Below are positions 1 to 64,000 of a DNA stretch of 64,000 bases, one piece after another. The translations under genes and the position numbers were made by a program. The stretch is from positions 6,691,901 to 6,755,900 of the forward strand of contig JASSKH010000010.1 of NCBI GenBank assembly GCA_031763025.1. The letters run 5' to 3'. Origin of the DNA: Macrocystis pyrifera (lineage: Eukaryota > Sar > Phaeophyceae > Laminariales > Laminariaceae). The notes beneath the pieces were generated by a model. That model had not been told where the DNA came from. It saw only the letters and a program-made list of their open reading frames with translations, and ran no database searches. How positions within the stretch are numbered: the first letter of the stretch is position 1; each line of letters starts with the position of its first letter.

Positions 1-668
1 AAGTGGCTGGACGGTGGGTCAGGGGTAAAAGCTGAAAGTCCTGCTGCCGTATCAAAAGTATCGCTGTCCGCTGTGGAATGAAAAAAATAACTGCTGCACG
101 ACGGCACGTCTGCGGTTTGGTGGGCGTGTCGTGCAGGGGAAACATGAAAAAATTCACTGCTATACGGCGGGACAACGGTTGCTGGTTGAACGTCTAGGAC
201 GTCTAGAGCAGGATCAACAACTCCACTATTATTACAGCTAATAGGCGCAACCGAAAGGTCGCCATACGCGGGCATAGTGAAATCAAGTTGTTCTTCCGGC
301 ACAACAAAAAAACATTCGTTAGTAGACAGAGCTGGTGCTGACGCACTAGCTGCGCGTCGGGCACGTCGTACATCTCGCGCGGACGAAGGTTCAGGGAAAC
401 TCGCATCGGCCTCACAACGAACGGAACGGTCGATGTGAGACGAGTCAGGCGGCAAGCAGTCGCCTGGGGGATGCGTGTTGTGTGACTGCGAAAGCGCGGC
501 AGCGTGTCTTGTCTGTGAGCGGGTACGAGGGCCAAGCGTGGGTACAGGGGGAACAACTGTGCCAGGCTCGGGTGCCATGAGCAGAGGGAGAGGCGAGCAC
601 GAGGACCGAATGTCCTCGGGTCCCACCTCACTAACGTATAAACGCGTATCGAAACTATCCGTGTTCAT
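1..668 (-). CDS. Open-ended ORF of unknown function, 3' end outside window
   Basis: Reading the minus strand from an ATG at 668-666, 222 codons stay open to the window edge, so no stop is seen. The product begins MNTDSFDTRLYVSEVG, has a basic stretch GPRTRSQTR near residue 45, then Ser/Ala/Pro-rich sequence, and later a more ordered stretch containing ECFFVVPEEQLDF. No catalytic motif, signal peptide or membrane segment is visible. The basic Pro/Ser-rich composition resembles the linkers in retroelement polyproteins, but that is only an impression. Another minus-strand frame (665-1,057) lies directly upstream and may be the same coding region shifted. It could be a decayed retroelement, a host gene or a chance ORF; I do not recognise it. 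Confidence 0.35.
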   Translation of the reverse strand, partial: MNTDSFDTRLYVSEVGPEDIRSSCSPLPLLMAPEPGTVVPPVPTLGPRTRSQTRHAAALSQSHNTHPPGDCLPPDSSHIDRSVRCEADASFPEPSSARDVRRARRAASASAPALSTNECFFVVPEEQLDFTMPAYGDLSVAPISCNNSGVVDPALDVLDVQPATVVPPYSSEFFHVSPARHAHQTADVPSCSSYFFHSTADSDTFDTAAGLSAFTPDPPSSH

Positions 669-1499
669 ACTGAAAATAAAAGCGCTCTATGCAGGGCATG
701 AAAAGAAGGGGGGGGGGTGAGCCGATCACGAAAAAAATCACTCGGATTTTTGGCGTGACGGGCATCATACACCCGAGAGAGGCTCGGCCGACTATCCTGC
801 TGCGCCCAGAACGGAACCGGCTGCCCGGAGTGCCGTTCTGGGGCCAGCGCGCTTGTCGTTGCGTCCGGCCTGGCAAGGGTCGAATCAGCGACAAGCATGG
901 GCGAAAGGAACGAGGGTCTACCTGTTGCAAGCAGTGACAAAGGGGCTGTGGCACGGCAAAAAATTAGTAGCAGTGGCACAGGTGCTCGAGTTGTCAACAA
1001 GCAAGAAAACAGGCAGGCCGGGAGAATACGAAAAATCCCCTGCGTCGCGCGGACCAACAGCGCGCAAACCTATAGCGGCTGTTGCATCAGTCTCATCGCG
1101 CGACGCGCTGGGCAAGCGGCGGATATCATACTCTCGAACGCAATCGCCAAAAAGAGAAGACATCAAATAAACAGCAAGAAGCAAAAAAAAAACAGACTAC
1201 AAGAGCGAAAAGCCAGGTTGTCCGCGGGGAAAAAAAAATCAGACCTCGAACAGATACCAAAAGGGTCTAGTCGACGACGCCAGTGTTAAGTGTTGGGCAG
1301 TATGGACCTAGGGACCGACTACTGCTAGCAGGTTGATGCCTTTGGCTCTGCTCTGGTCACTCGCACGAGGTGCTTGAGGATGGGTTAAGCTCTTGTATTA
1401 GTTGCGGTTTGCCTCGGGAGATGTCTTCTGAACGAAGGCGCGAGGCGCTCATCGGAAAAGCAGGCGACAACGCCTGCCATCCATGATGAGGGGACGATT
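669..1499. other. Unassigned stretch, possible minus-strand coding relic
   Basis: No gene can be supported. Two minus-strand open segments (1,184-918 and 1,057-665) in different frames have reasonable composition and could be a frameshifted upstream continuation of the left-edge ORF. A plus-strand 130-codon ORF (897-1,289) is Lys/Arg-rich and low in complexity. 1,300-1,499 holds nothing recognisable apart from a short repeat containing gccgcagcaggggag next to the CAG-rich array. Confidence 0.3.
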
Positions 1500-1598
1500 G
1501 CTACAAATCAGAACGCCGCAACAGGGGAGAGGGGAATATAACGCCGCAGCAGGGGAGAGGGGATACCATAACAAGTGGCAGCATTCGCAGTATTAGCA

Positions 1599-1631
<33 letters not shown>

Positions 1632-2129
1632 GCAACGGCTTCGAGCAGAGGTTGGGGCAGCATTAGCAACAATATTAGCAGCAGCAGAAGCAGCAATGGA
1701 TCGCCGCAGCGTTGGCAGCAGTAGCGGTATAGCAACGATATGAAAAAAAAGAAGAAAAAAAGTATGTACCCTGGTATGCCGAGAGCGCAAAAACTGCGGA
1801 ATTTCATTGGCGAAACAAAAATATGTACACACCAATGACCGGCATGATGTGCTGCGACAACGCAGCAGCAGCTCCACAGCAGCAGCATAGCAGCGATATG
1901 AAAAGGACGAAGCCCAAAACGAGAAAAAGCAGCACGTACGCAAAATGCAGCAGCAAAATAACAAAAAATAAAAATCAGGTACCAAAACGACCCTTTAGGT
2001 ACAAAAAAACGATCAAGAAAAACAATAATCCGTGTACAACATACGAAGATTCAGTGAATATTGCGGCAGCATTAGCATTAGCAGCAGCAGCAGCAGCAGC
2101 AAAAGCAACAACGGATCGCCACTGCGTTG

Positions 2130-2166
<37 letters not shown>

Positions 2167-3022
2167 CAACGATATGAATAGAAGGAAGAAAAAAAGTATG
2201 TACCCCGAGTCCGTCCGAAAAGTATTTTTGGCACCTCACTATAGACCCACCCCCACATGCTGTACGGCAACAACGCAGCAGCAGCATAGCAACAATACGA
2301 AAGGAACTAAAGCTAAATACGAGAAAAAGTAGTTCGTTCGCAAAATGCAGGAGCAAAACGACCAAAAAATATTTTTTTTACGTACCAAAAAAAACATTTG
2401 GGTACAAAAACGGCCAACAAAAACAATAATCCGCGTTGGCAGCAGCATAGCAAAGATATGAAAATAAGGAAGAAAAAACTATGTACCCTGGTATGCCGCG
2501 ATCGCAAAACCTACGGAAATTCATTGGCGATACAGAAATATGTACACACACAGCATGATGTACGGCAACAACGCAGCAGCACCCACACAGCAGCAGCAAG
2601 CAGCAGCATAGCAACGATATGAAAAAAACCAAGCCAAAAACGAGAAAAAGCAGTACGTACGCAAAATGCAGGAGCAAAAGGACAAAAATATTCTTTCCCG
2701 TATCAAAAGAAACATTTAGATACAAAAACGACCAAGAAAAACAGTAATCCGAGTACATACGAACATTCAGTGGATATTGCGGCAGCAGCAGCAGCAGCAG
2801 CAGCGTAGCAACGATATGAAAAAAACCAAGCCAAAAACGAGAAAAAGCAGTACGTACGCAAAATGCAGGAGCAAAAGGACAAAAATAATCTTTCCCGTAT
2901 CAAAAGAAACATTTGGATACAAAAACGACCAAGAAAAACAGTAATCCGAGTACATACGAACATTCAGTGGATATTGCGGCAGCAGCAGCAGCAGCAGCAG
3001 CTGCAACGCATCGCCGCAGCGT

Positions 3023-3060
<38 letters not shown>

Positions 3061-3480
3061 TAGCAACGATATGAAAAAAAGGAAGAAAAAAAGCATGTAC
3101 CCTCGAGGTATGCCGCCATCGCTTAAACCTACGAGTACGGAATTTTATTGACGATCCGAAAATGTGTACACTTCCAGCATGATGCACGGCAACAACGCAG
3201 CAGCACTACAGCAGCAGCAAATGCACAGGAGCAGCAGGTGCACAGCAGCAGTACTCATGGCGTGGCGCTGACTGAGCAGCAGCAGCAGCAGCAGCAGCCG
3301 AAAACGAGGAAAAGAAGTACGTAGGGTCATCACCAAGACATGTACACACAGAAATCGTGTGCACCGAAAATGCACCACAGCGTAGTAGCAGCAGCACTCA
3401 CGTCGTTCGGTGCAGCGGTGACGGCGACAGCTGAATCATCCGTTCATTCGTTCACGTCCCGCAAACAGTTGTGCATGTGC
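1500..3480. repeat. CAG/GCA-rich higher-order tandem repeat, unit 0
   Basis: (GCA)n runs separate recurring single-copy-like blocks. One block contains gatatgaaaa, a 'tatgtaccctggtatgccg' block and a 'gatgtacggcaacaacgcagc' block. The other contains gagaaaaagcagtacgtacg, 'gtacaaaaacgaccaag' and 'gaacattcagtggatattg'. Each pair spans about 400 bp and recurs here, at 6,030-7,400, at 48,900-49,530 and at 51,317-52,100. The longest nearly pure triplet runs are about 2,131-2,162 and 3,025-3,059 (roughly 11 triplets each). Long Ala, Gln, Ser or Cys ORFs here are triplet artefacts. Confidence 0.85.
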
Positions 3481-3501
3481 GCGTTCGCGTACACTGTGTA
3501 A

Positions 3502-4302
3502 GGGCCGTTCCTAACGAACCGAAAAAAAATCACGATTCGTGATTTTTAGGCATGCCAAAAGATCACGATCCGTGACATTTCAGTTCTAACGAAAAAAGCC
3601 GAAAAAAAAACGTCGCGTTTCGTGATATTTTCAAATAGTTAAAGTTCTGATATTTCAAACCCAACGTTTTTTGGGGGTGTGGAGCAAACTCTCGAGAGTG
3701 GGGTACGGCCAGGCCGGGCTGGGCCGTCCGCACCTGGCCCAGCCCGTGACATATTCGAATTGCGGGCCGAAGCCTGACCCAGCCTGCGAGATTCCAACTT
3801 CACCGGCCGTCGGCCAAAAGCTCGTTTCGCGAGATTCCATCTCGCAGGCCGTCGGCCAAAAGCTCGTTTCGCGAGATTCCATCTCGCAGGCCGTCGGCCC
3901 GGCCTGGCCTGTGACATCCCCAGGTCATTTTCGCGATTGTCTTCCAGCAGCGGCTCCTCCTCCTGGAAATTTCGAGGCCACAACCTCCTCGTTAGCCCGC
4001 GCCCAGCGGTGTCTTTGGGTAGCCGCCCGTTGCCCACAAGCGGCGTACGAAGCAAAGTCTGCCATGCCCCTATGCCGACCATCGGATACCGTTGGTGCAC
4101 GTGGGTTGCGTAGTGCCTTGATCAGGCGTATTTTGAGACACGACAAATGTCACGAATCGTGATTTTGTTTTTTTTTAGGGAAAAGCTAAAAAAATTGGCG
4201 TCATGAATCGTGATTTTTTTTGTCGTGATTCGACAAAAAAATCACGATTCACGACAAAAATCTCACGAATCGTGATTTTTTTTTGTTCGTTAGGAGTGGC
4301 CC
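3502..4302. mobile_element. PIF/Harbinger-like non-autonomous DNA transposon
   Basis: An 801-bp insert with terminal inverted repeats of about 40 bp: the left end starts GGGCCGTTCCTAACGAAC and the right end reads GTTCGTTAGGAGTGGCCC. It is flanked by TAA at 3,499-3,501 and 4,303-4,305. The paralogous host unit near 7,575 has the same flanks with a single TAA and no insert, so the empty site is visible in this window. A TAA duplication with GG-rich ends is typical of PIF/Harbinger. Subterminal palindromes of the form atcacgattcgtgat occur at both ends. The GC-rich interior has a 42-bp tandem duplication (about 3,809-3,892) and a 163-codon ORF with no recognisable transposase or Myb domain. Confidence 0.85.
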
Positions 4303-4466
4303 TAAGAGGAACCGACGCAACGCAGAAGGGGAAAGAACGAGCATGGATGAGTAAAAAAAATATTAAACGCTTTGTGAGGTAGGTATGTATGCAAAAAGGC
4401 AACTGAAAACCCCCAAAAAACGTACTGGCAACAGACAGCCTTCAACAATAGACCCAAGACACTCAC

Positions 4467-4870
4467 CACTGTCAGCAGTCTCGAGGGAGTACGAGACAGT
4501 CCCTTCCTTGGTCAGGCGAGCACAGAACTCGCAGTCGGTTGCCCAGTACAGGATGATCCCGCCACCAGCGCACGTGAGATCCTTGCAGGTGGCGAAGGCC
4601 ACGTTTTTGCCACCAGGCGCGGAGTTCTTGACCAAGTGCTGGTCCGTGCACCGGTCGCAAACAACAGCCGGCACCAGGTCGGTCTTTGTCGTTGCCGCTC
4701 TCTTGCCAGAGGGCGTGGACCACGCGCCTCTCGACGAGGGGGAGGTGAGCTTACGGGGCGTGGAGAAGGGAGAGGCGGGGGGGTTGCAGCACCAGCAGGT
4801 TCGCCACCGACAGCAGCTTTTGGCCGCCTACAGCTGCATCTATGCCGTTCGTCGAAGGCGAGACGCCTCT
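4467..4870 (-). pseudogene. Cys-pair exon relic E, unit 0 copy
   Basis: Minus-strand frame conserved in three tandem units (here, 7,737-8,150 and 52,430-52,800). It has a Pro/Ser-rich lead, then GKRAATTKTDLVPAVV, a C-x2-C pair (VVCDRC), GGKNVAFATCKDLTC (C-x4-C) and, in this copy only, a further C-x2-C in DCEFCARL, then SYSLETADSG. It stops at a good splice-donor string (G|GTGAGT, donor at 4,466-4,461), so it looks like an internal exon. The Cys spacing suggests zinc binding, but I do not recognise the family. Here a 7-C run breaks the upstream frame. Conservation across units suggests a real duplicated host exon, now degraded differently in each copy. Confidence 0.5.
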
Positions 4871-4911
4871 TTTAGGCGCCGTGCGAAGAAGAGCTGTCTA
4901 TTGGTTGGCAG

Positions 4912-5060
4912 TTTTTTATAAATTTTGAAGTACGTCAGCTGTGAGTTCGACTGATTAAATAGCTGATACTCAACTTTGCAAGCTGCGTAATAAAAATTTG
5001 AAATACGTCAGCTGTGAGTTCGACTGATTGAATAGTTGATACTCAACTTTGCAAGCTGCA
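4912..5060 (+). repeat. SINE-like short repeat, two tandem units
   Basis: Two ~72-bp units in tandem, each containing aaatacgtcagctgtgag-type sequence, ttcgactgatt and caactttgcaagctgc. The insert is absent from the equivalent place in the second unit (about 8,180). GCAG occurs on both sides, compatible with a short target duplication. The element starts with a T run and TATAAATTTTGAA. A GAGTTCGACTG string resembles a pol III B box, but no convincing A box is seen. Related single copies lie at 16,508-16,589 and 36,075-36,166. Confidence 0.6.
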
Positions 5061-5439
5061 GTTTGCGAAGAAGAAAGAAGAAAGGTTGTTTGGCTGTTTG
5101 GCTGTTCGGCTGTTTCAAAGAAGAGGGGCTGTTTGCGAAGAGCTGTCTAATCAGTTGGTCTGTCTGCCAAGAGCTAGCAAGTGACACCGACCCCAAAAAT
5201 CGTAATTATAGTTGTATTTACAAGGCTTTCCTTCGGAGTGAGTATTCCGTCGTTTCGTGTATACATATAATATAACTGCAATTAATTGGCGACATAGCCC
5301 AAAGCCAACCAAACTAAATGTATTTGTGTAAGAAACGGTGAAGGATATAATAATCGCGTTTATTTATGAATGTAATGTGAAACGTAGGATCGGGTGACGC
5401 AAAAGTAAGAATGACATTCGTCTAATAATAAGAATAACA
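5061..5439. repeat. Host tandem-unit spacer J, unit 0
   Basis: Contains repeats of ggctgtttggctg and gtttgcgaagagctgtct, then a block with 'gtaattatagttgtattta' and 'gacatagcccaaagcc' that is nearly identical at 8,170-8,580. No gene is seen. It separates exon relic E from gene relic P in every unit. The same block is cut at 52,986 by copia copy 3 and resumes at 59,088-59,165. Confidence 0.6.
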
Positions 5440-5990
5440 TATTACATCAGTGGGGGGAGAGAGTGGAGTAGTGCTTGGCATGTGGATGATATACAACATA
5501 CAGGCTGTTGTTTAAAGGAAGGTTTGGGACAGGAGAGAAAGCAGCAGTGCCGGCAACGACAACGGTTTTGGAAATGTTGTATAGTTGCTGGGCGGCCGCG
5601 ATTTCGATGTAGCCAGGATAGATAGGAGTTTGGATAAGACATTATATGTAAATAAATAGTCTTCCAGGATGCTGTTGTAACGAGGCGGGAGGCCCAGAAT
5701 GTGGATCTGTTCGCTGTTGAACCCGTTGGATATGTGCAGGAAGAAATAATCGTGATTTTGGGAAATGTGGAAAACAATTTGTTTCCTTTCGCTCGTCCTG
5801 GATGGCGACAATCTGCTTGGCGTACTGCTTCGGAATTCCGCGAAGCCCTGGGGCAGGCGAAATGGAAGGGGGTCTTTTTGTGCTTGATGATGATGTCTCC
5901 GTCTTTGATGGTGGAGTCCGTCAGGCGGCAGTTGTAGCACTTGCCACGGACCTGGTCGAAGTAAACATATAGGGTACGCGGGGCGGGAGT
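5440..5990 (-). pseudogene. Gene relic P, unit 0 copy (uninterrupted by the 36 kb element)
   Basis: Minus strand. Pieces of plausible protein appear in successive frames: TLYVYFDQVRGKCYNC with an HFAC string about 25 residues later (C-x2-C ... H-x2-C), then QYAKQIVAIQDER, then DYFFLHISNGFNSEQIHILG, then PGYIEIAAAQQLYNISKTVV and SLYVVYHPHAKHYSTLSPH before a stop at 5,449-5,447. At least two frame changes are needed. The Cys/His string could be a small zinc finger (a PARP-type finger is one possibility), but the family is not identified. The second copy (8,461-8,969) ends exactly where the 36 kb element begins, and its remainder is at 45,182-45,359. This copy therefore shows the empty site, with GTACTGCTTC present once near 5,818-5,830. 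Confidence 0.5.
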
Positions 5991-7570
5991 GGCGTGCAGG
6001 GAATGGCGAGGGAGGGGGAACGGGGGGGGGGGGGGCAGAGTTCATTATTTGTACTACTCTACAGCGGCACAACAGCAGTACGTAATCGCTTGCTATACGA
6101 CGGAAGTAGCAGCAGCAGCAGAAGCAGCAAGTACGTAATTTCATTGACGATACAGAAATATGTACACACGCACCAAGTTTAAGTGTAATAGACACACAAA
6201 TCATGTCCAGCATGATGTACGGCAACAGCGCAGCAGCGCCACAAAACGACCAGAAACACAATTATCCGAGTACATACAAGCATTCAGTGAATATTGCGGC
6301 AGCACTAAAAGCAGAGCAGCAGCAGCAGCAGCAGCAGAAGCAGCAACGGATCGCCACAGCGTTGGCAGCAGCAGCATAGCATGAAAAAGAGGGGAAAAAA
6401 AAGTATGTACCCGAGGCCGTCCGAAAAATATTTTTGGTACCTCACTATAGACCCACCTCCGCATGCTGTACGGCAACAACGCAGCAGCAGCATAGCAACA
6501 ATACGAAATACGAGAAAAAAAGTAGTACGTACGCAAAATGCAGGAGCAAAACGACCAAAATAATTTTTTTACGTATAAAAGAAAACATTTATTTGGGTAC
6601 AAAAATGGCCACTAAAAACAATAATCCGCGTTGGCAGCAGCAACATAGCAACGATATGAAAATAAGGAAGAAAAAAAATGTGTACCCTGGTATGCCGCAA
6701 TCGCAAAACCTACGGAATTTCATTGACGATACCGAAATACGTGCACACACAAGTGCAGCATGATGTACGGCAACAACGCAGCAGCAGCACCACAGCAGCA
6801 GCATAGCAACGATATATATGAAAATAACCAAGCCAAAAACGAGAAATTGCAGTACGGACGCAAAATGCAGGAGCAAAACGACAAAAATATTTTTGCACGT
6901 ATCAAAAGGAACCATTTGGGTACAAAAACGACCAAGAAAAACAGTAATCCGAGTACATACGAACATTCAGTGGATATTGCGGCAGCATTAGCAGCAGCAG
7001 CAGCAGCAGAAGTAGCTACAGCATTAGCAGCAGCAGAAGCTGCAACGAATCGCCGCGGCGTTGGCAGCAGCAGCAGCAGCAGCATAGCAACGATATGAAA
7101 ATATGGAAGAAAAAAAGCACGTACCCTGGTATGCCGCCATCGCAACACCTACGGAAATGACGATCCAAAAATATGTACGCTTCCAGCATGATGCACGGCA
7201 ACAACGCAGCAGCACTACATACAGCAGCAGCAAGTGCACAGGAGCAGCAGGTGCACAGCACGGCAACAACGCAGCAGCACTACAGCAGCAGCGAGTGCAC
7301 AGGAGAAGCAGGTGCACAGCAGCAGCAGCACTCATGGCGTGGCGCTGACAGCAGCAGCAGCAGCAGCGGCAGCCGAAAACGAGCAAAATGAGTACGTGGG
7401 GTCACCAAAACATGTACACACAGAAATCGTGTGCATGCACCGAAAATGCACCACAGCGTAGTAGCAGCAGCACTCACGTCGTTCGGTGCAGCGGTGACGG
7501 CGACAGCTGAATCCTCCGTTCCTTCGTTCACGTCCCGCAAACAGTTGTGCATGTGCGCGTTTGCGTACAC
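5991..7570. repeat. CAG/GCA-rich higher-order tandem repeat, unit 1
   Basis: Opens with a G-run (about 6,021-6,035), then the same alternating ~400-bp blocks as 1,500-3,480 separated by GCA runs. It ends with a stretch shared by all units that runs 'cgttcggtgcagcggtgac' to 'cgtcccgcaaacagttgtg'. No coding function can be supported. The repeats lie between relics P and E on the minus strand, so in a transcribed gene they would be intronic. Confidence 0.8.
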
Positions 7571-7736
7571 TGTGTGTAAGAGGAGCCGACGCAACGCACG
7601 ATGGGGAAAGAACGAGCATGGATGAGTAAAAAAAATAATAAACGCTTTGACGTAGGTTTGTATGCAAAAAGACAACTGAAAACCCCAAAAAAACGTACTG
7701 GCAACATACAGCATGCACAATAGACATAAGACACTC

Positions 7737-8150
7737 ACCACTGTCAGCAGTCTCGAGGGAGTACGAGACAGTCCCTTCCTTGATCGGGCGAGCACGGAAC
7801 TCGCAGTCGGTTGCCCTGTCAGGATGATCCCGCCACCAGCGCACGTGAGATCCTTGCAGGTGGCGAAGGCCACGTTTTTGCCACCAGGCGCGGAGTTCTT
7901 GCCCAAGTGCTGGTCCGTGCACTGGTCGCAAACAACAGCCGGCACCAGGTCGGTCTTTGTCGTTGCCGCTCTCTTGCCAGAGGGCGTGGACCACGCGCCT
8001 CTCGACGAGGGGGGGGTGAGCTTAGGGGGCGTGGAGAAGGGAGAGGCGGGGGTTGCAGCACCAGCAGGTTCGCCACCGACAGCAGCAGCTTGGCCGCCGA
8101 CAGCTGCACCTATCTATGCCGTTCGTCGAAGGCGAGACGCCTCTTTTAGG
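7737..8150 (-). pseudogene. Cys-pair exon relic E, unit 1 copy
   Basis: Same segment as 4,467-4,870, with VVCDQC, FATCKDLTC and a conserved splice-donor-like GTGAGT. In this copy an indel after GGGIILTG throws the 3' half out of frame, giving PTASSVLARSRKG instead of the acidic Lys/Glu version. The upstream Gly/Ala/Pro-rich lead (GEPAGAATPASPFSTPPK) is in a different frame from the Cys-pair core because of a G-run. It is intact in neither half, so it is a pseudogene copy. Confidence 0.45.
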
Positions 8151-8460
8151 CGCCGTGCGAAGAGCTGTTTATTGATTGGTAGTTTGCGGGAGAAGAAAGA
8201 AGAAAGGTTGTTTGGCTGTTTGGCGAAGAAGAAAGAAGAAAGGTTGTTTGGCTGTTCGGCTGTTTCAAAGAAGAAGGGCTGTTTGCGAAGAGCTGTCTAT
8301 CAATCGGTCTGTCTGCCGAGAGCTAGCAAGTGACAACGACCCCAAAAATCGTAATTATAGTTGTATTTACAAGGCTTTCCTTTGGAGTGGGTATTCCGTC
8401 GTTTCGTGTACATATAACTGCAATTAATTGGCGACATAGCCCAAAGCCAACCAAACTAAA
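8151..8460. repeat. Host tandem-unit spacer J, unit 1
   Basis: Counterpart of 5,061-5,439 without the SINE-like insert, including tandem ggttgtttggctg motifs and the gtaattatagttg block. No gene is seen. Confidence 0.55.
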
Positions 8461-8969
8461 TGTATTTGTGTAAGAAACGGTGAAGGATGTAATAATCGCG
8501 TTTATTTATGAATGTAATGTGAAACGTAAGATCGGGTGACGCAAAAGTAAGAATGACATCCGTCTGATAATAAGAATAACATATTTCATCAGTGTGGGGA
8601 GAGAGTGGAATAGTGCTTGGCATGTGGATGATATACAACATACAGGCTGTTGTTTAAAGGAAGGTTTGGGACAGGAGAGAAAACAGCAGTGCCGGCAACG
8701 ACAACGGTTTTGGAAATGTTGTATAGTTGCTGGGCGGCCGCGATTTCGATGTAGCCAGGATAGATGGGAGTTTGGATGAGACATGATATGTAAATAGTCT
8801 TCCAGGATGCTGTAGTAACGAGGCGGGAGGCCCAGAATGTGGATCTGTTCGCTGTTGAACCCGTTGGATATGTGTAGGAAGAAATAATCGTGATTTTGTG
8901 AAATGTGGGAAACAATTTGTTTCCTTTCGTTCGTCCTGGATGGCGACAATCTGCTTGGCGTACTGCTTC
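8461..8969 (-). pseudogene. Gene relic P, unit 1 copy, 3' half (split by the 36 kb element)
   Basis: Minus-strand relic paralogous to 5,440-5,990. A continuous frame here covers PIYPGYIEIAAAQQLYNISK, then SLYVVYHPHAKHYSTLSPH and a stop. The 5' part is missing and is found at 45,182-45,359, so one relic was split by the insertion of 8,970-45,181. GTACTGCTTC at 8,960-8,969 is the left copy of the 10-bp target duplication. Confidence 0.6.
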
Positions 8970-9502
8970 ACACCTCGAATAACGTAACACTCGGATAATA
9001 GTTATCTACGTTATGGGGCCTAACACAGGAACGTGGTAACGTACTAACACAGTGTTAGCACTAGAGGAGCAATCACGGTAACGCAGTAACACAGTGTTAA
9101 ATGGAAACCCACGAACGTGCACGAGCCTTAACGTTATGTTGCTGCTTGGTCTCGTCCAGCTCTGGTACAGTAACATTATGTTATGCCGTGATCAGTCCTT
9201 GAACTAACACCGTAACACAGTGATAGGCTTTGACCAAACACGTACGTTATCACTCTAAAATTCCCAGATCGATATCCGCATATTTACTAACACGATAACA
9301 TGATGTTATTGTCGACGCAGCGTTAGACGTAACACAATAATATTATTTTACCCTTAGGAGGAGTGTTATACATATAACACCCAAAGAGAACGTTACCATG
9401 TTCGCCAGCACCACTAACACATAACGTTGTGTTACATATAACACACTAACGTAACATAACTCAATGGCCAGCACCACTAACACTACGTTATCTGGACCCC
9501 CC
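8970..9502. repeat. Left terminal array of TAAC...GTTA palindromes
   Basis: Dense imperfect palindromes such as taacacagtgtta at 9,045-9,057 and 9,087-9,099, and many near relatives (taacattatgtta, taacatgatgtta). They are spaced every 20-60 bp, in both orientations because the motif is self-complementary. The array is interrupted by copia copy 1 and continues at 15,993-16,175. This looks like a subterminal binding-site array rather than a satellite, because the spacers are not repeated. Confidence 0.85.
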
Positions 9503-9758
9503 TGTTCGTTTGGATCGTTCCAGCAGCGACGGTTACAAGTTGTAGAGGGTTGCGTATATCTTCGCAGGCGTTATTATGAATTATGCCGTGTGTTCACGAG
9601 GAGAGTTTGAGCACTCCGTTCTCTGCTCCGTTCTCTGCTCCGAGCTACGAGCTAGGCTCCGCTCTCTCTCCCCTCCTCTGTCCTCTAATACAACGATTAT
9701 AAAGAAACTCATCAGACCACGTGGTGGTCAGGGCATCCAGGCTTGGACTCTACGAACA
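9503..9758 (+). repeat. 5' LTR of copia copy 1
   Basis: 256 bp, TG...CA ends, TATA-like ttataaag at 9,697-9,704, with repeated ctccgttctctg motifs upstream. Copies in reverse orientation bound copia copies 2 and 3. Confidence 0.92.
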
Positions 9759-9804
9759 CACTAGTGCTACTTGAACGTTTGAGGTCTAGTACCAGAAGCC
9801 CACG

Positions 9805-10509
9805 ATGCCCTCGAAGGGATCGGCTCAAGGAGAGCCCGACTCTCCAAGTGACGTTGAAACGCTGCGACGCGAGATCGAACTGGCGATGGAGAAAAGAGAG
9901 GCGTCGATGATGAACGCCATGAGGGACATGATGGCCGAGTTCATGAGGAACAACGGCCGATCGGAGTCCGGCAGCGCTGTGAGTAGCGCTGCTGTGGGGG
10001 AGAGCCCACAAGGGGCAGTACCCACTGCTGTAAGAGAGATTGCAGCAGAACAAGAGACAAATTTGCGTGAGGGCGCCTCGCCAGATTTGGGAGCAACTGG
10101 ACGCGGAGGAACTGCGTTGCCTGTCGAGGTTGGCCCACCGAGGGGTGAGCCAGACCAGCACGGGAGGACAGGAGGAAGGGGTGCATACCCCGGCGGTGAG
10201 TTGGGTGGTGGATTTGATCTGCCTCTATCGCACCATTTGGCCTTCAAACACACTCCTGTGCCATCGTTTAGTGGGCTAAAATCTGAGTTCAACCCCTGGA
10301 CAAGAGACGCTCGGTATTACGCCAAAGGAGTTGGTTTCTTGTCTGCTTTCGTGTCGGATCCACCACAGTACATTCCCGTAGGGGAATTAGACACCGAAAA
10401 CTCGATGCTTGTCGCTAGGGGGTTTAGCCGCGAAAGTGTGCACAGGCATACACTGGCATGGAATTTCCTGTCGACGGCCCTCAAGAGCAAGAGCGATAAA
10501 AGCATTTAG
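9805..10509 (+). pseudogene. gag: copia gag, N-terminal part ending at an in-frame TAG
   Basis: The ATG at 9,805 starts 234 codons with an acidic/Met-rich coiled-coil-like N terminus (SDVETLRREIELAMEK) and a Gly/Ala linker. The start of the copia gag core follows (SFSGLKSEFNPWTRDAR). TAG at 10,507-10,509 interrupts the core, and the same frame continues with AWDALLAWYGPQTTGAK, as expected for gag. Copy 3 has the identical TAG (58,083-58,081). Gag would form the cytoplasmic capsid of the element. The TAG could be a family-wide nonsense mutation or a readthrough site. Confidence 0.85.
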
Positions 10510-11783
10510 CACCGGTGTACCTCGCCGAGGCAAGCGTGGGACGCTCTCCTTGCGTGGTACGGCCCTCAGACGACGGGGGCCAAATCAAACCTCTCCCGAC
10601 GCCTTAACAGTTTTAAGATGGCGCCGGGGAGCAACCCGCTCGAGGAGATGGGCAGGATCGAGGATCTTGCCGCGGAAATGCGAACAGCAGGAATGTCAGT
10701 AGACGACCACATGCTGTACACCATATTTATTGACGCTCTGCCTGCCGAATACGAAGTGGAGGCTCGGAACCTGGCATCACGTGACAGCATCGGCCGTGAT
10801 GACATCATCAAGGCTGTTCGAGAACGGCATCACCGACTTTCTGGAAACAGGAAGAAGGGGTCCAACGCTGGCCACGCAGGCCATGCTATGTACGCCGGCG
10901 GCGGCGGCGGCGGTGGTGGTCGCCGGAAAGGCGGAGGAAATAGCAAAGAAAAAGATGGACGACGGGGCCACGGACGAGGCGGTAGAGGCTCCAACGAGGA
11001 CGGTGGTGGCTCGGCCGCGGCTGCTGGTGGCAATGGTAACGACGCCAAAGCCGCCAGCGGAAGTACTCCAGTGGGCAAGTGCCATAGGTGTGGCAAGAAG
11101 GGCCATTGGAGGAGCGAGTGTACGGCGAAGCTATGCAGTCGATGCCAGGGACGCGGGCACTCTGCCGATGCCTGTCCCATGTCCACGGATCGATGCAGTC
11201 GATGCAACGGGCTGGGGCACGCTGCTGATGTCTGCCCGTCATCGAAAGAAGAAGCTGTCATGGCGGTGACGAGTAAGGATGGGGCAAGGGACGACGACCC
11301 GGAAAAAGGTACGGTCCAGGCCTCAGCTTTCAAGGCCGAAGAGACAGGCAAGTGGAGCGACGGTTCGGGGGAAGGGGAGTCTGCTTGGCAGGTTGGAGAC
11401 GAGGCTTGGATATGTGATAGTGGTGCGTCTACCCACATGACGCCCTCCGCTGACTGCATGATCAATTATAGAGAATGCAACTTGACTCTCCGAATCGCTG
11501 ACGGATCTACCCGAGCGATCGAAGGTTACGGTGACGTGAGTGTTGTCTTTCGGTCCGGAAACGGTCCCGTGCAAGTGCTGCTTACGAACGTTGCGCACGT
11601 GCCGGATCTCCGCTACCACATATTTTCCCTGCCCACTCTGGTCAAAAACAGCCATACTTTCGAAGGGTGCCCCACGGAGGTTGTAATCAGGCTCAAGTCG
11701 GAGCGTTCGATCGTGTTCCCGTTGAGTGGGACTCTCTACAGCCTATACGGCTACCGGGTCGACCGCAGTTGTGGGAAAAATGA
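10510..11783 (+). pseudogene. gag-pro: copia gag C-terminus, zinc knuckles and aspartic protease
   Basis: In frame with the upstream gag after the TAG. The gag core resumes (EEMGRIEDLAAEMRTAG, ALPAEYEVEA) and is followed by a Gly-run/Arg-rich segment. Three CCHC knuckles come next: CHRCGKKGHWRSEC (standard spacing), CSRCQGRGHSADAC and CSRCNGLGHAADVC. The retropepsin active site is WICDSGASTHM, and YHIFSLPTL is the usual copia protease tail. A 10-bp deletion relative to copy 3 at about 11,781 shifts the frame so that protease is separated from integrase. Function would be RNA packaging and polyprotein cleavage. Confidence 0.88.
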
Positions 11784-12818
11784 CTCGCCCCGGGACAACT
11801 GCCCAACAAGTCTGCAATCAACATCAACGATTTCCACTGCGCTGCTGGACACTCCCACGAGGTACTACTTCGCAAGACCGCGGAGCAGCAAGGGATTGTC
11901 CTCAAGGGAAAGCTGCTGGAGTGCAAAGGGTGCTCCATGGCAAAGGGTCTCCGCAAAGGTATCAAGCAGTCCACACACACACGAGCAGATAAGAAGCTCG
12001 GGAGGGTTTTTGTGGATTTGAGTGGACCAAAGGTGGTAGAGTCTCTCGGGCGGAAGCGGTATACTCTCATCGTGCGCGACGATTTTTCACGGTATACGTG
12101 GGTGTACTTTATGCGCCACAAGTCGGACGCCGCGGAAATGTTCGAGCTGTTCCTTGCGGATTCTCGTGCAGACGGTGTCCCTTCTACGGTGGTAATCGTC
12201 CGATCTGATGGGGGTGGTGAATTCCGCGGGGGAAATTTTGGCGACCTGTGTAGATCACGAGGGATCAAGCAGGAATTCACGACGGCCGACAGTCCCCAAT
12301 ACAATGGAATAGCAGAGCGCGCGCTAGGTTTGATAGAGACGGCCGCAATGGCGGGCCGAATCCAGGCTCAAGAGCTTTTTCCTGGCGCGAAACTCGCGGC
12401 CACGCCGTCGTTGTGGGCAGAAGCGTCCCACTGGGCGTGTGACGCCTTGAACCGCACAGCAACAACAGCTAACCCGCAGAGCAAGTCGCCACATGAGATG
12501 TGGCATGGTAGCACCCCCCCGGTAGTACTACTGCCCTTCCTCAAGCCTGGCTATTGCAAGGTGAAGAGGGAAAACAAGTCACAGGCGAAAGTGCAAGAGT
12601 GCTTTTACCTCGGCCCTGCAACAAACTACCCCGGTGATTCAGTACGAGTGCTGACAAAGAACCGCACTGTGCTAATAACGCGCAATGTCACCTGGCAACG
12701 CGTGTCGCCTGCACCACCTGTACCTGCCCAGGCGAATGACTCCCTGTCTACGGAAAAGGGGGGGTCAGAGGCAGACGACGTGAGCACGTCGGATCGAGGT
12801 GGTGGGGGGGGGTGGTGA
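11784..12818 (+). pseudogene. int: copia integrase, frame-separated
   Basis: Contains the pre-integrase H-x4-H...C-x2-C (HCAAGH ... ECKGC), then the core with FVDLSG, RSDGGGEFRG and QYNGIAERALG, giving D, D and E with the usual 35-residue spacing. The frame is lost in a G-run at about 12,810 (ggtggtgggggggggtgg), where the linker continues in another frame. It would join element cDNA to host DNA in the nucleus. It is not continuous with protease because of the deletion near 11,781. Confidence 0.88.
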
Positions 12819-13377
12819 ATGAGCTGGACAACGGTCTGGCTCACTTGAACGACCTCGACGTGACGTGGGGTTTTGACCTGGACGCGTTTATGCAGGAGCG
12901 CGCACAGCAGCCACCTGCCGCCGGCGAGGCCGGCGGCGAAACACCCGAGACGATGGGTTCGTCTCAAGGGGGCGCCGTGGACGCCTCCTCGGTCCCGACA
13001 GGGAGGGCCGAAACAGCCGAGACGATGGATTCGTCTCAAGGGGGCGCCGTGGACGCCTCCTCGGTCCCAACAGGGAGGGCCGGAAACGACCCGGGCGCAG
13101 CATCAGCCTCCGACACCGGGCAAGGGGACGGTGAGGATCCCCCCGCGGTCCTGTCGGGAAGGCCAGCACACGAGCTCAGCAGCTGGGGCCGGCTCCCCCC
13201 GACTGTACGGGGCCTGACCCGGGGTCAAAGCCAACGCCTGGAGGGTGAACCTGCTGTGCACCAGATAAGGATGGATGAAAGGACCGCAGACGCGCTGCTT
13301 GCGGCAGCGTACGAGTCGTGGACGAAGCCTGGGAGTAGCTGGATCGTACGCCCTGGACGACGGAGGACGCAGTGGCT
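12819..13377 (+). pseudogene. copia linker between integrase and RT
   Basis: A 189-codon ORF overlapping the end of the integrase frame. It holds a duplicated 26-residue module (ETMGSSQGGAVDASSVPTGR repeated as ETMDSSQGGAVDASSVPTGR), then Pro/Gly-rich sequence. The same duplication is present in copy 3, but the segment is deleted from copy 2. No catalytic motif. The frame ends just before the RT ORF. Confidence 0.75.
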
Positions 13378-14292
13378 TTGATGGCCGGAGGACCTGCTGT
13401 GGAGAACAAAGGGGAGTTGAGCGTGTGCATGCCGAGTGGTTTCCCGGAAGACGTAGAACCGCCCCCACAGTCCGTAGCAGATGTAGAGCGTTCTCAATAC
13501 AAAGCGGCGTGGCACGAGGCCATGAAAATTGAGTTGGACGGTCACAAAACGACCGGTACGTACGAAGCCGCGACACCGCCAAAAGGGCGGAAACCTGTAG
13601 GTGCGAAGTGGGTGTTTACCTACAAGACGGATAAGGATGGCTTGATAGTAAAGACAAAGGCCAGACTTGTGGCTAAGGGTTTTAGCCAGGTGCAGGATGT
13701 AGATTATTTTCAAACGTTTGCACCGACTCCCTCGTCAGCGTCAGTTAAAATTCTGGCGGCTGTTGCGAATGAACATGGTTTAAAGATTTTTCATCTAGAC
13801 GTCGCACAAGCTTTTGTTCGCGCGAAACTCGACGCCGAGATATACATGAAACTGCCCGGTGGGTGTGGTGACATGTCAGGAAAGATCGTCCGCCTAAACA
13901 GATCACTGTATGGTCTAAAGCAGAGCGGACGGCAGTGGGCCGGATTATTGGTAGAGACCGTGGTAGAGTACGGAATGGAGCAGTGTAGGTCTGACCCGTG
14001 TGTGTTTCGCATGGTTGTGGACGGCAAGGTAGAACTGATCATGGCCGTTCATGTAGATGACATCGTGATCGCAGGATCGGATGAGACTTGTAGAGATTTC
14101 CATGCCGCGCTAGCTATGAAATTTCCCACGAATAACCTTGGCGAACTGACTTGGTACACTGGTTGTGCTTTCAAACGCGACTGGGAACTGGGGACATTGG
14201 AGATTACGCAGAAGGCGTTCATTGAGAGCATGCTGAATCGTTTTGGTGTTAACTCATCCTCTGATATCCCCGCGACCCCGGTGTGGAACTAG
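13372..14292 (+). pseudogene. rt: copia reverse transcriptase
   Basis: 306 codons of copia RT: GAKWVFTYKTDKDG, RLVAKGFSQ, FHLDVAQAFV (first catalytic Asp), SLYGLKQSGRQW and the catalytic box AVHVDDIVI. The ORF closes after PATPVWN because one C is missing from a C-run at about 14,280; RNase H continues in the next frame. Copy 2 carries the same region intact. Confidence 0.92.
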
Positions 14293-15005
14293 GTCCAAGA
14301 GAGGAGGGCGAACTTGGAGGAGACTGGCCGTACAGGGAGGCTGTGGGCAGCTTGATGTGGCTGTCGACCATGACGAGGCCGGACATCTCGAACGCTGTGC
14401 GTGCTGTGGCGCGCCACTCCCACAACCCAACGGAGAGGCACTGGAAGGCAGTTTTGAAGACTATGGCTTACCTCCACGGGACCAGGTTTATGGGATTGAC
14501 TTTTGTACGGGGCTCGGGTTTGGATTTGACTGCGTATAGTGATGCTGATTATGCGGATAAGTCGAACGATAGGCGCTCGGTATCGGGGACGGTAATTACC
14601 CTAGGGGGTGCGGCCGTCAGTTGGGCAAGTAGTACGCAGAGGTGTGTTACGTTGTCGACAGCAGAAGCAGAGTATGTCGCCCTGGGTGAAGGGGTGAAGG
14701 AAGCTTTGTTTACGGGCGCGGTGTTGTCGTTTATCTGTCCAGAGCTAAGCGGATCATGTGTCCGGGTTTTCGAGGATAACCAGGGGGCCATAGCGTTGGC
14801 TGAAAACCCTCTTAGTTCTGCTCGGAGTAAGCATATCGACGTGCGTTTTCATTTTGTCAGAGAGCTACTTCGTGCTAAGAAGATCGACATTCAGTTCGTA
14901 GCTTCGGAAGAGCAGCACGCGGATATTTTGACGAAATCCCTTGCTGCGACCCCTTTTAAGTCTCATCGTAGGTTCTTGTTGAATCTGCCTTTGGAGGGTG
15001 AGTGA
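14283..15005 (+). pseudogene. rnh: copia RNase H domain
   Basis: 240 codons with TAYSDADYAD, STAEAEYVAL, FEDNQGAIALAE and KHIDVRFHFVREL, then EEQHADILTKSL, the standard copia RNase H series. It would remove RNA from the RNA/DNA hybrid during reverse transcription. In this copy it is out of frame with RT. Confidence 0.92.
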
Positions 15006-15115
15006 GGGGTATGAGCATTATTCGATGAGTACCATGTTTGAGTGATGCGATGCGAGGAATAATTTGTCAGGTCGCCAACCCTGCGCTACTTTGAGGGGCA
15101 TGGGGGGGGAGTAGT

Positions 15116-15528
15116 GCACCGCTTGGCGACCTGACAAATTATTCCTCGCATCACTCAAACATGGTACTCATCGAATAATGCTCATACTTCCCGTACAGCA
15201 GTGGTTCCTACCTCTGCTGGACTTTCTCCTACAGCAACGCTGCCTTCAGCGCTGCCTGAGTAGCTCGGTGGTTTATCCTTTATAAACGAACAAAAGAAGT
15301 ACCTTTGGGCTCGATGCGGCCTCCCGCCGATAGCATCTTCCGGGGTTGATCAAGCCCCTAATCAGCGCCTGGTTTTTCCTTCCTATTGTTCCCCTCCCTA
15401 GTCGTGCGTTCTTTTAACAAAGTGGTTCACTCCACTTGATTTCCCTTTTTCTACCCACGGCAGAAAAAGCGGAAATACGACGTCTGGCGGGACTCGAACC
15501 CCGGACTTCTTTTGTTCGCACCGCTTGG
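15116..15528. mobile_element. 391-bp insert in the copia 3' UTR with 11-bp duplication and inverted UTR copy
   Basis: GCACCGCTTGG is present at 15,116-15,126 and 15,518-15,528, whereas copia copies 2 and 3 have it once with the flanks joined. The insert begins with a reverse-complement copy of the copia 3' UTR (15,125-15,188 matches 15,008-15,078 inverted). It continues with sequence whose reverse complement resembles a related gag (ending near GESPAEVGTTAVRE). The far end has a tRNA T-arm-like string on the minus strand (ggggttcgagtcccgcc). This fits a template-switched reverse transcript inserted during copia replication or a later retroposition. Confidence 0.7.
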
Positions 15529-15729
15529 CATTTTATTTTCTGGCCATGGTCATCGTTTGGAATGCGGCCGTTGTTTCAATTGCAATGGTTTGGAGTATAT
15601 GTGTTATACAGGGGGTTTTGACCCGGTGGCCGGGTTTCCTCCTACGGGACTGTCGTTGGCTGTTCTTAGGTCCTAGCAAGTCTTGAATGTCTTTTCGGTC
15701 TCGTTACTGCTGTGAAGAGCCAGGGAGGG

Positions 15730-15987
15730 TGTTCGTTTGGATCGTTCCAGCAGCGACGGTTACAAGTTGTAGAGGGTTGCGTATATCTTCGCAGGCGTTA
15801 TTATGAATTATGCCGTGTGTTCACGAGGAGAGTTTGAGCACTCCGTTCTCTGCTCCGTTCTCTGCTCCGAGCTACGAGCTAGGCTCCGCTCTCTCTCTCC
15901 CCTCCTCTGTCCTCTAATACAACGATTATAAAGAAACTCATCAGACCACGTGGTGGTCAGGGCATCCAGGCTTGGACTCTACGAACA
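15730..15987 (+). repeat. 3' LTR of copia copy 1
   Basis: 258 bp, identical to the 5' LTR except for one extra CT in the CT run. Followed by CCCCC, the target duplication. Confidence 0.92.
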
Positions 15988-15992
15988 CCCCC

Positions 15993-16175
15993 ATCTGATT
16001 GCCTTAGGGTCGGATAACGTAACACTTAACGTACGTTAGATACGTTACAGTCTTAGCCGGCCCATACGTAACACTATGTTAGGATGTTAGCCTAAATGCT
16101 GAAGTCCCTGTAACATTATGTTACGGTGTTATCGTGAGTAAAGATCTGATGGTAACATTCCGTTACCGTGTTACC
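15993..16175. repeat. Continuation of the left palindrome array, with an internal TIR-like string
   Basis: After the copia insertion the array resumes. CGGATAACGTAACACTTAAC near 16,011 repeats, base for base, the inner part of the right TIR of the 36 kb element, so a second terminus-like sequence lies inside the left array. Further taacattatgtta-type palindromes follow to about 16,175. Confidence 0.7.
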
Positions 16176-16507
16176 ATTGTTATTGCCCTCGATGAAATGC
16201 ATTCGAGCGCTGTTCTCAGTTTGCTTGTCCCTTTTTTTGTGAAGTCGCAGGTGGAGTTGTTGAGAGTGACGGGAGAGGCCAGTCGGGACCAGCACGACCG
16301 GAACCCCAGAGTGCTGTGTTTGGCTCAGGCGGAGCGTCTACTTGTTGACTAACGGTACCACTTGTTATAGTACCCGGCGGGGACATATATATATATATCC
16401 AGCAGCTGCACACGAAGACGGAACGCGCACCCGCACCAGGAGTACCACAGCAATGAAATGGGATCGATATCATTTGAGGTGTAATTAATTGGGGTTGCAG
16501 GGCTTTG
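16176..16507. other. No gene seen
   Basis: Contains an (AT)n-like run near 16,387-16,399. The 72-codon plus ORF (16,134-16,352) and the 108-codon minus ORF have no recognisable motif. It lies between the palindrome array and the SINE-like repeat, and is probably part of the core of the 36 kb element. Confidence 0.4.
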
Positions 16508-16589
16508 TATAAATTTTGAAATACGTCAGCTGTGAGTTCCACTGATTGAATAGTTGATACTCAACTTTGCAAGCTGCGTAATTCGTCTC
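16508..16589 (+). repeat. SINE-like short repeat
   Basis: Same ~75-bp family as 4,912-5,060 and 36,075-36,166, starting TATAAATTTTGAAATACG and ending ctgcgtaattcgtctc. Its right end abuts the 402-bp direct repeat that bounds the gypsy element, so no target duplication can be read on that side. Confidence 0.6.
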
Positions 16590-16991
16590 TGTGATATGAG
16601 TAGAGTATTCATGGGCTATAGATATAGATAATACGTTGCAGTCTTGTAGTTCCGCGAATACGACAATAATCCAAAGAATGGATTAACCCGGCGGATATTC
16701 CGTTAGTCGAGAGTATCGTTATTTTAGGAATGTTCCTTGATGCAGATAGGACTACGAAGTGAGAAGTTCTTATATTAGCAGAAGAACGATCGGTAGCCAT
16801 AGGAAAGTTCTGTTGGAGTACATCAGATAAGAGGAATTTAGGAGAGCTTGTGGCGTGGGGTGGGACGAGTATATCTGGCGTCGAGTCCCGCCCCCCTACC
16901 TCTCACTTCTCTACCAGAGCACCTCCTCAGCTCTCGCCATCAATAAGAAGATCTAAATCAGAAGAAGCGAAGCACTGCTTTTCCAGCTGCC
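16590..16991 (+). repeat. Candidate 5' LTR of the gypsy element
   Basis: 402 bp matching 29,047-29,448 with about six differences. It starts TGTGATATG and ends CCAGCTGCC. An 11-bp string gcatcacatct recurs just beyond each copy, so the true repeat may extend slightly past an indel. Confidence 0.6.
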
Positions 16992-19900
16992 GTCAGGGCA
17001 TCACATCTGACGTCGTCGCATTCAACGAATGTTCTGGCCAAGCTTGGGACTGCAGCGCTTCTTCTAGATCTTCTCACGATCATGTGAGCCATCCCTATCC
17101 GGGAGGCATCTGGTTTTGAAGTCAACTTTTTATTTATTTGTTTTTGTTTATGTTCCCTGTTTCTCGTCTCTTTCGTTCTTCTTGCTCTCTCTTTTCTTTC
17201 GTTTTTTCTTCTTTTTTTTTTACGAACCCGCGTTACTGAGTGCGTTTATAGTGTAGAGCGTGACAAGCTGCCTAGTAGCATAAGTAGACGCTTCTCCCCC
17301 CCCAGTATACCAGTATAGGTGAGTAGACGCTTCTTCCCTCTTATCAGGCACCGTCAAATCGCACGTGCAAGTACGTACAACAAGCTCTGTTGTTCGTGAG
17401 TATTGATTGGTGCTATTAACAGTACTATTAGCAGTATGATCGAGGTTTGTTTTTCCGCTCCCCATCCCCCGTCTCCGCCGTGGAATGACGAGGTCGATAT
17501 CCTCCACGATACGTGACACCACGTGGTTGAATGCACCTGGAGACCCCCCAAATGACCTCGTGCTCATCGCACAAACCAAGCAGCGTTTTCCTTTGTACCC
17601 CTCCGCCTCGATATGCCCGCCCTTTCACAGGGAATGCACTCAGTAAGTACTACTGTAGGTGGAACTACTGGCACGTTCTTGCCCGCAGACATTTTGTCTG
17701 CATCTTCCGGTTTATACCCGTGTTGTATGGGATTTGACCCTTACTACGACTACAAAGAAGCTGCTATCGTACTGATAGGACAAACACGCAGCAGTACCGA
17801 CACCTTATTCTTTGGTACGTGATATGTATGCCGGTGGTGTGACTTACTAGTATACGCATCTGTATGCATCGTACAAACGGCTCGACCATAATTGCGAATT
17901 GTACCCGCTTGTATCCATCGCATGGAATATTCGCCTGCGAGTTCTTGAGAGGCCATTATTATTATTTATTTATTTTTACCTGATACGAGCAATGGTATAC
18001 GTATTGACTGACCTTACTTGCGACCCCCTGACAGCGAGAAGAGCCACATATATTGTTTTATTATTTTTTTTCATGCCCTTTTTTTTCTCATGCCCTTTGG
18101 TTACTGGATTTCAAACCACATACTGGCCTACAGAGACTGGTATACGATCGAGGTACAAATAGTGAATAGTGGTACGATGGTACGTAGTACTGCTATTACG
18201 AATATAGTACCAAAATTTCCCGTGACCCCCCCCCCCTCGTTCCCTGCCATATGTTTAGGTAGCCAAACGATACACAATTGGGTAGGTCCCCCCGTCTCGA
18301 TGTGATGGAGTCGCAGATCCATCGTATAGGAACGCATATACTCGCAGACGAATCTTATATGGTTGCACGTAGCTCTTTAGGGATATATCTGTAGGCGAAT
18401 CTCACGTGGTTATACGTAGCTCGTTTGGGACCAGCGTACATATCTGCACCCCTCTTCAGATTGGCCCATCGTTACGCTGCTTCTACACTACGAGGTACAG
18501 AACAAGCGGCATGATGCACCTCCTGCGGAGCCTTTACTATACGTATAAACAGGGCGCGTGTTGCCGAAATTGACCAGATTTCTGCTACCTTTTTTGCCCC
18601 ACCCCCACAGCCTATAGGATACAAACAACGGTCATTATTTTCTTTTTTTTTGTTATTTATTTTTTTTTTTGCTGCTGCTGTTTACGTGCACGTTTCGGCC
18701 CACGGCTGCCTGTGTATGCCTAAATTTCCCAGTTTGACGCCAATATGAGGTATATGCCGCACAAACAAGTCCGGCTACAGCTCCCCACGTGCACGATCTT
18801 CCGCGTTAACGACACAACGAGGCTTCATGGCGCCCACAACCTGGTCTGACTACTGCTGTTTACGTCTACCCCCCCCGGCTGTACTACATTAACAGAATGT
18901 ACGACACCTGATCTGGTCCGAATATTCTGTTTGGTCGTGTTTGTTTTCCCTCCCTTTGCCGTTTCGCTTTCGACTTTTGTTTCTTGTTTTTTTTTTTTTT
19001 TTTCCCGACTTTTAAGCCAAAGCAGGGTAGACACTGTTCGAGTTTGTAACAAGTGTTATTTTCCAGCGTATCCCATCCCCACCCGCTTTTACAAATATGC
19101 AGGGTACACGCTGCCTAGAACTGTAACACTACAAAGGCCACACAAACGAGTAACATATAATCTGTTCATCCCTTGTTTGTCCAGCTTATCACAAAAACAG
19201 CAGCTGCCTGCTGCTCATATATGGAACATAATAACTGTGGCCCGGGCAGTGACCAGTTCCAAAGAGATGAACTAAATGCTGGCCAAATTAAACAAAATAA
19301 TATACAATTTTTCGCGGCGGATTAGAGTATTGGACCTCCCCACAAGAGCCGAATGATACCCTTTTCCACATTTTTACGCACCGGGGTCTATTTATTTATT
19401 TTTTGTTTTCCACTTGTGTTACCTCTACGATACCCTACGTATCTCACATCGTGTCGGACGTCGCGACGCCCCGAAATGCACCGGTTGCTGTCTGTTTTGC
19501 CACGGAACGACAAGCTGCCCACCGTTTAGGGAATCGCCCGATATTCTGTGCAGCTACTAAATAGTGCCGGCATGCTGCATTTTTTTTTCCCCGACTCGAC
19601 CTTCACATTTTCTTTACGGGTACTCTTATTTGTATCCCAACGATAGGTCTTGCACTGCCCACGCTCAGTAAGCGTCACGCCCTGTTATCATTACGAACAT
19701 TGGGCATTTCAGACGGAGTTATGTTCAATTCTGTTCAACTGATATCACTTGAGTGACCCCGGCGCGACTACCGTCAATCAAACGCGAGGCGCCTGGCGCT
19801 AGTTAGATGCCCTCAACTATAAAAAAAAACTTCGACGGGCACTAAAATCGTGGCACGCACAACCTCAACACCCCCTATCGTACGTCCTTACCATCACTCC

Positions 19901-20029
19901 TTTCTCTCTCCTAGATCGGTTTGTTGGTATTGTAGCCGCCTACCCTGATCCAAGCCTGGATCCACCCGCCCTCTCCATCTTCCACCAAACCTTTTCCCGC
20001 CCCAGTACAAGCGTTCCACCCGCCTAAAC
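16992..20029. other. Long non-coding leader of the gypsy element
   Basis: No gene is supported. The sequence is rich in T- and A-runs (for example near 17,120-17,220, 18,060-18,090, 18,640-18,670 and 18,985-19,005), with short ORFs of no recognisable content. It may be an unusually long 5' UTR or later insertions. A pyrimidine-rich stretch with ctttctctctcctag occurs just before gag. Confidence 0.4.
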
Positions 20030-20584
20030 ATGGCCGAGAAAGCTTCCTCCACCAACATTCCCGGCGCCCACTCCCCCGACGCCACCAACCCCCGCGAGGC
20101 GAGGTATGCCGCAAGGGCCTTTCGCGCTACCGACGACGACACCCCTGGCTTCGAAACCATTCTGAGCGACTTCACGCTACACCCCACCACACCGGGATCT
20201 TCTCCAATGGGAGCAGGCACGACCAGTGCCGGGCCTACCATCAACCCGGAGGTCTCTGCACAGGAAACCTCCACCCTGGCTCTGAATCCGGGGCGTTACC
20301 AAGGCGATCCCACGGCCCTCCGTGAGCGCCGTGCGGCCCTCAAAGCCCACCACGAGCAGCTCCTCCTTCTCGCGAAAGAGGGCGCTGACCTCCTACTCGT
20401 GTTACCGCCGTCCCCCACCCCTTCCTCGAACCCTTTCGACTCCACCTATGGGACTACAGCTGCGACCGCGGCCACCACGGCCCAATCACAGCCGTTCGCT
20501 CCTCACCATGGGCACCCTATACGTCCGCCGCGATGTCTAGGACCACCACCTCCCAGCCTCCCAAAAACCAAACTGGGACCATAA
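20030..20584 (+). pseudogene. gag: gypsy gag-like ORF, N-terminal
   Basis: 185 codons from ATG at 20,030 (MAEKASSTNIPGAHSP). Pro/Thr/Ala-rich with one ordered helix (ERRAALKAHHEQLLLLAKEG). It stops at 20,584, but a frame at 20,533-21,180 carries on. There is no canonical capsid motif I can name. Gag assignment rests on its position upstream of protease and integrase and on its composition. Confidence 0.5.
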
Positions 20585-21180
20585 TGTCCCAGGCACCACT
20601 ACCGGCCCAACCCTTGCCAGCCCCCATACCCACTGGGCACCGGCACCCGCAGACGTTCGGCTTTGAGCCCAATGACTGGGTCTTCCTCGACGCTAAGCTC
20701 CGCTGGATGCAGAGTACACGCGACGCGACGGCCTCGGATGTCTCGCTAGAGGTACACCGTGTATGGCGGCTCTTCACACATGACTGTAACCCGTCGATCA
20801 CTTTCGTTCTGGCCCGCGCCGCCACCGAGGGTGTTTCTTCCGAGTTCATCGGGGCCGCCCATACCCGTTTACTCGAGCCACGGTATTTTCACTCGAACGC
20901 CGGCCGCGGCTACGCGTGGAACCCAACCGTCTCGACCCGCTCCCCCGACACCCTCAACCACCCGCCCCACGACGGACATGCCATCGCCGGCGACACCGCC
21001 GCTTCCCACCTCGACAGCGCCGCCCCCTACGACGACAGCGCCCCGCTCCTCACGAGCGCGCAGCCTGATGACGAGAGCCAACACGGAGCCCACGACGGAG
21101 GCGGAACGTCGTGGTGTCCCACGCCCAAGCCCTACGAGCTCACGGTGACCACTGCCCCAACTGCAATGGCACGGACATAG
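20533..21180 (+). pseudogene. gag: gypsy gag-like ORF, capsid-like part
   Basis: 215 codons in the next frame. A helical central part (EPNDWVFLDAKLRWMQS, EVHRVWRLFTHDC, FVLARAATEG) looks like a folded capsid-type domain; the rest is Pro/Ser/Asp-rich. Near the end another frame has CPNC followed by KTCP, a possible degraded zinc knuckle. The frame ends with TAG at 21,178-21,180, but the same frame reopens at 21,268. Confidence 0.5.
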
Positions 21181-21267
21181 TATGAAGACCTGCCCCCTGC
21201 GCTTAGCAACACGTTCGGCATCCTCAGCCCGGTAGTCGGACACGCCTAGCGCCAATGGCAGCAGAGG

Positions 21268-21759
21268 ATGATGCTCTTATATCGCCGTGGACACTACGAG
21301 CACAACCTGGAGCGAAACTCCAACCGCTACGACAACAACAACCGTCGAGGCAACAACAACAACAACCGCAGCGGAAACTACAACAGCAACCGCTCCAACC
21401 AGAACCACTCCCGCAACTACCGCGGCAACAACGGGCGCTCCGACAACTGGTGCCACAACAACGGCCGGTCATACGACAACGGCAACCGACAGTCGCCAGG
21501 GCAACAGTTCCAACAACAACGCATCGAGCCTGCCCCCCTCGTCTTCCGCGTTGACGGTGCATACCCCTGCGACCAATACCAGCCGCACCTGCCGCCCCCG
21601 CGAACATGCGGATGGGCAGCACCAACTCGGGTACCCACCCGAACCAACGGCAGCCGGGAACCTTCCGCACCAACTGACAAGCCGATAGTGGAGCAACTGC
21701 CGCATCTCCACCAACAGCATCTACTGCGAGCACCCGAGGCTCCCAGGACGCACGAGTAA
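21268..21759 (+). pseudogene. gypsy Asn/Arg-rich nucleocapsid-like segment
   Basis: 163 codons in the same frame as 20,533-21,180 and as the NADAR ORF. Dominated by Asn, Arg, Gly and Tyr (for example NRRGNNNNNRSGNYNSNR), a basic low-complexity stretch suited to RNA binding. It follows the gag-like region and precedes the NADAR domain, the position of a nucleocapsid. Composition only; no catalytic motif. Confidence 0.5.
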
Positions 21760-22329
21760 ATCACGTGCATCACGCCTCCCCGACCCCTGCCCTCCAATGC
21801 CCCCCCCCTACCCCAGCCCATTTCACAGTCACTTGTTCAAGCACTGATCATCTTGCCCAAGTGATTGCCTTGAGGTGTGGGCGGGAGGAGGCCAAGACGC
21901 CAAGCCCCACCGGGATGCTCCACTCGACGTCTTCTGGCGGTGAGCAACGCTGCTTGCAGACTATTGCCGAGACCCCCGACATTGCTACCCTGGGAAACGT
22001 CTCGACGATTACGGCTACCAGCGGTTCCGGTTGACACGAAACTACTGTTTCGTCTACCGGGCCACCGCCCCCTGAGCCTGCCTCATATTGGCCGCTCCAT
22101 ACGCGCTTGTTCCAGCATGCGCGTATTTCTTGTGACACCGTTGAACCCGCGAACGACGGGCTTCCTCCAGCTGCCACGGTGTTGACACCACCGCTGTCCC
22201 TGGGCCTCGAGGGACAGTCCCGTTTTAAATACGGAAGGCTCGCGACCAACGTCGACCAGGGTCTGCCCTGAGCCCCCTGACCCGTCCTCCTCGCCTGCTT
22301 CGCGCAAAGCGTGGACACGGACCCCAGGT
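21760..22329. other. Degraded gag-pol linker
   Basis: No intact gene. The NADAR frame is open upstream from about 22,186 through Ser/Pro-rich sequence (ACG-GAA-GGC onward). 21,760-22,185 has no convincing coding frame. Probably a decayed part of the gypsy polyprotein. Confidence 0.4.
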
Positions 22330-23616
22330 GTGGCATCCCCTAGCGAGTATGCCCCTGTTCTCCAAAAGTTGGACGATAGGGCGCTTGAGGGTCGTCCCGC
22401 CCGGCTTATAAGCCCTGGCGAGGACCGCCCCGGTACCTCGGCTTTGCCGAGCAATTCCCCCGCGAACACGAGGGTTCCGGCCAGCACCGCTCGATCGTTG
22501 CTGACTCTACCTCCGTCGACGCCAGGCGGCGATAGGAAATATTATCGTCGCCCCCCACCCCCAACACAAAAGACGCCATCAACTGCACACGTCACCGCAG
22601 AGGCCGCCTCATCGTTCCACTTCTTCTGGGACTCCTCTTCGGTCTTTCCGCGGTGGTACCTGTGCGACATCGAACACGATGGCGTCACATACAACTGCGC
22701 TGAGCAGATGATGATGGCGCAGAAGGCCGCGCTCTTCGGGGACATCACAACTGAGCGCCGCATCAATGCGACCCGCGACCCGGCCCGCCAAAAAGCACTT
22801 GGGCGAACCGTTTCCGACTTCGACGAAATGGTCTGGGAGCGACACCGCTACACCATCGTCCTCTACATTAACTTCTCCAAGTTCCGCCAACACCCGGAGC
22901 TACGGGAGGAGCTAATAGCAACCGGCGACAAGCACATCGCCGAGGCCAGCCCACACGACCTCATCTGGGGCATAGGCTTCAAGGCCGACCATCCGGACGC
23001 CTGTGACCCGACGCGTTGGCGTGGTCGGAATCTGCTGGGCAGGATACTGATGGACGTTCGAGAAAGCCTCGGCGCCAATCGCTCCGCCCAGCCTCCATTG
23101 CCTCCCCATCTTCACGACCCGGAGCCAACACCCGCCCCCACCGACTCCACCCGGGTCTCCCCCACAGCCGACGGCATCCACGAAACAAGCCCGACCCCTC
23201 CATGGCAACCGCCTACCTCTCCACTTGGGCCACTCCTACCGCCGTCTACCCCCGACGCCTACCCCAGCAGCCCAAGTGTCTACCACCAACACCGCAACTC
23301 ACAGCCACCTCCCTACCCGCCGCCCGCCGATACCGGAACACGGACCATGCCTTACAAGCGGCATCATTACCGTCGACGACGCGGCGTTCACGACGAAAGT
23401 ACTCGTGCACAGCGGCCCCACCGCCACTACGCGCCGCGGGCTCGTGGCACTGCTCGATACCGGCTCGCCCCAGTCGTTTATCACCGCAACCGCGGTGGAA
23501 CAACTGAAGGCTCCCCAGGCAGCCACCGATGCGTGCGAACGGCACAGTTCCCCCCGTTCATGGGGAGGTTTCGGCACTTCAGCCCCCCCTCTCCACCTCC
23601 GTCTCCATCCGCTTAA
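22330..23616 (+). CDS. NADAR (YbiA-like) domain protein within the gypsy polyprotein
   Basis: 428 codons; the start is uncertain because the frame is open upstream to about 22,186 and the first codon is GTG. Residues ~97-247 are a full-length NADAR domain: FHFFWDSSSVFPRW, the glutamate motif YNCAEQMMMAQKA, GRTVSDFDEMVWERHRY, KFRQHPELREELIATGD, EASPHDLIWGIGFKAD and RGRNLLGRILMDVRESL. Spacing and the Glu, Lys, Asp/Trp-Gly and Asn-Leu-Leu-Gly positions are intact, with no stop inside the domain. NADAR proteins act on ADP-ribose-type N-glycosidic bonds, and some remove ADP-ribose from guanine bases. It sits after the nucleocapsid-like region and before the protease, so it would be made as part of the element's polyprotein. 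A role against host ADP-ribosylation is an inference. The C-terminal third is Pro-rich and overlaps the protease in another frame. Confidence 0.88.
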   Translation: MASPSEYAPVLQKLDDRALEGRPARLISPGEDRPGTSALPSNSPANTRVPASTARSLLTLPPSTPGGDRKYYRRPPPPTQKTPSTAHVTAEAASSFHFFWDSSSVFPRWYLCDIEHDGVTYNCAEQMMMAQKAALFGDITTERRINATRDPARQKALGRTVSDFDEMVWERHRYTIVLYINFSKFRQHPELREELIATGDKHIAEASPHDLIWGIGFKADHPDACDPTRWRGRNLLGRILMDVRESLGANRSAQPPLPPHLHDPEPTPAPTDSTRVSPTADGIHETSPTPPWQPPTSPLGPLLPPSTPDAYPSSPSVYHQHRNSQPPPYPPPADTGTRTMPYKRHHYRRRRGVHDESTRAQRPHRHYAPRARGTARYRLAPVVYHRNRGGTTEGSPGSHRCVRTAQFPPFMGRFRHFSPPSPPPSPSA

Positions 23617-23821
23617 GCATCCAGTTTATGCGCCTCCAGTCCCCCACTGCTGCCCTGGCAGTATGGGCCTGCGTAGTTCCTGTAGGAACCATGCAGCACC
23701 CCATCCTTCTGGGACGAGACAGCTGGATGCGCTTCGAGCAACGCTCGTATACCACGCTCCAGCAACAGCCCACCCCCCCCCCACCAACCTCCCCGGCGAA
23801 CCCGCGGTGAGCTCTCCTTGA
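23390..23821 (+). pseudogene. pro: gypsy aspartic protease, two frames
   Basis: The active site LVALLDTGSPQSFI is in one frame (within 23,225-23,821). The C-terminal signature HPILLGRDSWMRF is in another (23,529-23,810), so the domain is split by an indel around 23,520-23,560. D-T-G-S and LLGRD are the hallmark retropepsin ends. In an intact element it would cleave the gag-NADAR-pol precursor. Confidence 0.8.
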
Positions 23822-24480
23822 ACCACCATGACCCCAACGGAGCCTCAGCATTCATTCCCGACGACCGTTCCACTGACGACGTCTACCACCTCCGATTCGC
23901 CGGCAACAAAGCTATATCGCTTTCCTCCACCCCCAAGCCCGTTAAGGTCAACCTGGCGCGCCAGTCAGGCGCTCCAGCATTTACCGGGAACTACATGGTG
24001 AATATGCTCCCCCGCGAGAACCCCCTGTCCGACCCGGCCATTTTCGTCTCCGACGAATACCTAACGGTCCCACTATCTGGATCTACCGATCTCGAGCCGG
24101 GCGACCTCCTCGGAACCTCCTGCTCCCCACTGGTACAGGTACCACTTTCCACCCTTGGACACCCTTCCTTGGCCCCTCCCCATCCCCCTCCGATTCCGGA
24201 TGTACATGCCCTCCACGACAACATCCCCGTGGCCGACCAGAGCCCATCGACAGACTACTCTCCTACCGCACCAAAAGCCCCGTGCCCACAACTTCTGGCA
24301 CGCCTCAACGCCGACCAACGGGAAAGCTTCCTCGACCTCTGGGAACGTCTGCCGTTACACCTACGCGACGTCAACTTCGACCTGCACGGTTCTAGATGAA
24401 CCCCGTCGGTGATCAACAACCTGGGAGACGTCCTCTGCGAATTCCACACAGGACGTCTTCTCCACCACCAAGACTGACTT
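23818..24480 (+). pseudogene. gypsy pol segment leading into RT
   Basis: The ORF 23,818-24,399 runs from protease to PQLLARLNADQRESFLDLWE, the usual pre-RT region. It then breaks, and in other frames INNLGDVLCEF and DVFSTTKTDFGSCPLMPF can be read, which is the RT entry segment. Several frame changes lie within 24,390-24,480. The RT catalytic core does not follow. Confidence 0.7.
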
Positions 24481-24956
24481 CGGCTCGTGCCCGCTCATGC
24501 CGTTCAAGATCACCGTACCCCCAGACAGCCCAACGGCTCGAGCTCCTTTCAGAGTACACCTACACGCTGGAGTACCGGAAGGGCACGACCAACGGCAACG
24601 CCGACTTCCTCTCCCGGCTTCCCCAACCAGCCACCGACGCCGACCGCACCGGACGCAACCGCCTCACTGGCCCCGACACCGTCGGCATCTACCTCATCCG
24701 CCCCTGCGGCTTCGCGCCGAACGACCCTTCCACCCCGGGTATCGGCTTGGGTGGGCTCGTGTCCCCCCCTTCCAGACCCATCCCAACCGTCCAGCCGCTC
24801 CCCTCACCGACGACGACGACTTCCGCGACGTTTGCCTACTCGGACCACGTATGGAGCACCCTACCCTTTCCCCCGCAACCCGCACCTTCCTCGGGCCTAT
24901 TGCGACCCGCGACTCCACCACCGGACAGCTTGCCGGCACCGAGAATGCCGCCGTGA
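24481..24956 (+). pseudogene. RT/RNase H deletion junction and RNase H tail
   Basis: After the RT entry (PFKITVPPDSP, about 24,500-24,530) the sequence jumps directly to the end of gypsy RNase H, LLSEYTYTLEYRKGTTNGNAD followed by FLSRLP. The RT palm and most of RNase H, normally well over 1 kb, are missing. The join lies at about 24,525-24,535. It continues as a Pro-rich linker in the frame 24,396-24,956. Confidence 0.8.
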
Positions 24957-25443
24957 ACACCGGAGCTCCTCCAGGCTCGGCTTCCATGCCGTCCGTCGTC
25001 TCTCCGCCGCCCACCATTGGCGCCACGACACCAGCCCTTCCAGGTCTGATATCTTCTCGGACCCGCCATTGCGTCGCCGCTGCCGCGGGAACCCCTCGGC
25101 CTACATCCGACTACCGGTTTGGACGCCGACCGCCACCCAAACCATTGGCGCCCACTACGCAAAGAGCGACCCCCTCAACAACGCCCTCACCACCGGCACC
25201 AACACCACCGGTAGTGCCCCTTCTTGAGCCCGTCGTCGAACCCGACGACGACCCCTACCTCCTCGCCTGCGTCGAGCACTACACCTACAAAGACTGGGCG
25301 CGAGAAAAACGCGAAACGCGCGGAGCCCCTGTGCTGCGCCACCATCCGCTTCCTTTCGTTGGACTCCCCTAGCCCCACGCCGCACGACCTCCTGGACTTC
25401 ATCCCCCCGGCCCGGCGCCCACAACTTTCGGACGTCCTCACTC
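24957..25443 (+). pseudogene. Linker between RNase H and integrase
   Basis: Pro/Thr-rich, read in shifting frames. HYTYKDWAREKRETR and later PQLSDVLTLASKSKLHRTDD are the kind of sequence that precedes gypsy integrases. No catalytic motif. Confidence 0.5.
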
Positions 25444-26214
25444 TTGCCTCCAAAAGCAAGCTACACCGTACCGACGACGAAACCACCCTCCTGGTTCAAC
25501 GACCACCCACAACCTCATCAGGGCCTACCACCACCCGCCCCCTCTACCCCACGCGTCTACGTGCCAATGTTAATGCGCCCTTGGGTGCTGAACACATGCC
25601 ACGCCACTACCTCTCTACACCTGGGAGTCACCCGAACGGTCCGTATGTTGGCACGCTTCATTTGGTGGATTGGCATGGACGCTTCCGTCCGCTGGTGGAT
25701 CCGCCGTTGCCTTCAATGCCAGGCGCGGAAGACCTCCCGGCACACCATTCGTTGGCCCATCCTTTCTCTTCCTTTGCCCAACGGGCCTGGCATCACCGTC
25801 AGCGTCGACTACTTCGGGCCCCTGCCGCTCACGCCGCGCGGGAACGTCCACATCCTCCTCTTCACAGACCGCTTCAGCCGCCGCGCCGATATGTATGCCG
25901 TTTCAGCGGCGCAGTTCACGGCCGCCGGCACTGCCGACATCTTCCTGCACGAGTACATCCCTCTCTGGGGGTGCCCGGTTACACTTCTCTCCGACAACGG
26001 ACTATACTTCACCTCCAAGCTTGCGAACATCGTCTACGAACGCCTTGGCATCCACAAGGTCAACACCAGCTCCTACCACCCCTGCACCAACGGCGGCGTC
26101 GAGCGCGTCAACCACGTACTGGCCCACATGCTCTCTCTATGGTTGGCAACGAACAGCAGACCGACTGGGACATGCTGCTCCCACACGTGTCGTCGGCCTA
26201 CAACAATTCCGTGA
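25444..26214 (+). pseudogene. int: gypsy integrase core
   Basis: 256 codons. Zinc-binding H/C region (NTCHATTSLHLG ... CLQCQARK), then the catalytic core: VSVDYFGPL (D), LLSDNGLYFTS (D) and NGGVERVNHVL (E), with exactly 35 residues between the last D and E. The frame ends early at 26,214, and the rest of the domain (DMLLPHVSSAYNNSVN, TGLAPYEIHMGR) continues in the frame of 25,224-27,395. It would integrate the element's cDNA. Confidence 0.9.
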
Positions 26215-26830
26215 ACGCCGCCACAGGGCTTGCACCTTACGAAATCCACATGGGCCGCCTTCCTCGCCTCCCGCTCTCGGTCTTCGAACCCGACAATATC
26301 GGCGGTCACCAAAGCCTGGACCGCGATCACCTGGTTTACATCAACCTCGCCACCGACCGACAACGACGCGCCTATTCCATCGTCCGCGAACTACACCGAC
26401 TCACCGTCTCGCGTCTTCAGCGCCGCAATGCGCCCATCATGGCCGCCCTCCTAGCATCCCCCCCCTTCACCGTAGGCGGCTGGGTTTGGGTCTACAACTC
26501 CGCCTCAACCATCCGGCAAGGCGTCAAAAAGGGCACCGACGCAACCGTCCTCAAGACGAAGCTTTCCCTGAACTGGAATGGCCCCTTCAAGGTCCTCGCC
26601 GTAGGGCCGACGCCCGCCTCAAACACCCCCGACAATCGCCCCATTCACCACAAGCTACTTTTCCTCGACCTTCCATCGGACCTTCCGGGGCGGGACTCCA
26701 AGCCACGCGTCTCCGTCCAACGATGCAAACCTTGCCGGAACCCCGACGACACCAGCGACATCCCCAAGCATCTGCCCGCGGACCTTACTACATACGTGCT
26801 CACAGCTTCTGCCGCCAAGTCCCCCCTTAC
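26140..26830 (+). pseudogene. int: gypsy integrase C-terminus with GPY/F-like motif
   Basis: Part of the long frame 25,224-27,395. After TGLAPYEIHMGRLPRLP come a helical segment (YSIVRELHRLTVSRLQRR) and GWVWVYNSA ... LNWNGPFKVLAVGP, the GPY/F module of gypsy integrases. The frame becomes unreliable after about 26,840, where the next domain continues one frame over. Confidence 0.8.
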
Positions 26831-27490
26831 CACGTCACCGTCGACGACGTCACTTCTCCACCGGAACGCCTCGAGGTCGAGCAGCTCACTGGCCATCAAC
26901 TCGTACGCGGCCGCAGCCCCTCTTGGGAACGCGAGCTGGACCTTCAACACTTCCGGCGCCACATCCTACTTTACTGGTCACGATCACCAACCCAGCACCG
27001 CCAGACGAACCGCCTCTACCGCCAGATGCGCATCGGCGCCGCTCACCGCGAACTGGCACGATCTCAAGGACAAATCTTCCTCGCCCCAGGCTACGCCTTG
27101 GTCGCCCGCAGCCTTTGGCTCCACAACTTCAGCACCACCATCCTACCCTCCCGAGCACACATATGGTACAAGGCGCGCGACGGCCTTTGGTGGCTGGGCA
27201 AGGTCGCTCACAGCTCACCCCCTGACGCCTCTTCAGGAACTCCGCCGGAGCCTGCACCGGGAAGCTCCTACATCGTCCGGTTCCTGGACGACCCCGGCCC
27301 GATCAAGATCGACCTCCAACCCGCCCGCTACACTACAGCACGGAACGCCGTATACGGATCGTGGTGTCTTCAACGCCATGGGAATGGGAGCCTAGCACGT
27401 GGGGTGCTGCGGAACTCTGATGTGTCCCGCGGAACCCCCACCGTTTCCACCCCCCCCCCCCTGGTTAGCCTTAGTTTAGTCTTTTGTTAG
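26830..27490 (+). pseudogene. gypsy C-terminal chromodomain-type tail
   Basis: Frame of 25,670-27,490. Starts DDVTSPPERLEVEQLTGHQL, resembling the entry of a chromodomain, but the middle is shortened and it goes straight to SPSWERELDLQHFRRHILLYW. It continues WYKARDGLWWLGKV and IVRFLDDPGPIKIDL and ends after RHGNGSLARGV. Such tails target integration to chromatin in chromoviral gypsy elements. The shortened core suggests the module is no longer functional. Confidence 0.7.
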
Positions 27491-29046
27491 TTCTGGGTAT
27501 TTGGTTCTGGTTAGTCTGCAATATCTTACGAATAGTTCTTCAGGGCTAGTCTTCAATAGTCATCAGCAGCCATCTTCTTGGGAGTGTTTGTTTCCATCTA
27601 CCGCCACCGGTATCGCTTGACCGACCCCGTGTTGGCTACCGATCCGAGGCCGTGTATGTTTTCTTTTTTTTTGGGTGTGTTTGGAAGTATCATCGTCCCC
27701 CCCCACCCCCCCCGTTCTTTTTTCTTCTTATCGTCTACGGCTCCGTGTAACCTCCTTACGTTCAGGCCACTGACTCGTAGCGATACCTTCATTTGCATTT
27801 GTATTTGTACTCCACTAGCCTACAGCCAATTATCGGCGATATCACGCCGAGGTGAAATCGTGTTGTAGCCTGAGCTGTGCTCTGACCTTAGTCGACTTCC
27901 GCCGACCCGTGTTTCAGACGATCCTCGAGCTAAGACTATATCGAGCTTCCAGCTCACCCGTGTTTCTTCCATGTTTGACAAGTAGGGTCCCGATAGCATT
28001 GCCGCCCCGGAAGGCCGCTGAGTTATCGGCCATACATCTGCGGTTCGGACACGATCGATCTCTCCTGACCTGTGTCCAGCTTTTTGTCTATTTTCTGGTC
28101 CCGATGGTATTTCGTTTTCTCTTTCCCTTTTCTTCTTTTATCTTTCTTGTCCGGTATCCCGCACACCCCCTCTGTCCTCTGGCAAACGACACCACGTTTA
28201 ATGTCGCCCCGGTTGACCGAGTTGCACACGCTAGTTTTTGGGCCCCGCGCTATCTACAACTTCGAACTGCACGCATTAGGCCGATTTTCTTGCGGATTTT
28301 CTCGCGATTTTTTTTGCCGCCACCGTCTTTGAGTTTGTTTTTGTTGAGTTGGCTACCTTGCTACGTTTGCTGGTTTTGTTCACACCACGGACAGGTCTCC
28401 GAGACGCCGCGTTGCTTGTTGCGTCTCTCGGTTTTAGTAGTCCCTAGTACACGCAGCCCTCATAGCACTCTAGCTGTGTCCCTTCTGTCTCGCATGATGA
28501 CTGCCATGTTAGGACCTTCGCCACAAGACAAGGCATGGGGCCTAGCGGATATATATATATATATATATGTTTTTGAATTGTGATCGCTGTCTCCTTTTTA
28601 GAGTTTCCTCGTTCGCCAACCCGGTTCAGTGTACAACCCTTTCGTACTTCCCTGGGCCCCAGACAATGGCTCCAGTGAAACGCTTGTACGTCCTTCTTTT
28701 GCCTTCATTTGGGTCTTCGTTTTCTTCTTCGGCCTTCGCTTCGGTTTCTGCCTCATTTTGCGTTCGTCTTTCTTTGTTTTCATTTTGGGTGATTTTTCCT
28801 TTCGCCTCTGCTATGAGTTCGGTGTCTCTCTCCTTTAGTCTCCCTTTCCGTGGTTGTTCGCAGCGAACACCCCCTCTTCGTAGTGTTTGGGGTTTATTAC
28901 GAGGTGTGGGGGGATCTATAGCCTCATTTCTTTTGTTTCGAATAGCCGCATCTTCGACCACCTTTTTCTGGCCGTTCGGGATGAACTTTGTCATCACCCT
29001 CCGACCATCTTGTGGTCTGCATATACGACTATTCAGGGTGGGCTAA
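27491..29046. other. Non-coding trailer of the gypsy element
   Basis: Pyrimidine-rich with C- and T-runs and an (AT)n run at about 28,548-28,568. ORFs such as 27,852-28,583 and 28,567-29,046 are hydrophobic/Ser-rich by composition and show no motif. No gene is supported. A weak purine tract (cagggtggg) precedes the downstream direct repeat. Confidence 0.4.
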
Positions 29047-29448
29047 TGTGATATGAGTAGAGTATTCATGGGCTATAGATATAGATAATACGTTGCAGTC
29101 TTGTAGTTCCGCGAATACGAGAATAATCCAAAGAATGGATTAACCCGGCGGATATTCCGTTAGTCGAGAGTATCGTTATTTTAGGAATGTTCCTTGATGC
29201 AGATAGGACTACGAAGCGAGAAGTTCTTATATTAGGAGAAGAACGATCGGTAGCCATAGGAAAGTTATGTTGGAGTACATCAGATAAGAGGAATTTAGGA
29301 GAGCTTGTGGCGTGGGGTGGGACGAGTATATCTGGGCGTCGAGTCCCGCCCCCCTACCTCTCACTTCTCTACCAGAGCACCTCCTCAGCTCTCGCCATCA
29401 ATAAGAAGATCTAAATCAGAAGAAGCGAAGCACTGCTTTCCAGCTGCC
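29047..29448 (+). repeat. Candidate 3' LTR of the gypsy element
   Basis: Direct repeat partner of 16,590-16,991, about 98% identical over 402 bp. Confidence 0.6.
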
Positions 29449-29914
29449 AGAACAACCTGCGTCCCTTGCCACTACCCTTACCACTACCCTAGACCGTCTC
29501 CGCATCACATCTCGTCTAAATTCCATTTTTAACAAATTTTACAAGCATTGTAATAAACACAAGACTGTTAGCCAATGAAAAACGAAACCTGAACAGGGAG
29601 AGATCTCCAACAATCAGTCAGAAAGCTGACGACGCTCTCTTGGGTTATTATTTTTGCGAGTATATACCGAAACATACGATGAGGATCGCAAGATACAAAA
29701 AAAGGCGAAAAGTGGGAAGTAATCAATCAACTAACTAACAACTGCTGTTGCAAAAAGACCAACGATGGTATGCAACTTTGGGTCATTCTTTTTTCGAGTA
29801 CCGAAACATACGACGAGGATCGCAAAATACAAATAAAGGCGGAAAGTAGAAAGTAATCAACTAACTGCATGCTGTTGTTGTAAATACCGACGATAGTTCG
29901 TATGCAATTTTGTA
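29449..29914. repeat. Degenerate ~138-bp tandem repeat
   Basis: A block with ccgaaacatacgaygaggatc followed by aaaggcgraaag and aagtaatc recurs at about 29,665 and 29,803, and more weakly at 30,168 beyond the MITE. No gene is seen. Confidence 0.6.
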
Positions 29915-30025
29915 TTATTACGGGGGTCCATAGTTAACGGGACCAAATTTTGTTAGTAAAAATAGGTAAATATATAGGTTTTTATGTATACCGTAGGTCC
30001 TATTAAATATGGACCCCCGTAATAG
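29915..30025. mobile_element. MITE, 111 bp, TA target site
   Basis: Inverted termini containing tattacgggggtccatagtt at the left and the matching tatggacccccgtaata at the right, with TA on both sides (29,913-29,914 and 30,026-30,027). This points to a Tc1/mariner-type MITE. A near-identical copy lies at 44,387-44,497. Confidence 0.85.
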
Positions 30026-31028
30026 TACCTGGTATTAGTTTTCAGGATCTACTGCTTGCTGCTGCTATATTATGCGAGTGATGACGCTTTGTTGGCCAAT
30101 GAAAAACATTTTGTGGGTTGTTACACATTCGACAGATTGACATGTATTTCAACTGACGGGTCATTCACGGAAAAATACGATGACGATCGCAAACAAATAA
30201 AGGCGAAACGTAGAAAGTAATCCACTGCTGCCGGCGGCGTCCTACGGTATCCCCCCAAACCTGAAGAAAAACCCATTTTATTTTTTGCCATTCGAGACGT
30301 TTGTTGTACTGATGTACTGATAGACACAATGCATTTTTTTGGATATTCTCTTATGATACTGCTTGGATACAGCACTCTGCAGTACAGCAGTACTCGTCCA
30401 TAATTTTGCTCTGACGCAAAAAGTAACCCACTCCTGTTGTGCTCTAAAAAACCTGCTCTAGTATGCGAATGGAAACGCGAAGTTCACCAAAAAAGTATTT
30501 TTTTTCAGCTGGTGCGACGATACACGATTGACGCTCGATCTCGACAGAGACTCTGCCCACGGGCAACCCGCGCAGTGGCGGGCAAGATCAACTAGTATAG
30601 ATGACGGGCTCGAATAGATGAGGTGGATGCATGCTCTAGGGGGCAAGAGCTTGCCGGCGGCGTCCTACGGTATCCTCCCAAACATGCAAAAAAAACATTT
30701 TTTGCCATTCGAGACGGATGCAGCAGTAGTAGTAGTACTCATAGCTAATGTTTTTCATCTATTTCGTGCACACCAGCGGCCAATGCGCTGCACTGAGCGT
30801 GGGACCCAAGCGTCTGAGCCAACTCTTACTCTTGTATTCATCGCCACCCTTGCACAACAAGACAGCACTACAACAGTAGCAGGCACCTGGTCTGGTGTAT
30901 AGACGTCTCCCCAACTCGGTATGGGCGTCTGAGCCAACTCTTGTATTCATCGCCACCCTTGCACAACAAGACGGCACTACGGCAGTAGCAGGCACCTGGT
31001 CTGGTGTATAGCCGTCTCCCCAACTCGG
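30026..31028. repeat. Repeat-rich non-coding stretch
   Basis: A block with cggcggcgtcctacggtatc and gccattcgagacg occurs twice (about 30,232-30,300 and 30,655-30,716). A ~117-bp tandem pair (cgtctgagccaactct ... ccccaactcgg) covers about 30,800-31,028. No gene. Confidence 0.6.
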
Positions 31029-31270
31029 AATGGGACATGGGATATGTTGGTATGGTATATGGGAATATGGTATATGGGAATATGGGATATTGATGGTATG
31101 GTATATGGGGAAATGGGAAAACCACCGTAAGTGGTATGGTATGTGTTGACGGTATGGTACGGGGGAAAAACACAGTATGGTATGGTACGTTTGTGCTATG
31201 GTACCATGATACGATGTCGTGGATGTATTATATGGCTAAATTTGCCTTGTGGTATGGTATGTTTCAGTAT
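31029..31270. repeat. Minisatellite of ggtatatgggaatatgg type
   Basis: Short G/T/A-rich units ('ggtatggtatatgggaatat' and variants) repeated with drift. No coding capacity. Confidence 0.75.
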
Positions 31271-31448
31271 ATAAGGTCCGTAAGGGTCGAAAACGTCGTA
31301 CGAATATCAATTGTAACGAGCTTATATATCGGCCATTGGAAAGTGTTCGAAAATATAAGCCTTGCGGTCAGACAGACAGACAGACAGATTTGCATTTACC
31401 AAAACAGAGACTCAGTTCTACAAACTGAGAATAAAAACCAATCGGGGT

Positions 31449-31610
31449 CTAACTTTATGTTACTGAGTTACCGTTGGGGCCGAAGTCGTTCTAACGTAAT
31501 GTTACTACGTTACCCTTTGGATCTTCCCGAGATCTAACATGTGTTACCTGCGTTAGTGGAAAAGCGGGCGTGTGGGAGTAACATAGCGTAGCCGTGTTAT
31601 CCAATTTCGC
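31449..31610. repeat. Internal TAAC...GTTA palindrome array
   Basis: About 160 bp with taactttatgtta, taacgtaatgtta and taacatgtgtta, the same motif class as the two ends of the 36 kb element. It may be a displaced part of the left array or the end of a related nested element. A short (CAGA)n run at about 31,370-31,388 precedes it. Confidence 0.7.
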
Positions 31611-31936
31611 CGACATCCCAAGAGGGGACACCTACAAAAATATCCCGGGGGGGAGGATAGCATGGCATCCCCGGTAAAAAAAAATGCCTCCATATTTTAA
31701 AACCCCAAAACAGGGGATATTTAGGAGGGACCCTCGCAAAAAAAACGCCTCATTTGTTTTGTGGAAACCCCGCCAGTACGTTATCCATGGCAAATTTTAT
31801 ACGTCACGGGACAGCTTACGCGGACTTTAATTGCGCGCCGCGCAATGTATGTAAAACCCCTGTTCTGGCAGATACTGGAGCAATAGACCACTTGCAATAA
31901 GACCGAAAAAAAAAAAAAAACGCTCTGGGGGGGAAG
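31611..31936. other. Core sequence with inverted partner at 43,319
   Basis: No gene. A-runs and G-runs. 31,858-31,936 (atagaccacttgcaataaga, A-run, cgctctgggggg) is present in reverse complement at 43,319-43,380, so the two copies bracket the LTR element and the foldback element. Confidence 0.6.
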
Positions 31937-32500
31937 TGTTACAGCGGGTGGCGCCAGGGAGGGAGGTTCATAGCGCTGTGACTGTCGTGACCAACGCTAT
32001 GGGGAGGATAATACGGCGCGAGACCACTGTCCTGATCAGGGTCACGCGTCGGGTCTATTCGATAGGCAGAGGGCAAGCTTTGGTTAGCATCCTCTGGGCG
32101 GATCTTATTGGGGCAGGGAGGATCCCCGGTGTGGGAACGCCTTCGGTCTCGGGTACAGAGCCAGTAACGAGGTTCCGGGACCACCCGGTGTTTACAAAAC
32201 ACCACCAAGAGCGAAGAAAGAAAGTCGAAGCCAAGTGATCTGTGGTACCTGTCCTATCGCCCCCCAGTCCCTTGGACCCTGCCGCGCCCGTCGTGCCCGT
32301 CATCGTGTCTGTGGTGCTTCGTTGAGTGTTCACGCTGACTGCTTGCATCTATCGCATTGCATCGATCCACGTTCTGCATGACCCGATCATTCCTGCTTGA
32401 AGGCACTTCCTCGAACTCCCAAACAACAGGTTAGCCGGCCTCAGAGATCTAACGAACGCAGGTCCTTTTTACGGTCTGAGAGCTGTACCCTGCTGTAACA
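31937..32500 (+). repeat. 5' LTR of the pol-less LTR element
   Basis: 564 bp, TGTTACAGC...GCTGTAACA. Flanks gggaag and cggtga show no target duplication, as expected if this is the inner 5' LTR with the 3' LTR disrupted. Confidence 0.75.
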
Positions 32501-34530
32501 CGGTGAACCCAGGGAGATCGAAGTGCATTGCAGGAGATCGGAGTGTTCGCAAAACGTGTGCAAGAGATCGGAGCGATTGCAAACTTGTGAAATAATGTCA
32601 TCGTGTTCTTTGTATAATCCCACGTTTGATCTTGCATAATACTTCATTGCATACCAGTTACTTAGTATATGCATACATCCACATGTTTTCGTTGTTGCCT
32701 GCCTTGTATGATGGTGATACGCGCAATATGCTGTTATGTATTCACGCTGCCAATGGTGCTCTGCTTGTTTGTTTAGTGAGGCTTTGAAGATACTTATCTG
32801 GTCAATGCATGCAGGCATACTCGTTGCTCGTGCTCCGTTTGCCTGTTGCTCGTGCTCGTCTGTTCGCTCGTTGTTCATGATCGCACACTCATGCATGTTC
32901 GTTAATAAATGACTGCATGCAATTGACTACATTTTGTCTTCAAAACCGAATGCAATCGACGGGTATCGATACAAGCCAAAGGTATCGTACGTACTAATGC
33001 ACGCATGCTCTCGTGTACCGTTTGCCTGGTTAGGTGATACGGGAAACTAACAACGTTGAGCCTTACGCCGTTTGGGCGTGCGTAACCCTATAGAACCATG
33101 AACCCCTGGACAACACCGTGCATTGTCGGCTGGCAAACATAGAACTTTCAAGAAAACCACGGCTATTTTTGGTGACTAGTATTCTTGCCGCGATGCTTGT
33201 AGACTACATCAGTAGTAATAGACCAATCGTCGTATTATGCACACCAAATGGAAAGTCCGATGCACGTTTGACCCTCTTCGGTGTCTCCGGTCGTGCCATT
33301 TTCTGTGCTGTATACCAACCGAGCGTTGCGCTCGAGTATCAGGTACAACACCTGGAGGACTGAAAGCCAAGTACAAGAGGAAAGGACAAAAAAAAACTGG
33401 AGCAGATGAAGATCGGCTATACGCAAGCCCTCGGGGGGCACGGGTCACACGGGGTGACATAGTTTCAGCTGGACGATGATGAGCTTGCACACAACGGAGG
33501 AAGGTGTGGCTTGCTGTGTCCGGAGGGTTCGGGCTGGATATATCGATGCAGCCCAACCTGAGTAGTACCAGGCCAACAGGTATGGAGCGGGTGAAACACA
33601 ACCGTGGTGATCCTTCTCTTTTTCTGATGTCGTATCCACAGTCGAAAATGCTATATTATTCTTGCTGCACGTTTTTCCTCGAGCGCAAAAAAAAATCGGG
33701 CGGGGTAGGCTGCTGTGTCGCCCTGATTGACTTAGATTTCAAGTCACGCACCAAAGCTAGAAAACTCGCGCAGCGCATGCCGTAATATGCGGGACCACCA
33801 GGGACATGGATCCAATGAGATACCGGTAGCAAGCATGACATAGCGCATACCAGTGACGAGCAGCCCGGTGTGTTCGGAAAGGCATGGAATCCGAGTAGTA
33901 AATTGATTGATGTGCTGTATTCCTTTAGACTACCATGGAAAGTATTGCTGTGGGCTGTCAATATATGTACGACTCAATTAGTCAGCCCAACCTGATCAAC
34001 CGTCAGTATTTTCGTGGTCACATATCACATGTACTGGTGTTGTTAAAAAATGTCTCGCTGCTGGTATCGAAAAAGCAGTAGTAGGGAGTACTTTTGAATA
34101 TGATTGCGGGATGAGCGCCTCCCATAGATGGCGCTAAGTGTGAAGCTGGACGTAGTTACTGATGAGCCTACCATGCCACGAAACCTTGCCTACCGCCGCC
34201 CGGAGCAAAGGCGCCTCAACTCGGAATTACACAGTAGAGCCGTATCTCCGTCTCTACAATGCTATCAGTAGTCTAAACACTACGCACGATGCTCAAAAAG
34301 ATTAAAAGAATATTGCTGACGACCTGCACTGCCGTACACTATTGGTATTAATATCAGTCTTAAGTGCATTTAATTTGGAAGAAAATACAGGAACCATACT
34401 GCTGCTGTACGCTGTACCTGCAGTTTTTGTTTATTTATTTCCCGAACAAGGTTGATTTATCGATATACGGGGTTGGTGAATACTAAACCACAAGCGTACA
34501 GGGGGGGTGTCTCGCAGTATGCTTTTTACA
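32501..34530. other. No gene seen
   Basis: Interior of the LTR element. ORFs of up to 151 codons (for example minus 32,441-32,896) have no motif and overlap the LTR. Short direct repeats of gagatcggagyg occur at about 32,511-32,575. Nothing else is supported. Confidence 0.4.
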
Positions 34531-34702
34531 CATACGTACATAAAGGACGTATACAATATACCCATAATACAAAAACTGTACGGCAAGATCCCGAGGGACC
34601 CTTTGGCTCGCAGTACATCTGCTTTTTGCCTAAACGTACATAGAGGACGTATACAATATATCCATGATACTAAAATTGTATGGCAAGATCCCGAGGGACC
34701 CT
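34531..34702. repeat. Tandem duplication, ~99-bp period
   Basis: Two copies of a block containing aggacgtatacaatata and ggcaagatcccgagggaccc. Non-coding. Confidence 0.7.
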
Positions 34703-34818
34703 AGAGCCTATCTCTCTTCGTATCTTGACGAGTTATCATGCTGACTCGTTGAAACAGTGCCTACACAGCAGTATCTGCTGGATGCACTACACAACACCCG
34801 TACCAGGTATGTATATAT

Positions 34819-35697
34819 CTAGGGTGAAGAATCAGCACGGACACTATTGCTGGATGTCGACGAGTAGAAGAACGGTTTAATGTGAAGAACACACACATAC
34901 ACCATATTCACACGGGACATACTTGAAGCTGGATGAACAGAGTGAAGCTGGGTAGAAGAAGTTGGTCTAAAAAACTCAAGACAACAACCTGGAGGATGTA
35001 TATAAATATATGGGTAATACTATTGGTCGTACGGCAAGATCTCCCTCGATCCTTGGGACTTACGATAGTTGTCCCTTACTACCGCAGCAAAGCATCAACA
35101 CCGCTGCCTCTCGGCATAAAGTACTGTTGTGAAGCCGTTCTATATGGTATTAGGACTACTATTATAAAGAAATTAACTATGATACTACTATAGGTCGTAC
35201 GGCAAGATCTCCCTCGATCCTGGGCCCTAAAATAGTGTCCCATACTGCCGCAGCAAAGTATCAACACTGCTGCCTCCCGGCATGAAGTACTGCAGTGAAA
35301 CCGGTCAGCTGTCCAGTATAGCAATCAGGTTTTTATTCGGGTGAGAGTACCGCATGAAAGCTACACGTTGAAACTGAGAACTATACAACGACTCATGTGT
35401 TCACAACATAGCTGGTGTTGTGGTCTTCTCGCACGCGGTACGTTGGCATTTCACTTGTTCTACCCGTTAAGGTATTCTCGTACCCGGTACGTTGGCAATT
35501 CACTTGCTTTACCCGGTATTCACTGGTACGCTGGCATTTCCCTTGCTTTCTTGCTTTACTCAATGCTTTGTCTGCAAATAATAATAAATCAGAACGGACA
35601 CTGTGTGTGTGTGTGTGTGTGTGTTCTTCACATTAAACCGTTCTTCTACTCGTCGACATCCAGCAAGCCCAGTGTCCGTGCTGATTCTTCACCCTAG
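34819..35697. repeat. Inverted-repeat-bounded segment with tandem duplication inside
   Basis: About 77 bp starting ctagggtgaagaatcagcac (34,819-34,895) is inverted at 35,618-35,697. The loop contains a ~165-bp tandem pair (gtcgtacggcaagatctccc ... gcatgaagtactg) at about 35,022-35,300 and a (GT)n run at 35,602-35,624. No target duplication is visible. Part of the right arm and its flank (gtgctgattcttcaccc ... gagctctgtggtc) is also present at about 50,265-50,360, so it may be a fragment of a dispersed family. Confidence 0.6.
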
Positions 35698-36074
35698 AAA
35701 GATACGAGCTCTGTGGTCACAGACTACGACACAGAGATAACACACCGTAATGCATTAATAGCCTACGCAATACCATGCCTTCGCACTAGGTGCGGCCGAC
35801 ACAACATACATACATACGCCAGCAACCAAAATACACCATAAAGAAAGAGAAGCTACGAAAAAACCAAACCGAAAAAGAACAAGAAAAAGAAAAAGAAAAG
35901 GAGAAGAATCCCAAATAAATAAATAAAATGGGAAGCCAAAGCTCAGACACATACATACTTACCCCGAGCATTGGGTTGGACTGATGTAGTTGGGTACACA
36001 CATAAGGGAAGCACGTACCCCTACGACTCATGTCCGTGGGGTCTCCATACGTACCTTCTACATCCAGTAGTATT

Positions 36075-36166
36075 TTATAAATTTTGAAATACGTCAGCTG
36101 TGAGTTCGACTGATTAAATAGTTGATACTCAACTTTGCAAGCTGCGTAATACGCCTCGTCTATACT
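36075..36166 (+). mobile_element. SINE-like 92-bp insert with 11-bp target duplication
   Basis: CCAGTAGTATT lies directly on both sides (36,064-36,074 and 36,167-36,177). The insert is the same family as 4,912-5,060 and 16,508-16,589. An 11-bp duplication of a TA-rich site is typical of LINE-machinery retroposition. No LINE partner is in the window. Confidence 0.75.
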
Positions 36167-36177
36167 CCAGTAGTATT

Positions 36178-37390
36178 ATAAAAAGGTTTTTACATCCGTA
36201 CGATCGCACATTATTCATGCTGACTGCAAAGTATGTTGTCTTCATTCATATTCTATAATATACAGCAGTATCTTCAGCATACCGAGCGGTATCACACAGC
36301 CTCAGTTTACTCTTGGCAGATACCCCGTATAATTATGTTCACTACGGCGAGGAAGTGAGCAATGAGATAATTGCTGCTGTGCATGAGCTTCGTACGATAC
36401 TATTAATGTTGTACTTCTCCGTCCATGGCCAAAGATTCGATTGAAGCATTATTATCTGCTGTACACTACGTTAATAATGTCCGCACAGAAACACAAAGAT
36501 TATACCATGGTATTTATTAGGGCTCGACCTTCTATATATATATTTATTTATTTTTCATCACTTTTACTTCGAACCATGGAGCTCGAATCTCAAGATGGAT
36601 GAGGCGGGGATTCACGCAATATATACAACAAAAAAGTGTGGAATCAACTGCTGAGATCGCCTAACGAGTGTAGGCGCAACGAAGAACTGAAGTATTTCCG
36701 CAATAAAAAATGAAAACTCAAGGCACAGACCACATCAGGGAGAGGAATAAAGAGCTTGCTGTGTGACACCGGATGTCTATACGTAGGAGGGATAGAGAAA
36801 AAAGGGCGAAGAGAACAAATGGGATGAAAATCAATGATATATCTGTATCGAACATACATAATAACTACGTACGAAAAAAAAATAAGGTACCTGGTGTGAA
36901 AAATCAGCAAACGCGTACGAAGAAACACTGCATGGTCGGTGGGCGTAGAGGGGTTTCAAGATCGGTTTGGTTTGAAGAATACACTGCCTGTTGTTAGGTC
37001 CACCCCTTGCGTAAGTATCATCTGAAGATTGGGTTGTCCGAGAACGAATCTGGCCAGCAGGTAAACGCTTTAAACTCCGAGAGTGTGGGGTGGTCAAATA
37101 CATACTACCAGGTATTGTAGTACGCATGTTCTGACACTATAACAATAGCTCAAAGTCCTGAAATACCGCGACGAGCTTTGGTATGATCTGCGCAACCTAA
37201 CAGGATACTATTTGTCGCTCCAAGCATAGTGCTCGAGGGAGTGTTTGTCTCCACCTTGCTGCAACTACTTCCACAAAAAGCATACGAGGCGTACGATTTG
37301 GAAGTAGGTCTGCACGAATGCCGTTTTAAGACGCGTGATTGATTTTAGCACGAACAAGTTTCACGAGTGGACAGTGTCCGTGCTGGGGGG
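36178..37390. other. No gene seen
   Basis: AT-rich interior of the LTR element. ORFs under 100 codons show no recognisable motifs. Confidence 0.4.
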
Positions 37391-37757
37391 GTGGCGTAAA
37401 CGTCAGTACCCTCAAACGCTTTTTAACTCGGAATCAAATATTTACCTTGGCTAGCGCCAGTAAGTCGATGTGGAGTACCTTGAAACGACCTAAGTCACTC
37501 GAATAGAGGTGGCGCAAACGCCAGTAGCTTCAAACACTTACTTAACTCGGAATCAAATATTTACCTTGGCTAGCGCCAGTAAGTCGATGTGGAGTACCTT
37601 GAAACGACCTAAGTCACTCGAATAGAGGTGGCGCAAACGCCAGTAGCTTCAAACACTTACTTAACTCGGAATCAAATATTTACCTTGGCTAGTGCCAGCA
37701 AGTCGATGTGGCGTGAACGTCAGTACCTTGAAACGACCTAAGTCACTCGAATAATAA
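37391..37757. repeat. 119-bp tandem repeat, three copies
   Basis: Units start gtggcgcaaacgccagtag at 37,391, 37,509 and 37,628, with a shortened fourth at about 37,708. Copies two and three are almost identical. Non-coding. Confidence 0.85.
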
Positions 37758-37839
37758 TTTTGGCCCGGAGTAGAGAACTCATGAACTTCCTACAGCCCGT
37801 GATGGTAGCTTTCAGTGGAATCTATGTCTGGCCAGAAGC

Positions 37840-38562
37840 TTAAACGTGTAGGTTATTGTCAAAGTGCAGACGTAGGCCTTCGAGAGGAACCCCCACCTCA
37901 GATGCAGGTGAGCCAGGAAGAAAACATGTTTTTTCGCCGATGAGTACATGTTCCGAGCGTGTTAGACAGATGTGGCGCTGGCAGTTGCAAGTGAAGACTG
38001 TACGAGGGTCAGGTCCGCCGCTCTTCTCAACACCGTCCCAGGTCAGCACCGCGGGAACAAGAGGAGCTGCAACATTGGGCCGACGTCTATAGACGGGGGA
38101 GGAATGCTGAATAACATCTGGACGAAGGTCAGGACCGCCGTTCTTCTTACCACCGTCCAAGGGCAACACCGCGGAAATGAAGGGCGCTGCAACATCGGGC
38201 CGACGGCGATGGATAGAAGAGGAAAGCTGAAGAACATCTGGACTAAGGGCAGGACCGCCGTTCTTCTTACCACCGTCCAAGGGCAACACCGCGGAGAGGA
38301 AGGGCGCTGCAACGTCGGGCCGACGGCGATGGATGGAAGAGGAATGCTGAAGAACGTCTGGACGAAGATCAGGACCGCCGCTCTTCTTACCACCGTCTGA
38401 GGGCAGCACTAAGGGAAGGAGAGGAGCTGCAACATTGAGCCGACGGCGAGGTGCGGAGGTGGAAGGCGCAGGCGCTGCAGCGGTCCATGATCGTAATACC
38501 CGCTGGGCACCGTCGCTCATATGCGCCGGTCTGGGGGGGTGTCCGAGGAGGAAAGCGCACAC
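37840..38562 (-). CDS. Uncharacterised 40-residue-repeat ORF
   Basis: 240 codons. The body is four tandem units of 40 residues (120 bp) built on RRRPDVAAP, then LPLDGGKKNGGP and RPDVLQHSSS. The tail is Cys/His-containing (TCNCQRHICL) and ends DNNLHV. No signal peptide or known domain. Because the period is a multiple of three, the opposite strand is also open for 142 codons (37,972-38,400), so openness alone does not prove coding. It lies just inside the 3' LTR of the pol-less element, where a non-autonomous element might keep an accessory ORF. Function unknown. Confidence 0.3.
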   Translation of the reverse strand: MCAFLLGHPPRPAHMSDGAQRVLRSWTAAAPAPSTSAPRRRLNVAAPLLPLVLPSDGGKKSGGPDLRPDVLQHSSSIHRRRPDVAAPFLSAVLPLDGGKKNGGPALSPDVLQLSSSIHRRRPDVAAPFISAVLPLDGGKKNGGPDLRPDVIQHSSPVYRRRPNVAAPLVPAVLTWDGVEKSGGPDPRTVFTCNCQRHICLTRSEHVLIGEKTCFLPGSPASEVGVPLEGLRLHFDNNLHV

Positions 38563-38630
38563 GCTGTCGCCGGGCTAGCACCGGAGCGCCGGCTTTGTGC
38601 CAACAATGGTTATGTGTCGGGCAGGGGGGG

Positions 38631-39185
38631 CGTTACAGCGGGTGGCGCCAGGGAGGGAGGTTCATAGCGCTGTGACTGTCGTGACCAACGCTATGGGGAG
38701 GATAATACGGCGCGAGACCACTGTCCTGATCAGGGTCACGCGTCGGGTCTATTCGATAGGCAGAGGGCAAGCTTTGGTTAGCATCCTCTGGGCGGATCTT
38801 ATAGGGGCAGGGAGGATCCCCGGTGTGGGAACGCCTTCGGTCTCGGGTACAGAGCCAGTAACGAGGTTCCGGGACCACCCGGTGTTTACAAAACACCACC
38901 AAGAGTGAAGAAAGAAAGTTAAAGCCAAGTGATCTGTGGTACCTGTCCTATCGCCCCCCAGTCCCTTGGACCCTGCCGCGCCCGACGTGCCCGTCATCGT
39001 GTCTGTGGTGCTTCGTTGAGTGTTCACGCTGACTGCTTGCATTTATCGCATTGCATCGATCCACGTTCTGCATGACCCGATCATTCCTGCTTGAAGGCAC
39101 TTCCTCGAACTCCCAAACAACAGGTTAGCCGGCCTCAGAGATCTAACGAACGCAGGTCCTTTTTACGGTCTGAGAGCTGTGCCCT
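38631..39185 (+). repeat. 3' LTR of the pol-less LTR element, end truncated
   Basis: Direct repeat of 31,937-32,491. The final GCTGTAACA is absent; the foldback element begins after ctgtgccct. Confidence 0.8.
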
Positions 39186-39186
39186 A

Positions 39187-42100
39187 AAGCGATTTCTAGG
39201 TATGAAAAGCCGAATAGTTTAGATGAAACAGGATGAATCAACAATAATATTAATATCCAGTTTCCTCCGTCTTTTTCTTTGGGAAATAGGGCTGGCATGT
39301 GGCATGCCAAAGCACCGCAGTACGAGGCTCTGGTCTACGGCAGAGCTCTTGACTAACACTGCGAGGGAATCACGGCGGCATCCCCGCCTGCTTCTGTGGT
39401 TTACTAGCATGCTAAGACGATGTCCTCGTGGCACGATGTCCTCGTGGCGTTGTTTGATTTGTTTTTTGCTGTGCTCCGAGTACTACTACTGCTGTGCTGC
39501 TGCTGTATGTAGTAGAAGCTCACAGCCCAGCTTTGTGCCCGTACCTTTATTTTTGCTATATACTATACTCGCACGAGAACTGGCTGTTGTACAGCAGCAG
39601 CAGTATATTTTTTGTTGTTAACTCGACGCTCGTTCTCGCTATCGCATTCACCAACGAGCTTGCCGGGTCTCGATTCGGCGGCGTGCGACTGGTGAAGCGT
39701 CGATGCGCACAAAGATCGCCGGTGGCAGCGCGAAGTGCGTCGGTGGAGTCGCTGTTGTTGAGTGACTTTCCAAGATGGTGATAGAGGATGTGGCTGCACA
39801 AGGATGTGTTGTGTCTTCTTCTTCATGTCTGCTTGGATTTTTGCGTGCGTGTTCGCCGTCTATTTCTGCTCCCTCCTGCCAGGCCTGTGTGACAGGTCAT
39901 CATCCCTACATGCATTCCGGTTAGCGATAGTGCCTGCTGTTTCCAGCCGCGGAACACCACAACAAGCTGATGAGCGATGTTGCGTCGGCGACCTCGTGCT
40001 ACTACTGCACTGCTGTAGTAGAAGACATGATGTGCTCGTGGCGCGCGACCTGGTGCGAGTTGTTGAAAGGTGCTGCTGCTGTTGTAACAGTAAATAAAGT
40101 TCAGGTCATCCTTGTTATTTTTTCCAACTTTCTGCTCCACACCATTTTTTTGTGTCACTTTGGTACGAGATTACGGGGCCATCACAGAACCTTGAGCAAA
40201 ACTAGAGGGACGAGTAGCCGTGACCTTGACCTGTCTTTTCTATGGTGGACTCCGACGGCGCACACATCAACAAATGCTCGTACCGTCGTGTCCGGGGCTA
40301 GAGGCAAAAATAGTTTATCGCCGATAGCCTGCTCCAAGTCCTTGCACAACAACCCACACACAGGCATACGAATAGACTATGGAATCGTGCTCGTATTTTT
40401 AATAGACTACGTCATTCAGCTGTGAGTTTTTCCAACTTTCTGCAAACTTTCTGCTCCACACCATTTTTTTGTGTCACTTTGGTACGAGATTACGGGGCCA
40501 TCTCGACACCTTGAGCAAAACTAGAGGGACGAGGAGCCGTGACCTTGACCTGTCTTTTCTATGGTGGACCCCCACGGCGCAAACATCAACAAATGCTCGT
40601 ACCGTCGTGTCCGGGGCTAGAGGCAAAAATAGTTTATCGCCCATAGCCTGCTCCAAGTCCTTGCACAACAACCCACACACAGGCATACGAATAGACTATG
40701 GAGTCGTGCTCGTATTTGTAATAGACTACGTCATTCAGCTGTGAGTTTTTCCAACTTTCTGCAAACTTTCTGCTCCACACCATTTTTTTGTGTCACTTTG
40801 GTACGAGATTACGGGGCCATCTCGACACCTTGAGCAAAACTAGAGGGACGAGGAGCCGTGACCTTGACCTGTCTTTCCGATGGTGGACTCCCACAGCGCA
40901 CACATGAACAAATGCTCGTACCGTCGTGTCCGGGGCTAGAGGCAAAAATATCGCCGATAGCCTCCTCCAAGTCCATGCACAACAAGCACACAGAGAGGTA
41001 GGTAGACGACTAGTCTAACTGCTGCCTTGCCCATTGCGACCATGATTCCGTGATCGCACCGATTCAGCTGACCAGTCAATCAGTACTAGAGAACTGCTGC
41101 CTTGCAAATTGCGACCATGATTCCCTGATCCCACTGATTCAACTGACCAGCCAATCAGTACTAGAGCAGTTAGTCTATTCGTCTACCTCTGTGCTTGTTG
41201 TGCATGGCCTTGGAGCAGGCTATCGCCGATAAACTATTTTTGCCTCTAGCCCCGGACACGACGGTACGAGTATTTGTTGATGTTTGCGCCGTGGGGTCCA
41301 CCATAGGAAAGACAGGTCAAGGTCACGGCTCCTCGTCCCTCTAGTTTTGCTCAAGGTGTCGAGATGGCCCCGTAATCTCGTACCAATGTGACACAAAGAA
41401 AATGTTTGGAGCAGGAAGTTTGCAGGAAGTTGGAAAAACTCACAGCTGAATGACGTAGTCTATTAAAAATACGAGCACGATTCCATAGTCTATTCGTATG
41501 CCTGTGTGTGGGTTGTTGTGCAAGGACTTGGAGCAGGCTATCGCCGATAAACTATTTTTGCCTCTAGCCCCGGACACGACGGTACGAGCATTTGTTGATG
41601 TGTGCGCCGTGGGGGTCCACCATAGAAAAGACAGGTCAAGGTCACGGCTCCTCGTCCCTCTAGTTTTGCTCAAGGTGTCGAGATGGCCCCGTAATCTCGT
41701 ACCAATGTGACACAAAGAAAATGTTTGGAGCAGGAAGTTTGCAGGAAGTTGGAAAAACTCACAGCTGAATGACGTAGTCTATTAAAAATACGAGCACGAT
41801 TCCATAGTCTACTCGTATGCCTGTGTGTGGGTTGTTGTGCAAGGACTTGGAGCAGGCTATCGGCGATAAACTATTTTTGCCTCTAGCCCCGGACACGACG
41901 GTACGAGCATTTGTTGATGTTTGCGCCGTGGGGGTCCACCATAGAAAAGACAGGTCAAGGTCACGGCTCCTCGTCCCTCTAGTTTTGCTCAAGGTGTCGA
42001 GATGGCCCCGTAATCTCGTACCAAAGTGACACAAAAAAATGGTGTGGAGCAGAAAGTTTGCAGAAAGTTGGAAAAAACTCACAGCTGAATGACGTAGTCT

Positions 42101-43318
42101 ATTAAAAATACGAGCACGATTCCATAGTCTATTCGTATGCCTGTGTGTGGGTTGTTGTGCAAGGACTTGGAGCAGGCTATCGGCGATAAACTATTTTTGC
42201 CTCTAGCCCCGGACACGACGGTACGAGCATTTGTTGATGTGTGCGCCGTCGGAGTCCACCATAGAAAAGACAGGTCAAGGTCACGGCTACTCGTCCCTCT
42301 AGTTTTGCTCAAGGTTCTGTGATGGCCCCGTAATCTCGTACCAAAGTGACACAAAAAAATGGTGTGGAGCAGAAAGTTGGAAAAAATAACAAGGATGACC
42401 TGAACTTTATTTACTGTTACAACAGCAGCAGCACCTTTCAACAACTCGCACCAGGTCGCGCGCCACGAGCACATCATGTCTTCTACTACAGCAGTGCAGT
42501 AGTAGCACGAGGTCGCCGACGCAACATCGCTCATCAGCTTGTTGTGGTGTTCCGCGGCTGGAAACAGCAGGCACTATCGCTAACCGGAATGCATGTAGGG
42601 ATGATGACCTGTCACACAGGCCTGGCAGGAGGGAGCAGAAATAGACGGCGAACACGCACGCAAAAATCCAAGCAGACATGAAGAAGAAGACACAACACAT
42701 CCTTGTGCAGCCACATCCTCTATCACCATCTTGGAAAGTCACTCAACAACAGCGACTCCACCGACGCACTTCGCGCTGCCACCGGCGATCTTTGTGCGCA
42801 TCGACGCTTCACCAGTCGCACGCCGCCGAATCGAGACCCGGCAAGCTCGTTGGTGAATGCGATAGCGAGAACGAGCGTCGAGTTAACAACAAAAAATATA
42901 CTGCTGCTGCTGTACAACAGCCAGTTCTCGTGCGAGTATAGTATATAGCAAAAATAAAGGTACGGGCAAAAAGCTGGGCTGTGAGCTTCTACTACATACA
43001 GCAGCAGCACAGCAGTAGTAGTACTGGGAACACAGCAAAAAACAAATCAAACAACGCCACGAGGACATCGTGCCACGAGGACATCGTCTTAGCATGCTAG
43101 TAAACCACAGAAGCAGGCGGGGATGCCGCCGTGATTCCCTCGCAGTGTTGGTCAAGAGCTCTGCCGTAGACCAGAGCCTCGTACTGCTGTGCTTTGGCAT
43201 GCCACATGCCAGCCCTATTTCCCAAAAAAGCAAGACGGAGGAAACTGGATATTAATATTATTGTTGATTCATCCTGTTTCATCTAAACTATTCGGCTTTT
43301 CATACCTAGAAATCGCTT
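39187..43318. mobile_element. 4.1 kb foldback (inverted-repeat) element
   Basis: The left arm starts AAGCGATTTCTAGGTATG and the right arm ends with its complement at 43,318. The arms match over roughly 1.8 kb with few differences (39,187-40,985 against 41,215-43,318). The inner arms contain ~320-bp tandem units: three on the left (starting near 40,140, 40,460 and 40,780) and four on the right. The loop (40,990-41,210) is a 75-bp tandem pair. No transposase ORF. CCCT adjoins both ends and may be a short target duplication, although the left side has one extra A. Small ORFs repeated through the units are by-products of the repeat. Confidence 0.8.
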
Positions 43319-43426
43319 CCCTCCCCCCCAGAGCGTTTTTTTTTTTTTTGTTTTCGGTCTTATTGCAAGTGGTCTATGTATAGTCATTCCCATTGACTAG
43401 AGCCAACTTTTATGAGAATCCTCGGC
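43319..43426. repeat. Inverted copy of 31,858-31,936
   Basis: Reverse complement of the sequence just left of the first LTR (C-run, agagcg, T-run, tcttattgcaagtggtctat). The rest shows nothing. Confidence 0.65.
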
Positions 43427-43900
43427 AGACATCGATCGACAAAACCAACGACGCCGTCATGAAATCTGAACGGAATGCGCTGGTTAAGGTCTCCGACCCA
43501 GCCTAGTGTCACAGTGCTTACACCTCGGTCGGTGATATGTGGCGTGGGCTGACCAGGCGTCTGATAAAAAAACATTTTGGCACTGGTCTGTACAAGGCAG
43601 ACGACAAAAAAATCTCTACCCCTCTCCGATGGCAAAAAATAGACCATTTTTCAGGTTTGACATCGATCGACAACCCAACGATTATGTCACGAACTCTAAA
43701 TGAAGCGCGCTGGTTAGAGGCTCCTACCCACACTAGTATCACGGTTCTCACACCTCGGTCGGTGATATGTGGCGTTGGTGGGCCAGGCGTCTACTAAAAA
43801 CATATTTGGCAGCTGGTGTGTAGAAAACAGACGACAAAAACTCTCGATTCCTCTCCGTTGGCACGAAACAGAACTTTTTGAAAGCTCTGACGAAGCGCAT
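43427..43900. repeat. ~234-bp tandem duplication
   Basis: Two diverged copies containing acatcgatcgacaa, cacctcggtcggtgatatgt and gacgacaaaaa. The ORFs here follow the repeat and show no motif. Confidence 0.75.
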
Positions 43901-44220
43901 AGGACGCCGCGACCAACCTCTCGCTCCCGAGATGACGGATTCCAATTATACCTCCCAGGCCATAATTTACACTCATTGGTCTCGCCCGGTACCAAGCTCG
44001 TTGACCGTGGGTGGATTACATATCGAGATCGAAGGTCAATCGTCGCGTGACTGCGAGTGTGCGAGCTGCAGCTGTGCCTTTCTTCTTCTAGTTTGTGTAC
44101 GGCGTGATTTCACGTGGTTCCCGTGGTTCCCGTTAATACAGCGATTTTATTGGAAGATGGCTCCCGTCGTTCGCGTTATTTCAAACATTTGATTGGAAGA
44201 TAGCTGGCGTCAACTGCCCC
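43901..44220. other. No gene seen
   Basis: Short stretch leading to the right terminal array. A direct repeat of cgtggttccc and ttggaagat is the only pattern. Confidence 0.4.
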
Positions 44221-45181
44221 GTGTTATTTTAGACTTGCCGTTATCCATCTATAACACATTACGTTATCCATCTATAACGTAATCTGCACACTCGCACGTA
44301 CGAGTTAACACGGCAGTAACATACTGTTGACTCTAGATTGGGGGTGTACGTTATCTACTAACTTGTGTCACTACTTATATGGCATACTATTACGGGGGTC
44401 CATAGTTAACGGGACCAAATTTTGTTACTAAAAATAGGCAAATATATAGGTTTTTATGTACACCATAGGTCCTGTTATCTATGGACCCCCGTAATAGTTA
44501 ACAACATTAACATAATGCTATTAATAGTGTTTTTATCGATCATACGTTATCCGTATGTTATGTTGTTATGGTAGCAAGACTTCCGTAATACCCTCACATA
44601 ACGTCGCTCGAAACGGACTGCTGCTGCGGCTGATACAGTAACTTAATGTTAACGTATTGACCATACACGTCATCCCTCTAACGTGTGTTACTATAGCCCC
44701 TAGCAATTTCACTAACACACTAAAATAGTGTTATGCACGCGTTTATATGGCCGTGTACGTTATCCGTCGAAAGGGTGTTACGGTAGCACGAAGAATCCCG
44801 ATGACACACTAACATATCGTTAATCGCTACAGGCTGATGCCGCTGACACGGTAACATAATGTTAACGTTTAAGTGACCATGTACGTTATCCCTTTAACGT
44901 GTGTTACGATAGCCACCAGGAATTCCGCTAACACGCTAACATAGTGTTACTCGCTATGGGCTGCATACCCTAACACCGTAACACATATACTGCGGTCAGT
45001 ACGAGATCAAGGTAACACTCTAACATAATGTTACGCGATCGCCCGCCAATATCATAACACACTAACACTATGTTATCACAAAATCAAGAAAGCAGTTCAC
45101 GTAGTAACGTAATGTTACGTGTTTTTTTCGCTGACGCCTAACATTAACATAAAACGTTAAGTGTTACGTTATCCGAGGTGT
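44221..45181. repeat. Right terminal palindrome array of the 36 kb element
   Basis: About 950 bp of TAAC...GTTA palindromes, for example taacatagtgtta at 44,937-44,949 and taacataatgtta at 45,021-45,033, ending in the right TIR (to 45,181). A MITE is inserted at 44,387-44,497. Spacer sequences between motifs are not repeated. Confidence 0.85.
44387..44497. mobile_element. MITE, second 111-bp copy
   Basis: About 95% identical to 29,915-30,025, with ctattacgggggtccatagt at the left and its complement at the right. TA lies on the left and TT on the right. It is inserted inside the terminal array. Confidence 0.85.
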
Positions 45182-45359
45182 GTACTGCTTCGGAATTCCG
45201 CGAAGCCCTGGGGCAGGCGAAATGGAAGGGAGTCTTTTTGCGCTTGATGATGATGTCTCCGTCTTTGATGGTGGAGTCCGTCAGGCGGCAGTTGTAGCAC
45301 TTGCCACGGACCTAGTCGAAGTAAACATAGAGGGTGCGCGGGGCGGGAGTGGCGTGCAG
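45182..45359 (-). pseudogene. Gene relic P, unit 1 copy, 5' part
   Basis: Completes the relic that stops at 8,969: it starts with the right copy of GTACTGCTTC and carries the KCYNC ... HFAC segment. The relic is then cut at 45,359 by copia copy 2, which left TGCAG on both sides. It is about 97% like 5,820-5,995. Confidence 0.6.
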
Positions 45360-45949
45360 TGTTCGTAGAGTCCAAGCCTGGATGCCCTGACCACCACGTG
45401 GTCTGATGAGTTTCTTTATAGTCGTTGTATTAGAGGACAGATGAGGGGAGAAAGAGCGGAGCCTAGCTCGTAGCTCGGAGCAGAGAACGGAGCAGAGAAC
45501 GGAGCAGAGAACGGAGTGCTCAAGCCCTCCTCGTGAACACACGGCATAATTCATAATAACGCCTGCGAAGATATACGCAACCCTCTACAACTTGTAACCG
45601 TCGCTGCTGGAACGATCCAAACGAACACCCTCCCTGGCTCTTCACAGCAGTGACGAGAGCGAAAAGACATTCATGACTTGCTAGGACCTAAGAACAGCCA
45701 ACGACAGTCCCGCAGGAGGAAACCCGGCCACCGGGTCAAAACCCCCTGTATAAACACATATACTCCAAACCATTGCAATTGAAACAACGGCCGCATTCCA
45801 GACGATGACCATGGCCAGAAAATAAAATGCCAAGCGGTGCCCTACTCCCCCATGCCCCTCAAAGTAGCGCAGGGTTGGCGACCTGACAAATTATTCCTCG
45901 CATCGCATCACTCAAACATGGTACTCATCGAATAATGCTCATACCCCCC

Positions 45950-47620
45950 TCACTCACCCTCCAAAGGCAGATTCAACAAGAACCTACGATGAGACTTAAA
46001 AGGGGTCGCAGCAAGGGATTTCGTCAAAATATCCGCGTGCTGCTCTTCCGAAGCTACGAACTGAATGTCGATCTTCTTAGCACGAAGTAGCTCTCTGACA
46101 AAATGAAAACGCACGTCGATATGCTTACTCCGAGCAGAACTAAGAGGGTTTTCAGCCAACGCTATGGCCCCCTGGTTATCCTCGAAAACCCGGACACATG
46201 ATCCGCTTAGCTCTGGACAGATAAACGACAACACCGCGCCCGTAAACAAAGCTTCCTTCACCCCTTCACCCAGGGCGACATACTCTGCTTCTGCTGTCGA
46301 CAACGTAACACACCTCTGCGTACTACTTGCCCAACTGACGGCCGCACCCCCTAGGGTAATTACCATCCCCGATACCGAGCGCCTATCGTTCGACCTATCC
46401 GCATAATCAGCATCACTATACGCAGTCAAATCCAAACCCGAGCCCCGTACAAAAGTCAATCCCATAAACCTGGTCCCGTGGAGGTAAGCCATAATCTTCA
46501 AAAGTGCCTTCCAGCGCCTCTCCGTTGGGTTGTGGGAGTGGCGCGCCACAGCACGCACAGCGTTCGAGATGTCCGGCCTCGTCATGGTCGACAGCCACAT
46601 CAAGCTGCCCACAGCCTCCCTGTACGGCCAGTCTCCTCCAAGTTCGCCCTCCTCTCTTGGACCTAGTTCCACACCGGGGGTCGCGGGGATATCAGAGGAT
46701 GAGTTAACACCAAAACGATTCAGCATGCTCTCAATGAACGCCTTCTGCGTAATCTCCAATGTCCCCAGTTCCCAGTCGCGTTTGAAAGCACAACCAGTAT
46801 ACCAAGTCAGTTCGCCAAGGTTATTCGTGGGAAATTTCATAGCTAGCGCGGCATGGAAATCTCTACATGTCTCATCCGATCCTGCGATCACGATGTCATC
46901 TACATGAACGGCCATGATCAGTTCTACCTTGCCGTCCACAACCATGCGAAACACACACGGGTCAGACCTTCCCTGCTCCATTCCGTACTCTACCACGGTC
47001 TCTACCAATAATCCGGCCCACTGCCGTCCGCTCTGCTTTAGACCATACAGTGATCTGTTGAGGTGGACGATCTTTCCGGACATGTCACCACACCCACCGG
47101 GCAGTTTCCTGTATATCTCGGCGTCGAGGTTCGCGCGAACAAAAGCTTGTGCGACGTCTAGATGAAAAATCTTTAAACCATGTTCATTTGCAACAGCCGC
47201 CAGAATTTTAACTGACGCTGACGAGGGAGTCGGTGCAAATGTTTGAAAATAATCTACATCCCGCACCTGGCTAAAACCCTTAGCCACAAGTCTGGCCTTT
47301 GTCTTTACTATCAAGCCATCCTTATCCGTCTTGTAGGTAAACACCCACTTCGCACCTACAGGTTTCCGCCCTTTTGGCGGTGTCGCGGCTTCGTACGTAC
47401 CGGTCGTTTTGTGACCGTCCAACTCAATTTTCATGGCCTCGTGCCACGCCGCTTTGTATTGAGAACGCTCTACATCTGCTACGGACTGTGGGGGCGGTTC
47501 TAGGTCTTCCGGGAAACCACTCGGCATGCACACGCTCAACTCCCCTTTGTTCTCCACAGCAGGTCCTCCGGCCATCAAAGCCACTGCGTCCTCCGTCGTC
47601 CAGGGCGTACGATCCAGCAT
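45950..47620 (-). CDS. pol: copia RT-RNase H, intact ORF
   Basis: 556 codons from an ATG at 47,620. RT lies at about residues 87-310: GAKWVFTYKTDKDG, FHLDVAQAFV (Asp155) and AVHVDDIVI (Asp241/242). RNase H follows from about 395: AYSDADYAD, STAEAEYVAL and EDNQGAIAL (Asp481), with HADILTKSL near the end. Stop at 45,950. It is the only unbroken RT in the window. The start is created by a deletion that joins the integrase-RT linker (DLDAF) directly to the RT lead, so this is a truncated pol rather than the native protein. It lacks its own integrase and protease, and whether it is expressed is unknown. Confidence 0.92.
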   Translation of the reverse strand: MLDRTPWTTEDAVALMAGGPAVENKGELSVCMPSGFPEDLEPPPQSVADVERSQYKAAWHEAMKIELDGHKTTGTYEAATPPKGRKPVGAKWVFTYKTDKDGLIVKTKARLVAKGFSQVRDVDYFQTFAPTPSSASVKILAAVANEHGLKIFHLDVAQAFVRANLDAEIYRKLPGGCGDMSGKIVHLNRSLYGLKQSGRQWAGLLVETVVEYGMEQGRSDPCVFRMVVDGKVELIMAVHVDDIVIAGSDETCRDFHAALAMKFPTNNLGELTWYTGCAFKRDWELGTLEITQKAFIESMLNRFGVNSSSDIPATPGVELGPREEGELGGDWPYREAVGSLMWLSTMTRPDISNAVRAVARHSHNPTERRWKALLKIMAYLHGTRFMGLTFVRGSGLDLTAYSDADYADRSNDRRSVSGMVITLGGAAVSWASSTQRCVTLSTAEAEYVALGEGVKEALFTGAVLSFICPELSGSCVRVFEDNQGAIALAENPLSSARSKHIDVRFHFVRELLRAKKIDIQFVASEEQHADILTKSLAATPFKSHRRFLLNLPLEGE

Positions 47621-48651
47621 GAACGCGTCCAGGTCAAAACCTCACGTCAAGTCGAGGTCGTTCAAGTGAGCCAGACCGTTGTCCAGCTCATCCACTACCC
47701 CCCCACCACCTCGATCCAACGTGCTCACGTCGTCTGCCTCTGACCCCCCCTTTTCCGTAGACAGGGAGTCATTCGCCTGGGCAGGTACAGGTGGTGCAGG
47801 CGACACGCGTTGCCAGGTGACATTGCGCGCTATTAGCACAGTGCGGTTCTTTGTCAGCACTCGTACTGAATCTCCGGGGTAGTTTGTTGCAGGGCCGACA
47901 GTCCCCAATACAATGGAGTAGCAGAGCGCGCGCTAGGTTTGATAGAGACGGCCGCAATGGCGGGCCGAATCCAGGCTCAAGTGCTTTTTCCTGGCGCGAA
48001 ACTCCCGGCCACGCCGTCGTTGTGGGCGGAAGCGTCCCACTGGGCGTGTGACGCCTTGAACTGCACAGCAACAACAGCTAACCCGCAGAGCAAGTCGCCA
48101 CATGAGATGTGGCATGGTAGCCCCCCCCCGGTAGTACTACTGCCTTTCCAGCGTCTCTTGTCCAGGGTTTGAACTCAGATTTTAGCCCACTAAACGAGGA
48201 CAATCCCTTGCTGCTCCGCATTTCCGCGGCAAGATCCTCAATCCTGCCCATCTCCTCGAGCGGGTTGCTCTCCGGCGCCATCTTAAAACTGTTAAGGCGT
48301 CGGGAGAGGTCTGATTTGGCCCCCTTCGTCCACCTTTTTCTTTGCCATTTCCTCCACCTTTCCGGCGATCGCTCGGGTGGATCCGTCAGCGATTCGGAGA
48401 GTCAAGTTGCCTTCTCTATAATTGATCATGCAGTCAGCGGAGGGCGTCATGTGAGTAGACGCACCACTATCACATATCCAAGCCTCGTCTCCTACCTGCC
48501 AATCAGACTCCCCTTCCCCCGAACCATCGCCAGTTCGATCTCGCGTCGCAGCGTTTCAACGTCACTTGGAGAGTCGCGCTCTTCTTGAGCCGATCCCTTC
48601 GAGGGCATCGTGGGCTTCTGGTACCAGACCTCAAACGTTCAAGAGCACTAG
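47621..48651 (-). pseudogene. Scrambled gag/protease/integrase remains of copia copy 2
   Basis: From the RT side: linker and integrase tail (minus, to about 47,896), then an integrase piece in the opposite orientation (47,897-48,150, plus strand, matching 12,289-12,540). Next come a gag core scrap, a 22-bp integrase scrap (gaggacaatcccttgctgct), a gag scrap, a glycine-region scrap, a protease scrap and the gag start. Each junction is at or near a short shared string. No ORF is functional. Confidence 0.85.
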
Positions 48652-48848
48652 TGTATTCGTAGAGTCCAAGCCTGGATGCGGAGAAAGCGCGGAGCCTAGC
48701 TCGTAGCTCGGAGCAGAGAACGGAGCAGAGAACGGAGTGCTCAAACTCTCCTTGTGAACACACGGCATAATTCATAATAACGCCTGCGAAGATATACGCA
48801 ACCCTCTACAACTTGTAACCGTCGCTGCTGGAACGATCCAAACGAACA

Positions 48849-48959
48849 TGCAGGGAATGGCGGGGGAGGGGGAAGCGGGGGGGGGGGGGGCAGAGTTCAT
48901 TATTTGTACTACTCTACAGCGGCACAACAGCAGTAGTACGTAATCGCTTGCTATACGAC

Positions 48960-48990
<31 letters not shown>

Positions 48991-49258
48991 GTACGTAATT
49001 TCATTGACGATACAGAAATATGTACACACACAAATCACGTCCAGCATGATGTACGGCAACAACGCAGCAGCACCACAAATAAAATCATTGACGATACAGA
49101 AATATTTACACACGCACAAGTTTAAGTGTAATAGACACACAAATCATGTCCAGCATGATGTACGGCAACAACGCAGCAGCGCCACAAAACGACCAGGAAA
49201 CACAATTATCCGACTACATACAAACATTCAGTGAATATTGCGGCAGCACTAAAAGCGG

Positions 49259-49289
<31 letters not shown>

Positions 49290-49535
49290 GCAACGGATCG
49301 CCACAGCGTTGGCAGCAGCAGCATAGCATGAAAAGAAGAGAGAAAAAAAGTATGTACCCCGAGGCCGTCCGAAAAGTATTTTTGGTACGTCACTATAGAC
49401 CCACCTCCGCATGCTGTACGGCAACAACGCAGCAGCAGCATAGCAACAATACGAAATACGAGAAAAAGTGGTACGTACGCAAAATGCAGGAGCAAAACGA
49501 CCAAAAATATTTTTTTTACGTATAAACCAAAACGT
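48849..49535. repeat. CAG-rich higher-order repeat, unit 2, first part
   Basis: Resumes the host unit after copia copy 2 with the same G-run and GCA-rich blocks as 5,991-6,575. Interrupted at about 49,535. Confidence 0.75.
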
Positions 49536-51316
49536 AACTACCATGCGCGTGAGTATGTCAACCGGACCAGATCCACAAGAACATCAAGGGTATCAAGTGT
49601 GGTGGAGATGGCCACCCAGGAAAGCCATCTTCCCCCCGGGTAGTGTACTAAATGTCCCTGGCATTTGTATTAATAGTACCTGTTAATTTGGTTGATATTA
49701 TATATACGATCGATCCATCCATTTCTTGCCCACCTGTACAAGGAGTCTGCGTGTCCGACCAAATTCAGCATTAACCCAACTCCTGTTGGAGACAGACGTG
49801 ATGCATTATTATTAACAATGGTGTATATATAAATGACTTGGTCTGTCTAGTCGATAGATATCCAAGCCACGAAGGCCTCCTGTATATCATGCCGGCCGTC
49901 TCTATATCTCCTTTGAGCGCAGAACTGCCGGTCATCCACCAGGGTCGATCCGGACCGGACGCGTTAGACATCCCAGGTACGAACGATACCTGCTCGACAC
50001 ATCCTGCCCCCCACTACCATGCACGCAAGGCGACTATATATCTCTTGGTGTGCAGAGTACTTGAACCGCAACGACAATAAACAATGTTTTATATATTTAC
50101 CGGGTACGTACCACACGTGTACACGAATTTATCAAATTGCATTGCGGACTTTTTATACCCACGTTTAACGTGAGGGCATTCGGCGGTCGTGGTGCAGCGA
50201 GCAAGACCAGCTCGTGTGTTGCTTGTCGTCACCTGGCGCGTGGTTGCATTTCACATGAAACTGTCCCTCTACTCGCGGGCGTCCAGCAAACGCATTAATT
50301 ACTTGCGCTCGTGCTGATTCTTCACCCGAGAGAGAAACAAGCTCTGTGGTCGCGAAGACGCGTCGTGTGACCACACTCACCCACCGACCATTACTACCAT
50401 TGACATGTCACCGAGGAATGATACGAGTACAGCATACCCCGCGTCGTCGTACAATAGTTCGTGCGTTATATCAATCATGTATGTGCACTTACACTCATTG
50501 GTTCGCTCATGCAGTCAGTATCTTCCCGATACCATATGATACCAACGTGAGTTAGTTCGCCGGCGGATTGGTCACGTAAAAACTTGCTCCCATACTATCC
50601 AGTATATAACTTGGGTTGGTTGTGTCTCGCGACTCGGTTTCCGTTGTATCATACCCAGTGCGCCTTCCCACGGGGTGTCTGTTACCTACCAGACGGCGTG
50701 AAATGCTACGAACATTGCCATGTGTAATCCGTGACAATTGACACCATGTAAAGACACTCTCACCGATTGATGCGGTGAATAGTCGTCCCGACCTTTTCCA
50801 AGGAGCGGGGTGCCCCCCGGAATTACCACATGCGTAATCCACGGCAATTGATACCGTGTAAGGACACTCTTACCGATTGATGCGTTGAAGAACAGAAATC
50901 ACAGCGGAGAAGGACGGCCCAGGAACTAGAAACTACGGAAATTCTGGTAGATTGACCTTCAATTTTTCAGGAAGGTTTTGCTCTTTATCACGTAGTTCAC
51001 TGGTCAGCTGAGGTCGCGCGCTTCCCGTTTGAGATTGCTGTGCGAGAATGATTTCGTGTGCGAGTTCTCTTCTTGTTCACCAGGTATCTAAATATTGGAC
51101 TTATCAGTTACATCGCATTTTTCGACGTCCGCTTAAACTGCTCAAGCTTAGTTTCGTTTCGGCTAGTCCCTGACCTCAGGGATACACGTAAAGTATGCGT
51201 TGGTTTTCGCTCATCAATCATAGAATATTTCAACCTCTAAATTCGCAATTCGCCCGTTCACAACAAAACACGGATTGTTTCTCGATCTGTTCCAGAGTCT
51301 CCTCACAAGCCTTCCC
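49536..51316. mobile_element. Unidentified 1.8 kb insert in unit 2
   Basis: Absent from the equivalent place in unit 1 (about 6,577), where the two flanks are joined. No long ORF, no obvious terminal repeats and no clear target duplication. About 50,265-50,360 matches 35,640-35,725, which indicates a dispersed repeat family. A repeated pair (ccgtgtaaggacactct-type blocks near 50,740 and 50,850) is also present. Class unknown. Confidence 0.5.
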
Positions 51317-52260
51317 ATTTGGGTACAAAAATGGCCAACAAAAACAATAATCCGCGTTGGCAGCAGCAGCATAGCAACGATATGAAAATAAGGAAGAAAA
51401 AAAGTATGTACCCTGGTATGCCGCAATCGCAAAACCTACGGAATTTCATTGACGATACCGAAATATGTACACACACAAGTGCAGCATGATGTACGGCAAC
51501 AACGCAGCAGCACTACAGCAGCAGCATAGCAACGATATATATGAAAATAACCAAGCCAAAAACGAGAAATTGCAGTACGTACGCAAAATGCAGGAGCAAA
51601 ACGACAAAAATATTTTTGCACGTATCAAAAGGAACCATTTGGGTACAAAAACGACCAAGAAAAACAGTAATCCGAGTACATACGAACATTCAGTGGATAT
51701 TGCGGCAGCATTAGCAGCAGCAGAAGCTGCAACGAATCGCCGCGGCGTTGGCAGCAGCAGCAGCAGCAGCAGCATAGCAACGATATGAAAATATGGAAGA
51801 AAAAAAGCACGTACCCTGGTATGCCGCCATCGCAAAACCTACGGAATTGACGATCCGAAAATATGTACGCTTTTAGCATAGTGCACGGCAACAACGCAGC
51901 AGCACTACATACAGCAGCAGCAAGTGCACAGGAGCAGCAGGTGCACAGCACGGCAACAACGCAGCAGCACTACAGCAGCAGCGAGTGCACAGGAGAAGCA
52001 GGTGCACAGCAGCAGCAGCACTCATGGTGTGGCGCTGACAGCAGCGGCAGCAGCAGCGGCAGCCGAAAACGAGCAAAATGAGTACGTGGGGTCACCAAAA
52101 CATGTACACACAGAAATCGTGTGCATGCACCGAAAATGCACCACAGTAGCAGCAGCAGCACTCACGTCGTTCGGTGCAGCGGTGACGGCGACAGCTGAAT
52201 CCTCCGTTCCTTCGTTCACGTCCCGCAAACAGTTGTGCATATGCGCGTTCGGGTGCACTG
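51317..52260. repeat. CAG-rich higher-order repeat, unit 2, second part
   Basis: Continues unit 2 colinearly with 6,593-7,560, including the GCA-rich blocks and the cgttcggtgcagcggtgac stretch. One ~35-bp block is shorter than in unit 1. Confidence 0.75.
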
Positions 52261-52429
52261 TAGAAGGAGCCGACGCAACGCACGAAGGGGAAGAACGAGC
52301 ATGGATGAGTAAAAAAAAAAACAATAAACGCTTTGACGTAGGTTTGTATGCAAAAAGGCAATTGAAAACCCCCAAAAAACGTACTGGCAACACACAGCAT
52401 GCACAATAGACATAAGACACTCACCACTG

Positions 52430-52800
52430 TCGGCAGTCTCGAGGGAGTACGAGACAGTCCCTTCCTTGATGGGGGCGAGCACAGAACTCGCAGTCGGTTG
52501 CCCTGTCAGGATGATCCCGCCACCAGCGCACGTGAGATCCTTGCAGGTGGCGAAGGCCACGTTTTTGCCACCAGGCGCGGAGTTCTTGACCAAGTGCTGG
52601 TCCGTGCACTGGTCGCAAACAACAGCCGGCACCAGGTCGGTCTTTGTCGTTGCCGCTCTATTGCCAGAGGGCGAGGACCACGCGCCTCTCGACGAGGGGG
52701 AGGTGAGCTTAGGGGGCGTGGAAAAGGGAGAGGCGGGGGGTGCAGCACCATCAGGTTCGCCACCGACAGCAGCAGCTTGGCCGCCGACAGCTGCACCTAT
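52430..52800 (-). pseudogene. Cys-pair exon relic E, unit 2 copy (best open frame)
   Basis: Here one frame runs without a stop from the Gly/Ala lead (AAVGGQAAAVGGEPDG) through SPSSRGAWSSPSG, VVCDQC, FATCKDLTC and IKEGTVSYSLETADSG to the GTGAGT donor-like site. Compensating indels replace the DCEFC pair of unit 0 with PTASSVLAP. About 125 codons. Upstream an in-frame stop lies close to the lead, so it would need a splice acceptor (ggtgcag is a candidate) or another start. It may be an exon of a host gene. Function unknown. Confidence 0.45.
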
Positions 52801-52986
52801 CTATGCCGTTCGTCGAAGGCGAGACGCCTCTTTTAGGCGCCGTGCGAAGAGTTGTTTATTGGTTGGCAGTTTGCGGAAGAAGAAAGAAGAAAGGTTGTTT
52901 GGCTGTTCGGCTGTTTCAAAGAAGGGAGAAAGGTTGTTTGGCTGTTCGGCTGTTTCAAAGAAGAAGGGCTGTTTGCGAAGAGCGGT
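52801..52986. repeat. Host tandem-unit spacer J, unit 2 (left of copia copy 3)
   Basis: Carries ggttgtttggctgttcggc repeats like 8,170-8,290. Cut by copia copy 3; the spacer resumes at 59,088. Confidence 0.55.
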
Positions 52987-53576
52987 TGTTCGTAGAGTCC
53001 AAGCCTGGATGCCCTGACCACCACGTGGTCTGATGAGTTGCTTTATAATCGTTGTATTAGAGGACAGAGGAGGGGAGAGAGAGCGGAGCCTAGCTCGCAG
53101 CTCGGAGCAGAGAACGGAGCAGAGAACGGAGCAGAGAACGGAGTGCTCAAACTCTCCTCGTGAACACACGGCATAATTCATAATAACGCCTGCGAAGATA
53201 TACGCAACCCTCTACAACTTGTAACCGTCGCTGCTGGAACGACCCAAACGAACACCCTCCCTGGCTCTTCAACACAGCAGTGACGAGAGCGAAAAGACAT
53301 TCAAGACTTGCTAGGACCTAAGAACAGCCAACGACAGTCCCGCAGGAGGAAACCCGGCCACCGGGTCAAAACCCCCTGTATAACACATATACTCCAAACC
53401 ATTGCAATTGAAACAACGGCCGCATTCCAGACGATGACCATGGCCAGAAAATAAAATGCCAAGCGGTGCCCTACTCCCCCATGCCCCTCAAAGTAGCGCA
53501 GGGTTGGCGACCTGACAAATTATTCCCCGCATCGCATCACTCAAACATGGTACTCATCGAATAATGCTCATACCCC

Positions 53577-54299
53577 TCACTCACCCTCCAAAGGCAGATT
53601 CAACAAGAACCTACGATGAGACTTAAAAGGGGTCGCAGCAAGGGATTTCGTCAAAATATCCGCGTGCTGCTCTTCCGAAGCTACGAACTGAATGTCGATC
53701 TTCTTAGCACGAAGTAGCTCTCTGGCAAAATGAAAACGCACGTCGATATGCTTACTCCGAGCAGAACTAAAAGGGTTTTCAGCCAACGCTATGGCCCCCT
53801 GGTTATCCTCGAAAACCCGGACACATGATCCGCTTAGCTCTGGACAGATAAACGACAACACCGCGCCCGTAAACAAAGCTTCCTTCACCCCTTCACCCAG
53901 GGCGACATACTCTGCTTCTGCCGTCGACAACGTAACACACCTCTGCGTACTACTTGCCCAACTGACGGCCGCACCCCCTAGGGTAATTACCGTCCCCGAT
54001 ACCGAGCGCCTATCGTTCGACCTATCCGCATAATCAGCATCACTATACGCAGTCAAATCCAAACCCGAGCCCCGTACAAAAGTCAATCCCATAAACCTGG
54101 TCCCGTGGAGGTAAGCCATAATCTTCAAAACTGCCTTCCAGCACCTCTCCGTTGGGTTGTGGGAGTGGCGCGCCACAGCACGCACAGCGTTCGAGATGTC
54201 CGGCCTCGCCATGGTCGACAGCCACATCAAGCTGCCCACAGCCTCCCTGTACGGCCAGTCTCCTCCAAGTTCGCTCTCCTCTCTTGGACCTAGTTCCAC
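53577..54299 (-). pseudogene. rnh: copia copy 3 RNase H
   Basis: 240 codons nearly identical to 14,283-15,005 (TAYSDADYAD, STAEAEYVAL, EDNQGAIALAE). Separated from RT by a missing base at about 54,300, in the same C-run as the break in copy 1. Confidence 0.9.
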
Positions 54300-55263
54300 A
54301 CGGGGGTCGCGGGGATATCAGAGGATGAGTTAACACCAAAACGATTCAGCATGCTCTCAATGAACGCCTTCTGCGTAATCTCCAATGTCCCCAGTTCCCA
54401 GTCGCGTTTGAAAGCACAACCAGTATACCAAGTCAATTCGCCAAGGTTATTCGTGGGAAATTTCACAGCTAGCGCGGCATGGAAATCTCTACATGTCTCA
54501 TCCGATCCTGCGATCACGATGTCATCTACATGAACGGCCATGATCAGTTCTACCTTGCCGTCTACAACCATGCGAAACACACACGGGTCAGACCTTCCCT
54601 GCTCCATTCCGTACTCTACCACGGTCTCTACCAATAATCCGGCCCACTGCCGTCCGCTCTGCTTTAGACCATACAGTGATCTGTTGAGGTGGACGATCTT
54701 TCCGGACATGTCACCACACCCACCGGGCAGTTTCCTGTATATCTCGGCGTCGAGTTTCGCGCGAACAAAAGCTTTGCGACGTCTAGATGAAAAATCTTTA
54801 AACCATGTTCATTTGCAACAGCCGCCAGAAATTTAACTGACGCCGACGAGGGAGTCGGTGCAAACGTTTGAAAATAATCTACTTCCTGCACCTGGCTAAA
54901 ACCCTTAGCCACAAGTCTGGCCTTTGTCTTCACTATCAAGCCATCCTTATCCGTCTTGTAGGTAAACACCCACTTCGCACCTACAGGTTTCCGCCCTTTT
55001 GGCGGTGTCGCGGCTTCGTACGTACCGGTCGTTTTGTGACCGTCCAACTCAATTTTCATGTCCTCGTGCCACGCCGCCTTGTATTGAGAACACTCTACAT
55101 CTGCTACGGACTGTGGGGGCGGTTCTAGGTCTTCCGGGAAACCACTCGGCATGCACACGCTCAACTCCCCTTTGTTCTCCACAGCAGGTCCTCCGGCCAT
55201 CAAGCCACTGCGTCCTCCGTCGTCCAGGGCGTACGATCCAGCATACTCCCAGGCTTCGTCCAC
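54290..55263 (-). pseudogene. rt: copia copy 3 reverse transcriptase, one-base deletion
   Basis: The RT N-terminal part lies in 54,664-55,263 (GAKWVFTYKTDKDG, FHLDVA) and the rest in 54,290-54,709 (SLYGLKQSGRQW, AVHVDDIVI). A base is lost at about 54,776, between the first catalytic Asp and the next block. Confidence 0.9.
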
Positions 55264-55312
55264 GACTCGTACGCTGCCGCAAGCAGCGCGTCTGCGGTCC
55301 TTTCATCCATCC

Positions 55313-55795
55313 TTACCTGGTGCACAGCAGGTTCACCCTCCAGGCGTTGGCTTTGACCCCGGGTCCGGCCCCGTACAGTCGGGGGGAGCCGGCCCCAGCT
55401 GCTGAGCTCGTGTGCTGGCCTCCCCGACAGGACCGCGGGGGGATCCTCACCGTCCCCTTGCCGGTGTCGGAGGCTGATGCTGCGCCCGGGTCGTTTCCGG
55501 CCCTCCCTGTTGGGACCGAGGAGGCGTCCACGGCGCCCCCTTGAGACGAATCCATCGTCTCGGCTGTTTCGGCCCTCCCTGTCGGGACCGAGGAGGCGTC
55601 CACGGCACCCCCTTGAGACGAACCCATCGTCTCGGGTGTTTCGCCGCCGGCGCCGGCGGCAGGTGGCTGCTGTGCGTGCTCCTGCATAAACGCGTCCAGG
55701 TCAAAACCCCACGTCACGTCGAGGTCGTTCAAGTGAGCCAGACCGTTGTCCAGCTCATCCACCACCCCCCCACCACCTCGATCCGACGTGCTCAC
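55313..55795 (-). pseudogene. copia copy 3 integrase-RT linker
   Basis: 160 codons with the duplicated ETMGSSQGGAVDASSVPTGR module seen in copy 1. Out of frame with the integrase because of a C-run at about 55,810-55,820. Confidence 0.75.
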
Positions 55796-57330
55796 GTCGT
55801 CTGCCTCTGACCCCCCCCCCCCTTTTCCGTAGACAGGGAGTCATTCGCCTGGGCAGGTACAGGTGGTGCAGGTGACACGCGTTGCCAGGTGACATTGCGC
55901 GTTATTAGCACAGTGCGGTTCTTTGTCAGCACTCGTACTGAATCTCCGGGGTAGTTTGTTGCAGGGCCGAGGTAAAAGCACTCTTGCGCTTTCGCCTGTG
56001 ACTTGTTTTCCCTCTTCACCTTGCAATAGCCAGGCTTGAGGAAGGGCAGTAGTACTACCGGGGGGGGGCTACCATGCCACATCTCATGTGGCGACTTGCT
56101 CTGCGGGTTAGCTGTTGTTGCTGTGCGGTTCAAGGCGTCACACGCCCAGTGGGACGCTTCCGCCCGCAACGACGTCGTGGCCGGGAGTTTCGCGCCAGGA
56201 AAAAGCTCTTGAGCCTGGATTCGGCCCGCCATTGCGGCCGTCTCTATCAAACCTAGCGCGCGCTCTGCTACTCCATTGAATTGGGGACTGTCGGCCGTCG
56301 TGAATTCCTGCTTGATCCCTCGTGATCTACACAGGTCGCCAAACGTTCCCCCGCGGAATTCACCACCCCCATCAGATCGGACGATTACCACCGTAGAAGG
56401 GACCCCGTCTGCACGAGAATCCGCAAGGAACAGCTCGAACATTTCCGCGGCGTCCGACTTGTGGCGCATAAAGTACACCCACGTATACCGGGAAAACTCG
56501 TCGCGCACGATGAGAGTATACCGCTTCCGCCCGAGAGACTCTACCACCTTTGGTCCACTCAAATCCACAAAAACCCTCCCGAGCTTCTTATCTGCTCGTG
56601 TGTGTGTGGACTGCTTGATACCTGTGCGGAGACCCTTTGCCATGGAGCACCCTTTGCACTCCAGCAGCTTTCCCTCGAGGACAATCCCTTGCTGCTCCGC
56701 GGTCTTGCGAAGTAGTACCTCGTGGGAGTGTCCAGCAGCGCAGTGGAAACCGTTGATGTTGATTGCAGACTTGTTGGGCAGTTGTCCCGGGGCGAGTACA
56801 GCACAGGCATTTTCCCCACAATTGCGGTCGACCCGGTAGCCGTATAGGCTGTAGAGAGTCCCACTCAACGGGAACACGATCGAACGCTCCGACTTGAGCC
56901 TGATTACAACCCCCGTGGGGCGCCCTTCGAAAGTATGGCCGTTTTTGACCAGAGTGGGCAGGGAAAATAAGTGGTAGCGGAGATCCGGCACGTGCGCAAC
57001 GTTCGTAAGCAGCACTTGCACGGGACCGTTTCCGGACCGAAAGACAACACTCACGTCACCGTAACCTTCGATCGCTCGGGTAGATCCGTCAGCGATTCGA
57101 TGAGTCAAGTTGCATTCTCTATAATTGATCATGCAGTCAGCGGAGGGCGTCATGTGAGTAGACGCACCACTATCACATATCCAAGCCTCGTCTCCTACCT
57201 GCCAAGCAGACTCCCCTTCCCCCGAACCATCGCTCCACTTGCCTGTCTCTTCGGCCTTGAAAGCTGAGGCCTGGACAGTACCTTTTTCCGGGTCGTCGTC
57301 CCTTGCCCCATCCTTACTCGTCACCGCCAT
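55792..57330 (-). CDS. pro-int: copia copy 3 protease-integrase ORF, intact
   Basis: 512 codons, the best-preserved protease-integrase in the window. Retropepsin D53-S54-G55 (WICDSGASTHM). Integrase H196-x4-H201 ... C225-x2-C228, then D256 (FVDLSG), D320 (RSDGGGEF) and E356 (FNGVAERALG), 35 residues after D320. It ends in a frame change at the C-run after SLSTEKGG. The preceding gag frame ends at a TAG (57,346-57,348), and translation of this segment would need to start at or read past it. Confidence 0.92.
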   Translation of the reverse strand: MAVTSKDGARDDDPEKGTVQASAFKAEETGKWSDGSGEGESAWQVGDEAWICDSGASTHMTPSADCMINYRECNLTHRIADGSTRAIEGYGDVSVVFRSGNGPVQVLLTNVAHVPDLRYHLFSLPTLVKNGHTFEGRPTGVVIRLKSERSIVFPLSGTLYSLYGYRVDRNCGENACAVLAPGQLPNKSAININGFHCAAGHSHEVLLRKTAEQQGIVLEGKLLECKGCSMAKGLRTGIKQSTHTRADKKLGRVFVDLSGPKVVESLGRKRYTLIVRDEFSRYTWVYFMRHKSDAAEMFELFLADSRADGVPSTVVIVRSDGGGEFRGGTFGDLCRSRGIKQEFTTADSPQFNGVAERALGLIETAAMAGRIQAQELFPGAKLPATTSLRAEASHWACDALNRTATTANPQSKSPHEMWHGSPPPVVLLPFLKPGYCKVKRENKSQAKAQECFYLGPATNYPGDSVRVLTKNRTVLITRNVTWQRVSPAPPVPAQANDSLSTEKGGGGQRQTT

Positions 57331-57345
57331 GACAGCTTCTTCTTT

Positions 57346-58785
57346 CTATGAGGGGCAGACATCAGCAGCGTGTCCCAGCCCGTTGCATCGACTGCATCGA
57401 TCCGTGGACATGGGACAGGCATCGGCAGAGTGCCCGCGTCCCTGGCATCGACTGCATAGCTTCGCCGTACACTCGCTCCTCCAATGGCCCTTCTTGCCAC
57501 ACCTATGGCACTTGCCCACTGGAGTACTTCCGCTGGCGGCTTTGGCGTCGTTACCATTGCCACCAGCAGCCGCGGTCGAGCCACCACCGCCCTCGTTGGA
57601 GCCTCTACCGCCTCGTCCGTGACCCCGTCGTCCACCTTTTTCTTTGCCATTTCCTCCACCTTTCCGGCGACCACCGCCACCGCCGCCGCCGCCGCCGTAC
57701 ATAGCATGGCCTGCGTGGCCAGCGTTGGACCCCTTCTTCCTGTTTCCAGAAAGTCGGTGATGCCGTTCTCGAACAGCCTTGATGATGTCATCACGGCCGA
57801 TGCTGTCACGTGATGCCAGGTTCCGAGCCTCCACTTCGTATTCGGCAGGCAGAGCGTCAATAAAGATGGTGTACAGCATGTGGTCGTCTACTGACATTCC
57901 TGCTGTTCGCATTTCCGCGGCAAGATCCTCGATCCTGCCCATCTCCTCGAGCGGGTTGCTCCCCGGCGCCATCTTAAAACTGTTAAGGCGTCGGGAGAGG
58001 TCTGATTTGGCCCCCGTCGTCTGAGGGCCGTACCACGCAAGGAGAGCGTCCCACGCTTGCCTCGGCGAGGTACACCGGTGCTAAATGCTTTTATCGCTCT
58101 TGCTCTTGAGGGCCGTCGACAGGAAATTCCATGCCAGTGTATGCCTGTGCACACTTTCGCGGCTAAACCCCCTAGCGACAAGCATCGAGTTTTCGGTGTC
58201 TAATTCCCCTACGGGAATGTACTGTGGTGGATCCGACACGAAAGCAGACAAGAAACCAACTCCTTTGGCGTAATACCGAGCGCCTCTTGTCCAGGGGTTG
58301 AACTCAGAATTTTGCCCACTAAACGATGGCACAGGAATGTGTTTGAAGGCCAAATGGTGCGATAGAGGCAGATCAAATCCACCACCCAACTCACCGCCGG
58401 GGTATGCACCCCATCCTCCTGTCCTCCCGTGCTGGTCTGGCTCACCCCTCGGTGGGCCAACCTCGACAGGCAACGCAGTTCCTCCGCGTCCAGTTGCTCC
58501 CAAATCTGGCGAGGCGCCCTCACGCAAATTTGTCTCTGCTTCTGCTGCAATCTCTCTTACAGCAGTGGGTACTGCCCCTTGTGGGCTCTCTCCTACAGCA
58601 GCGCTACTCACAGCGCTGCCGGACTCCGATCGGCCGTTGTTCCTCATGAACTTGGCCATCATGTCCCTCATGGCGTTCAGCATCGACGCCTCTCTGTTCT
58701 CCATCGCCAGCCTGATCTCGCGTCGCAGCGTTTCAACGTCACTTAGAGAGTCGCGCTCTTCTTGAGCCGATCCCTTCGAGGGCAT
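57346..58785 (-). pseudogene. gag: copia copy 3 gag with two in-frame TAGs
   Basis: Starts MPSKGSAQEERDSLSDVE at 58,785. TAG at 58,083-58,081 at the same place as in copy 1; the frame then continues through AWDALLAWYGP, the gag core, the Gly-run and the three CCHC knuckles. A second TAG follows CPS (57,348-57,346), where copy 1 has TCG. Otherwise colinear with copy 1. Confidence 0.88.
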
Positions 58786-59087
58786 CGTGGGCTTCTGGTA
58801 CTAGACCTCAAACGTTTAAGTCACTAGTGTGGTCATAGAGTCCAAGCCTGGATGCCCTGACCACCACGTGGTCTGATGAGTTTCTTTATAATCGTTGTAT
58901 TAGAGGACAGAGGAGGGGGGAGAGAGAGCGGAGCCTAGCTCGTAGCTCGGAGCAGAGAACGGAGCAGAGAACGGAGTGCTCAAACTCTCCTTGTGAACAC
59001 ACGGCATAATTCATAATAACGCCTGCGAAGATATACGCAACCCTCTACACCTTGTAACCGTCGCTGCTGGAACGATCCAAACGAACA

Positions 59088-59165
59088 GGTGTCTATCAGT
59101 CGGTCTGTCAGCTAAGAGCTAGCAAGTGACAACGACCCCAGAAATCGTAATTATAGTTGTATTTT
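59088..59165. repeat. Host tandem-unit spacer J, unit 2 (right remnant)
   Basis: Resumes the unit after copia copy 3 (ctgtcagctaagagctagca, then gtaattatagttgtattt) and stops at 59,165, where a TATAAATTTTGAA sequence begins. Confidence 0.6.
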
Positions 59166-59299
59166 ATAAATTTTGAAAAAGTTATATTTATATATTCTTG
59201 GGGAGGACAAATTCTTATCTCGCCTGCCCGAAACTGACTGGAACTATCAGGCATCAACGCGAAGGATAAATGGACATCCCCATGCTATTAACATATTGT
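59166..59299. other. Junction segment
   Basis: Begins like the SINE-like repeat (tataaattttgaa) and then diverges. No gene is supported. It lies between the host spacer and the terminal repeat of the tyrosine-recombinase element. Confidence 0.35.
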
Positions 59300-59525
59300 T
59301 TGTTATGGCTCAAGAATTCTGGATTAATTTTTCCCATGAAGACTACCCTTGTTGTGCAAATTCAGTAAAAACCCAAATATGATACGAACGGTCACTCACA
59401 CCGTCACAAGCCCCGTTCATATCCCCCCTTCTACCTTTTATGAAAACGCTCCTACATTTCATGGATCAGGCTAGCCCGAACTCTGATGGCCTCGCTCCAA
59501 TCTCTGCGAGGCTATCTAACACTCA
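59300..59525 (-). repeat. Split direct repeat B2
   Basis: 226 bp, almost identical to 59,798-60,023 (ttgttatggctcaagaattc ... ctatctaacactca). Confidence 0.85.
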
Positions 59526-59797
59526 TAACCAACACCCAAACAAATTACACCGACTTGTTGCAACCTGATTCCCCCCCTCTTGAGCGACAGGGCGGGCGGG
59601 TGGGAAAGTCGATCAATTGTCTGGGCCCACTACTGCTACGAATTCTCGTAGCCGCAGCGGCCGTCTAATACCAAGGAGCTCTGGTGGCTAGACGCTTTCA
59701 ACTGACGTCTGATCTCGCCTCGTCTCACGATTTTGCCCAACTTCTTCGAATTCCAAAACGCCTCCACAAACTCCACCTCCCTACGGGAAGTTACATT
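59526..59797 (-). repeat. Segment A2 between the B repeats
   Basis: 272 bp with no gene. By the layout of Ngaro/PAT elements it should match a 5' A1 copy outside the window. Position-based inference. Confidence 0.5.
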
Positions 59798-60023
59798 TTG
59801 TTATGGCTCAAGAATTCTGGATTGATTTTTCCCATGAAGACTACCCTTGTTGTGCAAATTCAGTAAAAACCCAAATATGATACGAACGGTCACTCACACC
59901 GTCACAAACCCCGTTCATATCCCCCCTTCTACCTTTTATGAAAACGCTCCTACATTTCATGGATCAGGCTAGCCCGAACTCTGATGGCCTCGCTCCAATC
60001 TCTGCGAGGCTATCTAACACTCA
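59798..60023 (-). repeat. Split direct repeat B1
   Basis: First of the two 226-bp copies, just downstream of the recombinase stop. Confidence 0.85.
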
Positions 60024-60078
60024 CCCCATATGGCCAGCCTGACCATTCCAAACATCTTTTCATGCTATCACCGTTATC

Positions 60079-61266
60079 CTACGTTTCGGCGAGTGCAACA
60101 GAAACGGAGTTTGCGCCTTCCCCTGCCTCCCTCACGTACGTCATAAACGCTCGAGACTTCCACCTTCCTGCGCGCTGAATTTGCAACTCCGAGATTCCTT
60201 GGGACGCAAGCTGAGTGGCCCCCCGATTCTTCCTGAGTGCAGTGCGAACTGCTTGGGGTCTCTACCGCTGCTACCTACCATGAGTCTCAGCGCAGCGACC
60301 GCTTCCGTCCTAGTAAACACTTTCCACCCGACCGTGGTGCTCCTAACGGTCAACGGCGCTTCCGCTGGTAGCGAGGGGTATACGTCCAGTAGTTCGAGCA
60401 GAGTTTCGAACGCCCCCATCTGCGCCCCCCCCGACATGTTCTCCTTTACGAGGCGTGTGCGCGTGATGGTGCACCCTGCCCTTTTTTGGTCGCACTTTGA
60501 CGCCAAAAACTTTACCTGCACTGCTGTGGCGGTCGCTCTGTTCTCGAACGCCACCTGCACCCCTTTGTGAAAGAAATAAATGCATTTCCGCGTGAGACAA
60601 AACTCGGGATGAATCTGTCCGTTTGCGTACGCCCATAACTCCGACGCTCGGCACAAAAGGAAATACGACACGGCGAGTCCTAGCCACATCACGTAACCCC
60701 CGTCTGCCATACTCACGACTGTCTGTCGCCCTTCCGCGAGCATAGCCCACGTCAGGGGCAATCTCATTTGTTTTTTTCTTTTTAGACATACCGTGCGCCC
60801 TGTCTATCCCTTTTCCCACTGCGACTATCATGCAATGAGACAAGGGTAGCTCCCGGCCTGCGAACATCTTGTGGAAAAAGTTAACGGCCGCCAAGTACCC
60901 TCTGACGGTCGATTGCTGTTTGTTATGCACGAAACAGCGGGACGTCATGAATTCGAGCAGTTCCGTCAGCGTTGCATCGGGATCGTCAACTGTCTGCAAC
61001 CACGGCCCTTTCCCCTGGGCTTGTCTCTCTTTCACCCAGGTGTTCTACTTCGCTAAGTAGTTTTTCTGAGTACTCTTCGCGACTGAACCAAGGGCGAGCG
61101 TTTCGACCAACCTCGCCACCTCTTCCTTCTTTCCTCCGTTGTCGTTCCCTGTTTCCATTAGGCGCGTGGGCGTGTGGTATGCATACCATGTGTTGAGCGA
61201 GACATGCATGATACAAAACGTGCGAGTCAACCGAGTTCTTCTGCGTCGTTCATCATGAGGTTCCAT
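60079..61266 (-). pseudogene. Tyrosine recombinase, at least three frame breaks
   Basis: N-terminal SAM-like part (VAKSTQKNYLAK; TVRGYLAAVNFFHKMFAG), then a catalytic domain with Arg in YFLLCRASELWAY, the H-x2-R box LHSGRIG and the nucleophile Tyr at 60,138-60,136 within RAFMTYVREAGEG. Breaks occur at a T-run (~61,050), an A-run (~60,775) and a G-run (~60,220). All catalytic residues are preserved across the frames. Stop at 60,081-60,079. It would integrate the circular cDNA by site-specific recombination, in place of a DDE integrase. Confidence 0.88.
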
Positions 61267-61425
61267 AGAATGTCGTCGTGTTTAGTGAGGATGTTATTTG
61301 TCTGGAGCACAATATCGAAAATCCCCGAACCCCGCCGACCAGTGGGCTGTTCGTATCACTCGCTGGAGTGGGTCAGCTCCCTGACCTTGTCTGCCAGTAT
61401 CTGTCTAGGCCACCGTGAAATTCCA
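61267..61425 (-). other. RNase H to recombinase linker
   Basis: Frame with NVLADGISRWPR (the end of RNase H), then IFDIVLQTNNILTKHDDILW before a stop. No methyltransferase motif is present. Confidence 0.5.
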
Positions 61426-61962
61426 TCAGCTAAAACGTTCTGCGCCCGGAATATGTTTAGCAGTGTGGTTCCAACCTCCCGCGAGTTCAAGGTGCCCCAA
61501 CATTCTCATGAGTAGGCACGCCCTTTTGTCTGTCGCCCCACCGCTTCGACATACCCATGATACGACGGCCATGTTGTCCCCTCGCATCAAGATCGGGTCC
61601 CCTGCCGCATCCGGGCGGTCTCCCACCAATTCTAGCATGACCCACGCAGTCACCACCATTCCCAGTAATTCTAACAGGTTGATGGTGATGGTACAGGTCT
61701 CCTGTAGATCGGCTTTCCTTTTAAGTTCGGCAGTCAGCTCTATCGGCAAGTCGTTTCTCCAAAAAAACTTCTTCTCAGCACAGAAACCTCCCACAGCCTC
61801 GAACCTCGCGTCCGACAGGTAGTGCCTTTTGGCGGGTCGTGTTATTGCCGTGTAACAGGGCGCACTAAGCGTCTCTCCTTCTACCAGGAGCTCGTGATCT
61901 ATCGCCCATTTCCAAAACAAGAGGTCAGCGTGAAACTCTTTGCCAAGCTCTACCATGCGCTT
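61426..61962 (-). pseudogene. rnh: RNase H of the tyrosine-recombinase element
   Basis: Same frame as RT but separated from it by one TAA (61,965-61,963). Contains YLSDARFEAVGGFC, LLELLGMVVTAW and LMRGDNMAVVSWV, the RNase H series of DIRS-order elements. The ending NVLADGISRWP is read one frame over, after an indel in GAERF at about 61,430. Confidence 0.82.
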
Positions 61963-63034
61963 TTAGTTTTTCCTTGCGCTCTCATCGTGTAGTCCGGTCA
62001 GACGCAACAGCCTCCATACGAAATACCTGCCCGCTCGTACTACGTACGTGAGGTTCCACAGCTTCCCGGCCATGCTGAGAACGTCCCTTGCGGTCGCACG
62101 CTTTCTGTTCAAGGGCCACTGCTCCAGCAGCAACCTTTTTATAGCGTCAGCTTTTTCGCGCGGGAAAGAGATTCTCATTGTGTGCGAGTTGATAGTGAAT
62201 CCTAACGCGTCAATCTTGGAGTCCCAGTCCGTACTCTTTTTCGGGGCTAAGATGGGCGTGACTCCCTCCTCCCCGGGACCAAATAAGCGCACGTGATCCG
62301 AGGCAAGAGAGGCTGATGCGATCAGAGCGGACTTGTCGTCGTCTGAATGTTGAACCCTGATTAGGAGGTAGTCGTCTACGTACACGGTTGTGAAAAATGG
62401 GTCAGAGATCTCTCCCCCGCTGTGTGCTCTAATTTTGGCGTCTGGGGGAATCGGCGCGGGTGTGCCTTCTTCCCATCGATCTACCACCTTAACGTGGGCC
62501 ATCATGCTTTTTCCTTCCTCTAGTAGCTGGCTCGACTTGAGTGTGGTGCTGCAGTGCGCGTGTTCGGCCGCGGCCGATATGACACCCCCAAAAACCCGGC
62601 GATCCCGACCATCCGAACGTTAAACGAAAATCAATCACTACCAGATCTCCTACGGTGTAGCAAAAATTGTGTGCTTGGTCCGGATCCACCCGCACGTTCC
62701 TAAAGGCATCCGACACGTCGGCCTTACTCATCAGTATCCTCTCAACTGGGAACTTTTTTCTCAGTGTCACGAGTTCGTCCAAGAATTTGGGCAGCGCATG
62801 TGCGCAGAGGCATTGGGGGACTGTGTCAGGGTCGGTGTCGCCGTTGAGTCCATCTTTCTCCCCTCGACTCTGTACATCGAACGACAAACCACTTATGATC
62901 CTAACCTTGTGTGTCACATCTGCCACCAACGGGGACACTCGCAGATTAGGGATTTCGTGCGCAGATGACTTTTGAATCACTAAGCATTTTTCACGTCTTA
63001 CGTCTTCGCCAATTTTTTTCCAAACGGCTGGCAA
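61963..63034 (-). pseudogene. rt: Reverse transcriptase of the tyrosine-recombinase element
   Basis: The N-terminal part (63,034-62,489) has HKVRIISGLSFD, SKADVSDAFRNVRV (catalytic Asp) and LTFGWSGSPGFWG. After an indel in a G/T-run at about 62,590, the next frame carries VISAAAEHAHCSTT, FFTTVYVDDYLLI (catalytic Asp pair), DALGFTINSHTMRISF and RDVLSMAGKLWNL. It overlaps the end of ORF1, and the ORF1 frame can enter RT by a -1 slip at 63,019-63,013. Confidence 0.88.
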
Positions 63035-64000
63035 ATGCTCGTTGACACTGGGTGGTTTCCGTATTGTAATGCGCGCTCTAGATCTACACCCGTCGCTGCT
63101 GCGTTCACCGGTACCCCCCCCGTGACGATCGCGACGAGCTCGTCCACCGCCCCGAAACCTTTCAGGTCTCCGAAGTATCGTTTTATGTGTGCGGGGTTTA
63201 TCGGTGGTGCGACCAGTGATCCTCCTAATGCTCGAGCTACGTCCCCCACGACTCCTTGCTTATCGCGCATCATGGTTGTGCAAATGTTAGCGAGCGTATA
63301 AAGCAGTTCTTCTCTTTTTCGTGCGTCAAGATCATCCTTTCCGAGTTTTTCTTTTTCTGCGTACCATTGTTGTATCATGCATTCTGATCGTTTTCGACTG
63401 AGCGACTCCCCATTAGGAAGCCGTGAGCGTGCTGACCCGCTACTCTCCCGCGCGTCGACCGCAACGAGCGCTGATTCAACTAACTGCTGCAAGGGTGGCT
63501 GGGCTTGCCCTTGCTCTCTCTGCCAGGCTACGTGTGACGACTGTGCTGGTGCGGGGATTTCTCTGTACTGAACAGGTGGACGGCCCTTCTGATTTGAGCC
63601 TTCTGCGGGATCGACACTGTATCGATTCGCGTGAAAGTGGGGTAATCTGGCCCTCTGCTCAAGCTGTTCTGTGCTGTGGTGTGAGTCTTCCGCGTAGCCG
63701 ATACTGTCTCGGTTTCCGTCGGAAGGGGGTATACTGGCCCTCTGCCTACACCAAGCCTGCTGCACTGAACCTTCCGCAACCTCGGTACTGTCCCGATTCG
63801 CAAAGAAGTGGGGTAATCTGGCCCTCTGTTCAGACAGAATGTCCCTTTTATCAAGTACTCCCTTCTTCTGGTTATTCGTTGATTCAGCTAACTGCTGCAA
63901 GGGTGGCTGGGCTTGCCCTTGCTCTCTCTGCCAGGCTATGTGTGACGACTGTGCTGTGCTGGTGTGGGGATTTCTCTGTACTGAACGGGTGGACGGCCCT
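62998..64000 (-). CDS. ORF1 (gag position), 5' end outside window
   Basis: The frame is open from the window edge to a stop at 62,998-63,000, about 334 codons visible. The first half is a ~400-bp tandem duplication: ARLPHFFANRDSTEVAEG and ARLPHFHANRYSVDPAEG, and twice AWQREQGQAQPPLQQL. The second half is ordered (KREELLYTLANICTTMM, IKRYFGDLKGFGAVDELV). No zinc knuckle is seen. Position upstream of RT implies a gag-like structural protein. The stop lies 13 bases past the slippery A-run. Confidence 0.6.
   Translation of the reverse strand, partial: GPSTRSVQRNPHTSTAQSSHIAWQREQGQAQPPLQQLAESTNNQKKGVLDKRDILSEQRARLPHFFANRDSTEVAEGSVQQAWCRQRASIPPSDGNRDSIGYAEDSHHSTEQLEQRARLPHFHANRYSVDPAEGSNQKGRPPVQYREIPAPAQSSHVAWQREQGQAQPPLQQLVESALVAVDARESSGSARSRLPNGESLSRKRSECMIQQWYAEKEKLGKDDLDARKREELLYTLANICTTMMRDKQGVVGDVARALGGSLVAPPINPAHIKRYFGDLKGFGAVDELVAIVTGGVPVNAAATGVDLERALQYGNHPVSTSICQPFGKKLAKT
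63013..63019 (-). promoter_or_regulatory. Candidate -1 ribosomal frameshift heptamer A AAA AAA
   Basis: Near the end of ORF1 the codons GGA AAA AAA place A_AAA_AAA in the exact X_XXY_YYZ phase. A -1 slip leaves KK and continues IGEDVRREKC in the RT frame, while the zero frame stops 13 bases later. Downstream RNA structure was not assessed. Other A-, G- and T-runs of this element carry inactivating indels, so a plain mutation is the alternative. Confidence 0.45.

Follow-up and report, generated by a model that had tools for sequence, protein, structure and literature searches.

A NADAR domain of the YbiA subfamily as a probable regular module at the front of Pol in a Ty3/gypsy family of giant kelp

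Introduction

What is a NADAR domain doing inside the Pol region of a retrotransposon, and does it belong there as a regular part of the element or as an accident of one copy? This question is raised by a stretch of 64,000 nucleotides from the giant kelp Macrocystis pyrifera (hereafter, the window), in which a first-pass annotation, made from the letters and their open reading frames, had placed a complete NADAR domain in a Ty3/gypsy element and had proposed an accessory function for it, for example the removal of host ADP-ribosylation from the RNA or cDNA of the element. Hydrolysis of guanine-ADP-ribose has been measured on DNA for several NADARs, including one of the YbiA subfamily, as described by two reports (PMC11543638, PMC11125620).

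The NADAR domain and its element in the window

The identity of the domain is well supported. The family profile PF08719 matched the window with 161.9 bits (cut-off 35.1; E 2e-47) over profile positions 1-162 of 163, and the equivalents of six residues of the ADP-ribose site of Phytophthora NADAR (E43, K50, R79, E125, D130 and W133) are all kept, so that the complete domain claimed by the first-pass annotation was borne out, by the same kind of profile search that it had called for. The residue numbers were mapped through the alignment of the window domain with 8bau, with an offset of two, and the roles of these residues in ADP-ribose binding or hydrolysis are those described for the Phytophthora protein (PMC11543638). 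Among solved structures, sequence comparison found Phytophthora NADAR 8bau (E 2.1e-18) and E. coli YbiA 2b3w (E 8e-8), and the same two were the sole matches with E of 0.001 or lower (1.2e-8 and 4.4e-7, respectively) when an AlphaFold2 model of the domain, built from 16 sequences and with a mean pLDDT of 90.1, was searched with Foldseek. In the YbiA subfamily, the catalytic position of the last strand is described as holding a Glu, not an Asp or a His (PMC11125620, PMC11543638), and the window domain, which has a Glu at the E125 position, can thus be assigned to this subfamily. The nearest named relatives in protein searches were bacterial (P0068 and P0069), followed by a mussel protein (P0012).

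Features of the NADAR element in the window, all on the plus strand
Feature	Position	Strand	Basis
5' long terminal repeat (outer partner)	16590..16991	+	98.5% identity to 29047-29448 over 403 columns
Gag-like open frames, two frames (19949-20584, 20389-21180)	19949..21180	+	open frames; assigned by position
Asn/Arg-rich nucleocapsid-like segment	21250..21759	+	open frame
ORF holding the NADAR domain and, to either side of it, Pro-rich linkers	22186..23616	+	open frame
NADAR domain (PF08719), YbiA subfamily	22621..23070	+	Pfam, PDB-sequence and fold matches; catalytic-strand Glu
Aspartic protease, first part (LLDTGSPQSFIT at 23450-23485, DTG motif)	23342..23575	+	motif; frame differs from that of NADAR
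Protease, later part (LLGRDSWMRFE)	23706..23738	+	motif; third frame
Presumed remnants: pre-RT stretch (24470-24544) and RNase H end (24552-24617)	24470..24617	+	motif positions
Integrase H2C2 zinc-binding domain	25561..25737	+	PF17921, 57.8 bits, above cut-off
Integrase core	25783..26082	+	PF00665, 26.2 bits, E 1e-5, below the 32.6 cut-off
Conserved C-terminal stretch of Pol	27110..27421	+	87% identity to P0024
3' long terminal repeat (outer partner)	29047..29448	+	pairs with 16590-16991

As had been claimed, the domain belongs to a Ty3/gypsy element, in which it follows the nucleocapsid-like segment and precedes the protease. A further claim, that it shares its frame with the Asn/Arg-rich segment, holds in part: the two are in the same frame modulo 3, but four in-frame stops (21757, 21862, 21871 and 22183) lie between them. 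Pfam gave no match to the gag-like frames or to the Asn/Arg-rich segment, and the first part of the protease is homologous to the C-terminal part of the metagenome protein P0001, with weak Pfam matches for a protease there. The integrase zinc-binding domain and the weak match to its core sit downstream of the protease motifs, as for Ty3/gypsy elements, and the conserved stretch at the C-terminus of Pol had no match in Pfam and gave an unusable structure model (pLDDT 38.9). No Pfam match to a reverse transcriptase or an RNase H was obtained in the frames scanned between the protease and the integrase of the window copy. Two motifs there, which we take to be the stretch that precedes the reverse transcriptase (RT) and the end of RNase H, are 7 bases apart, and the RT/RNase H body between them therefore seems to have been deleted. 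Since, moreover, the domain and the two parts of the protease are found in three different frames and no RT was found, the window copy is broken. The core of the long terminal repeats (16590-16985 against 29047-29442) aligns with 391 matches, 4 mismatches and 2 gap columns; no target-site duplication was seen, by eye, directly at its edges, so that it is no more than likely that this pair bounds the NADAR element itself.

At 20001-28000, which belongs to the NADAR element, G+C is 0.61-0.63 and C exceeds G (skew -0.24 and -0.28); the G+C of the remaining 4-kb blocks of the window ranges from 0.46 to 0.56. A single Ty1/copia family is also represented in the window by three full or partial copies, at 9501-15127 on the plus strand and at 53458-59089 and 45829-47618 on the minus strand, with 97.6-98.6% identity; their nearest named protein relatives come from Ectocarpus (56-57%), and unnamed ones reach 93%. 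Open frames at 60141-63999 on the minus strand resemble, by eye, a DIRS/Ngaro-type retroelement, with a recombinase-like and an RT-like part. At gathering thresholds, an Rfam search of the window was negative. A tRNA-Phe-like match at 44394-44491 (anticodon AAA), within a repeat that recurs at 29913-30026 (93%), probably reflects the tRNA-like nature of this repeat and not a true tRNA gene.

NADAR and protease across the kelp genome

The counts obtained in the rest of the genome speak to whether the arrangement is regular. A search of the M. pyrifera genome with PF08719 gave 1264 first-look candidates, of which the best 150 were scored, all of them (150/150) above the cut-off. From these we fetched 90 copies, namely the top 30, the next 20 (ranks 31-50), a further 20 from mid-list and the last 20, and a protease was found downstream of the domain in 88 of the 90; the two others are L196, in which the upstream parts are present, and L250. 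Sequence related to the Asn/Arg-rich stretch was found upstream of the domain in half of the fetched copies (45/90). Of the two upstream queries, the one for the upstream linker was out of frame and held a stop, so that it bears on the similarity of that stretch rather than on that of a protein; the other was taken from P0078.

To avoid choosing copies by the domain itself, we also searched in the reverse direction with the window protease and scored the best 150 of 1152 candidates. Of these matches, 76 had a listed NADAR at most 1.3 kb upstream and 74 did not; when 20 of the latter were read, 19 were found to carry NADAR sequence upstream, reduced in two of them to 72 and 83 of the 150 domain residues. 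The sole exception among the 20 was L264, which matches the window family by its protease but lacks the domain in the 1 kb upstream of it. The flanks are also shared by metagenome relatives, with the upstream linker in P0024, P0057 and P0078 and the downstream protease in P0001 and P0003. In P0024, the first part of NADAR runs straight into the C-terminal stretch of Pol, which makes this protein an internally deleted relative.

Thus, the search for further gypsy elements with a NADAR domain before the protease, which the first-pass annotation had suggested as a check, found them in abundance (88/90 by the domain; 76/150, and 19 of the 20 read, by the protease), and the case that it had named against its own claim, a one-off insertion, is excluded by the counts from both directions. 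By these sequence comparisons, a Ty3/gypsy family of giant kelp, of which the window copy is a decayed member, almost certainly carries a NADAR of the YbiA subfamily regularly in the front part of its Pol, between the nucleocapsid-like segment and the protease.

Two lineages and their possible origin

The kelp copies split into two groups, type A, which resembles the window copy (n=65, window included), and type B (n=44). The type B loci (L161-L176, L179-L185 and 21 others) are found in the same genome as the window. One copy found through its protease, L251, is closer to the window, with 61% identity over 142 codons and 2 stops, than to the type B reference (41%). With L251 counted in type B (65 type A and 45 type B copies), the domain has a median identity to the window of 94.7% in type A and 49.0% in type B, the protease has one to the type A query of 96.6% and 57.0%, and the median distance from the end of the domain to the protease is 279 and 240 bases, respectively. 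That both types hold the domain in the same place and with a similar spacing favours one old capture.

The trees leave room for a different history. In NADAR trees, types A and B each form one group with a support of 99 or 100, and the two do not join. Type B is closest to the Myxococcota protein L081 (59.1%) and has 51% identity to the window, and the best match of the window in the tree comparison is P0059 (52.3%), with L081 at 52.0%. Given that the two types do not join and that neither is much closer to the other than to bacterial NADARs, the domain may have been captured twice; nevertheless, an AU test did not reject a single group of types A and B (p-AU 0.118). P0055 and P0039 were left out of both the quick and the careful tree, and L254 is absent from the quick one.

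Two more specific origins were considered and set aside. Type B joined two Myxococcota rows with a support of 82 in the quick tree and did not do so in the careful tree of 53 rows, so that a specific nearest bacterial source could not be retained. A viral origin was likewise abandoned. An alignment-based scan of viral contigs gave 477 relatives, of which the best 80 were kept, and the retrotransposon NADARs showed no well-supported grouping with viral rows, either in a first comparison, from which three retrotransposon rows (P0062, P0024 and P0078) had been dropped for short coverage, or in the quick and careful trees. A scan of viral contigs with the window domain alone gave 4 pattern matches, none of them a relative.

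Residue conservation and selection

The six compared residues are largely kept across the family. Among the copies of type A chosen by their protease (10 nearly ungapped copies of the 20 fetched), K50, R79 and E125 are present in 10/10 and E43, D130 and W133 in 9/10. Among the 47 window-type copies chosen by NADAR score, window included, E43 is present in 42 and the other five residues in all, and among the 44 copies of type B, E43 is present in 43, K50 in 42 and the other four in all. Changes at one of the six sites were found in 4 of 8 metagenome relatives, at K50 in P0002 and P0058, at D130 in P0057 and at W133 in P0066, with 5 of the 8 being too short to cover E43. P0001 and P0003 share 70.8% identity over the domain, a lower value than for the protease (81.3%) and a higher one than for the linker (53.3%).

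Between types A and B (49 and 34 copies without stops, 1666 pairs), the mean amino acid identity is 49.2%, with pN 0.350, pS 0.734 and a nominal omega of 0.16, of which only the direction is safe because synonymous sites are saturated; if the two types captured the domain separately, this value also measures evolution in bacteria. Among recent copies of type A, for which at least 142 of the 150 codons had to be aligned, omega is 0.98 (0.71-1.47) in the set chosen by protease, which has 10 copies, 3 of them with a stop in the domain, and excludes 9 of the 19 NADAR-bearing copies found in this way. It is 0.63 (0.43-1.00) in the set of 47 chosen by NADAR score, 5 of them with a stop, and 0.53 (0.38-0.76) in the 44 copies of type B, all chosen by NADAR score; these two sets are biased, since choice by score favours conserved domains. 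The comparison of dN/dS across copies that had been proposed thus gives no sign of purifying selection in the least biased recent set. Retrotransposon copies mutate freely after insertion, and an omega near 1 in recent copies is what such free mutation would give in any case.

How the domain might be translated and what it might do

The first in-frame ATG of the NADAR ORF in the window (22708) lies inside the domain. Among the copies in which the upstream frame is closed, an ATG before the domain was found in 18 of 57 in type A, window included, and in 15 of 44 in type B, with L251 counted in type B. We found no common rule for entry into the NADAR frame, the commonest offset of the upstream stop, 417 bases, being shared by 13 of the 65 type A copies. 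Translation of the domain as part of a longer precursor would be the simpler reading.

On the whole, we consider that the best explanation of these observations is that the NADAR of the kelp gypsy family is a module with ADP-ribose hydrolase activity that acts for the element, and we would give this a probability of roughly 45%. As to how it might act, the domain would be made as part of the Gag-Pol precursor and would travel in the particle of the element, where the protease may cut it free. It could then hydrolyse the N-glycosidic bond of ADP-ribose on guanine, or of a related conjugate, in the RNA or cDNA of the element, so that the template could still be read where the cell places ADP-ribose on nucleic acid that is foreign or damaged. 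This particular scheme, of a packaged enzyme borne on Gag-Pol and acting on ADP-ribosylated RNA or cDNA of the element, is offered tentatively, as slightly less probable than not, although we rank it above the other roles considered here.

The target could also be a different one. The domain might act on small soluble derivatives of ADP-ribose or NAD, such as signals or by-products of RNA repair, and thereby blunt a host alarm rather than clean the template. Such substrates have been proposed for viral NADARs, most strongly for those of phages (PMC9503650), and the pocket residues kept in the kelp domain are those that bind ADP-ribose in the Phytophthora structure (PMC11543638). Nevertheless, the activities described in the reports cited here are on guanine-ADP-ribose in nucleic acid (PMC11543638, PMC11125620), macromolecular targets are favoured for the NADARs of eukaryotic RNA viruses (PMC9503650), and the tie to Pol would suggest action near the template. 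We therefore regard soluble substrates as unlikely, though worth keeping in mind.

It is also conceivable that the domain has no catalytic role and serves Pol, or the junction of Gag with Pol, in another way, for instance as a spacer that binds ADP-ribose or nucleic acid and assists folding or packaging. Its place, flanked by Pro-rich linkers and followed by the protease at an almost constant spacing, would fit such a role, as would the reported binding of ADP-ribose by NADAR domains (PMC11543638) and the change at an active-site position in half of the eight metagenome relatives. A mere spacer would not, however, explain so readily why the Glu of the catalytic strand is kept in all counted kelp copies (10/10, 47/47 and 44/44) and the Lys on the phosphate side in nearly all (10/10, 47/47 and 42/44), and we find this reading, the other main rival, rather unlikely.

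A more elaborate version of the hydrolase reading adds a history to it, in which a bacterial NADAR was taken into the Pol of a gypsy element as a packaged eraser that counters ADP-ribosylation of element nucleic acids by brown algae, perhaps twice at the same place; taken as a whole, this scenario is improbable. Still less probable is that the domain was captured and is now copied along without use. An omega near 1 among the recent copies chosen by protease, 3 of 10 of which have a stop within the domain, is what a passenger would show, but the free mutation of copies after insertion says nothing about the active lineage, and types A and B, at about 50% amino acid identity, keep the fold, the active site and mostly open domains, all of which drift would be expected to destroy. 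Finally, the insertion of a host or bacterial gene into a single element, or a contamination or assembly artefact, with which the bacterial and then mussel identity of the nearest named relatives would agree, is refuted by the genome counts (150/150 scored matches above the cut-off among the best 150 of 1264; a protease downstream in 88/90), by the metagenome relatives with the same flanks and by the report of such elements in Ectocarpus (PMC12477816).

Comparison with known systems

The arrangement itself is already published: Gypsy-12_Ec32 and its lineage in Ectocarpus sp. 7 bear a NADAR domain (PMC12477816, Genome Biology 2025), and the kelp family is a further case of a NADAR in a brown-algal gypsy element, which we set beside the Ectocarpus one by its published description only. 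Among the papers found for the NADAR domain, this was the only one with a title on transposable elements; it was also among the matches listed for NADAR and retrotransposons and first among those listed for brown algae, and the titles listed for kelp held none on the topic. Its authors are described as having found almost only bacterial matches outside Ectocarpus. The kelp family differs from Gypsy-12_Ec32 in its host, giant kelp, in which the best 150 of 1264 candidates were scored, and in its two lineages, which are about 50% identical. The Ectocarpus element is described as having a C-terminal chromodomain after the integrase; in the kelp element, the C-terminal part of Pol has the conserved stretch at 27110-27421, which may or may not be of this type, being Pfam-negative and having the low-confidence model (pLDDT 38.9) mentioned above.

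As far as the searched literature goes, what is new is that NADAR-gypsy elements occur in giant kelp, that they are abundant in its genome and fall into two lineages, and that NADAR and protease almost always come together, whichever of the two a search starts from. With a second brown alga, the report from a single species becomes a pattern: almost every sampled member of a large kelp gypsy family has the NADAR module, which is shared by two widely diverged lineages and whose active site is for the most part intact. The role of an ADP-ribose eraser for a retroelement can now be tested directly, and the possibility is raised that brown algae use the ADP-ribosylation of nucleic acids against mobile elements.

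Other systems share some of these traits. The Tx1 LINEs of Crassostrea gigas are also retroelements with a NADAR, but they are non-LTR elements of an animal, with the domain at another place, in ORF1, and are called divergent by the authors who described them (PMC12477816). Among RNA viruses, nidoviruses, hepe-like viruses and picornaviruses likewise carry a NADAR inside the replication polyprotein of an RNA-based element; these are, however, positive-strand RNA viruses and not LTR retroelements (PMC9503650). The DarT-NADAR and YarT-YbiA toxin-antitoxin pairs have the same domain, with measured removal of ADP-ribose from guanine, and their YbiA subfamily shares the Glu found in the kelp domain (PMC11543638, PMC11125620). 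The NADARs of these pairs are, however, described as bacterial antitoxins that adjoin an ADP-ribosyltransferase.
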